Shown: positions 1 to 64,000 of the stretch, one piece after another
How positions within the stretch are numbered: position 1 is the stretch's first letter
Layout of the letters: every line of letters starts with the position of its first letter
Origin: Kingdonia uniflora
Lineage: Eukaryota; Streptophyta; Magnoliopsida; Ranunculales; Circaeasteraceae
Assembly: GCA_014058105.1 (NCBI GenBank)
Contig: JACGCM010002885.1
Span: 868,001-932,000 of the forward strand
Length of the DNA: 64,000 nucleotides
Reading direction: 5' to 3'
The notes under the pieces: generated by a model
What the model was told of the DNA's origin: nothing
The model's input: the letters and a program-made list of their open reading frames with translations, nothing else
Databases searched by the model: none
Program-made: the position numbers and the translations under genes

Positions 1-501
1 TATTGTTTCTCTTTGTCTAATTTTTTCCTAACTAGAGCATCTCCTCTCTTCAAGTATTTCTCTCTCTCTCTCTACGCACATTTAATTTGAACTTCCTTGG
101 TGTAATGCGCGTAAGATTATATCAAATCTAATACTTTGTTACTTGTTAATTTAGGGTATTCTTTGATTTTGTGATTATTTGTGTATTTTAGGGTATTGTA
201 AATTTTTCCCAAAATTGTGATTTCTTGGTGGAGTATTGATCAAATTTGGCAGTCATAGTGTTGAAATCACCAATTTCCACTCCTCTTGCATCCCAAAGTT
301 TCACTCCAATGTGTTGAAAATAAGGTATCGTGTGGAAAATGAAGTTAAAAATGATGAATGCGCATTGGTGCTTTAATAGAATTTGACATTATGTTGATAA
401 GAATTTGACACCCTCTGATTGATTTAATACTTCATATTACCCTGAGTACTGTGATGGTATTTATATAAATTAGTATGTATTTATTAATGCAGGATTTGAC
501 A
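1..501. other. No gene recognised
   Basis: AT-rich sequence with a short CT microsatellite near 60-82. No conserved reading frame is visible. It lies 5' of the decayed PMD gene and may be the 5' flank of the element or gene that carried it. Confidence 0.5.
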
Positions 502-2731
502 ATGTCATCAGAAGAGGAAAAATATACCGAATCAAGCGATGAGGAGGAAAAATATGATGAATGTAAAGTTTCCCAATTGTGCTTTTTATCTGACAAAAAA
601 TAAAAAATCGGGTTTGAAGAAGTTCTTAATGTTTTCACTGAACCTCCTCCACCTCTTTCAGAATATTATGGACAGTGTGACTTTCGGCAACTCACACAAC
701 CGGATGGGAAGGGTCATTTGTCCACATCTGTTGCTACTACATCGGTAAGTTAAAATAACACAAATTAGTAAATTATTGGTTTTATACTTATTTTCAAATT
801 ATTTACTTTCGGTAGAATTTAATTTAGATATTCTTATTTGTGTTTATTAATGCCTTTATAGGCTCGAGTTGGATTTAAATGTTGATCCATTTTAGCCAAG
901 CTCCGTGAAATCTACTTAAGACTTATAAAGGTAGCTCACTTAAAGCAGAAATTAAAGGTTACCAATTTGATGGGTGTATTTGATTGTAATATTTGGAATT
1001 GAGATAACCAAATAGTTTTGGCGATGGTTGAGCGTTGGTGGCCAAACACTCACACATTTCACCTGCCTTGTGGAGAGTTAGGGATCACTCCTAGAGATTT
1101 TACTGTGCTTACCAGAATCGGTATCGGGATAGGAGAGCCGATAATATTTGAAGACTTTTACACGGAATACGGTAAGGCCTTAACAAATTTTCCCGTAATG
1201 GAGTTTAAAGATTATGAAAAAGGATGTGTTAGCTTTGCTCACATCAAGACTTACCTTGACCATACAAGAGTAGACTTCAACGATAAGGGTAATGCCAAAA
1301 TAATCTTTATAACATTTATGCTATTGTACTTTGGAGGTGTCTTTTTTGGGAACTCGAAGAGCTGGGCTCGACTAGAGTTGATAGGTCCACTTGCCATCTT
1401 AGAAAACAAGACTTATATGATAGACTTCGGCTCCGTTATATTAGGGCATCTATACTACTGCCTTGACCAAGCATCGAAATAGGAGGTAAAATACATCGGC
1501 GACCTTTTCCAATTGATCGAGGTAGAATATTTTTATTTAATAGTTTTAGTTATTTATTTTTTTGGAATTCAAGATTATTTGGATAATTAATATTTGTTTG
1601 TATCTTATGCAGTATCATTGCTACGAGTATTGTCAGATAGACCATCATATCTTGATAGATAATAGGTTGGATGATTTTTACCCAAGGATGTTAGCCTGGC
1701 AAACTAAAAGACGAAAATTTACGGGAAATAAGGCGAAGCATCATCTAGCACTGATGAGGCAACAACTGGATATGCGTACTATCAATAACATACAATGGGA
1801 CCTTTTAGTAATATGAAAGATGCACTAAAGCGGGAGGTAGTCATCACCGGTAATATCAGTCGTAAAAGAGTACTCCTGCAATGCCCATTTGGTGGATACG
1901 AGTGGTATCTTGGGGACCGTTGTTGGGCTCAACTAGGGCATCGTGCAGTGCCGTACGACCCTCCAGAGAAACTTCATTGCTTCCCGACTGACAATGTGGT
2001 TACTTCCCTCCGAAAAGCGGGCTGGATCGAAGCACAACATTATATAGTAGGTGACCATGTCGACTATGATGCCTATTGGAGGCATGTTTCACATGGTGCA
2101 CTCATGTCAGATAGATATTGCGAGGTGTAGAAATATTGACATCCCAGGCCTTGGTGCTTTGACAGGCGAAGTTACCTTTCCACATGTTGAGTTTCCCACT
2201 GTAGATTTTTCTACTCAGGGATACAAATTCCTCCCCCACAGTTTGGTGATTATCCTGGATGGACTATGGAGTTAGGGTCGTCACATGGGACCACGTGGCA
2301 TACCATTCCCTTTATTGTTACGACCTCTACTATAGACGTGCCAACAGGATATGATTTTTTTGCTATGACTGAGGGTATGCGGAAGCTTACACTTGATATG
2401 ACATTAGATTTGTAGGCTCAATACCTTCATGACGAGAGTCGTATTACACATTTAACGACGAACTTGAGACGTGCAGAGGGTCGTCTTTCCCAATTGAATG
2501 AATATTTAGATGGACAAGTAAGTTGTTTAAAAGAATCTTATGATATATTTTCCGTTTAATTAATATTTTCCATTTTATCCGTAATTAATATTCCCATTTT
2601 GTATATTTCAGGGGATTGAAGTCGAATGGGAAGATGACGAAGGTGAAGCGGGAACTTCTCAAGCGGGGACTTCACGTGGGAGGGGTTCGCGGGGAAGGAC
2701 ATCTGAAGGTAGGGCCGCTCCTCCCCGATGA
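502..2731 (+). pseudogene. Plant mobile domain (MAIN-like) gene, decayed
   Basis: The region encodes fragments of a plant mobile domain protein of the MAIN/MAIL1 type often carried by plant transposons. The first ATG at 502 opens an acidic N-terminus (MSSEEEKYTESSDEEE) that soon meets a stop. The PMD core is clear at about 1024-1479 (VERWWPNTHTFHLPCGE, then LGHLYYCLDQ) and continues at about 1680-2128 in two frames (DDFYPRMLAWQTKRRKFTG, RCWAQLGHRAVPYDPPEKLH). A last exon starts after an AG at 2611 and ends in an RG-rich tail (GRGSRGRTSEGRAAPPR) with TGA at 2729-2731. Several in-frame stops and frame changes show that it is broken. Whether it belongs to a larger transposon is not resolved; the 175-bp tandem array begins within 100 bp of its end. 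Confidence 0.75.
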
Positions 2732-2789
2732 TCACGACGTACCCGGGGATCTTTTATTTAGTGTTGTATGGGTGTTGACGGGGATCGTT

Positions 2790-3850
2790 TGTTGATGAAA
2801 TATTTTGTTTATTCTTATAGAATATTTTGAGTGTAAAAGAATCTTTTGATTTTAATAGAATATTTTGTTTATTCTTATACAATTTACACTTTACAAATTA
2901 CAATATTGTGTTCATGGATGTTGTCGTCTATCCCTCTTTATTTTTATTGTAATTTACACGCTTCCAGGAAAAAAACCATATTCTCAGCCAAATTACAATA
3001 GTGTGTTGTAAATGAATATTTTAATTTTAATGAAATATTTTGTTTATTCTTATACAATTTACACTTTACAAATTACAATATTGTGTTCATGGATGTTGTC
3101 GTCTATCCCTCTTTATTTTTATTATAATTTACACGCTTCTAGGAAAAAAACCATATTCTCAGCCAAATTACAATAGTGTGTTGTAAAGGAATCTTTTAAT
3201 TTTAATGGAATATTTTATTTATTCTTATGCAATTTACACTTTACAAATTACAATATTGTGTTAATAGATGTTGTCGTCTATCCCTCTTTGTTTTTATTGC
3301 AATTTACACGCTTCTAGGAAATAACCCATATTCTCAGCCAAATTACAATAGTGTGTTGTAAAGGAATCTTTTGATTTTAATAGAATATTTTGTTTATTCT
3401 TATGCAATTTACATTTTACAAATTATAATATTGTGTTAATAGATGTTGTCGTCTATCCCTCTTTATTTTTATTGCAATTTACATACTTTCAGGAAAAAAA
3501 CCATATTCTCAACCAAATTACAATAGTGTGTTGTAAAAGAATCTTTTAATTTTAATGGAATATTTTGTTTATTCTTATGCAATTTATACTTTACAAATTA
3601 CAATATTATGTTGATGGATGTTGCCGTTTATCCCTCTTTGTTTTTATTACAATTTACACGCTTCCAGGAAAAAAAACCATATTCTCAGCCAAATTACAAT
3701 AGCGTGTTGTAAATGAATCTTTTGATTTTAATGAAATATTTTGTTTATTCTTATGCAATTTACACATTACAAATTATAATATTTTGTTAATGGATGTTGT
3801 CGTCTATCCCTATTTGTTTTCATTGTAATTTACAAGATTCAAGGAAAAAA
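2790..3850. repeat. 175-bp tandem repeat, about six copies
   Basis: A direct tandem array. The landmark AATTTACACT and its variants starts at 2881, 3056, 3231, 3406, 3581 and 3757, giving intervals of 175, 175, 175, 175 and 176. Units share a TTTTGTTTATTCTTAT segment, TTGTCGTCTATCCCTCTTT and an AATTACAATAGTGTGTTGTAAA tail. A partial unit lies near 2795-2832. Copies differ by only a few bases, so the array is fairly young. The unit length is close to the nucleosome-repeat scale common in plant satellites, but the array is short. No open reading frame. Confidence 0.93.
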
Positions 3851-3854
3851 AAAT

Positions 3855-3946
3855 TACTCAGCGCAACAGATGCCTAAGATATAGGTGTTTGATTGTTTTA
3901 TTTTTTAATCAGGCGCCTAAGTCTTAGGCACCTGTTACGTTGAGTA
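3855..3946. repeat. Inverted repeat at left end of the Harbinger element
   Basis: CTCAGCGCAACAGATGCCTAAG at about 3858 is matched, with a few changes, by the reverse complement of the sequence ending CTGTTACGTTGAG near 3944. The two arms of about 23 bp enclose a T-rich loop containing another AGGCGCCTAAG. Related copies near 7382-7455 mark the other side of the element. Confidence 0.7.
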
Positions 3947-4124
3947 AAAATTTTTCTTCTCCCAACAGCTATATTTGTTTGTAACGGCTATATTTTGTTA
4001 GTAATGGCTATATTTTGTCCGTAACAACTATAAATATTGAAATACATCTATAAGCCAATCCCCACACCTCATATTATCCAAAAACTAATTTCGATATTCT
4101 CTTAGTTGCAATTTTAGTGTTGTG

Positions 4125-5484
4125 ATGAATTTCGAGGCGGTTCTTGATGTTTTCATCGATTCTTCATCCGAAGAGGAAGATCAATCTTCAACAGATTATA
4201 GTAATGACAAAGTTATTGATGAGATTAAGATAGAGATATTGATTCTTGAAGATGAAATTAAAGAATTAGAAGAGGCAAAATCTTCAAGAACTCATGTTGG
4301 TTTGGTGTCGGGCATAAAACCATAAATCGCTCACGTGTTCTTTAGAATAAGTTGCTCATGCACGACTACTTCCGTGATCAAAACACATTCGGAAGTGAGA
4401 AATTCCGTCAAAGATTCTGTATGAGCCGAGGAATTTTCGATCGTATTTTGGATGCGGTGGTTGCTTATGACAAGTTTTTCGCTCAGAAACGAAATTATGT
4501 AAATGTTTTGGGTTTATCGCCTCATCAAAAACTTACGGCGGTATTCTGTATGTTTGCATATGGAGTGTCGGCGGACAGTTACGATAAATATTCTCAGGTT
4601 ACAGAGAGCACGGCCATTGAGTCCCTTAAGAGATTTTGCAATGCAATGATCGAGCAATTCGGTGCGGAGTATTTGAGATCGCCAACTCCAGAGGATATAC
4701 GACGGTTGTTGTACGTTGCCGAGAAGCGTGGATTTCCCGGCATACTAGCTAGTTTGGATTGCATGCATTGGGAGTGGAAAAATTTCCCCACGGCTTGGCA
4801 GGTCAATACACGGGGAATAAGAAAACACCAACAATCATTTTGGAAGCGGTGACATCTTTTGATTTATGGATATGGCATTATTTTTTTGGAATGCCTGGCT
4901 ACAACAACGACGTAAATGTTCTTGATCAATCACATCTCTTTCGAGATCTTTGTCTTGGTCGTTCTCTACCTTGCAACTTTGAAGTCAATGGAAAACTATA
5001 CGATATGGGCTACTACTTGGCGGATGGTATATATCCAAAATGGACAACGCATGTTCAAACATTACGATTTCCCTGAGGTAATGCAGATAAATATTTTGCC
5101 AAGCAACAAGAGTCATATCGAAAAGACGTAGAACGAGCTTTCGGTGTACTTCAATCTCGATTTACAATTGTGAAAGGTTCGACAAGAAGTTGGTCACCCA
5201 AAACCCTGCGCAAAATAATACAAACATGTATAATTATGCATAACATGATCGTCGAGGAAGAACGCAATAGGTACGGAGTAAGCATATTGACCGACCATTT
5301 CGTCGTAGACCCTCAGCCAATTGACTTGAATCGAGAAGAAGTCACTTTACAAGGATACATTGCGAAGTACGATAAGATGACACGTTCGGATAAGTATAAG
5401 ACACTTCAAAATGATCTCATTAAGCATTTGTGGAAGCATCAGGGAAACAACTATTATTTTCAATTATTTGTAATTTTTATGTAA
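4125..5484 (+). pseudogene. PIF/Harbinger transposase (DDE_Tnp_4 nuclease), broken
   Basis: It encodes the Harbinger-type DDE nuclease that would cut and join the element. From the ATG at 4125 there is an acidic, Glu-rich N-terminus, then the conserved body in three frame segments: LMHDYFRDQNTFGSEKF (about 4351), SPHQKLTAVFCMFAYG, GFPGILASLDCMHWEWKNFP (first catalytic Asp), PTIILEAVTSFDLWIWHYFF, GYNNDVNVLDQS (second Asp), MGYYLADGIYP, then KDVERAFGVLQSRF (catalytic Glu) and CIIMHNMIVEEER. Breaks: a stop at 4323-4325, a frame change before 4351, another near 4800, and TGA at 5074-5076. All three catalytic acids remain in the sequence, but no continuous protein can be made. Confidence 0.88.
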
Positions 5485-5786
5485 ACGCAACTTTATTTCA
5501 ATTCTATGTAATTTCAACTAAGCATTTTATGAAATTTATTTATTTCAATTTCAATATAAATTTAAATAACAAATAATTAAAAAACTAAATTTTTTCAAAC
5601 AGATTCTATTATTTAAAATTACCAAACTTCTTAAACAAGAATTTTAAACAAAGTACAACCAAACTTCTTAAACAAGAATCACTAAAATACTACCAAACTT
5701 CCAAAATAAGATTCTTCAGTTAGAGCATCTTAAATATTATTATTAGCTTGAAACAATCTCGCCATAACCGCATTACATTGTGCCTC

Positions 5787-7124
5787 CTAATAAATTATTT
5801 GAGTGTCGTCCAAAGTAGACATGTCCATCGCCATCACATTTTGATCATTTTGGGCTTGAAATTGAGCTTCTAAATTCACCACAACCTTTGTTTTCTTTTC
5901 TCTTAACTCCATTATACGGGTATCTCTCTCTTCTTTTTTATTATCTCTCTCAGTAATATACTCTTCTTTATTTTTATCCATTCAGTTAAGACGACTAATA
6001 AGTGCATTTTGGCGTTCAATCAAGCGATTTTGTCTTCTTTCATTCCTTTCCTTTTGTTTAGCACTTTGACACCGCCGGGACGTTCCGTCTCCTCATCCGT
6101 GACAAGTACTGGAGAGTCGTTATTGGAGCAAACGGGTATATCGGGTATTGCCGGAGTAGACATTCCAGGGCTAGAATTTGATGTTTGCTTCATTCGCACA
6201 TTGCGAGCTAACGTGTCCGGGTGTTGGTCTTGTAATATTTTCTAACATTGATGAGCACTTAAAACTTTATAAGCATCTTTATACGACCATTTGCCTTTGC
6301 CACGTGCTTCATACATCGTTTTTGTGGCATCGTCCTATAAAATAGATTAAAATAATAATAAAATGTATAATTTTGGTAAAAAGAGTTTATAATTCGTAAT
6401 GACAAATGTTGAATTACTTACCAAATTTCCTTGTTGCATACCGCTTATGAGACATTGCATCACACTTTTCAAACAAGTCGCATAAACCTTGCAAGCACGA
6501 TTCATATCCGACCAATAATTTTTTAAAGATGAAACTGTACGTTCAACCCGTTCACCATCCTCTTGACAAAATTCATGAAATGCATCCAAAACCGACTCCC
6601 AAAAAATATCAAGCTGTTGGTTGTTGCTTTTGATTCTATCCTCCGAGACATGAACCCAAACTTTTGCAAGATTTTTGTTTTGAATACCCGTCTATTTCAA
6701 CAACTGAGACCCCCCCTGCATTGGTAGTTGTATTGGTCGAGTGACGTCTGCCTTTACCTTTTTGTCTTTCAACATCCCCCGCGTCTTCGGATTGGGATAA
6801 GTGAACTGGTTGAGTACCATATGATTGAGATGATTGAGGTTGTGAGAAATTGGCAAATGAAGAAGGATGTTGGAATTGAGTGGGAATGGCGAATTGAGAG
6901 GGTTGTCCCTAATTATTGGGTGCTATGAAAGGATGAGAGGGTTGTACTCAATTGTTGGGAGAGTTAAAAGATTGAAATTGTTGTGATTGAGATGATTGAG
7001 GTCGAGGGAAATGAGTGAATTGATACCAATTAGGTGAGATTTGTTGTTGTCCAAAATTGTTGGGTTCATTCAAATTACTCTTGGTAGTGGAATCATTCTC
7101 TTGCGTTGGATTCGAAGAACTCAT
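5787..7124 (-). pseudogene. Harbinger accessory Myb/SANT-like gene, broken
   Basis: Minus-strand companion gene of the Harbinger element. In this family the second protein is DNA-binding and is needed with the transposase. The ATG at 7124 starts MSSSNPTQENDSTTKSNLNE and a Gln/Pro/Ser-rich N-terminus with repeated NNxGQP-type units, interrupted by two TGA/TAG codons. The Myb/SANT-like trihelix part is seen at about 6600-6420 (FCQEDGERVERTVSSLKNYW). The C-terminal charged helix (ITERDNKKEERDTRIMELRE) ends at 5787. Stops and at least one frame change disable it. Confidence 0.7.
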
Positions 7125-7486
7125 CTAATAATTTGCATATATGAAGAATTATTCAAAATGAAAAACTTAAAACCCTAGAATATAAACATCTAGAAAATTA
7201 AAAGGAACATGATAAAATTAAACAAAAGCTTACCTTGAGAGATTAACCTTAATCCCAATAGAGTGAAAGAGAGTTGTGGTGCAAATGGATTTGGTTTTTG
7301 TTGAAGTGGTGAAGAGAGGGAAATTGTTTTTGGAAAAGTGATGAAGAGAGAAAATGATTTGGTTTTGGAAGCTTCAACGAATTTACTCAGTGCAACAGGC
7401 GCCTAATTAATTTTTTTTTAAAACTTAGGCACCTGTTTAAAAATAGAACAGGTGCACAACACTTGGGCGCTCAATCGCTACTTAAA

Positions 7487-7529
7487 AATCCAAGACTTGG
7501 TCTTGGAATTCAAGACCGAGTCTTGGATT
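7487..7529. repeat. 43-bp near-perfect palindrome
   Basis: AATCCAAGACTTGGTCTTG-GAATTC-and its mirror: the 43 bases read nearly the same on both strands, with only a couple of arm mismatches, and centre on GAATTC-like sequence. It sits between the Harbinger right-end repeats and the SPT4-like 5' region, so it may be part of the transposon's subterminal DNA. Confidence 0.75.
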
Positions 7530-8279
7530 TTGAGACTCAAAAGGCAGTTAGTCAGGCACTGTTGGAGTACGCAAAATTGACGTGGGAGCTTAAAATCGAA
7601 GTCAGTTAGGCACTTTAGGAGTTGCTCTACAATAACAACATACCAACCAAAACGTTGTTTTTAGAGCTGAGTCTAGCTATTTTGCATCTCTCTCACTCAG
7701 AGTGAGAACAGTAGAATCTCTCGAATCCTTGAAGCTCTCACCGAATCATCACAGTGGCGAAAATGAGTAACGTTGCACAGATTCCTACAAGTTTCGGCCA
7801 TGAACTTAGGGCTTGTCTTCGTTGCAGACTCATCAAAACCTATGATTAGGTCCATCCCTATCCCTCTCTATGTGTATATGTCAATGCATGTGCTTTGATT
7901 TGAATTATAGGGTTAGGGTTTCTCATGTTATTTTGTATATTATTACTGGTTTCTTCAATTAGCAGTTGTTTACTTTGTTGAAATTGCAGTTTAGAGAATC
8001 TGGGTGCGAGAATTGTCCATTTTTTTGGTATGGAGAATGATCACGAGGTCGTTGGGGATTGCACCATTTCAAATTTCACTGGGTAAGAAGTTTTTCCGGA
8101 AAAAGTAAACGACAAAGTAAAATTGCACAATTTTTTGTTGAGATTTTAAGCTCACGGTATTTTAGATATATAATAACGGAAACTCTCAACCCGGAAACAA
8201 AATTAGAAGTCTTTTCTGCTAATTTAGACCTAATTCAAATTTGGGATTTCTTCTGATCTAAAACATAAACTAAAACACA

Positions 8280-8690
8280 AACTGAAACAACTGAAACCTA
8301 ATCAACTTCAACTTCAACAATGCGAAGTCTTTTACGCTAATTTAGACCTAATTCAAGAGTAGTGTTTATTCTAATCTAAAACATAAACTAAAACACAAAT
8401 TGAAATAACTAAAACCTAATTCTTAACTTCAACTTCAACAACCGAAAAACAATAGAACATAACCTCCCTTTTTATGGAACACAACGGGGATCAAATAGAA
8501 ATCTACTAAAATTGGGAAAACTTAATTTTTAACCTTGTGTTGGTTAAACAAAAGTCCCTAAATTCTACTTAGCATCTCCAGCAATGGAGAAGCTTGAATC
8601 AAAAGAGCATAAATATAAATAACCTATGACATGCGAGAAACGATCATGAAAGATGATTCACATCATATAATGCATGCATAGCCCTTTGGT
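8280..8690. repeat. LTR-like remnant in SPT4 intron 2
   Basis: The stretch with TCTACTAAAATTGGGAAAA, TTGTGTTGGTTAAACAA, CATCTCCAGCAATGGAGAAGCTTGAATCA and AAGAGCATAAATATAAATA closely resembles the two LTRs at 46334-46707 and 48681-49020. It is therefore probably a diverged solo LTR or LTR fragment of the same family. Upstream there is a local duplication of a TTAGACCTAATTCAA-containing segment (about 8225 and 8340). No coding capacity. Confidence 0.65.
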
Positions 8691-9397
8691 CCTTTTCCTT
8701 AAGAAGAAGCATGTAAGGCATTTAGTTCGGCGGTAGAAATGGGTATGTGTTTGTTTGTTGCGAGGATGGAAGCATGATTACGACCATGCTCGCAAAGAGA
8801 AAAAATGATTTGTATGTAACATCTAGTTTTATGTATTTAAGTGTCATTTTTCTATTAGCGGGAAGATTCCTTTTAATGTATTGTGCATGATAGTATATCA
8901 ATGGATGGTGGTAAGTGGCGACATCATGTGTAACTTGCAGACATTACACCTTCAACACTTCAACACTGACGGATTTGAAACCCTGATTTAGGATAGGTGA
9001 TGAGCTTGTGGTGACTTTTGGAGGGGTTTTTTCTTGGTGGGTTGTCTACTGAACTAAAAAAAAGAGACAGAAACAAGTCACATTTGACATCTACGTTCTA
9101 GTAGGGCCTTTGGTCTGGTAATAGATGAAAGAACTATTAAAGTATTATCTGATAATTACTTGTATTAATAAATATGCGGTAGATGACAGATATATATTTG
9201 AAAATATTGATATTGAGGGGTGCTTGCTTATTGCAGGATAATTTCAGTTATAGATCCGGGTAGGAGTTGGGCAGCTCGGTGGTTGAGAATCGGTAAGAGT
9301 AGAATTGTAATATTACCCGTTACTTTTCTCTTGTTTTTCAAGGATAGGTGTGTCTTTCCTCCAAAAATAGTTCTGATGATATTATGATGCAATATAC

Positions 9398-9398
<1 letters not shown>

Positions 9399-9437
<39 letters not shown>
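9399..9437. repeat. 39-base poly-C tract
   Basis: An uninterrupted run of 39 C in SPT4 intron 3, followed by GCCGCTCTCTC. Such a run is rare in plant DNA and can form i-motif or G-quadruplex structures. Its exact length is also the sort of thing assemblies get wrong. Confidence 0.95.
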
Positions 9438-9438
<1 letters not shown>

Positions 9439-9439
9439 C

Positions 9440-11109
9440 CGCTCTCTCTATCTCAATATCTAGGTTCAGTTGCCCATAAAAAGAGAAATGTTAAAGATGA
9501 TATTACTTATAAGGTTGACATGTTAAAATTAGGCCACTCTTTGAAATTGTAACTTGATGTTTACAGTAAGAGAACTTTTTCGTTTCTTTTGAAGTATGGT
9601 GGAGTACCTCCTCTGGCTTCTTAATAATCAATACTCAAGTTTCAACCCAAGCTGAAAAGAAAATAGTTCCATAGATGAAAGTAATTGTTATTTTCTTTAT
9701 CTTTGAAAAAAATCAGAAGTACGAGGCTTTGGTACTGGTACTTTTTCTGTAGTGTATCTACAGTTCTACACCTCACCAAGTTAGGCAACTTCACGAGATG
9801 CAATGGCTAAAATTGGCTTCTCAGGTCAACAGACATGTACGATCGCACTCCCCTTCTAGCTGAAACAACACACAAAAGCTAGAACTGCGAACACATGGAA
9901 CAACTTAGCTTTAAAATACCAACACAATTTTTCACTTACTCATCAATACATAGAAAAGTCTGTAGGAGAAATTGACAACTCTCTATGTACTTGTTCAATG
10001 CTGGATCATTGATACATGCTTCGCCAGAGAGCCTCATTTCCATGCTAGAAGGGAGCAGGTGAGGGGATCTTTGCAACCTTGTGAATAATTACTCTGCTAT
10101 CTGTAGGTGTTTGATACTCATAATAGCCTTGTGAATTGGAGGCAACAGTTTGTACAGATCATGATGATGGAGTTTCGATGAATGTGTGTGTGGGTGTTTA
10201 ACCTTGCTTTGCACTCTGTGAGGGGATTTTCTGGCTAATCCGAAATGTATTCAGCAAACTTCTTTCACTCTTACTTTTAATTTTACTTTGGGAGAATCTT
10301 TTTTGAACAACCTAAAGAGGCTGGTTTTATGTAGTTTTGCTAAGAGTTGCCAATCTATTTCTGAATCTTAAGGGATATATCATATACCTACACAGTTTTC
10401 CATTGCACGACTTCTACACTGCACGATTGCCGTCCAAAACGTAAAAGAAAGGGTTGATGTAAATGAAGTGGCACATAAAGCTGATAGTTTCTGAGTCCAG
10501 TACACATCACAATGGATGAAATGCCAACAAGCTTGATTCTACCACTATTCCATCTTTTGGAACATCTACCTCTCCTTCCTAACTCTCCATCACCCGCGCT
10601 TGGTGAGAAACTTGTTTCTGGACTGGTCTTGTTCTTGTTTTCAGTGAAGTGTCTATATTTTCTCCTCTACTTTATAGGTGCTTTGCTAAAAATTTAGAGA
10701 GAGAGAGAGAGAGCCTTAGTTCAAAGGGTGCAACATAAAATATTATAAACTGTCATCAAAACCAACAAAAGCACTGGAGGTATATGACTGGTGATTCATG
10801 AAGATCTTTGTTATCATCAAGTACAACTAGTAGGAATGGTTAAAGCTTTTTCAGAAAATTTGTGGTCAAATAAGGAAAAATATTTCGATTGTAGTTAGAA
10901 AAATATATTTGATATCCTTACCTTAAATCAAAACCGTAAGACATTTATGTGAGTTAGTGCGGATCATTAGTGAAGATTTAGACCGTGCGAAAAACAGTCT
11001 AAAAGGGATGTGATTCTCACTTGGATGTCGGAGAAGAAGGAAGATGATGAAGAATGCTAGGACTTGTGTAGAAAAACTGTGTCTATCCCTTCTCTTTTAT
11101 GCAATACGT
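9440..11109. other. SPT4 intron 3, no gene
   Basis: Non-coding DNA between exons 3 and 4. I see a short GA microsatellite near 10699-10713 and no convincing coding or RNA feature. Short open frames here have no recognisable composition. Confidence 0.5.
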
Positions 11110-11128
11110 AGATATTGAGGTGAGATTG

Positions 11129-11230
11129 TACACGAGCCTTGGCTCAGCCAATTATACATCCCTCCCTCTTAGTGGGAAGTGGTGAGTTTGAAACCCAACA
11201 ACGTGTTTTGGGGGAGAAGAAAAAAATTGA
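11129..11230 (+). mobile_element. tRNA-derived SINE with 19-bp TSD
   Basis: The sequence has an A-box-like element (TTGGCTCAGCCAA) and a B-box-like element (GTGAGTTTGAAACCC), and ends in an A-rich tail. It is flanked by direct repeats AGATATTGAGGTGAGATTG (11110-11128) and AGATGTTGAGATGAGATTG (11231-11249), which match at 17 of 19 positions. This is the layout of an RNA polymerase III-transcribed SINE mobilised by LINE enzymes. It sits in SPT4 intron 3, just before exon 4. Confidence 0.82.
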
Positions 11231-12160
11231 AGATGTTGAGATGAGATTGACATACTGAATTCACGAGTTTGATGGATCTTGGGTCTTGCGATTTGCATGC
11301 ATATGGTATTCCTGTTGGCCCGACTCATACATAAGTGTAGGCTATTTCTGTTATTCCCTGTTGAATAATAAATGATAAATTTTGAATTGCATGTTTGATC
11401 ACTATCTGTTTGGCTCATGGAAAATTTTGTTTTCCTACTTAAGGAAAATTTGCCCCTGGTTGCTATACACTTGCTGTCACAGAGGCACTTCCACAAGATT
11501 ATCAGGTTAGTGCTTTATTTCATCTAGCTCATGTTTTGAACTTATATTTTCCATTATGGCATTTCTTGCCTGTACCGTACACGATATTTGGTCATAGCAC
11601 CTCATCTTGAAAAAAAAAAACTCTCTTTTACTTCCCATGAGATGTCTAAGATTGCATGTTTTTAACAGAGGAGCACCTTTTTGGGTTCTGCTCCTGTTTT
11701 TTTGTCAGTGGTAAATGAATAAATGTTTTAATAATAGCAAGCGAACATTCTTTAATTGTCATAATGTCCATTACTCTGTGTTTTACAAGTGTTCTAAAAT
11801 TTATCAAAAGCTACTAAAAGCGTAGTTTTCTTTTATGGCAAAAGATTTAGAAGTTTTATTACTGAGAGAAAAGAGAGAAACATTTACAAAAGGAAACATC
11901 AGAGAGCGCAATAACACACCCACCATACCAGTCTTCAACACTATGTTAGCCCTACACTTACCACTTCTTAATTCTGATGTATCTTACGTTAGCTTGCTCA
12001 ACAGTAGAAAGAAAGTCTGGTTTCCCTAATCTTCAATACCCTCTTCCATAGCAGAGTCCTTCTTAGCACAGGTGTCTGCAGAGAAATCAACTTCTCTATA
12101 GACATGAGAAATTCTAATTGAATGAACTTGAGTTACCAATAGCTCTCACTGAGATCCAGG

Positions 12161-12410
12161 CAGGCCCGGCTTTGAGGGTGTGCAACCGCACAGGCCCACG
12201 AAAAAAAGGGCCCAAGATTTTTTTTTTTTGCCCAAGGGTTAGAAGATTTTTATTTAGTAAATGGCATATATGATTCAGTCTTAGCTTAGTTGGTGAGTGC
12301 TTTGTTTCTTTGAGTAAGATGTCAAGGGTTCAAGTCCTAGCAAAAACAAATTTTTTTAGGCTCCATTTGTATTTTCGCACAGAGCCTTACGTGTACCTGG
12401 GCCGGCCCTG
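12161..12410. mobile_element. hAT-type MITE with GC-rich inverted ends
   Basis: Starts CAGGCCCGGCTTTGAGGG and ends CTGGGCCGGCCCTG, so the termini are inverted copies of a CAGGGCCGGC motif seen in plant hAT-derived MITEs. It splits the RNase H remnant of the surrounding LINE. A clear 8-bp TSD was not found, so the family call is tentative. Confidence 0.5.
12268..12355 (+). repeat. tRNA-like sequence inside the MITE
   Basis: CTTAGCTTAGTTGGTGAG resembles a tRNA A box, and AAGGGTTCAAGTCCTAGC about 40 bases later resembles a B box; an A-rich then T-rich run follows. It looks like a degraded tRNA-derived SINE or tRNA relic rather than a working tRNA, because the arms do not pair into a full cloverleaf as I read it. 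Confidence 0.45.
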
Positions 12411-13668
12411 CTATTATTTGTGAAGGTAAGGACAGCTGCCCTTGAGTCAGGCACAATCCAAACAACTTTCCAACCCTTTTCAATAGCTTTTTGAAGGCCT
12501 GTGACAATGGCTTGACATTCGGCTCAAAATTGGTTCTCATGCCAATTTCTTTGCAGAGAGAGGCAATAAACTCACCATCCTAATTCCTAAATACCACCAC
12601 CTTCCTGCAGGGGTTTGCAAGCTTTAGCTCATGTCACAGTAATGACTGGTAATGATATAATGCCTTTTCTTGTAGCTGGATCTCCTGTCCAAATAATTTC
12701 TATGGGTAGCATCACTCTTCTTGATGAGAGGACAAGGCCATTTATAAATAGCCATATTAATTATAGGAATACTGTAAGAACTGATTTGACCAAAGTGATC
12801 CTTCATTGAAAGGATAACATTCTGTTTCTTATTTATCTAACAAAGGCCTGACTACATTTTTAGTCACTCTACCTTGGACCAAAGGAATCCCAAGATAAGT
12901 TTCAGGAGAACCCCTTCTTTATAGTTAAACAACTCATAGCTAATAATCTCCTATTAAGAAGAGCACCCCCACTGAACACCATCCTCTTGTCAATACTCGT
13001 CTCCTGGCCTGAAACAGCTTGATAATTTAATAGGTATTGTTGATAGCTTTCAAACCTTTAATATGGCCAATGGCAAAAATAAAAATATCATATGCAATTC
13101 CTTGAACTTTTTGATTGTAACCATAGGTTTGACAACCCTAGATGCTCTTAAGAAATCAAGACTCAAAACATCTTCAACAAAAGCAAACAAAAGGGGAGGC
13201 AAATAATCTCCTTGTTTCAGCCCTCTTCCTGCCTGATAGTAGCCGCAAGGACTTCTATTGATGAGGATAAAGACCATGACATCATGCCACCATGCCAGCA
13301 TGCTACTAGCCCAGCATGCCACTAGCCAGGACCACTTTAATCTACTAACATCATCTGCCGTGAAACTCAATTTTGTTAGAACATCCAAAAGAAAGTTCTA
13401 ACTAAATGTGTCATAACTTAAGCTTGTGAAATATCTATTTGAAGACCACCTTTCCTCTTAATTTTATAGGAGAAGAAACCTAGCACAAATAAAAATTCTA
13501 ATACTAATCTAATTGGGAAACTAGTTCTATTATTCAGTGAATTTAAAGTAAATAGCAACAACTAAATAAAAAGGTGCACACATGACGTATGAAACGTGTT
13601 ATGCATGGTCGTGAATACGTCCACGATTCCTATCAACTCTCTCTGTCTGAGAAGTCATCAATATAAAA

Positions 13669-14265
13669 TCAAAAATGCACTCCGAAAGAAGCGGGAAGAC
13701 GGCCACAAAATTTGCCATAACTCGCTAATATACCCAATGGATTGGGTAACGCATCATCTGGAAGCCTGTGTCGCTTCATTGGATGTATAATTACTAACTG
13801 TAATAATCTACTAGAATCACGCATCAAAATTCTTCCACGGTACTTGCTGTACCCATTTGGTTTGCTTGTAAATAGAGAAACGATTGTTGTGCCAAAAATT
13901 TCGCACGTGACTTTATCGTTTGTCCCCAACAACTGATCAAAATTCTTACTTGAATAGTCTCTAAACTCATCCCAAAATGGATCAACAAACTTCAAAGTAA
14001 CTACCTCTTTTGGAGACTTATCAAAGATTGGGGGTTTATCAATTAATAGAGGGGGATTCTTGAAATCCATCCGTATTGGATTACTTGTACGCCCTCGAAC
14101 CCGGATTGGTTCCTCATTAGTTGTGTGGTCTTTGTGACACGTTGAAGACGTATCTGTCTCTTGTGCAAGCTCTCCTTGGGCTTTAAGTGTTGGCTGAATC
14201 TGGTTTGGAGTGTATGTCTCCCTTGCTGAGTTGAAGACCCACTCTTGGACCAGGTTTGGTTGCAC
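13669..14265 (-). CDS. Unrecognised 198-codon open frame
   Basis: An uninterrupted minus-strand frame beginning MQPNLVQEWVFNSARETYTP. It has a hydrophilic first half, then KEVVTLKFVDPFWDEFRDYS and a basic C-terminal half. I recognise no family. It starts 15 bp inside the flank of the hAT terminal repeat at 14280. It may be an exon or transposon ORF fragment, or chance; length alone gives modest support. Confidence 0.25.
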   Translation of the reverse strand: MQPNLVQEWVFNSARETYTPNQIQPTLKAQGELAQETDTSSTCHKDHTTNEEPIRVRGRTSNPIRMDFKNPPLLIDKPPIFDKSPKEVVTLKFVDPFWDEFRDYSSKNFDQLLGTNDKVTCEIFGTTIVSLFTSKPNGYSKYRGRILMRDSSRLLQLVIIHPMKRHRLPDDALPNPLGILASYGKFCGRLPASFGVHF

Positions 14266-14279
14266 TTGCTATCTGTAGT

Positions 14280-16260
14280 TAGAGTTGGCAATCGGGTCGG
14301 GTTTGGGTTATACACGTTGGGTCATAACGGGTTCATGGGTAAAAAAATGCAAAATCAAACTCAAACCCGACCTGTTTAACTAAACGGTTCAGAAATGCAA
14401 ATCCAAACCCGACCCTGAATTTAAACAGGTCAACCCGACCCGACCTGTTTAACTATTTGGGTCGGGTCATAACTTGTTTAAAAATTAAACAGTTGACAAT
14501 ATATGCAACAATAGTTCAGTAATTTAGCATAGTTCAGTAACTAACATAAAACAGTTCATACAGGTTATACAACAAATAACAGAAAATAGTTAAGCATATT
14601 AAATTTTTTCAGCAAGTAACAAAAAATAGTTTACACAGTTTATAGTTTATACAGCAATAAAGGAAAACAGTTAAGCAACATTTCAGTAACAACATTCAGC
14701 CTTGTAGGCAGTTTAAAACAACAATTTAAAACATCATCTCAAAATAGCAGTTTAAAACAACAATTCAAAACATCTCAAAACAACAATGCATTCAAAACGT
14801 CTCAAAAAGCAATGCAAAACAGCAGCAGCAGTTCAACAAGTAAAGAAATAAAAACATTCAGCAGTTCAACAACTAGATAACAGTTCAACAACTAAATAGA
14901 AAAAAACTGCAGTTGCAGCAACAGGAATTCAGCAACAACAAACAACAACCAACAACATCAATTCAACAACTCAAAATATTTTAGCAACTTCAGTATTTCA
15001 TTTCATCAAAACAACATTGTTCACCACTTCACTTAAGCATGCGAAACAAACAAAGTTACTAAAAAGTTCACCAAATCAAAAAATTTAATAAAAAGTTACC
15101 AAATACTAGTCTAACTCTCTACCTTATTGTGTCACCACTAATTCCAACATATCATATGGATTGTGGAGCTCCACTACCACCTCCAATGCTCTCCTCTTGA
15201 CCTATGCAAGTGAAACAAAGAACATAAGTACATAATCTTGTAAAAGACTACAAAATAAATAAACTTGTAAAAGACAACAACTTAATTAGCTTATAAGCGT
15301 AGATTACTTACGATCAATGTTTAACAAGACCATATCCTCGGCTAAATCTTCAAGTGTCGAATCCTCCATGAAAGAAGAATTACCTAAAATATCAAAAAGC
15401 ACTTGTAAATTATTTATATACAAATGATTCAAATTAATTATCCAAAAAAAATGTTAACAATTTTAAATATATTATCTTTTGAATATAACAAATCTCGAAT
15501 ACAAATCAAAGCCTCGACATTATCCGGTTTTAGTGTACTACGGAAAGGATCAAGCACTCTACCGCCAATGGAAAACGCCGACTCCGAGGCAACCGTCGAT
15601 ATGGGAATTGAAAGAATATCACGAGCCATCAAGGAGAGCTCTGGATATCGGAGTTGGTTCTCCTTCCAAAAGTTGAGAATGTCTAAATCGAAAATCCTTT
15701 TTAATTTGGGCTCCTCCAAATACAATTGCAATTGAGATTTGCTAGGAAAAGTATCCATTTCCTTATTATCAAAAGCATCAAATGCCTAATAATCAATAAG
15801 AGAGTAATAACTACAATTAAGCTAAATAAATATGAACACGAATCTTTAAAAATTAATATTCCTTCAAGGCATTCATTCCCCTCTTAGAACTTGAGTTGCC
15901 AACTCGGGAACCTGCTCCTCCCAAACTAGGACCTCCTACATTTGCATATGTTGAGTAATAGGTCTCGAAAAGAGCAAACAATTTATCCCGAACTAGTGCC
16001 ATCTCCAAAGAATCAACTCCATAGATTTGTTTGTAGGAATACTCTACAAATTAGAGTTTGTAGCGAGGATCTAAGACTACGGCAAGAATAAATATGAGGT
16101 TGTGCTTTGACCAATATTTCTCAAATTTCACCTTCATTTGTGAAGCCATTTTCTTTAGATAAGTATCCGATCCCTCAATTGCTTTAGATAAAACATGTTG
16201 CACCATAAAGACTTGTGGAAAGTATAAGTTGGAGGTAGTTACAACTAGCAACTATAAACA
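14280..16260 (-). mobile_element. hAT (Ac-like) transposon, 3' half
   Basis: The left terminus TAGAGTTGGCAATCGGGTCGGGT is a typical plant hAT end and is followed by repeated GGGTCGGGT/ACCCGACC subterminal motifs to about 14475. Minus-strand transposase remnants follow at 15438-15758 and 16051-16251. I could find no matching inverted terminus on the right, so the copy is truncated. Between about 14480 and 15330 lies AT-rich sequence with CAACA/CAGTT-rich simple sequence. Confidence 0.75.
15438..16251 (-). pseudogene. hAT transposase remnant (RICESLEEPER-like)
   Basis: Two pieces of a hAT transposase. The upstream piece (16251-16051) contains MASQMKVKFEKYWSKHNL and VVLDPRYKL, the end of the catalytic RNase H-like region. 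The downstream piece (15758-15438) is the hAT C-terminal dimerisation domain with [40 protein letters not shown] and [14 protein letters not shown]. The parts between are interrupted by stops or a lost intron, and the BED finger and N-terminus are missing. Confidence 0.82.
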
Positions 16261-16548
16261 TTATCATTGTGCGAAATAGGGTTTGTTAGCGCGCTTGCCT
16301 AGTTGCAATGACAAAGTTGAGAACTAGCCTTTGTAGACATACGCCTTTATTTATCAGCACTATACCTCATACTGCAGCACACCACAGGGCATATGCCTCA
16401 GGATTTTGATTATCCCGATTTGTATGGATTCCGTTGTTCTTTGCTATGATTTCCCAATTCTTATTTATTGCCCACTTACTTTGCCTTCTTCATCCAGTAT
16501 AAGTGTGAAGAGAATCACGTACAGTATTTGCCACCGAAGCGTGTTTGA

Positions 16549-18225
16549 TCGGCCTGCATACTCTTTCAGATGGTACTCACTCTCAGAAGTGCTTTTGATA
16601 CTCATTCCAATGAACGGGGATCTCATATTTACAACTCATATGTTCTTTTCCTCCAGGATTAGTTTTGTTCATACTAGTAGTTGTAGAACAATTAAGTGAA
16701 GGTGGATTTGAGTTTTTTTGCTACTTTTTATTTTCTTTGTGGATACTGACTTTTAGTGACACAATTATAAGATCTGACATTGTGCATTAGTAGTAGATTC
16801 AGATGTCCACGTTTTGAAAATAGTTGTTTCTGTGTTGTAATTTGTTGACATGTTCCCTTTTGGTAGATTTCTGAATGTTTGTAAGTTGCTTCAAGGCTCC
16901 AACTTTGTTTTTTGGGATCTCTTTGGGTTTAATTGGGTTGGGTTAGCTCATCCGGTCCGGGTCAGAAGTGTCTTTGGGGCTTTTAGTCTTGAGTATTGAC
17001 TCATAGTTGTAGAGATAGTGGACCTGTGAACCTGAAAGAAGGCAATATTGAGTTTTGTTATAGTTGACACCTTAAACCCCAGTTGGACAGAACATCCTGA
17101 AACTCCCTCTCCAACACCAGTTGGATAGTGGACCTGTTCTGGGCAAAACCCTTAAAATTAGAAATTTTCCATAGAACAAGGCTCAAGTATAAAAAACCCT
17201 AACAGAGGTTTTTTGAATTCTGATTTGAAATTTGAAATCCTAGGACAAGCTAAGAAAGGGGACAAAAGCTATCCTTTCAATGCCTTCATTGTCAAATTTG
17301 TCACTCTAAAAGTGCCCCACCAGCTGAAAAAGTTTGTACATAGTGAGGTGGGCTGGGCCTTGTACCCCCTATTATCAATGATGGTCCACGAGATTCCAAC
17401 TACCAAAAATATGATAATATACAAAAAGCTTCCTCTTGCAAAAATAAAAATAAAAATGAAATGCATTAGGGTTTAAACTTTAAACTTTAAACCAATACCA
17501 CATCCATAATATGTAAATACCTTCTCGACATCCTTTCAGGTAGGAATATGAACTGAGTTTTTTGTGTTTACGACCAACCGAGACATGGACAAATTTATGT
17601 ATTTTATATATTGATCGATCGTAAGCGATCCTCAATTGTTTTGGTTGCGGTAGTAGTACTACAGCTATTAAGTAGGCTCTAAAAAATCATGATTTATACT
17701 TAAAAATTGATGGTTAAAAAAAAAAAACCATAGTATAGGGAAATTTGTATCATGCGTATTGGGTAATTTTGAAGAAACTGTCGGTAGACTCACACAGAAG
17801 GAGACCCCATAATGAGAAAGAAATGCCTTTTTTTCAAAGATGGAACAGTTGGAGATCATTAAAATGACTTTTCTCTGATGTCATATTTCTCAAGTTGTTG
17901 TAAAAGAATAACTTAGACTATGAGTTTGTGCCAGCTTGAAACGCGTACAGGTCTAATTCAAGCTATGCAAAACCAGAGAAAAAAGGGGTATAATATGACT
18001 GGAAAGAGTGAGATAGAATGGGAGGGAAGTGATTTTGAATTGTGATTACAGAGACAAGTGCATGTAAGTTTATGAGTCTGTCAGTTAGAAAGTGATATGT
18101 AGAGGGTGGGGCCTTGTTGGTGAAGAATGCATGGGGCATCACTTTCTGCCGACACAGTCACACTGAAAGACTAGTCCTCCTCCTCTTTACTTTAAAAGGG
18201 TCATTTGGAGAGTGGAGACATCTCT
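16549..18225. other. Intergenic, no gene recognised
   Basis: Region between the SPT4-like 3' end and the GATA gene. It should contain the SPT4 3' UTR and the GATA promoter. No transposon signature or conserved frame was recognised; short frames near 17213-17476 and 17668-17859 lack family resemblance. Confidence 0.5.
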
Positions 18226-18263
18226 CTTTCTCTCTCTCTCTCTCTACCTCTCTCACAGGAACA
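18226..18263 (+). promoter_or_regulatory. CT-rich 5' leader of the GATA gene
   Basis: A pyrimidine (CT)n microsatellite immediately upstream of the GATA start codon. CT-rich leaders are common in plant 5' UTRs. The transcription start cannot be set from sequence alone. Confidence 0.5.
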
Positions 18264-19758
18264 ATGGATTTTTGCCCTTCAGAGTACCCTTCAGAGAAGG
18301 TTTGTTCAAAGCTTGGAAGCTACTCTGCCTCTATTGATGAACTCTTCCCCATCCAGAATACTGTAAGTGTGTGTTTTTATTTGGACTTAGTTTTATCTCT
18401 TTCTATTTCTATCTGTGGGAGTTGTTTTCGATTTCTTGATAGAGAACTAATGGTCTTTGCTATGTTGTTTCTAAAGAAATGCAGCTGAATGCTTCTAAAT
18501 TGTGTGCCTATCTTATCTATTATTTCTGTAAATGGTGTACTTGGGGTCCTTGGGGAAGTTATTTTCTCTAGGTATTGCATTTTTCATGTTAGTGTTAGGG
18601 TTATTGCTTTGGGCTAAATCAATTTTATTTTGGGGTCTATTTTTTTTGTTTTGAAGTTGATGAAAGATATGTTTTTTTCTTCTTGTTCGAGTCTTTGGGG
18701 TTCCAAAATTATTCTGGTTTCAAGTTAATGGAAGATAGATATATTCTAGTTTTCTAATGTGTTTTCTTTTCTCTTTTCTTTTCTTTTTGACTTTGGCTTT
18801 ATTGTTTTACACACTTTTTTTTCTTTAAAGAAGCCTAAGAAATGTATCTCACATTTCCATATTTTATTATTCATGCATAATGCTTCCCTAAATATTTCAC
18901 TTTTTTCTAGTTCTCTTTGTGGGGTTTCTCTCATTTTTCATGTTTGGCTAAATATATTTAGTAATGAATCATATTTCTACATTATCTAAGATTTCTGCAA
19001 ATGTTCTGTTCCAGGAGGTTGATGTGAGCTTAGAATGGCTCTCAATCTTTGTAGAAGACTGCTTATCCAGCACTGGAATATGCATCCCACCACCAGCCCC
19101 CTCAACCCCTCATGATATCCAATATACCCCAACCTCACAACTACCTAAAACCTTAGAAAACCCCCACAAGACCCCAACATCCCCATCATCTCTTCAAGAG
19201 TTTTCAGTTCCAGGGAAAGCAAGGAGCAAAAGAAAAAGAGCAACAACATACAACCCCAGAGCTACAAAGAAAACCCCATTCTCTATTTTATCTCATCATC
19301 TAATCAAAGAGAACCAATCTCTCCCCCATCATGTGACCACTTCTGACCCCCTTTTACTCCACCAAACTTATTGGTTAGCTGATAGTGAATTTATTGTACT
19401 ACCCAAAAAGGAGGAGAATATCAATAATAGTAGCCCAAGTGGGGATGAAACAACAGAGGAGGAAGAGGAGGAGATGGTGATGGTGAAAGAAGAGTGTTGG
19501 GGCATCATGGAGGGGCAGCAGCAACAACAGCAGCCAAGGAGGTGCACCCATTGTCTTTCCCAAAAGACCCCACAATGGAGGGCAGGACCTTTGGGTCCAA
19601 AGACATTGTGTAATGCATGTGGGGTGAGATTTAAGTCGGGCAGGTTGCTGCCCGAGTATAGACCAGCTAAGAGCCCCACTTTTGTCAGCTACAAGCATTC
19701 CAATTCTCACAAGAAAGTTATGGAGATGAGAATGACTGTTAGTGATCAATTTGAGTAG
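18264..19758 (+). CDS. GATA-type zinc-finger transcription factor
   Basis: Plant class A (subfamily I) GATA factor that would bind WGATAR sites in the nucleus. Exon 1 is 18264-18362 ([18 protein letters not shown], 33 codons), with donor GTAAGT. Exon 2 is 19015-19758, in phase 0, for 280 aa in total. Exon 2 begins with the subfamily signature [18 protein letters not shown], then a Pro/Ser/Thr-rich part, a basic stretch ([13 protein letters not shown], likely nuclear import) and an acidic run of Glu. The finger is at about residues 210-235: C-x2-C-x18-C-x2-C from CTHC to CNAC, with [20 protein letters not shown] and the tail [16 protein letters not shown]. It resembles GATA5/6/7-like proteins, but I cannot assign an orthologue. 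No lesions are seen; this is the only intact host-type gene in the window. Confidence 0.95.
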
Positions 19759-20338
19759 TAATTTATATTGGGCTTTAGGTTTGTAATTTGTGGTTTTTCT
19801 TTCAATTTTAGTTTACTATTCAGGGGTTTAGTTGTGTATTTACGGGTTTTGCTTCAAAGTTTTCTAGTGTTCGCTGAATAGGCTTAATGGCCAAAATCAT
19901 CATTTATAAGTTTATGAGAATAGTTTGTCTCATAATGCGATGAATCACAAAAAGAGGTATCTTCCTAGGAGACATTAGAAAATAGATTTACATGTGACTG
20001 AAAACAATTTCTGAATCGGATAGTATAGCGATACTGCATTTGAGTTGCAAGAGTGCTGGTTTTGACTCCGAGGTGCCTTAACGAGATGCATATATTATTT
20101 TGCAAGGCTAGCAAAAATAAAAATATAAGTCTTCGGATGAGTTTGGGTTTTTTTTTTTTTTTAAGCAAAGGAAATACTATATCATAACAAAACACCAGCC
20201 TGGGAACTGGGAATAACAGAGTTTACAAAAGATAATCTCCGCCGGCTCCGAACAAACAAAAGAGGGGGAAACTACACCCCTAGCCGCTAAAAAATGTGCC
20301 AAATAATTACGTCTGTCAACATGCCCAAAAATGAAAGA

Positions 20339-20815
20339 CTAGAAACGGTCCGCCAAAGCACGCATATCTGGTGCCAAAGTGAGTGCTCCCCAGGATAAGT
20401 CATCTGATCTGTCACGGAAGGACCGCACCAAACGCTGGCAATCAGTTAGAAGAAGCACCCTGTCAATCCCCAGTCTATGCGCCGCCTCCATCCCCCGAAT
20501 CACTGAGAGGGCCTCGGCCTCTTCGGGGTCATCTGTCCTGGCAGAAATGTAACCTGCACACAAAAAAACATTGGAATGAGTTTTAATAGTAAAGCCAGTG
20601 CCTCCTGGCATGTCTACCTTGGTCCAGGCGGCGTCCACATTTATGATGTGCCAGCCTGCGCTGACTTGGGGGAGGGTTTTGCATTGCTTGGGGATATTGG
20701 GGGGGGGGGGGGGGGTGGTAGTGATATACTTCTGTGCCCTTTGAAGTGATTCCGTAGGCTTGGGTATCTTATGCTCGAAGATGAGTTCATTTCTGTCAGT
20801 CCAGATGACATACAT
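20339..20815 (-). pseudogene. LINE A: RNase H domain
   Basis: C-terminal RNase H domain of ORF2, which would remove RNA from the RNA-DNA hybrid. Three catalytic acids are visible: NVDAAW (Asp), EAEALSVIRGM (Glu) and LLTDCQRL (Asp). A proline run in the linker comes from a 17-base poly-G tract on the plus strand (20699-20715). The open frame is separated from the zf-RVT part by frame changes. Confidence 0.88.
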
Positions 20816-21107
20816 GATGGCACAAAGATAGCTGCAGAAGTCCAGGATGCCCTCGTCTCCACCTCTCGTTTGGAAGCATTTTTTAATAGTATTATGAATC
20901 GAGTCGGTGTAAGTCCATCGGCCAAAGTCAAGAGAGATTCTCGAGTTTATCTAATACTCTTGTTTTTGGTGCAGAAAAAACGGGCATGCGCGGTGGTTTC
21001 CTCTTCCACCCCGCATTTAGGGCAAATCGTGTCCCATTCCTCTTCACCGCGCCACAAATTTTTTTTTGTGTGGGGATACCGTCCTGGATAGCTTTCCAAA
21101 TAAAAAA

Positions 21108-23356
21108 CTAGATGCGGAACGACAAGTGCATTTTCCAAATGTGATTCCAGGAAGGGCTTTCAAGATCCATCTGGTTAGGCCCCCACATCTCCTTTTCCTG
21201 GTTTCTAATTGTATTGTTATGAACTGAGCAAACCGTGAGGATACCGTTTTTTTCCCTCCTCCATCTAAGGACGTCCTTTGCCGGGGACCTGCTGAGCGGA
21301 ATAAAGATGATAATATCAGCGATGTCCTTATGGAAGCTGGAGTAAATCAATTGAGTCTTCCAGGTGCGCGTGAGAGGCCAAATGAGGTCAGCAACTCGGT
21401 TGTGCAGTCGATTTTGGGGGGACAGTCCAGCTGGCCTTCCGAATCTAATGTCGGGGATCCAAGGTTCGAGCCAGCTATCCACGCTCTCCCCCATACCAAT
21501 ATGCCAGCATAGTTCCGGCCACACCCTATTACGGGCTTTTAAGATGCCCTTCCAAATCCAGGAGTCTGTCGTGCGAACGGTGGCTAACATGGGGGAGGAA
21601 GTAGCCGAGTATTTCGAAATCAGATTGGACGCCCAAGGCTTGTCTGGCTCTTTGATAATACGCCAGAATAGCTTTGCCATCAAAGCCTGGTTATGATGTG
21701 TAACGGTACGAATCCCCAGGCCCCCCAATCTGGTGGGGCGGCAAATATGCTTCCATTTAATAAGGTGGGCTTTATTGTTGCCCTCCTTGTTTTTTCCCCA
21801 CAGGAAGCGGGCGTTAATAGAATCCAGTTGATTGCAGGTCTTAACAGGGAAGGGGAAGATGGCCATCTGAAAAGATGGTATTGCTGAGTTAACAACTTTG
21901 ATAAGGGTAAGCCGACCGGGTTGGGAAAGAGTTTTGGCTTTCCAGCCCTCGGTTTTGCTCGAGACTCTAGCGATGATGTCTTGGAAATTTAGGTACTTAG
22001 ATCTGTTGAAAAAGAGAGGGGCACCGAGGTATTTGTCGCCAGACTTGTCTTTCTTGATACGGAGGAACTTTTGAATCACCTTGTGATGCCTGTGATGACA
22101 ATTTTTACTGAAAAGGATGCAAAATTTGTCAAAATTGATCTCCTGCCCAGAAACGCGTCGGAAGGTGGATAACGCATCTTTGAGTGCACCAGCTTCGTCG
22201 AGGTTAGCTTTGCAGAAAATGAAACTGTCGTCCACAAAAAGAAAGTGAGAAATAGGAGTACTGCCTCTGGCGCTCCTAATGCCGTGTTCTTTGAAGAGGA
22301 GAATGCGGGAGAGGACCTCAGAGCAAATGAGGAAGAGCGAGGGAGAGAGAGGGTCGCCTTGTCGAGGCCCCGCTCAGGCTTAAGAAAATCGTACGGGGTT
22401 CTGTTGAGATTAAACGAGAGAGCGGAAGTAGAAATGCACTGGTATATCCAGTTGCACCATTTGTCGTCAAACCCCATAGATTTCATGGTGACGATGAGGA
22501 AGCTCCATTCTACCCTGTCGAAAGCTTTGCTCAAATCCAGCTTAATCGCCATGTAGCTAGATGCCCCTTTCTTCTTTTTGAGCGATGTGAGAATCTTTTG
22601 GGCCATAATAATATTGTCGTAGATCTGGCGCCCAGGGATGAACACGTTCTGGGCAGGGGAGATGATCTTGTCGAGAAGAGGGCGGAGCCTGGTGGCCAAA
22701 ATTTTGGATATCAACTTGAATTTAACGTTACAGAGACTGATGAGGCGGAAGTGATCAGGTGATTCTGGGTTTTTTCTCTTGAGGATGTGCGTAATGTTGG
22801 TGTGGTTAAATTCTTGAAGGAGATTTCCAGATTGGAAGAAGGCCATGGTGGCTTTGAGGAGGTCATGCTTGACGGTATCCCACGATTTCTGATAGAAGAG
22901 TGGGGTGAAACCATCCGGCCCCGGGGCTTTGTGCGGGTTCATGGAGAACAGAGCCTCTTTGAGTTCCTCCATGGTGGGGAGTCTAGTGAGCTGGGAGTTC
23001 TCTTCTTTTGTGATAAGTTTTTCCATGACTCCTAAGTCCTGGATCTCGAGGGATGGATGGGAGGAGGTGAAGAGGTCCGCATAAAAATTTAAGAAGGTTT
23101 CCCCAATATCTTTTCTGTCATGCCCCCATGATCCGTCCGGGCGGCGAATTTGCCTGATAGAGTTATGTCTGCGCCGAGAAAGGGTAGAGTGGTGGAAATT
23201 TTTTGTATTTCGGTCCCCCGCCTTAAGCCAAAGCTCACGAGACTTGTCTCTCCATATAGTTTCTTCCTGATCCAGGATGTGGCTGAGCTTTGATTGGAGG
23301 TCCTGCTCGCGGTACTCCTCGGATCCATTATGGGCGCTCTTTTGGATGTCAGTGAT
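21108..23356 (-). pseudogene. LINE A: reverse transcriptase and zf-RVT
   Basis: Reverse transcriptase of ORF2. Motifs in order: MNPHKAPGPDGFTPLFYQKS, NITHILKRKNPE, FRLISLCNVKFKLISKILA, FIPGRQIYDNIIMAQ, IKLDLSKAFDRVEW, then LKPERGL and, after a frameshift near 22360, FVDDSFIFCKANLDEAGALK (catalytic xxDD). The thumb (RLTLIKVVNSAIPSFQMAIF) and the zf-RVT segment (CPKCGVEEETTAHA at about 21020) follow in another frame. TAG at 23357-23359 separates it from the endonuclease in the same frame. Confidence 0.9.
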
Positions 23357-24295
23357 CTATTTTCTAATCCGTTGAATGTTGATTTCGGTACGGCTGAACT
23401 CGGAATTGTTCCAAGAAATGAGTTTCTGCTTTGTGTGCCGCAACTTTTTGCACAGCCGTAACTGCCGGGAGCCCATTTGTTTCTCAGCCCAAGCTTTAGC
23501 AATAACATCCTGACAGTTCTCGTGATCAAACCGGGCTGACTGGAAATGAAATTGTTTAGCGAGGGAGGGTCCGTCAGCTTCAGTACTTAAGATGATAGGC
23601 CCATGGTCCGAGACAATAATAGGAAGGTTGCGGATGGTGGCGTCCGGGAATAAAGTTCGCCAGGAGGGAGACACAATAGCGCGGTCTAGGCGCTGCTTAA
23701 TCAGGTCATTTCCCCGCCTTTTATTTGACCAGGTAAAGGGGACGCCTGAGAAACCCAGGTCGATCATAGAGTTGTCGAAGATGAACTCTTCCAGGGGGTT
23801 CGTCGCCGCGGAATTGAAAGTGATCTTACCAAATTTGTCGTCTTTACTCGTAATACCGTTAAGGTCTCCCAAAATAATCCAGGGAATACTAACAGACCTA
23901 GCGAGCTGAGAAATGGAGTTCCAGTAGTTGCTCCTATTAGTAGCTTCTGGCGGGCCGTAAGTGAAAGAACAGAGCCAGGGGGTTGGGCTAGCGTTCTGAG
24001 CGGGGGAATGGGTTTGGATGAGCTCATCAATGCCGTTTTGTAAGGAGGACAGGATGGTGAGGTCGGTGGATTGATTCCAAGCAAGCCAGAGTCCCCCTGC
24101 GTGATGCTGGCTGGCGTTAACGTAGTGGGAATGGCTAAACCCCAAAGTGTTGAGCTTAGCCAGCGCGTCCGGATTAGCAACCTTTGTCTCAGAGAGAAAT
24201 AAAATATCAGGGTAAATTTTTTTTTGATGAGCTAAGAGCTCCCTCAAGGTAGACTTTTTAGCGGTCCCCCTGTAGTTCCAGGATAAAATAATCAT
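23357..24295 (-). pseudogene. LINE A: apurinic-type endonuclease domain
   Basis: N-terminal endonuclease of ORF2, which nicks the target and primes reverse transcription. Starts MIILSWNYRGTAKKSTLREL. Catalytic blocks seen: ILFLSETK (Glu), CSFTYGPPEATNRSNYW, IILGDLNGI (Asp/Asn), WSNKRRGNDLIKQRLDRAIV and SDHGPIIL (Asp/His). The 939-base frame is intact up to TAG at 23357-23359. It begins 91 bases after the end of ORF1. Confidence 0.92.
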
Positions 24296-24385
24296 AAAGA
24301 ACCGAGGGTCGGTGTCGGGCCCGCTTCTGATTTTTGGATAGTAGGGTATTAGTGAGTGAGTGTGTGCTCCGCCTTGGAGTGGCTC

Positions 24386-26832
24386 CTATATGCTGAAGCT
24401 TCCTGTGCGGCTGTGACAACTGTCCGTGAGGGTTTGGGTGTGATGGTTCAGGTTGGAGAGAAAGGCCCGGGCCAGAGCAATGAGTTTCCGTCCTGATGTG
24501 TTGTTCTCTCTAAATTGGTCCCTTTTATGCTTTGGGGAGCCGAGTTGGAGTGCTCTAGAGCCTGTGTGATAAAACTTACCCCATGTCTCTTTAAGCCAGG
24601 CCCGAATGTTTTTTGGGATAATAATCAAACGCCTCTTTCCCCTGTCACGTTTGCGTTGAAAACTTTTTTCTGGGGTAGGTAGGTGGTGTGCGGTGATAAG
24701 TGTTTTGTCAAGAAAACAAAAATGAGGCAAAGTATGATTACCACAAAGTTTTGGTTTAGAGTAACTCCTATGCAGACCTAAAGAATACTTAACATCATAC
24801 ACATGCATTTTAATAGAAGATTCAAGAGTCATAAAAGGAAACATGTGAATATAGTGGGTATGTGCATGTTGTGTTTTACTGCGTACCTTCTTGGGGGCTG
24901 ACGATTCCCCAATGTCTTCCTCGTCGTAGAGCATGTCACGCATCCTTTTGGATTGTCCCGAATGTGGTTGTATGGTAGGGCTGCATAGATTCACGAAATC
25001 CAAACCCTCTTTATTGAATAGGTCTTCATGCTCCGGCGTGTGCCATCCCTCCGACTCTGAGGAGGGGTACCCCACTTCCAAGGGCTCGGGGTCCTCCTCC
25101 GACGACGTGAGTGAACGAGGTTTAGGAGAAGGCTGGTCGGACACTGTCAGAACTTCGAGTACAAGCTGCTGAGTAGAAATGGGTTGATTTGTGGTGCTGT
25201 GGGGCCTGATCGGCGAGGACTTGTAAACAAAACCCGGTCCATTCCGAGTTGGACTGAGTGTAAGGTCGACATAAACGGGCCTATTTTTTGTACTGTTGGG
25301 CTTTGGGCTTTGGGCCGAAGAGTGGGTAGTTTCGGTTTTAAAATGAAGTGCTTTGGGCCTGATACCTTCCAGCTCAAACCTCTGAGATCCAAAAACAATG
25401 TGGTCTTTTCGAGTTAGCGTCTTGCCTATGATGGGCTTGGGCTGATGGCAGCGATCCAATTCTAAAAAAAACCCAGCCTTACCGCCAGTTTGGGCCTTGG
25501 GTGCCTCAGCTTGCTTGTCATAAATGTGCTGCTGTTTTGTGATTGATGTGTAAGAGGGATCCACATCTGTACAGTCATAAATGCTAAACTCAGCGGAGGT
25601 CAAAAAATTTCTGTCGTTAGGGTATGGGTTAAGATTGCGTGGAGGAAGTTTAAAACCTGGTCCCACTTCTGAGGCATCATAAATGCTGAGTTCAGGGGCC
25701 GTCACAACTTGTCAACCGTTAGGGCAAGTGAAAGGAAGCTTCTCCTCCAAGATTTGTTTATCTTTTTCTGACACAGCTGCATGGGATAGGTACGTTTTGG
25801 TCTGCATGCATGGGTTTCTCAGAGAGGGTGATTTCTGCATGTCTGAGAAATGAAAAGACCTCTGATCACTGTTTCCCTTGTAAGCTCCGACCATCCTTTG
25901 GTCGTAGACCGGTTGTATAGAGTGGACTTGGGCGAAGGTGGCCTGAGGCCGTGAATGATATGGGTTCATCTGTGTTTTCTCACTCGAATTCCATTGATTT
26001 AAGTGTGCCATAGCTTGCCTTAAAATACTGCCAAGATGCCCTGCATCTTGTTCTTCTGACTTTTCTGTTTTCGTTCTCTTCTCGTTATGCATGGCTCGTC
26101 CGGGTTCCCTTCCGGCATATTCCATGGGTCTTGACCCTCTTTGGAAGCCTCCGTATGGGCTGAACGCTGACGTTTTATTTGGTTTAACCTGAACTTGGTG
26201 TCCAAAGGGGAAAACAACATCCTCCGTAGCATTCTTGTTTCTACGTTCCTGCGAGAGTTGGCTATAAACAATACATTGGGCTAAGGAGTGGTTAATGAGT
26301 CCGCATAGCGGGCAAAAACCTTTCAGCCGCTCATATTTTATCGTGATAACGGCTTCCCCGTAACTACCAGGACGTTTGATCGGAATGGATAAAACCAATT
26401 GCTTGTTTGTGTAGAGATTACCTGGATTCGGACAAAGCTAGCCTTGACTGGTTCCGTCGAACCTATGCGGAAGTCATCTTTCACGTATTCCCCTAATTTA
26501 TTTCCTATCAACCTAAAGGTGTCCGGATCAAGGAGACAACAGGGTAAACCATACACCTGAACCCAGCATGGGTATCTCTCGAATTTCATCTCTGACTGAT
26601 GGAGAAGAGGGTCAAATGGCTGCTCTAATATAGAGTATCCGAAGATGTTAACTGGCTGATTGGCGAGGATAGCTCTGAAGTCTTCCTGAGTCTTAAAATT
26701 TGCTGTAAATACCTTTGTGCTCTGCTCATATGAAATAGGAGGAATACAAGGTATGAGTTTTAACCATTCTTTCTTTATCTCTTCAAGTATAATTGTTTCT
26801 TTAAGGTTAGGAGAAATAGACTTGAAAGCCAT
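24386..26832 (-). pseudogene. LINE A: ORF1 (DUF4283-like, zinc knuckle)
   Basis: RNA-binding ORF1 protein. The DUF4283-like N-terminus begins MAFKSISPNLKETIILEEIK and contains YPCWVQVYGLPCCLLDPDTF. A zinc knuckle follows (CPLCGLINHSLAQC, CCHC type). The long Ser/Pro-rich C-terminal half reaches 24386. Lesions: a frameshift between 26398 and 26338, and a TGA at 25712-25714, after which the same frame continues for 439 codons. A true start may lie upstream of 26832, as in copy C, where about 45 more residues precede the same motif. Confidence 0.85.
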
Positions 26833-27699
26833 TGCAAATTTCCACCTGTTTTGAAGATGATTCCACTCGGAGATGTGGAGGCTAAGACTAGGGTTTGGGT
26901 CATGTGTGGTGCAGTTTTTGAACTTTTCAGTAAGCTCACTATCCTAATGACCTTTTCTGTCTATATCCATAACTCTGTTGTAGGGATGGGAGGGGTTTCT
27001 TGGTGGTGACGGTGGAAGAATATCCATGAAAATGGAAATGAGGAGTATGGCTTAGAAGGCTAGATAAACAGGTAAGAGTTTGTATAGGTTCTGTGAAAAA
27101 AACGGGTTTAGAGAGAGAGAGAGTACCAGAGAAGGAGAAAGTCTTAGTGGGCGAGATATCACCTCAGCTAAAACCTAGGAGGGCCGAACATGGAGGTTGG
27201 TGTGTGTTTTTGGCTGTTAGGGTGGTAGCTCTGAAACTGTCGGTGGATTTTCATGGTGATTTCATGCAGGGGAGAGGGTTGGAGAGAGGAGAGAGGAGAG
27301 ATGAGTTTGGTTCTTATTTTTCCTGACAAGCTAATTCTTTGGAGGAACAAAGTTCACAAAATGTGTAAGGCATATACTGCTTTTACAAAAAAATAAATTT
27401 GTCAGACACGTACTTGTGGGTGAACCCGGATGGCCTAATCGCATTTATCTCTGGTTTGATCATCATCCATTTAATTCCATAAACAATATAAGTTCAGAAC
27501 TGGACCTTTTTTTTAAAGCAAAGCTAATATAAATTAAAATAAAACAGCCCTAGGGCTGGGCATAATTGAGTTTACAAGGATGCACCCCTGGCTGGAAGAA
27601 AGTGTGCCGAATAATTACAACGACGATCAACATAATCGAAAATAAAGTCATGAAAACGGTTGGCGAGTGCACGAATATCTGGGGCTAAAGTGAGGACGC

Positions 27700-30600
27700 C
27701 CTATGATAAGTCCTCTGGTCTCGCTCTGAATACGTGCACAAGACGCTGACAGTCGGTCAGAAAGAGCCTGTTAAGTCCTAGTCTGTGAGCTGCTTCCATA
27801 CCGCGAATCACTGAGGCCGCCTCAGCTTCTTCGGGGTCGGTAGTCATACCCTACACAGCACACAAAGTTCAAATGAGTTTTAATAGCAAAACCAGTTCCA
27901 CTTGGCCTGTCTATTTTTTTCCAAGAGGCGTCCACGAAAATGACGTGCCATCCTTCTCTAGTTCGGGGAGTGATCCTAAGGGGTTTAGGAGTGGCGGTGA
28001 TCATCCTGTTATTGGGAATGAGGAGAAGTTTAGCCCGCTTGAGGGCCTCCCACGTGTGCGGCTTCTTATGCTCGAAGATAAGCTCGTTTCTGCTGATCCT
28101 GATGATATACATGATAGAGCTAATGGTGCTACAGAACCGAGGGAGAGTGGTATTACCCCCTTTCAGGGTAAAGCAAGATTGGATGATCTTGCGAACTGAG
28201 TCCGAATATTGCCAGCTCCGAAAATCCAGGGCCAGGTCAGAGTCATACTAGACGTCATGATTTATTGGGTAGAAAAAGAGGGCGTGTGTTGTGGTTTCTT
28301 CATCCACTCCGCATCTAGGACATATGGGATCCCAGTCTCCTTCTCCATGCCAAAGGTTTGCTTTAGTAGGGATGTCATTTTGGATGGCTTTCTAGAGGAA
28401 GAACTGAATGTGGAAAGGCAAAATCATGGACTAAATGAGCTCCCAAGTAGGGCCTTCTGGAGCGACCGAGGTCTTAATTCGGTCCTCCCGATTCTGGTCA
28501 AAAATAGAATAATTGTGCACAAATTTTACTATGAGGATACCGTTCTTTTCCTGCTTCCAGCGGAGGGCGTCCTTTGCGGGGTGCCGGCTAAGCGGGATGG
28601 ATAAAATGAGGTTGGCAATGTCCTTATGGAAAAGGGAGTGGATAAGTTGAGCTTTCCATGTTCGTCTCGCAGGCCAAATAAGATAGGCGATCCGGGTAAT
28701 AGTACGAAAGAGAGGGGCAGGCCCGGCTGGTCGACCAAATCTAATGCCTGGAATCCAGGGTTCGAGCCAGCAATCCATACTCTCGCCATCACCAATATGC
28801 CAACAGAGTTCCGGCCAGATTCGGTTTCGAGCTTTCAGGATACCTTTCTAGATCCATGAGTTTTGTGCCTGAGCCGTTGCAAGCATAGGGGAGTCCTTTG
28901 GAGTATACTTTCGGGTCAAGTTGTAATCCCAGAGTTTGTTCGGCTCTTTGATGAGACGCCAGAAGAGCTTGGCCATCAGGGCTTGGTTATGGTGGGTGGC
29001 TGCACGTATTCTCAGCCCCCCGAATCGGGATGGGCGACAGATCTGCTTCTATTTAATAAGTTGGGATTTGGTTTTTCCCTCCTTATTCGTGCCCTATAGG
29101 AACCTGGCGTTAAAGGAGTCAAGTTTATTGCAAATTTTGATGGGGAAGGTGAATATGGACATTTAGAAAGAAGGAATTGTTGAGTTAACAACTTTTATGA
29201 GGGTAAGCCTTCCGGCTTGGGAAAGATTTTTGGTTTTCCATCCCTCGATCTTGCTAGAGACCCTAGCAATGATGTCTTGAAAATTTAGGCTCTTCGATCT
29301 ATCGAAGGTCAGGGGTGCTCCAAGATATTTGTCTCCCGTCGCGCCTTTTTTGATGCAGAAAAGGTTCTGGATAAATTTGTGGTACCTATGGTGGCAGTTC
29401 TTACTAATGAGGATACAAGATTTATCATAATTTATCTCCTGCCCCGAGACCTGCTTAAAAGTATTGAGGGCATCTTTAAGGTTTTCTGCTTCTTCGAGGT
29501 TTGCCCGGTAAAAAATGAAACTGTTGTCGGCGAAGAGGAAATGGGAAATGGGTGTACTTCCTCTGGCCGTCTTGATACCGTGAAGCTCGCCTTTGAGCTA
29601 TTTTTGGAGGATGATGCGGGAAAGGATCTCGGAGCAGATAAGGAAGAGAGAAGGGGAGAGCGGGTCGCCTTAGCGGAGGCCCCGGCTTCAGGAAGCCGAA
29701 GGGGGTCCCGTTGATGTTAAAGGAGAGAGCAGTTGTAGAGATGCATTGCTTAATCCATTCACACCATTTAGCTCAGAAACCCATGCTCTTCATGGTGTCG
29801 TCGAGGAAGCTCTATTCCACTCGATCAAAGGCTTTGCTAAGGTCCAGTTTAACCGCCATGCAACTCGAGGTGCCTTCGTTTTAGAGCACCAAGAAGTTCC
29901 TGAGCCATAATGATGTTGTCAAAAATCTGTCTGCCAGGGATGAAGGCGTTCTGAGCTGGAGAAATGATTTTGCAAAAAAGAGCTCGGAGCCGTGCGGCCA
30001 AAATTTTGGTAATCAACCTCAGCTTGACGTTACACATGTTGACGGGTCTGTAGTGTTCTGGGGTTTCAAGGTTTTTTTTTCTTGTGAATGAGAGTGATGT
30101 TGGTGTGGTGAACTCCTGGAGGAGGTTGCCTAATTGGAAGAAAGCGATGGTGGCCTTGAGGAGGTCATGTTTTACGGTATCTCAAGATTTTTGGTAGAAA
30201 AGCAGGGTAAATCTATCTAGCCCGGCCGTTTTATGCGTATTCATGAAGAACAGGGCTTCTTTGAGCTCTTCTATGGAAGGTTCTCGAGTGAGCTGAGAAT
30301 TATCATCGTCCGTAATGAGCTTGTCCATAATACCGAGATCTTGGATGGAAATAGGGGGTTGGCCGGGAGTAAAAAGATCCTTATAGAATTGCACGAAGGT
30401 GCCTCCAATGTCCTTGCGGTCATGCCCCCAGGTTTTGTCGAGCTGACGAATCTGCTTAATCGTATTCTGTCTGCGCCGACAAACGGTAGAGAGATGGAAG
30501 AATTTAGTGTTGCGGTCCCCTTTCTTAAGCCAAAACTCTCGAGATTTGACGCGCCAGATAGCCTCCCCTTGCTTAAGCATTCTATTAAGTTGTTGTTGGA

Positions 30601-31619
30601 AGTCTTGCTCTTTTTTAATAGTGTCAGTGGTAGGGGACGCTTTTTGGATGTCGTTGATTTGATCCCGGAGTCGTTGGATATTGATGGGATTGTAGTTGAA
30701 CTCCTCTTTGTTCCACGCAATGAGATCTTTTTTGATTTGTCGAAGTTTTTTACAGAGGCGCAGCTGTCTAGAGCCCGTCTGGGTTGTTGTCCAGGCTGTG
30801 CGGATGATGTTTTTGCATTGATCGTGCTTCAGCCAGGCAGACTAAAAATAGAATTGTTTAGGGAGAGTGGGCCGGTCAGTGTTGGTGTTCAGGATGATAG
30901 GCCCATGGTCCGATCCGATAATTGGGAGATTGCGGATGGTGGCGTCCGGGAAGGTAGTGTGCCAGGGAACGGAGACCAGGGCTCGATCGAGCCGCTGCTT
31001 AGTTAAGTTGGTACCTTGTCTTTTGTTCGATAATGTGAAAGGCACTCAAGAGTATCCCAGGTCAATCATCGAGGTGTCAAAGATGAATTCCTCCAGAGGG
31101 TTTGGAACCGAGCTGTCGAACGGGATTCTACCAAATTTTTGTTCCTTGCAGGTAATACAATTTAGGTTGCCTAAAATAATCCAAGGAATAGTGAGAGAGC
31201 GTGCCAACTGAGAAATGAACCTCCAATAAGCGCTTCTATGCTGAGTGTCCGGGGGGCCGTAAGTGAAAGAGCAAAGCTAAGGGGTCGGCGCTGCGTCCGG
31301 GGTTTGGAGGGGAGTTTGAGATTGGATCAGCGCATCGATACCGTTGGGGGAGGAGGAGAGGATAGTGAGGTCATGAGGTCAATGTTGTGACTTCAGGCTA
31401 ACCAGAGGCCCCCAGGCCCCCAGCGTGTTGCTGGATGGTGTCAAGTGAGTGGGTGTGAGGAAGGCCCAGTTGATTGAGCTTGAGGAGAGTGTTAGGGTTC
31501 GCAGATTTAGTTTCAGACAAGAAAATGATGTCCGGATGGTATTTATGGTTGTGGACAAGAAGCTCCCTTAGGGTGGACCTTTTAGCGGTCCCCCTATAAT
31601 TCTAGGATAGGACAATCAT
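27700..31619 (-). pseudogene. LINE B: ORF2 (EN, RT, RNase H), decayed
   Basis: The endonuclease start at 31619 (MIVLSYNYRGTAKRSTLREL) is the cognate of copy A. EN, RT and RNase H blocks follow in broken frames: LDRALVSVPW and SDHGPIIL near 30900, NTHKTAGLDRFTLLFYQK near 30200, FIPGRQIFDNIIMAQ near 29930, and RNase H with FVDASWKKIDRPSGTGF near 27900. The RT active site near 29530 reads FADN rather than FADD, so even a repaired frame would lack one catalytic Asp. Confidence 0.85.
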
Positions 31620-31639
31620 TGGCAACCGAGGGCCGTTGT

Positions 31640-34202
31640 CGGTTCCGCTTCCTTTGTTTGGATATTGGGAATTTTTGTAGTAGCTGCGGTGGTCTGCCGT
31701 TTTCTGTTAAGGGGGGTATGAGTTGTTTGTGAGTTAGTTAGTAATTTAGTGAAGGCTTTGGTTGTGTGTTGGTTAGTCTGGTAAAGCAGGTTCCGTGCGA
31801 AGGAAATAAAGTTCCTTCTACTTGTTGCCTTCCCTCTGGGAGATCCCCCCTTAGGGTGTGGGCCCCGCTTTGCTCCTCTACCATCTCCCTGGGCATTGTA
31901 CTTTCCCCAGATACTTCTGAGCCATGCACATATGCCCTTGGGAGATGGGTAGGGTTCGGCTTGTGGTTTCTGAGTGTGCATGGGCATTATGTGGTGAGGG
32001 GCCTTTCCCGGTGTGGTGTGTGCGTTTATAATGTCTTTGTGAGCATCAAGATTCTTTTTAATACACTGTTTATGTTGCCTTTTCGTGTTTATATTACAAA
32101 GTTTACGATAAGAGTTGTTGTGATGTATGTGATGTATAAGAGGTCCATGTTTATTTTAATGTCGCCTTTTGTCAAAGTGCGGTTCAACATTGTATGTGCT
32201 CGGGGGCGACACGTATATAGAAGTTCATGCCCGAGCCCAGTTTGATGTGGGTGTGTGGGTTTTGTGAGTAATAAAACATGCATACCTTGGCGGGACGCTC
32301 TCAAAATGGTTGCGGGTACGTTTGTTTGTTTTCTCAAAATGAGACGTGTGTGAATCGCTTGTATGCTCCATGCTTTGTTCGAAAATGTCCTCGCTAGCTA
32401 GTGTTTGCTATGTATCGCTTTCTGTGGTAGAATATCCGAGTTGAAGGGGTTCAGTATCATCGAGGGAGGCCGAGGGTGTGCAATGAACAGTGATGGCATG
32501 GGAGGGTTGAATGAGATCCAAAGCAAGGTGAGGAAATGAATAGTGTGAGAATAAAGTGTGTTGGGCCGAGTGTTTTTTGGCGGAGGAGAGGGGCTGTGAG
32601 TAAGATCTATGATGGCCGGGACAGATGGGCCGGGGATCAAGGTTGTTGCAGGTGGGCTTAATTCTTGGTCAAAGGCCAAACCTAGGGGTGAAAGTCTGGG
32701 TAGCCCAACTGCAGGTGGGCCTAAGAGAAGTTGTTGGCTTGGTGTCGAAAGTCCCGGGACATCTGAGGTCCAGGTCCAGCGTTGGGGCAGTGTTATCCCG
32801 ACGAAATTCTAACGGTTCTCTTGCGAGAGACTTTATGAGTTGCAGTGATTGACTTGTGGGTCCCTTTTGTACTTTGTCATAAAACTGTCTCGGCGAGCAG
32901 ATTGTGTACGTGTGGAAGCTTCCCAGATTTTTGGTTTTTCGTGCTGTACGTACTTTGCATGCAAGTGGCTGTATTTGCCCTGGAGAGAGGTGACGAAGGA
33001 CCGTTGGTATGGTGCATGTTGTTGTCCGGGTTAAAATCTTTCTGCCTGAGCTCCGTGACCGTAGCCTTGTGAGAGAACGACCCAGTCTGTCGAATGGTGT
33101 AGCGTGTCTATTGTATGACCATTGTGAAAGTTGTGCCATAACTTTTTATACGATAGTCCCGACGCTCTCATTGTCGTGGTTAGGTCGGTACAACGGTAAC
33201 ACTGCCTGAGCTGCCGGCTGGTAAACTGGGTTCTCGGGTTCGACTTGGTCGTAGGTGCCTTCCCGAGCATGTCCACCTGTAGAGAGATTGGGATTACTAT
33301 GTGAAAATTTGGGTGGATTAACCTGAATATTGCGTCCAAATATGGGGTTCTATGATATTGAGCCGTTTCCGTTCACGTTGAATGTTGCCCAAAATAGTGC
33401 ATTGGGCTAGGAGTGAGCAATAATGCCGCATTGAGGACAAAACCCCGTATTTGATGGATAGTTTAGTGACTCCGTACCCACTGGGTCGGTGAATGGGAAG
33501 GGATAGAACAAGCTGTTTGTCGGTAAAAATGTTCACTTGAAGTCACACAAAACTTTCTTTGTGGAGGTCCGAATTGCGCGGGTTGAAATCATCCTTGATG
33601 AACTCGCCGAGCTTATTTCCTATCATGCGGAACATCTCTATTGAGCAAACATAACGGTAGTGTTGGAAAATACAATATGATTTGTTTTTCCTTTAAGTTT
33701 GAATGGTGAAACTAAGTGGTTTTAGTCCCCCAGAATCACAACTCTCCTATATAAGTAAAACAAACACTTACCTGGTTGTAATGAGTGTGAGAGTTGGTGG
33801 GTCACACGCGCATGTGCTGCCCATGTGCAAGCTAGCTTAGGTCCATGGGCTACCCATGGGCTTGCTCGACCTAGGAAGTTGGAGAATCGAGAAACCGAAT
33901 ATGTTCACCGGAGGCTTAGTTAGTATAATTTTCTAGTCGTTTTGGTTCGTGAACTTCGCCGTGAAAACTTTGGTGTCTTGTTCGAGCGAGAGCTGTGGTA
34001 TGGTGGGGATAATCTTTGCCCATTCCCTTTTGATCCCTTCAGTGATCACATGGTCCTTTAGGGTGGGGATATAGACTTAGACGCCATAGCGTATTGCCAT
34101 TCTCGTTGAAGAGCTGTCCATGCAGAGTGGGTCGTGTGTGGATATGTTACTGAATAGTTCCGATAGCTCTTTTTCCTTGGCTGCAATGTCTTCCTCGTTC
34201 AT
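31640..34202 (-). pseudogene. LINE B: ORF1, decayed and interrupted
   Basis: The ATG at 34202 begins MNEEDIAAKEKELSELFSN. The DUF4283-like part continues with DHVITEGIKREWAKIIPTIP and PVNIFGFSILQLP, is cut at about 33880 by foreign sequence, and resumes below 33660 with EMFRMIGNKLGEFIKDDFNP. A zinc-knuckle-like region lies near 33420. The Ser/Pro-rich C-terminal half extends to about 31640 in several frames. Confidence 0.75.
33660..33880. mobile_element. Probable solo LTR or short LTR-derived insert
   Basis: The segment starting TGTTGGAAAATACAATATG interrupts the LINE B ORF1 and replaces about 25 conserved codons. TGTTGGAAAA is a usual LTR start, and the insert has a TATATAAG box-like sequence. 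The other end and a TSD are not clear. A short palindromic CCATGGGCTACCCATGGG lies near its right side (about 33852-33869). Confidence 0.4.
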
Positions 34203-34375
34203 GTTTTGAAACACGAAAGGAGAGTGAAAAAAGAATGGGGCAGAAGGTTGGAAAACCGTGGATGCTTGCCTGAAAGAGTGGAGAGGAGAGTCGGCTGCAG
34301 GATGTTTGGCGTAGAGAAAGTACAGAGAGCAAGAGGGAGGCTGAGAAAGGGTGGAGGCAGGGAGCATGAGTGAGA

Positions 34376-34412
34376 GTGAGAGTGAAAGGGAAAGGGAAAG
34401 GGAAAGGGATAG
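34376..34412. repeat. GGGAAA/GAGAGT short tandem repeat in LINE B 5' UTR
   Basis: Units of AAAGGG and GTGAGA repeat directly. Similar purine-rich runs lie at the 5' ends of the other LINE copies, which suggests a shared 5' UTR feature. Confidence 0.7.
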
Positions 34413-34636
34413 AGGGAGTAGTGTAGGTTAGCAGAGAGAGGGTTGGGGGGGAGAGAGAAAAACCTAGGTGAGAGGAGAGATCGCAGAGAGAAGGGAAAGA
34501 AGAAAAAGTAGGACTCTAGTTCAGAACTGGACTGCTAACAATAGATGATCAAAGCTAAATAGCATAATTCTTGCCTAATTATCTCCTTTTGACCACCACA
34601 ATGACTCGACAATCTCTCACCATCTCACGGGCTGAA

Positions 34637-34738
34637 TTTTTTTTTTTGAGTTTCCAACTTCATTAGGTTTCGAACCCACGACCTCTTTCTAGGTGGAGAG
34701 GTACAACTACTACTAGGCCAAGAGCCCAATGGTACCCT
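34637..34738 (-). mobile_element. tRNA-derived SINE, minus strand
   Basis: On the minus strand: GGGCTCTTGGCCTAGTAGTAG (A box TGGCCTAGTAG), then GGTCGTGGGTTCGAAACC (B box GGTTCGAAACC, a perfect match to consensus), ending in a poly-A tail (T run 34637-34647). Short flanking repeats GGCTGAA at 34630-34636 and 34739-34745 fit a TSD. It is not a functional tRNA: the 3' half does not form a mature acceptor stem. Confidence 0.8.
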
Positions 34739-34745
34739 GGCTGAA

Positions 34746-35399
34746 ACTAAATACGTTGTAAACTGAATACATCACCATTGTGTCTGCTGTTAATGATCTT
34801 GAGACGACCAGGGAAGAAGTCTTCCTCAACTACATTACAAGAAAAATTCAGTGGTTTGCTATCTTAGTTCTTGGATGTTCTTAGACGGGGTTAAACATGT
34901 AATTATATAAAAGTATTTAGTGTGCCATATATATACCAATTACATTAGAATAGTAGGTTCAACCTCACTTTATTACTTTGTAATAATTTTTGCAGTTACA
35001 CTTGGTTTGACATTTTTATGGAAATCTCATGCAATTACAGTGTATACATCATACTGTTAGTGTTTCTTTTTCGTAAACAAATCATGCAGTTACTGTTGAA
35101 CACCCAAACCATCACACTACATGGCTGCAGCTTATGTATGTATATACTGCTAATTGTGCGTTGAGAAGGACCTACTGCAATTACAACGTAACTAATGCAG
35201 TGATTAGTGACCAATATAATGGGATGTCTAGACAAAGACTCAATGATGATGATGTCAGAGTATAAAAACAAACTTGGGGGGTTCTAGGGAAGGTTTGTGA
35301 CATTGGAGAGTACCAAAATAAAGTATAGGTGAGTATGGCCTTAAAAGTATTTATGAGGAACTTACACACCATAATTTTTTTTGCAAGGCTATTAGACAC
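34746..35399. other. No gene recognised
   Basis: AT-rich sequence between the SINE and the first piece of the plus-strand LINE-like frame. The expected upstream reverse-transcriptase part of that frame is not visible here, so the old LINE was 5'-truncated or its body is too decayed to see. Confidence 0.45.
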
Positions 35400-35597
35400 C
35401 ATAATAATTCATTGACTTGGGCTAAACTAAAATTGTTTAGTTTAAAGATTGTATCTCTAAGCATTGCTTTATCACTTGTATGGCTTTTAAAAAAGTGCTT
35501 AAAACAAGACAAACTCCTTAAATGGGGTACTGTCCAGTACTCTACCTGTGTGTTGTGTGGGGTGTCTAATGAAAATGAAGAACACCTATTTTTTGAA
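35400..35597 (+). pseudogene. Host LINE-type zf-RVT fragment, piece 1
   Basis: Codes on the plus strand for the zf-RVT module near the end of plant LINE ORF2: LLKWGTVQYSTCVLCGVSNE then NEEHLFFE. The last codons, TTTTTTGAA, are the left TSD of MULE-1. The next codons (TGC ACT TAT TCT) continue in frame at 46179, beyond the insertion. This fixes the insertion point exactly. Confidence 0.88.
35589..35597. repeat. MULE-1 target-site duplication, left
   Basis: TTTTTTGAA, identical to 46170-46178. The 9-bp length is the Mutator superfamily hallmark. Confidence 0.93.
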
Positions 35598-35790
35598 GGG
35601 CGACGATTCCCCAACACTCTCTTTATGTTACACTCTTTGCTACACTCTCTCCTCCCCACTCAATCCTTCAACTCACCTGCCCACTCAGCTCTCCCTCTCT
35701 CCCAGGTGGCCAAACAAAAAATACAAATGCAAAAAAAAAAAACTCTCTCCACTCAACTCACTCTCACTCGCCGAACTCACTCACTCACTC
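35598..35790 (+). repeat. MULE-1 left terminal inverted repeat
   Basis: About 190 bp, rich in CACTCTC/ACTCACTC. Its reverse complement matches the right end through CACTCTCT, CTCACCTGCCCACTCAGCTC, the short A tract and CTCCACTCAACTCACTC. CT microsatellite expansion follows to about 35905. Confidence 0.88.
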
Positions 35791-35835
35791 AGTTGCTCTC
35801 TCTCTCTCTCTCGCCGAACTCACTCACTCACTTAG

Positions 35836-35871
<36 letters not shown>

Positions 35872-36159
35872 ACTCAGTCGCTCTCTCTCTCTCTCTCCAC
35901 TGAGCTCACTCAGTCACCGTAGTACCTTTGTCGAATTCACGGTCAACAACGTACTTTCGCTGTCATAATTAGGCATAATCCCATTTATAATTCCCCCCAA
36001 TTTGTATAAAAATTATGAAATGATAAAATTAAAATTCAAAAATTTCACGCGCGAAATGCCGTTACGCCTTTTTGTAACTGTTTCTTTGACGAAATTGGAC
36101 ATAAATTTCCCCGAAATTTGACATGTACACACAAAATCGACAAATGTACCACGGAATGT

Positions 36160-36395
36160 GGTATATTTGTATGAAGAATTGTCGAATTTTGAAGTATTCA
36201 ACAAAAATATGTCGAATATCTATCAAAATTAGATAATTAATTGTCGAATTTATTGAAATTTGACAATTAATTGTCGAATTAATAAAAATACGACATTTTT
36301 TTTCCGAATTGAAATACATGCGACAATTAATTGTCGAATTTCAATGAATTCGACAATTATTTGTCAAACTTTAGTGCATTTGACAATTTTTGAAC
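36160..36395. repeat. Palindrome cluster 1 (5' of PMD gene)
   Basis: Copies of CGACAATTAATTGTCG and variants begin at 36261, 36291, 36321, 36351 and 36381, an exact 30-bp period, with weaker copies upstream to 36180. They lie just upstream of the PMD-OTU gene start at 36422, where the promoter or 5' UTR should be. Confidence 0.92.
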
Positions 36396-37018
36396 CGACG
36401 TTCTATTGGAATTTTTACAGCATGCCACCAAAGGGTAGAGGCAAGTTACCCACAACGATAGGGAGGAAGATTGTACCAACGGCCTCTCTAAGAAAGAGGC
36501 TCAATGAGGAGCGAGACGATCCATCGCATCCGAAATATAATAACCCACCGCGGGTTCCTGCGAAAAGAAGAAAAACCCGTTCGGCTAGGGTACCATTGAG
36601 GGATTCCTCAATAAGTGGCAGTCTCCCACGTGTGTCAGTCACACCTGAAGAGGAGTCTAGTAGTACCTCCGATTCCCAAGGAGAGTCTGCAGAAGACTTT
36701 AGGGGAGAAGACGCTGGTACACCTAAAACCCAATCTAGTACGGATTGAGTCCCTTATGCAAAAGACAAAGATCTTCCATCTACAAAAGTTCAACAGGAAG
36801 AAAATTTTCATAACCCTACCGTAGAACAACAAAGAACTGCAACAACAAAAGAAGTTCTCCCTGAAAGAAACTCAAAACAAGAAGCTGGGGAATATTGCCC
36901 AAGGGACCCTTTTCTTTTGACGAGCTTTGCGACCCACCGCGCCAAAGCTCTAGTTCTTGGACAGGTACACAGGACAAACCAATCTCATCAACTTTTTCTC
37001 TTATATGAAATTCTTAAA

Positions 37019-37112
37019 AATTGTCAAATTCCAAGACAATTAATTGTCGAATTATTGAACATTCGACAATTAATTGTCGAATTATTGAACATTCATATGA
37101 ATTCAACAATTT
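37019..37112. repeat. Palindrome cluster 2 (PMD-OTU intron 1)
   Basis: GACAATTAATTGTC at 37035 and 37065 (30 bp apart), each followed by GAATTATTGAACATT, plus a degenerate copy at 37105. They lie wholly inside intron 1. Confidence 0.92.
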
Positions 37113-38161
37113 CTATTGTACTTTTTCTTTGTGACAATGACACATGGGTTTCTATTTTACTTACAGGACCTAGGCTGTCTGCGTGTCTATCACCACAACC
37201 CTTCGTGGGAGCTTGGGAAAGAGATCGAAAGAGTTCAAAACATTGTGAATGTTTGGGGTTTGGGCAGGATTGGAGCCATCTTCTACAAGCACTACAACTC
37301 TGCGCTGATTACAGCCTTCGCTGAGCGGTGGCATCCAAAGACCAACAGTTTTCACTTCAAGTGGGAGGAGATGACTATCACCTTGGAGGATGTGTCCAGG
37401 TTGATTGGGCTGAGAGTTGACGGCGACCTCACTATCGTGAAGGGGGCGTGGGGCGCTCTCGCTGTTAAAGAAATGTGGAGGAAATGTATGTATCTGCCTG
37501 ATAGCGTTTACCCAGATTTGAAAGTTGGGGGCCAGGGAATATCTCTTTCCCTGAAGAAGATAGCCAAATTCTTTACTGGGAAGGTTGGGACAAATGCCCA
37601 CGACAGCGCATCTGCTTCCTCTATCAGGTTGTCTTCCCGTATGGTTGGGAAAGCCTATGTGCTCTACGTTCTTGGTTCTTTTATGTTCCCTACCAAGAAA
37701 GGGACAAATGTATTAGTAAAGTATTTTAGCTTCTTTCAGGACCAGCACGTAAGTAAACCATGGTCATGGGGGGCTGCGACATTGGCACACCTCTACTACA
37801 GTTTAGGTGCTTCATCAAGGGTCAATGCAAAGGGGCTTGCGTGCTGTACTACATTGCTAGAGGTCAGTTTGAAGTTTATTTGTTTTTGTTTATGTTGTTT
37901 ACTTTATTTGTGGGCGATTGAAGTTGAAGTTTATTTATTTTGACAGTCGTAGATCTTTGAACATTTCCCGAAGCTGCCTGGTATTCCAACACGCAATGAA
38001 TCCGGTGCTCTTGAGTTCTGTACAAGGTGGTGTTAGAGTAAGACGACCAGCGTGCAAACTGGTTCAGTTGCCTTGGCAATATTTTGAGAAGCTTTGGATA
38101 GTTACAAGGTTGAAGATGTAAGTTGAAACCTTGTTTTCTTGTTTTCTTAATTTTTTCAATA

Positions 38162-38358
38162 AGTGTCGACTTCGGCGAAAAATTCTTTTTTTGTCGACAG
38201 CATATAATTCGGCAATAAATTGTCTTGTTAGATAAGTCGACAATTTATTATCGAATTCATACAATTCGACACTAAATTATCGAATTGTCTTGTCGAATTT
38301 TGAAAGAGTTCGGCAATTTATTGTCGAACTCTTTCAAAATTCGACAATTTATTTCACT
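38162..38358. repeat. Palindrome cluster 3 (intron 3)
   Basis: Copies start near 38209, 38237, 38266, 38310 and 38341. A larger palindrome of about 50 bp (38291-38343) joins two units: the spacer GAAAGAGTT on one side reappears inverted as AACTCTTTC on the other. All are inside intron 3. Confidence 0.9.
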
Positions 38359-39120
38359 GTATTTATTTAACTACCTAATATATCTGCAATTTATGTTTTA
38401 GGTCGTCTTTGACCCGTACGTAGAGAAGATGGAGGACAAACATATGTTCGAAGAAGTGGCTAGCTTCACAGGTCTCCTATGTAGTCCTGAACATAAAAAA
38501 CCATATTATCCTGATCGAGTACAGCGACAGTTCAACCGAAGGTAACCTGTGCCTCGGGATCCTGCTTTTGTTGAAAACAACGGCTTGCATTTTGGTGATA
38601 AAACAGACCCATATAATCCGAAGTATGATTGGGGGGATTTATTCTCCGAAGAGAAATGGAGGGACTCTATCACTTTGATGAGGGGTAGGAAAGTCCACGA
38701 TGGGATGCCCGTTTGTAGTGAAGGATACTTTGAATGGTTCAATTCAGTTTCCTTCACCAAACTTTGCCCAGATGTTGTTAATCTTGGCGAAGATGCGGAT
38801 TACGACGGAGTGAGGGTATTGGGGGCAAGCAGTGGTGTTTCCCAGAGGGAGGATGTGAGTATTTGATTGTACTTATAGTATTTTAGGTATCTTTCATCAT
38901 TCTTCTAATAATTCGGCTCTACTATTTTATAGGTTGAGGTGCTGCAGAGCCAAAATGAAGGTGGTGGAGGACCGACTGAGGTGGTAGAGGACCCGGCGAG
39001 GTCAGTTTTGGTGCAAGCATTTGAAGCGAAGGTGTGCACTCTAACAAACTTTCTTCAATACATATATTGAGAAGTGAATTGCCTCTAAATAACTTTGTTA
39101 CTCGCTTGTTACTATTACAG

Positions 39121-39468
39121 ACAAGTGAATATGCATTTTTGATGGAGGTAACCGGAAGAATGCAAGCAGACATTCAAGCGGAGAATCTTGCCAACTCCAT
39201 CTGTGAGAAGAAATTGAATGAAAAGGTATTTGTACATGTTTTAGCATTCCCTTCCTTACGCGGTTTTTATAGATGTCATAGGCATTCCTAGTCACTTTCT
39301 TAAATATAAGTTTCTTATCAGACATTGAAGTGTGAAACGAATAAGAAATTGCTAAAAGATCTGACATTGGAGTGCGAGTCGACTAAGAAAATACTAGAAG
39401 ATCAGAGATTGGAGTGCGAATCTAATAAGAAATTAGTAAAAGATCTGTGTATGCAACTTGCAGCACAA
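39121..39468 (+). other. Coiled-coil exons with threefold repeat
   Basis: Exon 6 (35 codons) and exon 7 (49 codons) of the PMD-OTU gene. Exon 7 contains three near-copies of a segment of about 16 residues: LKCETNKKLLKDLT, LECESTKKILEDQR and LECESNKKLVKDLC. The heptad-like leucines and charges indicate a coiled coil, so the protein may dimerise. The repeat shows recent internal duplication. Confidence 0.8.
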
Positions 39469-39660
39469 GTAAGTACTATTACTCCCAAAAAGAAACAGTT
39501 ATTATTTCCTGACACATGTACTCATTTATGATTAATAACAGGTGAATAAGAATGAAACATTGGGCAAGATTAATGACAAGTTGATGGAAGAAGTTTATGT
39601 GCACCAAATAGAAGTACCCTTACCTGTGAGTATGAAATATTACAAGAAACTCAACTATCA

Positions 39661-39702
39661 AAATCTATTCGAATAGAAATCTTCTTATTCGAATAGAAAC
39701 TC
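39661..39702. repeat. Pair of TATTCGAATA palindromes (intron 8)
   Basis: CTATTCGAATAG and TTATTCGAATAG have TTCGAA at 39668 and 39688, 20 bp apart. The same palindrome with a 20-bp period occurs at 62526-62701, outside MULE-1. Confidence 0.8.
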
Positions 39703-40185
39703 ATGATTATCTTTTTGTTCCATCTTATATATAGAAATAGGAGAAATATAGTACACTAGAGCTATATGTCCTTTATGATTTATTTCATAATTATCTTTTT
39801 CTGGCATTTGTGTAGCTAAACATGGTTCCACACTTAGAGGAGAACGTCGGAGAAGCTCAAATGTGGAAACAGAAGTACGAAGAGTTACATGCAAAATTTG
39901 AAGAAACTCAAAAGAGATTGAGTGAGATAGATAGGAATGTAAGTTGATTTAGGCAATGGTCATTGACGAGACATTTTGTATTCATGTACATTGTTGCGGT
40001 TGTTTAATTTTATGCTTGAGGATAATTTTTATGAAACATTGAAGTAATCCCATGTAGACATTGATACTAAATTGTTTATAGAGATTATCCCTATATATAT
40101 GCCGTTTGGAATCTTGATCAAACTAAAGTTCTCCTATGTAACACTTAATTGTAATTGTAAAATTAGTAGTGTGGAGACATTATTG

Positions 40186-40390
40186 TCGAAGTCGACAATA
40201 ATGTGTCTATTCAATATTTATTTGACGAAATCTATTGTCGTAATTGTCGAATTCGACAATAATTTGTCGAATTGTTAGAAAATTCGACAATAAATTGTCG
40301 AATTAATAGTTTTCGACAATAAATTGTCGAATGCATTAACTTTCTACAAAAAATTGTCGAAATAGTCTGAATTCGACAATTTTTTCCATG
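40186..40390. repeat. Palindrome cluster 4 (intron 9)
   Basis: TCGACAATAAATTGTCGA-type units begin at 40253, 40284, 40313, 40342 (degenerate) and 40373, with spacings of 31, 29, 29 and 31. Extra half-sites precede them from 40186. Spacer sequences differ between units. The cluster sits in intron 9 of the PMD-OTU gene. Confidence 0.93.
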
Positions 40391-40725
40391 AACCAGGTAT
40401 GCTAATTTTGTCTGTTTATGTATAAACCCATGATTTTTAGGAGAAGGTTATTCATGACAGGTGGCACGCCAAATACATCCACAAAACCGAAAAGCTGGTA
40501 AGTTGTACTGCGACTTCTAATTTGTTTTCACCAAATACTAATCATGTGGATCTAAATGACCCTAACAAACCAAATTGACGATATCCGAAGACATGAGATT
40601 CAACCTTGAAACTGATAATAATGAATGGGTGTATGCACCTTTGTCATCCTACGTTTATATTTTTGTTTTAAATTACTTTTGATTTAAATTTTAACTACGC
40701 TATTTTGGTCGTGTTTGCGTTATAG

Positions 40726-41634
40726 GGAGTGTGGCGTGTGACACTGAAAGACGCTATTGAAGGAGGGGATTTTGAAGATCCTGAAGACCCGACATACGAG
40801 GAACTAGGTATACAGTTTACTAAACTCTTAACAATTGCTCAAGAGGGTCCAAAGGGGGAATACAAAGATTACATAATCTTATCGGAAAGGGGGGAGTATC
40901 AAGAAATGATCGATTCAAGGTTGAAGAAGATTGATCATAAAACTAATCTAAGACAGAGTTTGTTTCAAACATTTAATTGTTTCCAACTGGATATACGTGA
41001 TGTTAAAAGAGATGGTAACACAACATTTAGGGTTACTGCGTCATATGCGTATCAGAGCCAAATAAAGTTCTCGAATATAAAGGTTTCCTTGTGTACCTTG
41101 ATGACGAAGAAATCTTCTTATTGGAAGGGCATTTTCAGTCAGAGGTTAGACGTAGCTTACACTGATTTGGGAGAGAGAAGGTACGAAACTTTGCTACGGG
41201 CCTTTAAGTTCGATGTTGTGTTTGTGGAATATTTGTATATGGGCTATTTGTTAGCAACATATTACGAGAAGGTGGCCATCTTCATCAGCAACAAGGAGGC
41301 CTTAACGTTCCTACCTATGTTTTGGCCGAAAGCAAACAACAAGATTACCAAAGAGAGGAGGTTTGAAAATATTCTTGTTGATAGTACGAAGTATTGGTGG
41401 GTTGGAATGACATCCGATGAAAACTTTGTGAAATTGAAGACCAAGTACCAATCACCTATTCCTCCGCTTTCTACACTGTGGTGGGCGCATGTGAAATTGG
41501 ATATTCCAGATGCTTTTGTGAAGCAATGTGTAAAGAACTATTTTGACGCGCCAAACAAAGCTTGGATGAAGTTGATGAAAGACAACAATGTTAACTCACT
41601 GGATTACAGCTTAAATGATTTGAACCTTTGTTGA
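40726..41634 (+). other. OTU-like domain exon lacking catalytic Cys and His
   Basis: Last exon, 302 codons, fully open. It aligns in pattern with OTU-type cysteine proteases found in plant Mutator-like elements: QLDIRDVKRDGNTTFRV, where the family has DGNC-x-FR, and GMTSDENFVKL, where the family usually has an EHF/EHW-type His. The would-be nucleophile is Thr (codon ACA, 41020-41022) and the His position is Asn (AAC, 41422-41424). Changing Cys to Thr needs at least two substitutions. The fold may be kept as a non-enzymatic ubiquitin-binding or structural module. Assignment is from memory of the family pattern, so moderate. Confidence 0.6.
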
Positions 41635-41693
41635 ATGTTGTATACATCTATGCAATTTTTATAGCTTGTGAAGAGAAGTACCTGATACAGAGA

Positions 41694-41960
41694 AATTGTC
41701 AATTTTATTATTAATTCGACAATAAATTGTTTATTTTATAGTTCTTCGACAATTAATTGTCGAGTTCCTTATTTTCGACAATAAATTGTCGAGTTAAAGA
41801 AACTGTTCGGCAATTAATTGTCGAGTTTACAGAAATGTGACAATTAATTGTCGAATTACTGTAAACTGGATAGATACTTTCATAGAAATTGTCGCACCAT
41901 AAACTTATTCGACAATAAATACAAAACTAAAATTTGGACAATAAATACACAACTCAAATT
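41694..41960. repeat. Palindrome cluster 5 (between the two MULE-1 genes)
   Basis: Units start at 41716, 41746, 41775, 41807 and 41838 (spacings 30, 29, 32, 31), followed by half-sites to about 41960. The cluster lies between the 3' end of the PMD-OTU gene (41634) and that of the transposase (42234). Confidence 0.93.
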
Positions 41961-42233
41961 TGGACAATTCAACAACAATAGTTACGATAACCACAATAAT
42001 CCCATAATTCGACAACAATAGCATGAACAACAACATTCTAACAGTAATAAAAGTCCCAATGATGTCTGTAATCTGCAATCATATCATCTTCAGCAACTTC
42101 CAACACCATGGTCGTCTAACTATGGCTCGACCCCATCCTGATTTGAAGCACCTAATTATGAAACAGGGGAAATAAATTAGTAATATTCAACATATGTTAT
42201 CGTAGAAGTTGTTGGGAAGTACTTATTTATAAT

Positions 42234-44665
42234 TTAACGATACTCACCAGCTTCTGCCTTTTGAAACAATAATTTCAATTGTGGGCAAGTGCGTTTGTCG
42301 TGGATGCCAACGACTCCACAAGCTTTGCATACCCTCTTCTTCTTCGCCACAGCTATCTCCATTCCGCCCTTCCATCTGCCACCTTTTTTGTAATCATCTT
42401 TTGCACGGCCTTTGGTTTGTACCACAAGAGGATCCAAAATAGGAGTTGAAGGCATCATAGGAGTTGAAGACATTATTGTCTCAGTTAATGGAGTCGACAT
42501 TAAAGGATCCGCGTCTGAGAGTTAAGTCAGAGATGCATCGTACGCATCTAGATGTGTCTCAAGCTCGTCCAGCCTTGAAATGGCATATTCGAAGTTTGCT
42601 TTATTATTTGATGCCCTCTCAAATAGGTTTGCTGCGCGAAGTGAAAGGTGGTTATGGCATAACGGTTTCCTCAAGTTATCTCTATCTAAGAAACTCTCGT
42701 CGTACGATCGCGAATATTTGTTTGCACCAATCTTTCACCTTGGTAGAATGAATGCATCTGGGATTTGGAGAACATCATATTTGGAGAAAATCTTGAAGAG
42801 ATGACAACATGGCAGACCTACATATTCGAACAACTTGCATTCACAATGGCCTGTCAGACTAGCCAAGTCTATCTTCAACTCAAAACTTTCAGGCGGTCCA
42901 CTATGTGACTTCACAAATATTTCTCGAACGTTTTCGTTTACGCTCTTTTCTATTGCTATGAACCGCACAATTTGATTGAATTGGTCTTCAACTTTATGAA
43001 AAATCTTCCTCGTATAAATCTTTGCTGCATGTTTTAGTAGAGCCTGATGAGGTCCGACTTGCCGATATCTATGTTCGGATTGGAAGTCCTCTTCTTTCTC
43101 TCTTTTAAATGTCTCTAATAGAGTTGTTGCATATTTTGTCACGAAACTGTATAGACCAGTTGAAGGAAGTAGCTAACCATTGAAGAAATTGTTTGTTGAC
43201 TCACTTCTTCCAGTAGTACTCATGCCAACATAGAAAGTACCTCTATTCCACAAAGGTATCCATCTTTCTCTGATATTAAATAAGCCTTGCATCAGATTGT
43301 TGTCATCAAGATTATGTTTCTTCATAAGCTCGACCTACCTTCTATCGAAGTCTATAAGATCGTATGTGTTGTGGATAATTGAATCTATATCACTCTTGAA
43401 TATAGATGGATCTCGATAAACATAACCAATCTTTTCAGGGTACTTGTGTATGATGTGCCATAGGCAGAGCCAATGCCTGGTATTTGGGAAGACCTTCGAC
43501 AAAATACAAATATTAGATAACACATATGGATTGTCGAGTATATGATTTTTGACAATTAATTTATGTTCGACTTCGTCAAATTCGACAAAATATTATCGAA
43601 TTCAGATACTTCGACAATAAATTGTCGAGTTTGTTCATAAGATTCGACAAAATATTGTTGAATTTAAAAACCTCGACAATAAATTGTCGACACAATATAA
43701 AATTCGACAATTTATTGTCGAGTTTGTTCATTTCGACAATTATGTAAGCTACAATTGTTGCCGAATTTTATACTGAGACTAACCTTGGGGATGGCGGCAC
43801 CCATTGCACATCTTGGTCAGTAATAATAGCCGTCAGGTAGTTATTGCTCATCGCATTTAGCCACGTATAGAATAACCAAGTAAAGGTGTTCTCTTGCTTA
43901 TTCCTCAACAAAGCACATCCAAGTTGAATTGTTTGGTAGTGGTTGTTTATTCCCGTAAATAGAGCGAATGACATCTTATAAACATTCGTCCTATACGTGG
44001 TGTCGAAAGTCACCACATCCCCAAAAGCCTCATATGCCATTCAAGATCGCCCATCTATCCAAAAAAAAAAAATTAAGTGCTCTGTCATCATCATCGAGTT
44101 GAATGTTAAAGTAGAACATAGGATCATCGACTTGTTTTTTCATGAACCAATCCAATGCAGCCTGCGCATCACCACTCGATATACGTTCCTTGTTAACTTT
44201 GGCTTTGTGGTTATAACAATCACGTTTGTTGAAGGTCTTGTCTGGGAATAAAGCAGGCACCTTGCTGACTGAGATATTGTGAAGCTCAAAAGTCTCTGTT
44301 AGGTTTTTTGCAGCTTCAGGGGAAAAATAATTAATCTTCATACGATGGTGGTTTCGTGGGGAGACAAGGTTGTGGTTATGAACATCTAAGAAACTCGTAA
44401 CAACATATTTCCTAAGATTTTTTCTCCAATTAATGTTCAAAGTCGTTTTACACCCGCATTGGTAAGAAGAACGCTTCTTCCCATATTGTTCACTTGAACT
44501 TGAAGTTTGGTTTTTCTTCGACAAACTGCTGCTCAAACAACAAAATGTTGCTCGTGTTATCTCCTCCGATCTTGGTCGTTTCTTGGAGTTGTGCTTCTTT
44601 GTCGAGAACCCTTTCGTCCATCCATATTTCTCATAGAATGAACTTACCTCATCCACTGTATCAAA
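42234..44665 (-). pseudogene. FAR1/MURA-type transposase of MULE-1
   Basis: Would cut and join the element. On the minus strand: a FAR1 DNA-binding N-terminus (about 44665-44040: VSSFYEKYGWTKGFSTKKHN, YVVTSFLDVHNHNLVSPRNH), the MULE catalytic core (GDVVTFDTTYRTN with Asp; AIITDQDVQW with Asp), then WLCLWHIIHKYPEKIG, GMSTTGRSESTNNFFNG, a SWIM finger (CECKLFEYVGLPCCHLF) and a C-terminal zinc knuckle (CKACGVVGIHDKRTC). An intron at about 43498-43782 holds palindrome cluster 6. Stops at the FAR1-core junction (near 44040), after IDFDRR (43335) and after NNFFNG (near 43170), plus a frame change, disable it. Confidence 0.88.
43526..43760. repeat. Palindrome cluster 6 (transposase intron)
   Basis: Units at 43582, 43611, 43644, 43673, 43704 and 43733 (spacings 29, 33, 29, 31, 29). 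The spacer GTTTGTTCAT occurs twice (43629 and 43721). The cluster is inside the transposase intron. Confidence 0.93.
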
Positions 44666-44996
44666 TACTTACCCTTCCTATGGTGTCTCCACAAACAAAG
44701 AATCGGCGGTACAATCAGGTGTTCTGGAACCCACACCCGTCGTAGGTTCATTGGCAGCCCTTGGTGGTGATTCATCTCCAATTACCCTTGACCAATCTAG
44801 TTGACATGAATCTTCCTTCTTATTATCCTGTCATATAGGAGGAATTATTGGATACAATTAATCAAAGACGAACAAATGGAATAAAAACTCACAGACAAGC
44901 ACCCACAAATGCAGAAGGAAGAAAACACTATTTTTCATAACAAAAACTCTGATTATATACGAATTATAAAAACTCTGATTTCATAACAAAAACACA

Positions 44997-45383
44997 TCAA
45001 TTTTCGCCTACATAATAGTTACAACCTAAACAGCCAGCAGGACAGGCTTTACCGTCCCTCACAGCGAGAACATCTTCTTCCCTCATGAACGTCTTGGCAC
45101 GTTTAAGCAGACTATCGACACGCTCTGGTGGCCACACAATATTGGTGTGCAACAGGCAATGGTACCTATAGTCCTCTTCCGACGCCTTTGCCTCTTCCTC
45201 GTTCATCCCCTCATAATTTGGCGCCACCGGTACCAGTGGCACAAAGTTAATGCATTTATCGGCCCAATACCGCCTGTACAATTCCCAATACTTGACATGC
45301 ATACGCCATTCATGACCTTCCTCACAGGATTGAGCCCTAGTCTTTACAATCTTATGAAAGTTAAGAAATAAGGGACCCTCAAG
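44997..45383 (-). CDS. Unassigned MULE-1 minus-strand frame
   Basis: Open frame with protein-like composition ending at 44997: HVKYWELYRRYWADKCIN, EEEAKASEEDYRYHCLLHTN and a Cys-rich end CPAGCLGCNYYVGEN. An in-frame TGA lies immediately upstream of about 45384, and the first ATG is internal. It is therefore either a spliced exon or a small separate gene. It lies upstream of the transposase on the same strand. I recognise no family. Confidence 0.4.
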   Translation of the reverse strand, partial: LEGPLFLNFHKIVKTRAQSCEEGHEWRMHVKYWELYRRYWADKCINFVPLVPVAPNYEGMNEEEAKASEEDYRYHCLLHTNIVWPPERVDSLLKRAKTFMREEDVLAVRDGKACPAGCLGCNYYVGEN

Positions 45384-45433
45384 CAATCACAACGGGCATT
45401 TATACGTTCAGCCAGAAAATACTATTGGCGGTT

Positions 45434-45650
45434 AAAAATTGTCGAATTTCATATTTCCTAGACAATTAATTGTCAAATTCTTATAAATTCAACAATTAAT
45501 TGTCGCCTATATCGAATTTGACAATTTATTGTCAAGGAAACTTGAATTCGATAATAAATTGTCGAATTCATACATAAATTCGACAATTTCTATCTCGATG
45601 AAATCTGGATTCGACAAATAATTGTTGAATCCAGATAAATGTCCAATAAA
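45434..45650. repeat. Palindrome cluster 7 (5' side of transposase strand)
   Basis: Units at 45461, 45491, 45520, 45550, 45582 and 45613 (spacings 30, 29, 30, 32, 31). Several carry point changes. The cluster mirrors cluster 1 in lying between a terminal repeat and the first minus-strand exon. Confidence 0.92.
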
Positions 45651-45974
45651 TAGCCAAATGTAGCACTAAAAATTGGGGGGAGGATACACCACTAACCTCT
45701 TCAATTTTTGTAGCAGTTATTGGTAGATTCGCCTCACGATTTCACTGAGCTGTATTCAAGCAAAATCAAGAACCTAGTTACCTCCGAGAAACCTAGTTTC
45801 TAGCAAATTCAATTGAATGATTAACCTCACGAAATACAGTTTCGACATGGTAAAAACAATGAGAGAGACTGAGAAAGCTTCGTACCTCAACGAGAAAGTA
45901 ATTCACTAGGAGATCGAGTGCCTGCAGCAAACGGCAGGATAGAAAACCCGCTGAAATTTGAATTTGAATCTTGC

Positions 45975-46169
45975 TGTACAAAGTGAGTGAAGAGACGAGT
46001 GAGTTGAGTGGAGAGAGACAGAGTTTTTTTTTTTTTTGCCACGTGGAAAAGAGAGAAAACTGAATGGGAGAGAGGGAGAGCTGAGTGGGCAGGTGAGTTG
46101 GCGAAATGAGTGGAGATGAGAGAGTGTAGGAGGTGTGTAACACAAAGAGATTGTAGGGGAATCCTCCCC
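45975..46169 (-). repeat. MULE-1 right terminal inverted repeat
   Basis: Reverse complement begins GGGGAGGATTCCCCTACA and follows the left repeat to its end. The right TSD TTTTTTGAA is at 46170-46178. Confidence 0.88.
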
Positions 46170-46178
46170 TTTTTTGAA

Positions 46179-46333
46179 TGCACTTATTCTTTGTTTATAT
46201 GGAAAGCTCTGCTCAAACTGCTAGGCTACAATAGAAATACAGGTAACTGGGATATGTCAACACTTTTAAGGTAAGGATGCCATAACAGGTATTAAAAAGT
46301 TAACTCTCAACTCTTTTTTCTATAATATTTTAA
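46179..46333 (+). pseudogene. Host LINE-type zf-RVT fragment, piece 2
   Basis: Continues the frame broken at 35597: CTYSLFIWKALLKLLGYNRN, then in broken frame KDAITGIKKLTLNSFFYNI. The fit to the end of a plant LINE zf-RVT module is good. It is cut at 46333 by the LTR element. Confidence 0.82.
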
Positions 46334-46707
46334 TGTGAATCTACGAACGCGGAAACTTAATTCGTATTCGATTAACACTAAGTTTAAACTAGATCTCAAA
46401 TAATGTTTAATAAGAGGAAAACTCAACTCTTTCCATAAACAAATCAACTCTACTAACTATTAAAGAACAAATAACCTAAACCTCTCCTTTTATAAAACAC
46501 AATGGGGATTAGAATTAGCAACTATAATTTTAATCTAAATAGAATTCTACTAAAATTGGGAAAAATTTATTTTTAATATTGTGTTGGTTAAACAAGCAAG
46601 TTCCTAAATCAACTTAACATCTCCAACAATGGAGAAACTTGAATCATAAGAGCATAAATATAAATAGTATGTTGACGGTGAGAACGACCATTAGAGAACA
46701 ATTAACA
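46334..46707 (-). repeat. LTR, left copy (3' LTR)
   Basis: Shares AGTTTAATAAGAGGAAAACT-like, TCTACTAAAATTGG and AACATCTCCAACAATGGAGA-like blocks with the right copy. Divergence is roughly one change per ten bases by eye, so the insertion is old. Confidence 0.82.
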
Positions 46708-47576
46708 TCAAATCCCCCCCCCCCCTCTGCGGAAGATTTTGACCACGAAATCGATAAGTTTTTGAAACATCATGGAACTCGAAACTTTCTGATATGGCAT
46801 ACACGTCTTCAAACTTCGAATTATACCGTGAAATTTACCATAAACCGAGTTCATACCCATGTATAGGGATACGATGTTGTCACCAACATCCATACATTCA
46901 TTAACGTCTAAATTTAAAAGCTAAAAAATTATTATGGTCCGCTCCCCGAAACTTGTTACAAAACTTTCCTAAAACGGATCAATAATATGTGAATCTGAGT
47001 GGAGCCTGTCCTGTAGAAGATTCAAGTCCTTTGTCGGGGGCCTCGTACTCGGGTGCTAGCTTGTTGACTACCGAAGTTGTCTCGGCGTGATAATTGTGCA
47101 TGTTGCTAGAGTTAGTTGGTGCTTAAGCATGTGGCACCACAACTGAGTTGTTAGTGAGAGGCATGATGGATCCTTTAGTATGGGTGCATCCCAACTTGTA
47201 TCTCCCTCACGACTATGACGGCACTCCTCATCTTCAATCAAGGGTTTCTTGCTCCCCAAACGACGCCGATCAACATCAGCCCCGCTCTTGCTTGCAAAAC
47301 CAACAACCTCTCCAACTGGAGTTTTTAACGGCTTGAATTATGGCCAAAACTTTGATCAGGAGAGTCCCCTGAACTTCGTTGGGTGCTCCAGTATTCGTCT
47401 CTATCGTTGCCACGGTCATATTTGTGATCCAAAACTCAACCAACATTGTCTCTATTGTTGGGTTTGTTGCAGACTTGATTGTTACCTTCAATGGGCTCGG
47501 GTCTGGTTGAGCCAGTTGGTCGGGCTGTTTACATCTTGGTTTATGTCCGGGACTGAGCTGGTTCCTAGGCTTGGGC

Positions 47577-48625
47577 TTAAAGAAGCAAGCATGAGGCACT
47601 TGGAGCCACGAAAGGCCAATCCAGTTGTGTGCCAAACATGTGATTCGTGCCTTTGGTCCTGCCTCTGCACGTGCCTCGTTTGCTCTGTGGCATGCCATTA
47701 GACATGCCTATTGGTGTGCTCTGTGTGCCAAACTCGTGCCCATCAAGCGTGACTTGTACGTGCTGTCGAGTCTCTTTTTCCCCATCACCCTTTGTGTTTG
47801 TCGCTGCAATTGTTGGTTCGCCATGCTGTATTTTGGCGACCAAACACCCAAAAAAGAACTCTCAGCGACTCCAATCGTTTTACTGATGAATCCGTTGTCC
47901 CCTAATTGAGTTTCTCTCGCAATTTTTCTTTCTTCCACGATGACTTCACCTGCAACTGTCGGCGATTTCACGGCTTCGATATAGAACACTTCTTCAATCT
48001 CAGAAGTGGGTCTGTCGCTGTCGAACAAGTTGTCATAACCTCATTCAATTGATTCATCATCCTATTCTTTCTACCAAAAACCTAGAAATTTCTCAATCGC
48101 AGAAGTAGGTTTGTCGTCGTTGCCGAACGAATCGTTACAGCCCCACTATCTTCAAACCTTCTGATCGGCACATCGATTGATTCAAATTGTGGAAACCAAT
48201 CATCATCTGGATTTATAATCTTAACGGGATATGCTTTACACTGACGAACATACTCTTCCTCGCTCATCATCGTAGGGCTGATGTTGATCAGTGTTACTTG
48301 GTGTTGTTGGGTCATCTCTCTTTGAGAACCCAGGGTTTGGTCGACGGTGGTTGTGGCCAGCCCTTTGGGCACGGCTTAGACTCCAATTTCCTTACCATTA
48401 CAAGCTTCAGTTTCGACACCTAGACTTGCAAACGGATTGTGAAGATCGTCGTTCCTTGCGGCGATGGTTCCCCTCAAGAGAAGGGTTTTCTAGTACGCCC
48501 AATGGAGGTGGTTGGGGGGATGGGAAAAAGGTTCTCTTTCCAAAAGCCTCGACAAGCTTATCCGATATACTCGCCACATCTTGAGCGAGTGTAGGTTTCT
48601 TCGTCGCGGGTCTTCCACGAGGCAT
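47577..48625 (-). pseudogene. Degenerate internal ORF of the LTR element
   Basis: Minus-strand frames after the primer site: MPRGRPATKKPTLAQDVASI (48625-48407), then SEEEYVRQCKAYPVKIINPD and SIDVPIRRFEDSGAVT (48372-48082), then basic and Pro-rich stretches to about 47577. This could be a remnant gag-like protein, but no zinc knuckle or other diagnostic motif is visible. The frame is broken. Confidence 0.4.
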
Positions 48626-48680
48626 CTTGGTTTTGAAATTTACTACACTGGGATCTTAACGCAGCTTTGGTACCAATTAA

Positions 48681-49020
48681 TGTTAATCAAGGAACGCGAA
48701 AGTTTACTTCGTATTCAATTAACACTACGTTTGAACTAGATTTCAAATAAAGTTTAATAAGAGGAAAACTCTAACTCTTTTCATAAACAAATCAACTCTG
48801 CTAACTACTGAATAACAAATAACCTAGACCTCCACTTTTATAGAATACAAGAAAGATTAGAATCTAAATGGAATTCTACTAAAATTGGAAAATTTTCATT
48901 TTTAACCATGCAAAACAAGTCTCTAAATCAACTTAGCATCTTAAGCAATGGAGATGCTTGAATCATAAGAGTATAAATAGTTTGTTTACGGTGAGAATGA
49001 CCATTAGAGGACAATTCACA
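48681..49020 (-). repeat. LTR, right copy (5' LTR)
   Basis: Direct repeat of 46334-46707. It would carry the promoter for minus-strand transcription. Confidence 0.82.
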
Positions 49021-49289
49021 TCATGTTTAGAGAGAAATGAATCTTAGGATTTTCAGAGCAAGACTTCTTCTGTTAAAACTGTTTTGTTCAACATCATTAA
49101 TGAAATCAGAATCAAACTATCCTATAGGATATTGAGCTTTGTGACAGTGTTAGAAAGAGGGATTTTATGTAAAACTGGAACCTCAATGCTATCTTGATTA
49201 TTAAAGAGCCCATCAGAGTTAGATGGGAACCTGCTGATACAAATGTAGATGTAGATGGGGATATATTAACTATAAATACTGATGGGTCC
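49021..49289 (+). pseudogene. Host LINE-type fragment, piece 3 (start of RNase H)
   Basis: After the LTR element the plus-strand frame resumes: SSVKTVLFNIINEIRIKLSY, then PIRVRWEPADTNVDVDGDIL and TINTDGS, the N-terminal catalytic Asp region of the LINE RNase H domain. The poly-A end of LINE copy C is inserted directly after NTDGS. Confidence 0.82.
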
Positions 49290-50159
49290 TTTTTTTTTTT
49301 AACGCAAAGCTGATATTTATTAACTAAACAAACCGCCCATGGTGGCGGCCAAGAATAAAGTTTACAAAAGTCTGAGCCTCAGAGGCCTCGGTACAAACAA
49401 AAGGGGGGGGGGGGGGGGGGGGGGGGGGAATTTGCACCCCTCGCAGCTAAGAAATGTACTTCAATATTACATGAACGGTGAACGAACTCAAAAATAAAAG
49501 TCTGAAATCTCGCTGCTAAAGCATACATGTCTGGCGCCCAAGTGAGCGCACCCTAGGAAAGGTCCTTTGAATGATCTCGAAAAGCTCGAACTAGGCGCTG
49601 GCAGTCTGTCAAAAGAATAATCCTATCAAGCCCCAGACTAAGCGCTGTTTCCATCCCCCTGATCACCGAGATGGCCTCTGCCTCTTCGGGGTCCGCTGCT
49701 CTCGTCGAAGAATTCCCTGCGCATACAATGGAATCCAAATGAGATTTAATAATAAAGCATGTACCCCCAATGATTTCAAATTTTTTCCAAGATGCGTCCA
49801 CATTGATTGTGTGCCAACCCTCTTTTGCTTGGATCGTAGCTGTCGGTTGAAGCTCCCGAATGGGCAGTGTGGGAGGCACAGTCCTAGGAATAAGGGTGGT
49901 GTAAAGAGTCGCTTTCTTAAGGCCGTTTGTGCCTCCCTTAATAGTGTAGCATCGCTGGATGATCTTACTCACAGAGTCTATGTAAACCCAGTTTCCGAAG
50001 TCAAGGGCGAGGTGCGATTTCCTCTAAATCTCTTGGGTGGCTTGGCATAAATAGAGTTTGTATCCCAATCGCTATATCCATGCCACAGGTTGAACTTTGT
50101 CGGGATGCCGTCTTGAATGGCTTTCCAGAGGAAGAGTTGGATTCTAAGCGCCATCTTCA

Positions 50160-52902
50160 TCTTCCAGATGGTCTCTCAAACGAAATCGTCGATGTTAGTG
50201 GGATTGCAGCCCAGATGCTCGCTATTATGCTCTCTAAGAGAGTAATAATGGACAGACTTAACTGTAAGAATGCCGTTATGCTCCTGCTTCCATCTGAGGA
50301 CATCCTTCCCCGGATAGCGACTGAGAGGGATGCAAGTGATGAGGTCCGCAATGTCTTTTTGGAACATGGTATGAATTAATGTCGTGTTCAAAGTTCTGCT
50401 ATTGTGGTTAATGAGGTCAGCTACTCTGGTAATGGGCCTAACTAGGGGAGCAGGTCCCGCCAGTCTCCCAAACCTGATGCTTGGGATCCAAGGTTCGAGC
50501 CATGGGTCCACACTTTCCCAGTTTCCAATGTGCCAGCACAGGTCGGGCCAAATACGGTTTTGCGCTTTCAAAATTCCTTTCCAAATCCATGAGTCCTAGC
50601 ATAGGCGGGACTTTCGGGGTATACTTAGCGATCAAGTTTTGGGCCCAAGGTTTTTCTGGTCTTTAATGATTCTCCAGAAAAGTTTAGCCAGCATGGCTTG
50701 GTTATGATGGGTGACTTTGCGGATTCCAAGTCCTCCGAATTTAGGCTGTTGGCAAATGCTGTTCAATTTAATAAGTTGGTTCTTAGTCCTGCCATTGCTA
50801 TTTGAGCCCCATAGGAATCTGGCATTCAGGGAGTCAAGCTTTTAGCAAATCTTCTGGGGGAAGGGGAAAACGGCCATCTGAAAAGATGGAATTGCCGAGT
50901 TAACAACTTTGATGAGAGTGAGTCATCCAGCTTGGGAGAGATTTTTGGCTTTCCATCCTTCAATTTTGCTAGAGACTCTGGAAATGATGTCTTGGAAGTT
51001 GAGACTTTTGGAGCGGTCAAGGTAAGGGGGGCGCCAAGGTACTTTCTCCTGAACTATCCTTCTTGATGTATAAGATATTTTGGATCAGCCTATGGTGCCG
51101 GTGATGGCAATTTTTGCTGAAGAGAATACACGATTTAGCAAAATTTACCTCTTGACCTGAAATTTGAGTAAAGGTACTAAGAGCGTCCTTGAGGGCGCCT
51201 GCCTCATCGAGGGTGGCCTTACAAAAAATGAAGTTGTCGTCCGCGAATAGGAGGTGGGAGATTGGGGTACTACCTCTGACAGTCTTAATGCCATGCAGCT
51301 TTCCTTGTTGTTCCTTCTGGAGGATGATGCGCGAGAGGACCTCCGAGAAAATGAGGAAGATGGAGGGTGAAAGGGGGTCTCCTTGTCTGAGCCCCCTCCC
51401 TGGTTTGAGCATTCCGTAAGGAGTGCCGTTTAAGTTAAAACTGAGCGCCGTGGTGGATATGCACTGCTGAATCCAGCCACACCACTTGTTATTGAAACCC
51501 AGCGCTTTAAGAGTGTCGTTGAGAAAGTGCCACTAAACTCTGTCAAAAGCTTTACTCAGATCGAGCTTGACTGCCATGCAGCTGAAGGCGCCTTTCTTCT
51601 TTCTTAGATTTGCCAAAACCTCCTGGGCCATAATGATATTATCAAAAATTTGCTTTCCAGGGATAAAAGCGTTCTGCGCGGGGGAGATAATCTTGTTGAG
51701 GAGGGGGTGAAGTCTAGACGCGAGGATTTTGCGATAATCTTGATTTTGACGTTACAGAGGCTGATAGGGCGAAAATGATCCGGGGTCTCTGGGATATTTT
51801 TTTTAGGGAAGAGAGTGATATTTGTTTGGTTGAATTCCTGAAGGAGGTTACCCGTTTGAAAGAAGGCATGGGTCGCGTTGTAAAGATCTTGTTTGACGGT
51901 GTCCCAAAACTTTTGGTAAAACAGTGAGGTGAACCCATCAGGTCCCGGAGCTTTATGATGGTTCATGTTAAACAAAGCTTCTCTGATCTCTTCCATGCAG
52001 GGGTCTCTGGTAAGGGTAATGTTCTCATCGTCCGTAATCACTTTTTCCATGATACCAAGATCTTGGACCTTCTGGGAAGGGTTGGAGGAAGTGAAAAAGT
52101 CTCTATAGAAATCAACAAAAATATCACCAATGTCTTTCCTGTCTTTCCCCCAGGTGCCGTCCTTCTTACGGATTTGCTTGATATCGTTGAATCTCCTCCG
52201 ACAGATGGTAGAAGTATGGAAAAATTTCGTGTTCCTATCGGCTTCCTTAAGCCAGAGCTCGCGTGACTTATCTCTTCAGGTAGCTTCCTCTTGTTCAAGA
52301 ATACGGTTAAGTTAGGCTTGCATCTCTTGCTCTTGCCTGGTGTTGTCATCAGAAGGGATCTTCTTCTGTCATTATCCAATCTGAGCCCTGAGGCTCTGAA
52401 TATTATTCTGGACGCAGTTGACTTCCCTCTTGTTCCAAGCAATGAGTTCCTTCTTTGTGTGCCTGAACTTTTTACACAGGCGAAGCTGGCGAGATCCAGT
52501 CTGCCCTTCGTTCTAGGTTTTTTTGATAATCTCGAGGCAATTTTCATGCTTTAGCCAAGCTAATTGGAAATGGAATTGCTTCGGGAGCGAGTGACTGGTC
52601 GGTTCCGTATTCAGGATGACGGGCCCGTGATCCGATCCGATGATGGGTAGGTTATGAATGGTGGCATCTGAAAAGGTGGTTCGCCAAGGGATAAAGACTA
52701 TTGCTCTGTCCAACCTCTGCTTTACCAGCTTGGCGCCTCTCCTCTTGTTTGACCAAGTGAATGGAACTCCAGAAGAACCCAAGTCCATCATGGAGGCCTT
52801 GAAAATGAACTCCCCCAGAGGGTTAGGGGTAGTGCCGTCGAAGGCAATTTTATCAAATTTTTTCTCTTTGCAGGTGATACTATTTAGGTCTCCGATAATC
52901 AT
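50160..52902 (-). pseudogene. LINE C: ORF2 (truncated EN and RT)
   Basis: EN from about 53120 lacks the N-terminal block and begins around the TYGPPDAQHRF region. The 129-codon piece at 52902-52513 includes VPFTWSNKRRGAKLVKQRLD and SDHGPVIL. RT pieces: MNHHKAPGPDGFTSLFYQKF (about 51960), LKPGRGLRQGDPLSPSIFLI (51412) and FADDN. Frame changes occur near 51500, 51720 and 52060, with TGA/TAG codons between. Confidence 0.85.
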
Positions 52903-53169
52903 CCAAGGTATCTTAACCGATCTGGCTAAGTCATTTATGGAGACCCAATAAGTGAAGCGGTGTTGCGCGTCAGGCGGGCCGTAGGTGAACGAACAGAGCC
53001 AAGGGGTCGGATCAGCACTAGGCGATTGGTTGGGCGCGTGCGATTGAATGAGCGCGTCGATACCATTAAGGGAGAAGGTGAGGATAGTCAGATCGATGGT
53101 ATTATTCCAGGCCAGGTGTCGGGCACAATCATTGATAACTAAGGGCCGGTGTCGGGCCCGCTTTCGTTG

Positions 53170-55250
53170 TTTGGATAATTTGGGTTATTTTTTGGTGCCT
53201 CGCTGCATCACGCCTTAGGGGCGTCTGATTTACTGCCAAGTATATGGAATGGGGTCATTTTTATAATCGCTCGAAAGGTTCTCTGGCAAGGGTGGGAAAT
53301 TAAGTTACGTGCCGCAGAGATGAACGTGTTTCTAAGTTGGGAAAGTCTACTATCGTGGTGGGCGGCCTTCCGCTTGCAAGATTGCGATTGTCCAATTCTA
53401 TGCACATGATTCATTTTGCCCCATTTATCCCTGATCCAATTACGGAGGTCATTTGGGGATAGACGGCATTGACGTGGTGCAGTGTGTGCTTAGCAACATG
53501 TTGGTCTGTGTTGAGGATATTCGGACCGCAATGCAAGTAAAGTTTTATCCTGTGGGACTCTATGTAAATCATGGGGCGTTGTGCTTTTTTATGTTTAAAT
53601 CTCCATTTATTAAACAGTGGTTTAACATGCATCATAAACAAAGGCCTATCAAATAAGCAGGAAGGGTGTATAGCATAAGGAAATGAAACATCGTAGGTGT
53701 GTGTAGATCGTGTGCAAATACGTACTTTAGCGGGTCCAGCGCACTCCCCGTAGCAATCCCCGGACTCCTCGCTATCTCGGCTACGCTTTAGAACTCCCTT
53801 ACCTTTTGAACTTGTGCTTGTAGTATCGCGGCTATACTCGGTTCCGAAAAAATCTGCCGTGACCGGCGTGCCCCATCCCGTGCTATCTCCTCCGTGGCGT
53901 ATCCATTGCCCCACGATTCTTGTTCTTCCTACGAGGAAGATGACGGCAGCGCTGTGGCCATCAGAGTGAGTAGCTGCCGAGGCCTAACGAGAGAGTTGAT
54001 TTGGGAGAGGTAACCCCGCTTGGGAGATGCCGGCCTTATTAGCCACGGCCTTGGAGGAAGATTGTGAAGGCCCGGCCTTATGACCTAGCTGTGAGATCAA
54101 TGTAAACCTGGATGGGCTTCCTTTTGGGCTGCCTTGGATGAAAGATTTGTCTGGGCGTCTTGTACATGGGTTTAAAGAAACATTTGAGATCCAAGTCCAG
54201 CTCACATCCGTTGCAGAGAGGTATGGTCCACCTCTTTAGAATAAACTTTCCTGTCTGACAATTTGTCCAACGGATCTCTCTCGAAAAAAAAAATTAAGTT
54301 GTGATATGAGGTGATTTGATTGACTTGTTGCAGCTCATTAATGCGGAAACCTGCCGATACCTCCTCGAAACCCGTGAGTGATTGAGGAACCTTCTCTTCA
54401 GAATTTTGGGGTTTCCCACTCTGCATGCCGTCAACTCGCTGCTGTGTCGCTGCATGTACTGCTTCCGGCGTGTGGATTTGAATTCTGTTGGGTTTGGGTG
54501 GTTCGTACCGGCACAGCGCCTGGTACTGACGTCGGGGAGGAGGTTTTCCGACCTGAACAGCGTCAAGATTTGGATGGAATCCCGGGAGGTTTGCCGTAGT
54601 CCCATGTTGCTGGGTTTTCTAGTTACTAAGTCGGGCAATAGCTTGTCTAATAATTTGTCCTACTCCTTCTTCGCTGTTTTCATTCGGCCGCTTTCCTATC
54701 ATTTGAAAATGGGAACCTTCATCCGGAGGGTGGTTTTGTGTCTGCTTGCAAATTGTTTCTGTTTTCCCGGTTCTCACTCGCACTATGTTGCTGCCAATTT
54801 GGTTTATGATAGCTCTCACGCCTTGGTGGGTTAACTTGAAGCTGGGTTGTCCCGTATTCCCCAGGTCGGTGTATTGGTATCGACATCACAAGCGGCGTGT
54901 CCGTGAAGAGGTTCACCTGTAAACGGACGAAACTTGCTTTGTACGGTTTCGTCATGTTCGTTCCGTAATCGTCCTTGACGAATTCTCCCACTTTGTTTCC
55001 TATCAACCTAAAAGTAGTCTTGTCTAATAAGCAATATGGGAGACCATAAATTTGCACCCAACAGTGATATATGGGGAAACTTAGTTCAGATTGGTGTAGC
55101 ATCGGATCGAACTGCTGCATATGGGTGGAGAACCCAAACACATTTACCGGCGGTGTCGTCAAAATTGTGTGTAAGTCCTCCTGTGTTTTGAAACGTGCCG
55201 TGAAGACCTTTGTTTCCTTCCCATAAGAGATCGTTGGGGGAAATATTTTT
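53170..55250 (-). pseudogene. LINE C: ORF1, C-terminal and middle part
   Basis: From the insertion junction: PTISYGKETKVFTARFKTQED, YHCWVQIYGLPYCLLDKTTF and RLIGNKVGEFVKDDYGTNMT, then Ser/Pro-rich sequence. The first codons after the junction continue the N-terminal part found at 60958-61205. Confidence 0.82.
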
Positions 55251-55573
55251 GACCTCTCCTGAGCCATCAAATGGTTTGTCTCTCACCCTTATCAAAAAGC
55301 TATGTGGCAAGTGAGAGGAGAGAGAGAGAAAAAAAGAGAAATAAGAGAGTTAACGGTGACATGCATCTTGATGTTAATTGACGAGAGAGAAAAATCGCCA
55401 AATGAAGTTGGCTTTTTCTCTTCCCTCCAAAACTATACCTCTTCAAGCAACTCCATAACTTTTGTGATCGATAAGATTTTGGTAAGCTTTTTATCTCCTC
55501 CAATGTTAATTTTTTTATTTGATTATACAAACCCTTGCCTTATTAAAAATTTAAATTTGATTAATTTTTAAGG

Positions 55574-56934
55574 ATGGATTCGTCAGAGAACCCAATTCAT
55601 AGTAGTGAGAATGTACGAAATTTATCGATAATTGGGATGGAATTTCAATCAGAGGAGAAAGCCTACGATTTTTATAACTTTTACGCGAGATCGATTGGTT
55701 TTAGTATACGTAGAGGATCTTCTAGCGTGCGAACAAATAAAGTAGTTAGAAGGAGGGTTTTATGTTGTTCAAAGCAGAGCCAATATCAAAAACATTCAAG
55801 GAGAACCCCTGAGAAGAAACGCTTGGATACTAGAACCAATTGTGAAGCGAAAGTTGTAATTAAGTTGTTTGGAAACGTTTACCGTTTAGTATAATTTAAA
55901 AAAGACCATAACCATGAACTTGTACCTCCGTCTCAAGTTCATCACCTTCGGTCACTACGAAAAGTAGACAACAAGCAGAAAGTATGAATGAAAAATATGT
56001 ATGATTCGTGAATTGGATCAACGAATATGTTTGATCTAATGAGTACGGAAATAGAAGGACCTCAAAATAATGTTTGATCTAATGTAAATGTCTAATAATA
56101 GCTTTACTTGTAGGTATGACAACTACTCAACGCAGTGAAGGTATGAACAGATTTTTAAAGAAGTACTTTAAAAGAACATTGTCGCTACGAGAATTTGTTA
56201 CTCAATATGATAGAGTACTGACAAGTCGACGTGAAAAGGAAAAACGGTAGGATTTTATTTCCCATCAAACAAAGGCTAATCTAAAGACGTCTTGGCAAGC
56301 AGAAGCTCGAGCATCCGAAATATACACAACTAAAATATTTTTGAAGTTCCAGGATGAGTATGTGCATATATTGGACATGTTTATTGATAGTATTGGGCAA
56401 GATGGGATGTTGTGCGAATATCGAGTTTCTTCTTTTGCTAGCAGATCACGTACCGTCACATTTGATACAACAGAAAACATAGTAAAATGCAGCTGCAAAA
56501 AATATGAATTCTTGGGAATTCTTTGTGCCCATGCACTGAAGGTAATTCATAGTATGCGTTTGTCTGATCTCCCATCCTCTTATTACATGAAGAGGTGGAC
56601 AAATGATGCAAGACTAGGTACTTTAGTCGATAACAATGGGGAACCAGTACATGTGGAATGTTACCCATCCTTGAGTTTACGAAGTAGCGAGCTAACGCAC
56701 ATGGCGTTAAAAATAGCCAGAAAAGGTGTTTCCTCTGCAAAGTATATGGAATTTACTAAAGGATGTTTAGCTCGGGTGCAAGAGGAGGTGGATGACTTTT
56801 TAAAAGCCAACCCAGAAGAAGTGATAGATCTCGAAGGTGATGAAAATTTATCAACTACTAAGGTAGGTGAAGTTACAAATCAAGACTTACCAGGTGCAAA
56901 TATCATGTTGCGTGACGAGCCGCGCAAGAAGTGA
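55574..56934 (+). pseudogene. FAR1-related gene lacking the transposase core
   Basis: The ATG at 55574 starts MDSSENPIHSSENVRNLSII. A FAR1 DNA-binding domain follows (GMEFQSEEKAYDFYNFYARS, KRLDTRTNCEAKVVIKL) and, after TAA at 55892-55894, KDHNHELVPPSQVHHLRS. The sequence then jumps to the region just before the SWIM finger (TTTQRSEGMNRFLKKYFKRT, about 56117), then the SWIM finger CSCKKYEFLGILCAHALKVI and a C-terminus ending TGA near 56934. The DDE catalytic middle, normally about 300 residues, is missing. Further stops lie near 55980-56100 and at 56248. It is a deletion derivative that could at most bind DNA. Confidence 0.85.
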
Positions 56935-57079
56935 AATGGTAAAGCTGGTCGAATTAAGGGTGCATTAGAAAAAAGGAAGGGGAAAAAAAGGACTTGCCCA
57001 ATGCAAAATGGTAAGTTCCTACAAACTATCTTCTAAAATATTTTACTCTTGTTTATTAACTTTTTAAGGTTTGTTTATC

Positions 57080-59136
57080 TCATGATAAGGTAATCCGGGA
57101 GGAAGCAATCAAGAATCTATTAGAGCAACCACAAGTGCTACAAAAAGGAGTTAAAAATCCAAAGTGACTACTAGTTTGTATACCCATGTAGATGCCAATG
57201 CGACGTTGGGGACCCATTTTTTTGCACTGCAGAGGTGTGATTGGCACCTGCACGACACATCCAAAGGTGCACAATTGGGAAACATTGGGCTCTAGCTCAG
57301 TGACTAGTTGCTTTGGGTAAAGCTGATGATTCATACTCGGACGAACCCTAATCAGTGCTCTGGCATACAAGATTACATGACCCCAACAGTGGCTGGGATC
57401 GTAATAATAGTGGCCTAGCGATTATCTACAATCGCTTGATTAGATTCTCTATCATATCATTTTGGGTATGAACATGGGGTACCAGAGGTTCCCCATTTAT
57501 CCTATTAACGATACAATAATCATCGAATGCGCGGGAGGCAAATTCATCTGCGCTGTCAAGTATCGACTTGATCGGGGTATTCTGGGAAATGAGCCCGTAA
57601 CCGAATAATTTGTGCAAGAAGTCTTGAAATGTCATGTTTCTAGTTGACAATAGGCAAACATGTGACCATTGCAAAGATGCGTCAATTATTACCATAAAGT
57701 ACATAAATGGGCCACTATGTGGATAGATAAGTCCATATATATCTCCATGGATGTGTTAAAGAAAGGGTGAAGACTCTTACTCCACCTTGGTCATGCAAGG
57801 TGGGATAATCAACTTACCCTGAGAACAGGTATTATAAGGACCATCACGTAGTACGCGGATCTTTTCTCCTTTCAAAGAATGTTCGGAGTTACAGTCCATA
57901 ATCTTCCTCATCGTCCGAGAACCTGAATGTCCTAGACGATTGTGTCATAGTTTGAATGTTTTCTCTTGTAAAGGAGAAAAATTTGTTATAGCGTAGGCCT
58001 TAACATATCTAATGCCTGTGGAATATAACCCTGAAGGTTCCAATACGTTTTTCTAACCTAGAGGGTGGTTGAAATGATACACAAAACCTGGTTTTGTCAT
58101 TCTCCCCTAGTTTCTACTTGATATCCATTGTCCCGAAAGTGAAGTAGATTCCTGGTGGCATTGCTCGCGTATAAAGCGGACTGGATACTGAGTGTCGTAC
58201 CGTTGGGTAGTAATAGCATAACACTGCCAATGCCTTCTCTCATGCAGGTCGAGTCAGTGATAGTCATGACATTGTCGATACACGAGGTCAGAGATGAGAA
58301 ATATTTTATATCTTGTATGAGAGAGTGCGTGGTACCGCTGTCTACTAGACAGTTATCGCTTCTCGCCTGATTATTAAAAAATGTTCGATGAACAGTGTAT
58401 ATAACAGATTGACGTCAGCAGACTTAGTTCGCTAATGTCACGGTGATCAAACCCTAGGGTGACGCAAGCTTAGTCAGCAGACCCTTCCGCTGACATCGTT
58501 AGATCAGTCGCCGATGTCTTCTCTTTTTTTTGGCATGATTTTTGGCCATTTTCACAGTCAGTTTCCCGGCGAAGCAGGCACGTCCACAGCGAACATGATA
58601 TACTCATGCGATCGTGGGAATGCAGGCTATGCAACAAAAATACTATCGTAGTCTAATGTTGTCAAAAAAATATCCTAAAATACCGTTGGAAATAGTCTTT
58701 GGAAAGGGTAAAAATTAGGTAAAAGTGGGAAAAAACGCCTAAAAACCTCGTTTTGTTCACCAAATTAAACCTAATACATATATATTTACACATTTAAGAT
58801 ATCAATCATATTCAAAATGACAAATAATGAAGATTCGTCGAAATCGTACCTCTCGGCAACGTAAAAAATTAATCCTAATAAGAGAGAAAGAGGTCCAGTA
58901 AACTGGTCAAATAGCTCATTGAGTCGTACTGATAACGTGTTGAGAGCAAAAACAATCTTTTAGTCTATCTAAACATGCACACAATCACACAATATATATA
59001 GAGAGAAGGGAAATTTTCATTAGTGAACTTGTAAAAGGTTACAGATACATAGCCCTAATGGGAATATATATAGAAGCCTCTAAAAACTCTCTACTTGGTT
59101 TAGGAGTGGTCACCCCAAACCAGTTCTAGTGGGACA
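57080..59136 (-). mobile_element. Ty1/copia retrotransposon, truncated
   Basis: Minus-strand remains in copia order. Right to left: an LTR (58938-59136), a primer-binding-like sequence at about 58926-58940, protease-like sequence near 58370-58150 (DSGTTHSLIQDIKYF in broken frame), a gag-pre-integrase H/C zinc region near 57950-57790 (LGHSGSRTMRKIMD), integrase (57704-57426: MYFMVIIDASLQWSHVCLLS, HVHTQNDMIENLIKRL) and an integrase end at 57370-57080. Reverse transcriptase and RNase H are absent. Gag is mostly deleted. It lies inside the MULE-2 region. Confidence 0.8.
58938..59136 (-). repeat. Copia LTR, 199 bp
   Basis: Begins TGTTGAGAGC and ends GTGGGACA on the plus strand, that is TGT...ACA ends. 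The preceding CTGATAACGTG resembles a mutated initiator-Met primer site in reverse. The partner LTR was not found. Its outer end lies three bases before the TSD of the neighbouring MITE. Confidence 0.6.
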
Positions 59137-59148
59137 ATATTATCATTT

Positions 59149-59705
59149 GAAAAGTTTTAAATACACCCCAAATTCTAAAAGCTCACCCCATCCCACTATT
59201 TGGTAAATTTAATTACATCTCTTAATATTTAACGACAAGTATGCCCCTAAAATATAAACATAAATATTTTTCAATCTAAATACTCACCCCAACTCTACCT
59301 AATTCTTACTATTTAGCTTAGTAATGAGAAAAGAATAAATAAACAAAATATTTTCAAAGTTATATAATTTCGATTAGTCGCGTTATCTCTATATCTAATT
59401 AAACAATACGAGCAAAGAATTTAAGGAATGATAATGAAGAAAATTTTATCTCTCAAGCCATGTGATACGATTCGGTGATGTTTAATTTTACAAAAATGTT
59501 TCAATTTGTATACATTCAACACCAATAATTTTCAAATTTGAATTTGCGGGGATTTGGTAGTATGATAAAGATTTTGATGTCCCTTAATACTTAATTTTGT
59601 ATTTATATAAAAAATATGGTGAGCTAATTAACCTAGAGAAATAGAAGTGGGGTGAGGTTAAATCGGGGTGAGCTAATTAAACAATAGGGTGTATTTAAAA
59701 TTTTC
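59149..59705. mobile_element. MULE-type MITE, 557 bp, with 9-bp TSD
   Basis: The TSD TTATCATTT is at 59140-59148 and 59706-59714. Inverted ends: GAAAAGTTTTAAATACACCCC on the left, GAAAATTTTAAATACACCCT on the right (reverse complement), with further matching GCTCACCCC/GGGGTGAGC. It is AT-rich and non-coding. The TSD length points to the Mutator superfamily. Confidence 0.88.
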
Positions 59706-59826
59706 TTATCATTTTATCCTCATGCCAATACAAGTTCCAACCTACCCTTGATATAACCTATTCAGAATTAATCTTCCCACTTTTGTCTCAACTATTTAAT
59801 GATTACTAGAAAAAGGAAAAAAAATT

Positions 59827-60957
59827 GACCTCTTCTGAGACATCAAAGTCTTTGTCTCTCACCCTTACCTAAACGCCACGGGCAAATGAGAGAAGAGTAT
59901 TAAGTGACTTGGGCTGTTAATTGATGATGAGAGAGAAAATCTTATTTATTCAATTTAAGGTTTTACAAAATAGAATGTCTTTGAAAATTTTCTTGGTTAA
60001 TTGTGAGAGGTTTCTCTCAAGAATCTATCAACAGCCACATCAAACTCAACTGCAGCAGCAAATTCATGAATAACTGGTCCGATTTGGTGTTGTCTGCAAG
60101 CCATGGAAATCAGTCTCTTTAGAAAGCCTAGGCAAATACCGTCTCAAATTCTTTGGAAAATGAGTACAATGGCGAGGGAGAGATTGTACTTCTATAGTGT
60201 CGGGTATAATCATTTGTACAAAGAGAGACTGGAGGAAAGCTACCCTCTCGAGGAATATCTAGCATGTAGTCATGGTTGGTTGTTTGCGGCTAAATGCGAT
60301 GATCAGTCGCGGGAAAGCCGTAGACATATGGCAAATGTTTTTCAGTAAATCCCATTACTGAATGCCGCATCGGCCTTTCACTTCTTAAAATATTACCATT
60401 TGTCCGCATAGATTTTAAGTCATGGTTCATTATGGATGCTACATTATTTTCAAGCCCAACTTTAAGCAATGAGCATCTGTGATTGTGTTGTCATGGCTAT
60501 TATCGCTAGCACTATAATTTGTTCGACACGGTTAATATTCTATGAACCAGGGGATGATACTTGGATGATACTTACTGTAACGGCCTATTATATGCTTTAG
60601 ATATTTCGAAAAGAGTTGTGGAAGTTTTCTATGTTGGTTAATTTTCCGAGGTGAAGCGAATCAATTTACCAGAAGAACACTGTAGTCAAGAAGAATGGAT
60701 CCTTATAATAGAATCATTTGTTGTTACGTAAGATGGGCGACTACATGTTCAACATTTTCAAGCTGGAGCGAAATCTCTAAACATTTTCAACCTTCTAAGT
60801 TTTATTTTGTAAAACCTTAAAATAAATAAATAAGATTTTCTCTCTCTCTCATCATCAATTAACAGCCCAAGTCAGTTAATACTCTCTCTTCTCTCATTTG
60901 CCACGTGGTGCTTAGGTAAGGGTGAGAGACAAAGTGTTTGATGTCTCAGGAGAGATC
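59827..60957. mobile_element. Pack-MULE-like unit, 1.13 kb
   Basis: A left repeat at 59827-about 59985 and a right repeat at about 60800-60957 are inverted copies over roughly 150 bp (GACCTCTTCTGAGACATCAA; GGGCTGTTAATTGATGATGA; AAGGTTTTACAAAATA). They match each other better than either matches the MULE-2 left end at 55251. Between them is gene-like sequence (60103-60800) unlike any transposase, as in Pack-MULEs. The right end is shared with the larger MULE-2 region, so the nesting order is ambiguous. Confidence 0.6.
60103..60800 (+). pseudogene. Captured gene fragment, possibly F-box/DUF295-like
   Basis: A frame at 60103-60348 reads ARERLYFYSVGYNHLYKERL and ACSHGWLFAAKCDDQSRESR. Further downstream, in other frames, come FYEPGDDTWMILT, SGEVKRINLPEEHCSQEEW-like and IIESFVVT/DGRLHVQHF. 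Order and flavour recall plant DUF295/F-box-associated proteins (a CSHGWL motif, then PGD-W, then a beta-rich C-terminus). There are several stops. The family call is a guess from motif memory. Confidence 0.35.
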
Positions 60958-61205
60958 AAATTTTTTTTCCATTGTTGGGATAACAAGATGAGTTTAACCC
61001 ATTCTTTTTTAACTCCTTCAAGGATAACTTGGTCGTTCAAAGAAGTCGAAATGGATTTAAAAGCAATGGAATACTTCCATTTTTGCTGTAACGCAGTCCA
61101 TACCTCTGATTCAAGCTGGAAGTTTGGATTGGGATCATGGGTTGTACAACTTTGGAGCTGCTCGGATAAGTCCATCATAGTGGCAGTTTGTTCGGTATTG
61201 TCCAT
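60958..61205 (-). pseudogene. LINE C: ORF1 N-terminal piece
   Basis: The ATG at 61205 begins MDNTEQTATMMDLSEQLQSC and continues IAFKSISTSLNDQVILEGVK and KEWVKLI, cognate to MAFKSISPNLKETIILEEIK in copy A. It ends at the MULE-2 junction (60957/60958). Confidence 0.87.
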
Positions 61206-61403
61206 GTTTCATAAGAGGTTTGAAAAAGGAGGAGGCTGACTTTGCAAAGCTAACGAAAACAGAGAAGAGAGACTTTAGGGTTTAGGTTAAAGTTGAAGGG
61301 TGACAAGGTTGAGAAACATGATTTTGTCAAGCAGGTTGGTAAATAAAAGGTTTGAGGTAGTAATGTGGAGTAGGAGAAGGATGGAGATGGAGTATCAGTT
61401 AGG

Positions 61404-61690
61404 TTTAAGCCGACCAAAGAGATGGTTGGGGGAGGTGAGTGGGGGAGATTTTTTAGGAATAAACCTGATGTTGTGCTTGCTGCTGCTGCAGGTACCATTA
61501 ACTCAAAATCAATGCCTATTCTGGAGCTTAAAGGAGTTGAAGTGGGATTGGAAGTGGCTGCCAAAAAGGGCTTTAGAAGGGTGTGTAGGGTCTGACTCTA
61601 AGCCTGCTGTGGGATATATCAAAAATATGGAGAAAGTTTCATGGGAAACATGGTACATCACTGCCAATATCAAGTTTTTCTTTTGCATAA
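61404..61690 (+). pseudogene. Host LINE-type RNase H, piece 4
   Basis: The plus-strand frame resumes after LINE C: KPTKEMVGGGEWGRFFRNKP, DVVLAAAAGTINSKSMPILE, LKGVEVGLEVAAKKGF, then after a one-base shift GSDSKPAVGYIKNMEKVSWE. These are the Glu (LELKG) and Asp (GSDSK) segments of the RNase H domain whose first Asp (NTDGS) lies at 49275-49289, about 12 kb upstream. Confidence 0.82.
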
Positions 61691-62340
61691 GTTGCACTTC
61701 CATCAGATAACTCACTGATATGTGAATGACAACAGCCTAAGTGGAACTCCATCTCGAAAACTTAGTGCCATACCAAATGTTAGAGTACACCTTAATATCT
61801 TCTTCTGTTGGACCAACCATATCTGGATTTTTCGTGCCCCTTAGAGTAGGCTTCGTTCAGATTAGTCTAATTCTCATTTCATTACAGAGAGTTATCATTT
61901 TTCGCTGACCTTGCGATATTTGTTCCGTAGAATCTTAGCATTGATCATCTTTCCGAGTATCCTTACTTAGGCAGACCAAAGTTTTGTTCTATGTCGGTGT
62001 AAGTAAAATTCGGTATATATATGATTCTAGTAGCTTGTAACTCTCTTACTGAGGACCAATATTTGGAATGCTTGTGATGTAGAGTTGCAATTCATTCGCA
62101 ATGCCGCTTTAGGCTTTAGATTGATAGAATGATAGTACATGCCCTGGTTTGCCAAAATTGGTATTGCCTTGCTTTGAGGTGACACAACTAATCCATCAAT
62201 GTTATGATAGAAGATGATGAACATTAACTATCTTTTGTTATTGCTACAATCAGATTAGCAACGGAGAAAGAGACAATACTACAATTAACTTCTTAGTGCA
62301 TAAATTCATCGTCTGTTACTTAAAAAGAAAACTATAAAGT
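61691..62340. other. No gene recognised
   Basis: AT-rich sequence between the RNase H remnant and the 62.3-63.0 kb repeat-like block. No conserved frame or transposon end seen. Confidence 0.45.
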
Positions 62341-63005
62341 TGCTAGAAGAGTGTCCAAAAAATCGGATTCCCTGTTGTCTTCCTCATCACCCACCTTTAG
62401 TAGATGTTGGATGTTTTTGGAAGATATTGTTAGGTATGAACTCGAATCATGTTTGAGGTTCATCGGTGCTCGTGGGACGAGCAAGGATCGAAGACGGGTG
62501 AAGAATAAGTTATTCAGATGTTCTGTTCGAATAGACTTCCAGTCTGTTCAAACAGAAAGGAGCAGACACAAGTTTGTTCGTCTATTCGAATACAAATTGA
62601 TATGTTCGAATAAAATTTTGTTTATTCGAATAGAGAGCCCCGGGCCTTTTGTTGTTCGAATACAACTTATGTTTATTCGAATACAACTTTTGTTGTTCGA
62701 ATACACTTTGGAAGACAACTTTTGAAAGTTCTTTTGTGGGTCGTTTGTGTGCCTCGTGATCCGTATTTCGAGTTTATGTAAATAAATCCAAAGTAGGCTT
62801 TGAGAAAGCTTGAGAGATCGATTTGTGACCTTTGATTTCATAGTGAATTGTTCGTGGGAGTGGTTTTTTATCTGCAAGGGTTTTCCACTTCCCTCCTCTG
62901 GGAAAAGTTTGTTGTCCTTGTTTATTGTTTCGTACTTTGATTGTTTGATTGATTAGGCGTTTCCGCGTATCGTTCTTTGTGGAGAAGAGAGAGTAGCTAC
63001 CTCTA
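62341..63005 (+). mobile_element. Possible LTR or retrotransposon leader remnant
   Basis: GTGGGAGTGGTTTTTTATCT, CTGCAAGGGTTTTCCAC and a T-rich TGTTTATTGTTTCGTACTTTG tail resemble the R/U5 part of plant copia LTRs. A 124-codon open frame (62351-62725) crosses the palindrome repeats and looks non-protein-like at its end. No partner LTR, TSD or coding domain is visible. Confidence 0.3.
62526..62705. repeat. TTCGAATA palindromes at about 20-bp period
   Basis: TTCGAA cores occur at 62526, 62585, 62605, 62625, 62655, 62676 and 62696, mostly 20-21 bp apart, in contexts GTTCGAATAC and TATTCGAATA. Spacers such as ACAACTTATGTT and ACAACTTTTGTT are similar to each other. Confidence 0.88.
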
Positions 63006-64000
63006 TTCTCAATAGATATTGCACCTAATTATCTTGCCCCATGGGGTATGCCCAAAATACGAAGAATCAGATGTTGTAAACATACTAATCACACCTTGCT
63101 CAAAATTAAAGTTTAAGAGTATTTTTAATGCGTAATTTTTTGATTGTGCATGGTAGCCAGTCGGGTATCAGTATAAAATCTAACTGAGGGAAAAGTTTTA
63201 GAAGAGCAATAGAAACTCAAGCTAATCATATGTATGTAATATTGACACATTGTTCTTTATACCAGTCGTACAGCTGCAGTATATGAAGACTTCATATCAT
63301 TTGCATTAAGAACGTTTATTTTGTGACCTCGTCATACAAAATGGCTTCTATTTCAATCTACGTGAATTTGCATCATAGGTCCTGCTTTATTGTCTGATGA
63401 AGGTCGCCCCGTGAAAGGATATTCTGAGCCGTGTAATGCTACAAAATTATTCATGCTTGACAAGGTTGTTCTTATTGATTAAAGCTCGGAAGGAATATTG
63501 CTCTGCTCAAATAAGCTACTGAGATCTGAGGAATACTTGTATTAACTTAAACATATATCCATCAAAGTTGCCCGTCAAGTAAATGCTATGATTAGGTAGA
63601 AAAGTTTAACCAACATCGATTTCCTATAGTAGCCTCTTTACCTCCATTGGTAGCAGTTAGATGTTTTTGGAGGACACTGTACCTAATGATCTGCAAGTTA
63701 TAGCCACAATGTTGTGACTGTCCAATGGGCAATGGTATACCGTACAATACAAACAAGTCCAGTACACTACAAGCATACTAATCCACGGCGTTCAACATAA
63801 TTATTTCTAAATTTGTATTTGCATGGAAAATACCTTGCCGTGCCATGTAGGAGATAGAACTATATATAAATGTATTTGTGGCATATACTAAAAGATCAAT
63901 TAGATACTCAAGCCAATGCTGTGGAATAAATTTTGATGTTTCTTTGCTTGGTAGGTTAATTAGTACCTCTGTAACAAAGTTTCGATTCGGGTATTATTCG
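63006..64000. other. No gene recognised
   Basis: AT-rich, non-repetitive by eye. A 110-base stretch after an AG at about 63378 (GPALLSDEGRPVKGYSEPCN) could be an exon of an unseen gene, but I recognise no family and no splice partner. Confidence 0.4.

Follow-up and report, generated by a model that had tools for sequence, protein, structure and literature searches.

A MULE of 10,572 bp in the genome of Kingdonia uniflora (Ranunculales) carries seven non-coding clusters of a palindromic motif, and these arrays are real and non-random within the 64-kb window, the whole stretch of DNA that was analysed. In the VANDAL MULEs of Arabidopsis, arrays of short motifs are bound by the element's own anti-silencing protein, VANC (PMC5735166), and by analogy we consider it probable that the Kingdonia clusters are VANC-like self-target arrays recognised by the PMD protein that the element encodes. 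Motif arrays in VANDAL MULEs are known, so the original prediction was wrong to state that no MULE feature of this kind had been described; here they occur beside a PMD accessory protein rather than a recognisable VANC.

The element (35598..46169, no strand assigned) is bounded by perfect 9-bp target-site duplications (TTTTTTGAA, at 35589..35597 and 46170..46178, both on the + strand), and when the flanks are joined one reading frame runs uninterrupted across the junction. Its terminal inverted repeats (TIRs), the inner ends of which are approximate, span 35598..35715 (+) and 46051..46169 (-); the arms 35640-35704 and 46065-46129 (65 nt) are 91% complementary, and a longer gapped local alignment was also obtained. 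A target-site duplication of about 9 bp, TIRs and a transposase with a MULE domain and a SWIM zinc finger are thus all present, as expected of a MULE. The transposase, gene B (42237..44668, - strand), has a FAR1 domain (PF03101, E=1.7e-15), a MULE domain (PF10551) and a SWIM domain (PF04434, E=5.6e-4, just above the cut-off). An intron at about 43495-43786 interrupts the MULE domain, with profile positions 1-73 matched before it (E=1.6e-17) and positions 80-99 after it at a sub-cut-off E=0.0019. The coding model used for gene B is rough, consisting of two blocks (43787-44668 and 42237-43494) and excluding an open frame at 44997-45386.

The second gene, gene A (36422..41634, + strand), encodes the PMD accessory protein (PF10536, E=3.7e-32) and was modelled with 11 exons and 1128 codons: 36422-36964, 37167-37862, 37947-38117, 38402-38854, 38933-39031, 39121-39225, 39322-39468, 39542-39625, 39816-39938, 40441-40497 and 40726-41634. 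Five in-frame stops in the spliced reading indicate a decayed copy. The annotated Kingdonia protein GIB67_010053 starts inside exon 4, has the same joins for exons 4-9 and 11, is without exon 10, and is 100% identical to gene A over exons 9 and 11. The PMD match lies in exon 2 (37167..37862, +, PF10536 E=7.1e-32), while the C-terminal exon (40726..41634, +) matches no Pfam family above the cut-off. Kingdonia has multiple copies of PMD relatives, accounting for 24 of the 27 matches of a protein search, and all 24 matches to the C-terminal exon in a word-based search are from Kingdonia. Among eight PMD sequences (P0001-P0008) two subfamilies can be told apart by eye. The gene A stretches scanned yielded PMD and, in exon 2, a sub-cut-off match to DUF7745, with none of the families DUF1985, DUF287 and Ulp1; for Ulp1 the scan covered four stretches, namely exons 1, 2 and 11 and part of exon 4. 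Among 19 aligned sequences two touched DUF1985, far below the cut-off (best E=0.09). AlphaFold2 models of the PMD and C-terminal exons were poor (mean pLDDT 38.0 and 35.9, respectively), and no credible relative turned up among solved structures (best E 0.15 and 0.77). The PMD exon had no match among IMG/VR viral contigs or PLSDB plasmids, as expected of plant DNA.

We recovered 31 palindromic units with the consensus AATTCGACAATWAATTGTCGAATT, a unit being retained when its profile score was at least 12, and eight of these have no mismatch in the 16 scored bases. Across the window, matches to TCGACAATNNATTGTCGA number 8 without mismatch, and 15, 28, 30 and 34 when up to 1, 2, 3 and 4 mismatches in 16 are allowed, compared with means of 0.07 (up to 2 mismatches) and 3.3 (up to 4) in 30 order-2 Markov simulations of the window, and of 0.21 and 4.2 in 100 order-4 simulations of 35900-46200. 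Within the 64-kb window, motif density is confined to the MULE, with only 2 of the 34 matches lying elsewhere (8124 and 58261, four mismatches each). Positions 40061, 40172, 45428 and 42910, which scored 8-12, were excluded; 40172 is the sole four-mismatch match in the MULE outside the unit set, and 42910, the weakest, falls within the transposase coding sequence. Conservation is strongest at C2, G3, C5, G14, C16 and G17 (1.2-1.8 bits each) and reaches the TCGA at either side of the palindrome. The starts originally listed are correct to within 0-2 bp, although several mark degenerate units or single half-sites: in the set described as spaced by exactly 30 bp (36261/36291/36321/36351/36381), 36291 and 36381 are degenerate (5 and 7 mismatches), and 40373, 43733 and 45582, given as full units, are left half-sites only.

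The seven clusters, to none of which a strand was assigned, lie where they had been predicted: in the 5' flank of gene A (36198..36367, five units), in its introns 1 (37033..37080, two units), 3 (38209..38327, four units) and 9 (40192..40360, five units), in the intergenic gap, where the 3' ends of the two genes face each other (41716..41854, five units), in the transposase intron (43582..43721, five units) and in the 5' flank of gene B (45459..45628, five units). The units stay clear of the TIRs: the first begins 600 bp in from the left end of the MULE, and 541 bp separate the last from the right end. None of the 31 units overlaps a modelled exon, in agreement with the predicted avoidance of coding sequence. 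When the clusters were placed at random as seven rigid blocks, zero exon overlap was seen in 77 of 200,000 trials, a probability that is approximate because the gene B model is rough. A cluster is present in seven of the eight non-coding segments of at least 200 bp and in none of the six shorter ones, with this threshold having been set after the lengths were known. Three isolated half-sites with at most one mismatch do occur inside the gene B coding sequence (42494, 44518 and 44598).

Mean pairwise identity is 84% over the motif and 36% over the spacer cores, for units picked by motif match, and the spacer cores are slightly more similar than the 32% of shuffled ones (0.355 compared with 0.319, SD 0.013). 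The two arms of the palindrome vary independently: deviations fall on one side only at 37 arm positions and on both sides at three, where 2.5 are expected by chance, and complementarity is kept in two of these three double deviations. Such variation speaks for a protein-binding site rather than a hairpin, and together with the motif and spacer identities it supports the reading of the clusters as arrayed binding sites that had been put forward. The central bases of the units are cluster-specific (permutation P=0.011), which suggests that units were amplified locally in tandem, a process also described for VANC targets.

The comparison with VANDAL21 and VANDAL6 is close in several respects. In Hosaka et al. 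2017 (PMC5735166), the motif bound by VANC21, YAGTATTAY, is concentrated in introns and in intergenic and terminal non-coding DNA, and VANC6 targets bear another motif. The Kingdonia element is likewise a MULE with an extra gene beside its transposase, has one short motif densely arrayed in introns, intergenic DNA and terminal non-coding DNA, and retains traces of local tandem repetition in its arrays. In contrast to the 8- to 9-bp VANDAL motifs, which have one orientation, its motif is palindromic and spans 18 to 24 bp. Two further differences count against the PMD reading: the accessory protein matches PMD rather than the DUF1985 of VANC and has no recognisable DUF1985 or DUF287 in the stretches scanned, and the TIRs are clear, whereas those of VANDALs are noted as degenerate or missing, although published accounts of the group include some TIR-bearing members. 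In the KIU VANDALs with a Ulp1-bearing VANC (PMC13317346) an accessory protein is tied to non-coding motifs, as is proposed for the Kingdonia element, although the four gene A stretches scanned contain no Ulp1. The half-site AATTGTCG agrees with the VANC6 motif AGTTGTCC at 6 of 8 positions, a likeness to which no weight was given.

Among plant MULEs that bear PMD genes, those treated in parts of PMC6446971 and PMC5418596 share with the Kingdonia element a 9-bp target-site duplication, a SWIM transposase and a PMD gene antisense to the transposase, here a PMD frame on the + strand against the FAR1/MULE/SWIM frame on the - strand. Those parts describe no motif arrays, which the Kingdonia MULE has. 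The table of Dupeyron et al. 2019 (PMC6446971) places plant FAR1 + SWIM under group 36 (Jittery), in a row where PMD is not mentioned; with its FAR1 and SWIM domains gene B would fit this row rather than groups 42 and 45-50, the published PMD-bearing ones.

We propose that the half-site ATTGTCGA/TCGACAAT would be bound by a protein that the element encodes, the likeliest candidate being the gene A PMD protein in dimeric or multimeric form. Half-sites are 10 bp apart inside a palindrome and about 20 bp apart where a spacer intervenes. Arrays packed into most long non-coding gaps would allow the protein to mark its own element over the whole 10.5 kb, and this marking would be limited to that element, sparing other DNA. 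If VANC of the VANDAL MULEs is a guide, the likely outcome is sequence-specific anti-silencing, in which DNA methylation and other silent marks would be removed and both genes made expressible. All three steps are putative: that the PMD protein binds, that it recognises the sites as a dimer, and that silencing is relieved. Ikeda et al. 2017 (PMC5418596) speculate that MULE-captured PMD proteins serve TE anti-silencing, and Nicolau et al. 2020 report that when MAIN and MAIL1, both PMD proteins, are lost, the genes affected have a promoter DNA motif in common. Counted against the proposal are the five stops in the PMD gene of this decayed copy and the part that MAIN and MAIL1, genic PMD proteins of Arabidopsis, are described as playing in silencing rather than in its relief.

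The arrays might instead be bound by the element's own transposase, through the FAR1 DNA-binding domain present in gene B, as internal sites at which the transposition complex assembles or expression is autoregulated. Subterminal repeats bound by the transposon's own protein are known from plant transposons such as Spm, but such sites would be expected at the element ends, whereas here the arrays occupy introns and the intergenic gap besides the 5' flanks and the TIRs are without units; the FHY3/FAR1 site CACGCGC is also unlike the palindrome. The FAR1 domain may bind the motif, but we consider the PMD protein the likelier binder and regard this explanation of the arrays as unlikely. Similarly unlikely is a host DNA-binding protein such as a homeodomain-leucine-zipper factor, with the arrays serving as an enhancer or barrier. 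The central CAATWAATTG does resemble a homeodomain-type dyad (site CAATNATTG, core CAAT-WA-ATTG), and promoter-proximal and intronic locations could fit enhancers; yet TCGA is conserved on both sides, outside that dyad, one cluster sits between converging 3' ends, and the remaining 53 kb of the window yields only the two four-mismatch matches.

That the clusters are neutral minisatellites spread by chance among the introns of the element seems improbable. Local duplication is indicated by the cluster-specific central dinucleotides; by eye, spacers are common to 43611 and 43704 and to 37033 and 37063, and spacer cores are slightly more similar than shuffled ones. But neutral repeats should diverge evenly over the unit, at odds with the motif and spacer identities of these motif-selected units, and one motif is common to seven separate loci. 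Least credible is that the units act as hairpin-forming RNA or DNA structures (a small-RNA source, in splicing, or in the self-spreading originally suggested), since, although all units are palindromic, perfectly or nearly so, and the arrays could pair mutually as longer inverted repeats, compensatory changes are not in excess.

If the PMD protein does relieve silencing through the arrays, sequence-specific anti-silencing would extend to a different protein family, in Ranunculales, and a possible epigenome-editing module would be at hand. A PMD gene and VANC-style arrays in one element provide a concrete DNA target for the speculation of Ikeda et al. 2017; as the arrays are candidate PMD targets, binding and demethylation are directly testable. 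PMD genes have been published for many plant MULE groups, and weak overlapping profile matches hint at a possible PMD/DUF7745/DUF1985 superfamily. More tentatively, and with less than even confidence, we suggest that the PMD proteins of plant MULEs may constitute a second class of anti-silencing proteins, sequence-specific and with target arrays of their own, either independent of VANC or sharing a deep common ancestor with it. This would account for PMD in so many plant MULEs and would make the host silencing proteins MAIN and MAIL1 kin of transposon anti-silencers.

Several smaller features of the arrays were also recorded. No protein translating the arrays was found at E<=10 among 98 candidates searched, and none of 27 PMD-related proteins carried the array-encoded peptides sought. 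At up to one mismatch, six of the seven arrays open with a right half-site and six close with a left one, a post hoc pattern that weakens to five and four of seven for the corresponding clusters at up to two mismatches. Single-step unit spacing is 28-33 bp, as predicted (mean 30.05, SD 1.2, n=20, with larger within-cluster gaps of 44, 60, 61 and 63 bp excluded from the mean); the correlation between successive spacings is r=-0.36, from 12 pairs, which are too few for use. The proposed alignment of units on one DNA face is not supported for a helical repeat of 10.5 bp (mean cosine -0.02), and helical coherence appears only near 10.1 bp, where the value is 0.70.

The MULE lies at 35598-46169 (10,572 bp) and is bracketed by a perfect 9-bp duplication, TTTTTTGAA, with copies at 35589-35597 and 46170-46178. 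Its ends are inverted repeats with 91% complementarity over 65 nt. When the flanks are joined (CVLCGVSNENEEHLFFECTYSLFIWK) one frame is open throughout, and presumably resembles the tail of a protein from a non-LTR retrotransposon; the insertion apparently interrupted an older coding-like frame. The minus-strand transposase (gene B, 42237-44668) carries FAR1, MULE and SWIM domains, and the plus-strand gene A (36422-41634) has 11 modelled exons and a plant mobile domain (PMD; PF10536, E=3.7e-32). The splice model of gene A matches the annotated Kingdonia uniflora protein GIB67_010053, which starts within exon 4 and lacks modelled exon 10. Between exon 4 and exons 9 and 11 its joins are those of the model, and it shows 100% identity with the window in the last exon (302/302) and in exon 9 (41/41). 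Since the PMD gene of the window copy contains five in-frame stops, this copy of the element is decayed. Annotated Kingdonia relatives are open through parts of the region in which the stops fall. A search with the PMD region, in which the 7,996 candidates with most words in common were scored, gave 27 significant protein matches, 24 from Kingdonia and three from Aristolochia, and all 24 protein matches to the C-terminal region of gene A (1,567 candidates scored) were from Kingdonia. On these matches the family is multicopy.

Across the 64-kb window the palindrome TCGACAATNNATTGTCGA was matched 8, 15, 28, 30 and 34 times at up to 0, 1, 2, 3 and 4 mismatches, respectively, over 16 scored positions. 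In Markov controls (order-2 on the window, 30 simulations; order-4 on 35900-46200, 100 simulations) matches averaged 0.07 and 0.21, respectively, when up to two mismatches were allowed, and 3.3 and 4.2 with up to four. The recurrence described in the original prediction is therefore genuine, with 28 matches at up to two mismatches greatly exceeding chance. Two of the 34 matches were outside the element, each with four mismatches. The 28 units at up to two mismatches were combined into a profile with the longer consensus AATTCGACAATWAATTGTCGAATT, and the 31 units scoring at least 12 were taken as the working set. Four weaker in-element profile matches with scores of 8-12 (40061, 40172, 42910 and 45428) were left out, the lowest-scoring of which, 42910, is inside the transposase coding sequence. 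Half-sites, the single arms of the palindrome, numbered 84 in the element at up to one mismatch of eight, 76 of them within the seven clusters, versus 41 in the remaining 53.4 kb.

All 31 units fall outside the modelled coding sequence, as was claimed for the clusters from the outset, and when the seven clusters were placed randomly as rigid blocks such avoidance of exons arose in 77 of 200,000 trials, the coding model of gene B being approximate. Clusters of 2-5 units occupy seven of the eight non-coding segments of at least 200 bp and none of the six shorter ones, a dividing line that was set post hoc; the sole empty long segment is intron 10 of gene A (228 bp). The coding sequence of gene B holds three isolated half-sites at up to one mismatch. 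The transposase intron has a left half-site with one mismatch at its acceptor end (43496-43503).

The motif is conserved between units, with a mean pairwise identity of 0.84 (a figure inflated by picking units for motif similarity) versus 0.355 for the spacer cores. Since shuffled spacer cores gave 0.319 (SD 0.013), the spacers retain a slight likeness. As a check on selection we scored 16 array slots without a kept unit, comprising interior gaps and the slots directly past cluster ends. Their best matches had 5-10 mismatches, with eight or fewer in 13 of 16, compared with a mean of 9.3 and a 5th percentile of 7 at 1,500 random non-coding places. Because the unfilled slots match better than random places, decayed units and half-sites are present in the arrays.

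Single-step spacing averaged 30.05 bp (SD 1.2, n=20), excluding four larger within-cluster gaps (44, 60, 61 and 63). Half-sites are separated by 10 bp inside the palindrome, whereas the distance across the spacer is mostly 19-23 bp. The proposal that the sites share one DNA face fits the data only if the helical repeat is near 10.1 bp, where within-cluster distance coherence was 0.70; at 10.5 bp coherence is lost (-0.02). At up to one mismatch, single half-sites stand at most array edges, the right half ATTGTCGA starting six of the seven clusters and the left half TCGACAAT ending six of seven; at up to two mismatches the pattern is weaker (5/7 starts, 4/7 ends). Given these edge half-sites, the amplified unit may, on a post hoc reading, be spacer-centred. 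Central dinucleotides are cluster-specific (P=0.011), a sign of local duplication.

A hairpin had been suggested as the alternative to protein-binding sites. Over the 31 units, arm deviations were one-sided in 37 cases (20 left only, 17 right only) and double in three, against 2.5 expected, with complementarity kept in two of the three. Since compensatory change is predicted only for a structure-forming hairpin and was not in excess, a site for a protein dimer is favoured. Deviations affected 18/124 CG positions versus 5/62 other C or G and 20/310 A/T positions, an excess that would be expected from decay of methylated cytosines.

The closest parallel to these arrays is provided by the VANDAL MULEs of Arabidopsis and their anti-silencing VANC proteins. 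In work by Sasaki et al. in 2022, motif sequence, density and helical periodicity were reportedly found to matter. VANC21 binds YAGTATTAY, a motif dense in VANDAL21 introns, intergenic and terminal non-coding regions; VANC6-affected sequences contain AGTTGTCC/AGTTGTAC, tandem repeats are frequent among VANC targets, and methylation is lost upon VANC expression (Hosaka et al. 2017, PMC5735166). The Kingdonia element has a similar motif layout, but its arrays accompany a PMD protein and it retains clear TIRs. In contrast to VANC, this accessory protein gave no DUF1985 match above the cut-off in the stretches of gene A that were scanned; weak matches were seen in two of 19 aligned PMD sequences (best E=0.09), and that of P0010, one of the 19 (E=0.14), overlaps the PMD match. 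Arabidopsis genic PMD proteins participate in silencing, which counts against an anti-silencing reading. We therefore do not class the element as a VANDAL, and propose instead that it works like one.

The best explanation joins the VANC parallel to published PMD observations: the arrays would be recognised by the PMD protein of the element, which would then relieve silencing of its own family. Use of a MULE-captured PMD in TE anti-silencing has been offered as a 'tempting' speculation (Ikeda et al. 2017, PMC5418596), genes with a common promoter motif have been linked to the PMD proteins MAIN and MAIL1 (Nicolau et al. 2020, PMC7156037), and a PMD, often antisense, is recorded in many plant MULE groups, half the members of the VANDAL group having a PMD and/or a DUF (Dupeyron et al. 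2019, PMC6446971). Among the matches listed from the open-access literature, the best 20 or fewer per search, none described target arrays in a PMD MULE; key papers fall outside this coverage, so the negative is weak.

Elsewhere in the window, a second, separate PMD-like remnant is located near the left edge (949-1524), with four tblastn matches of PMD relatives, the best E being 9e-5 and identity reaching 47%. A tandem array with a period of ~175 bp and copies ~88-92% alike occupies 2832-3866. The regions 20264-31673 and 49424-53098 are ~70-78% alike, contain several long minus-strand frames and are perhaps related retrotransposons.
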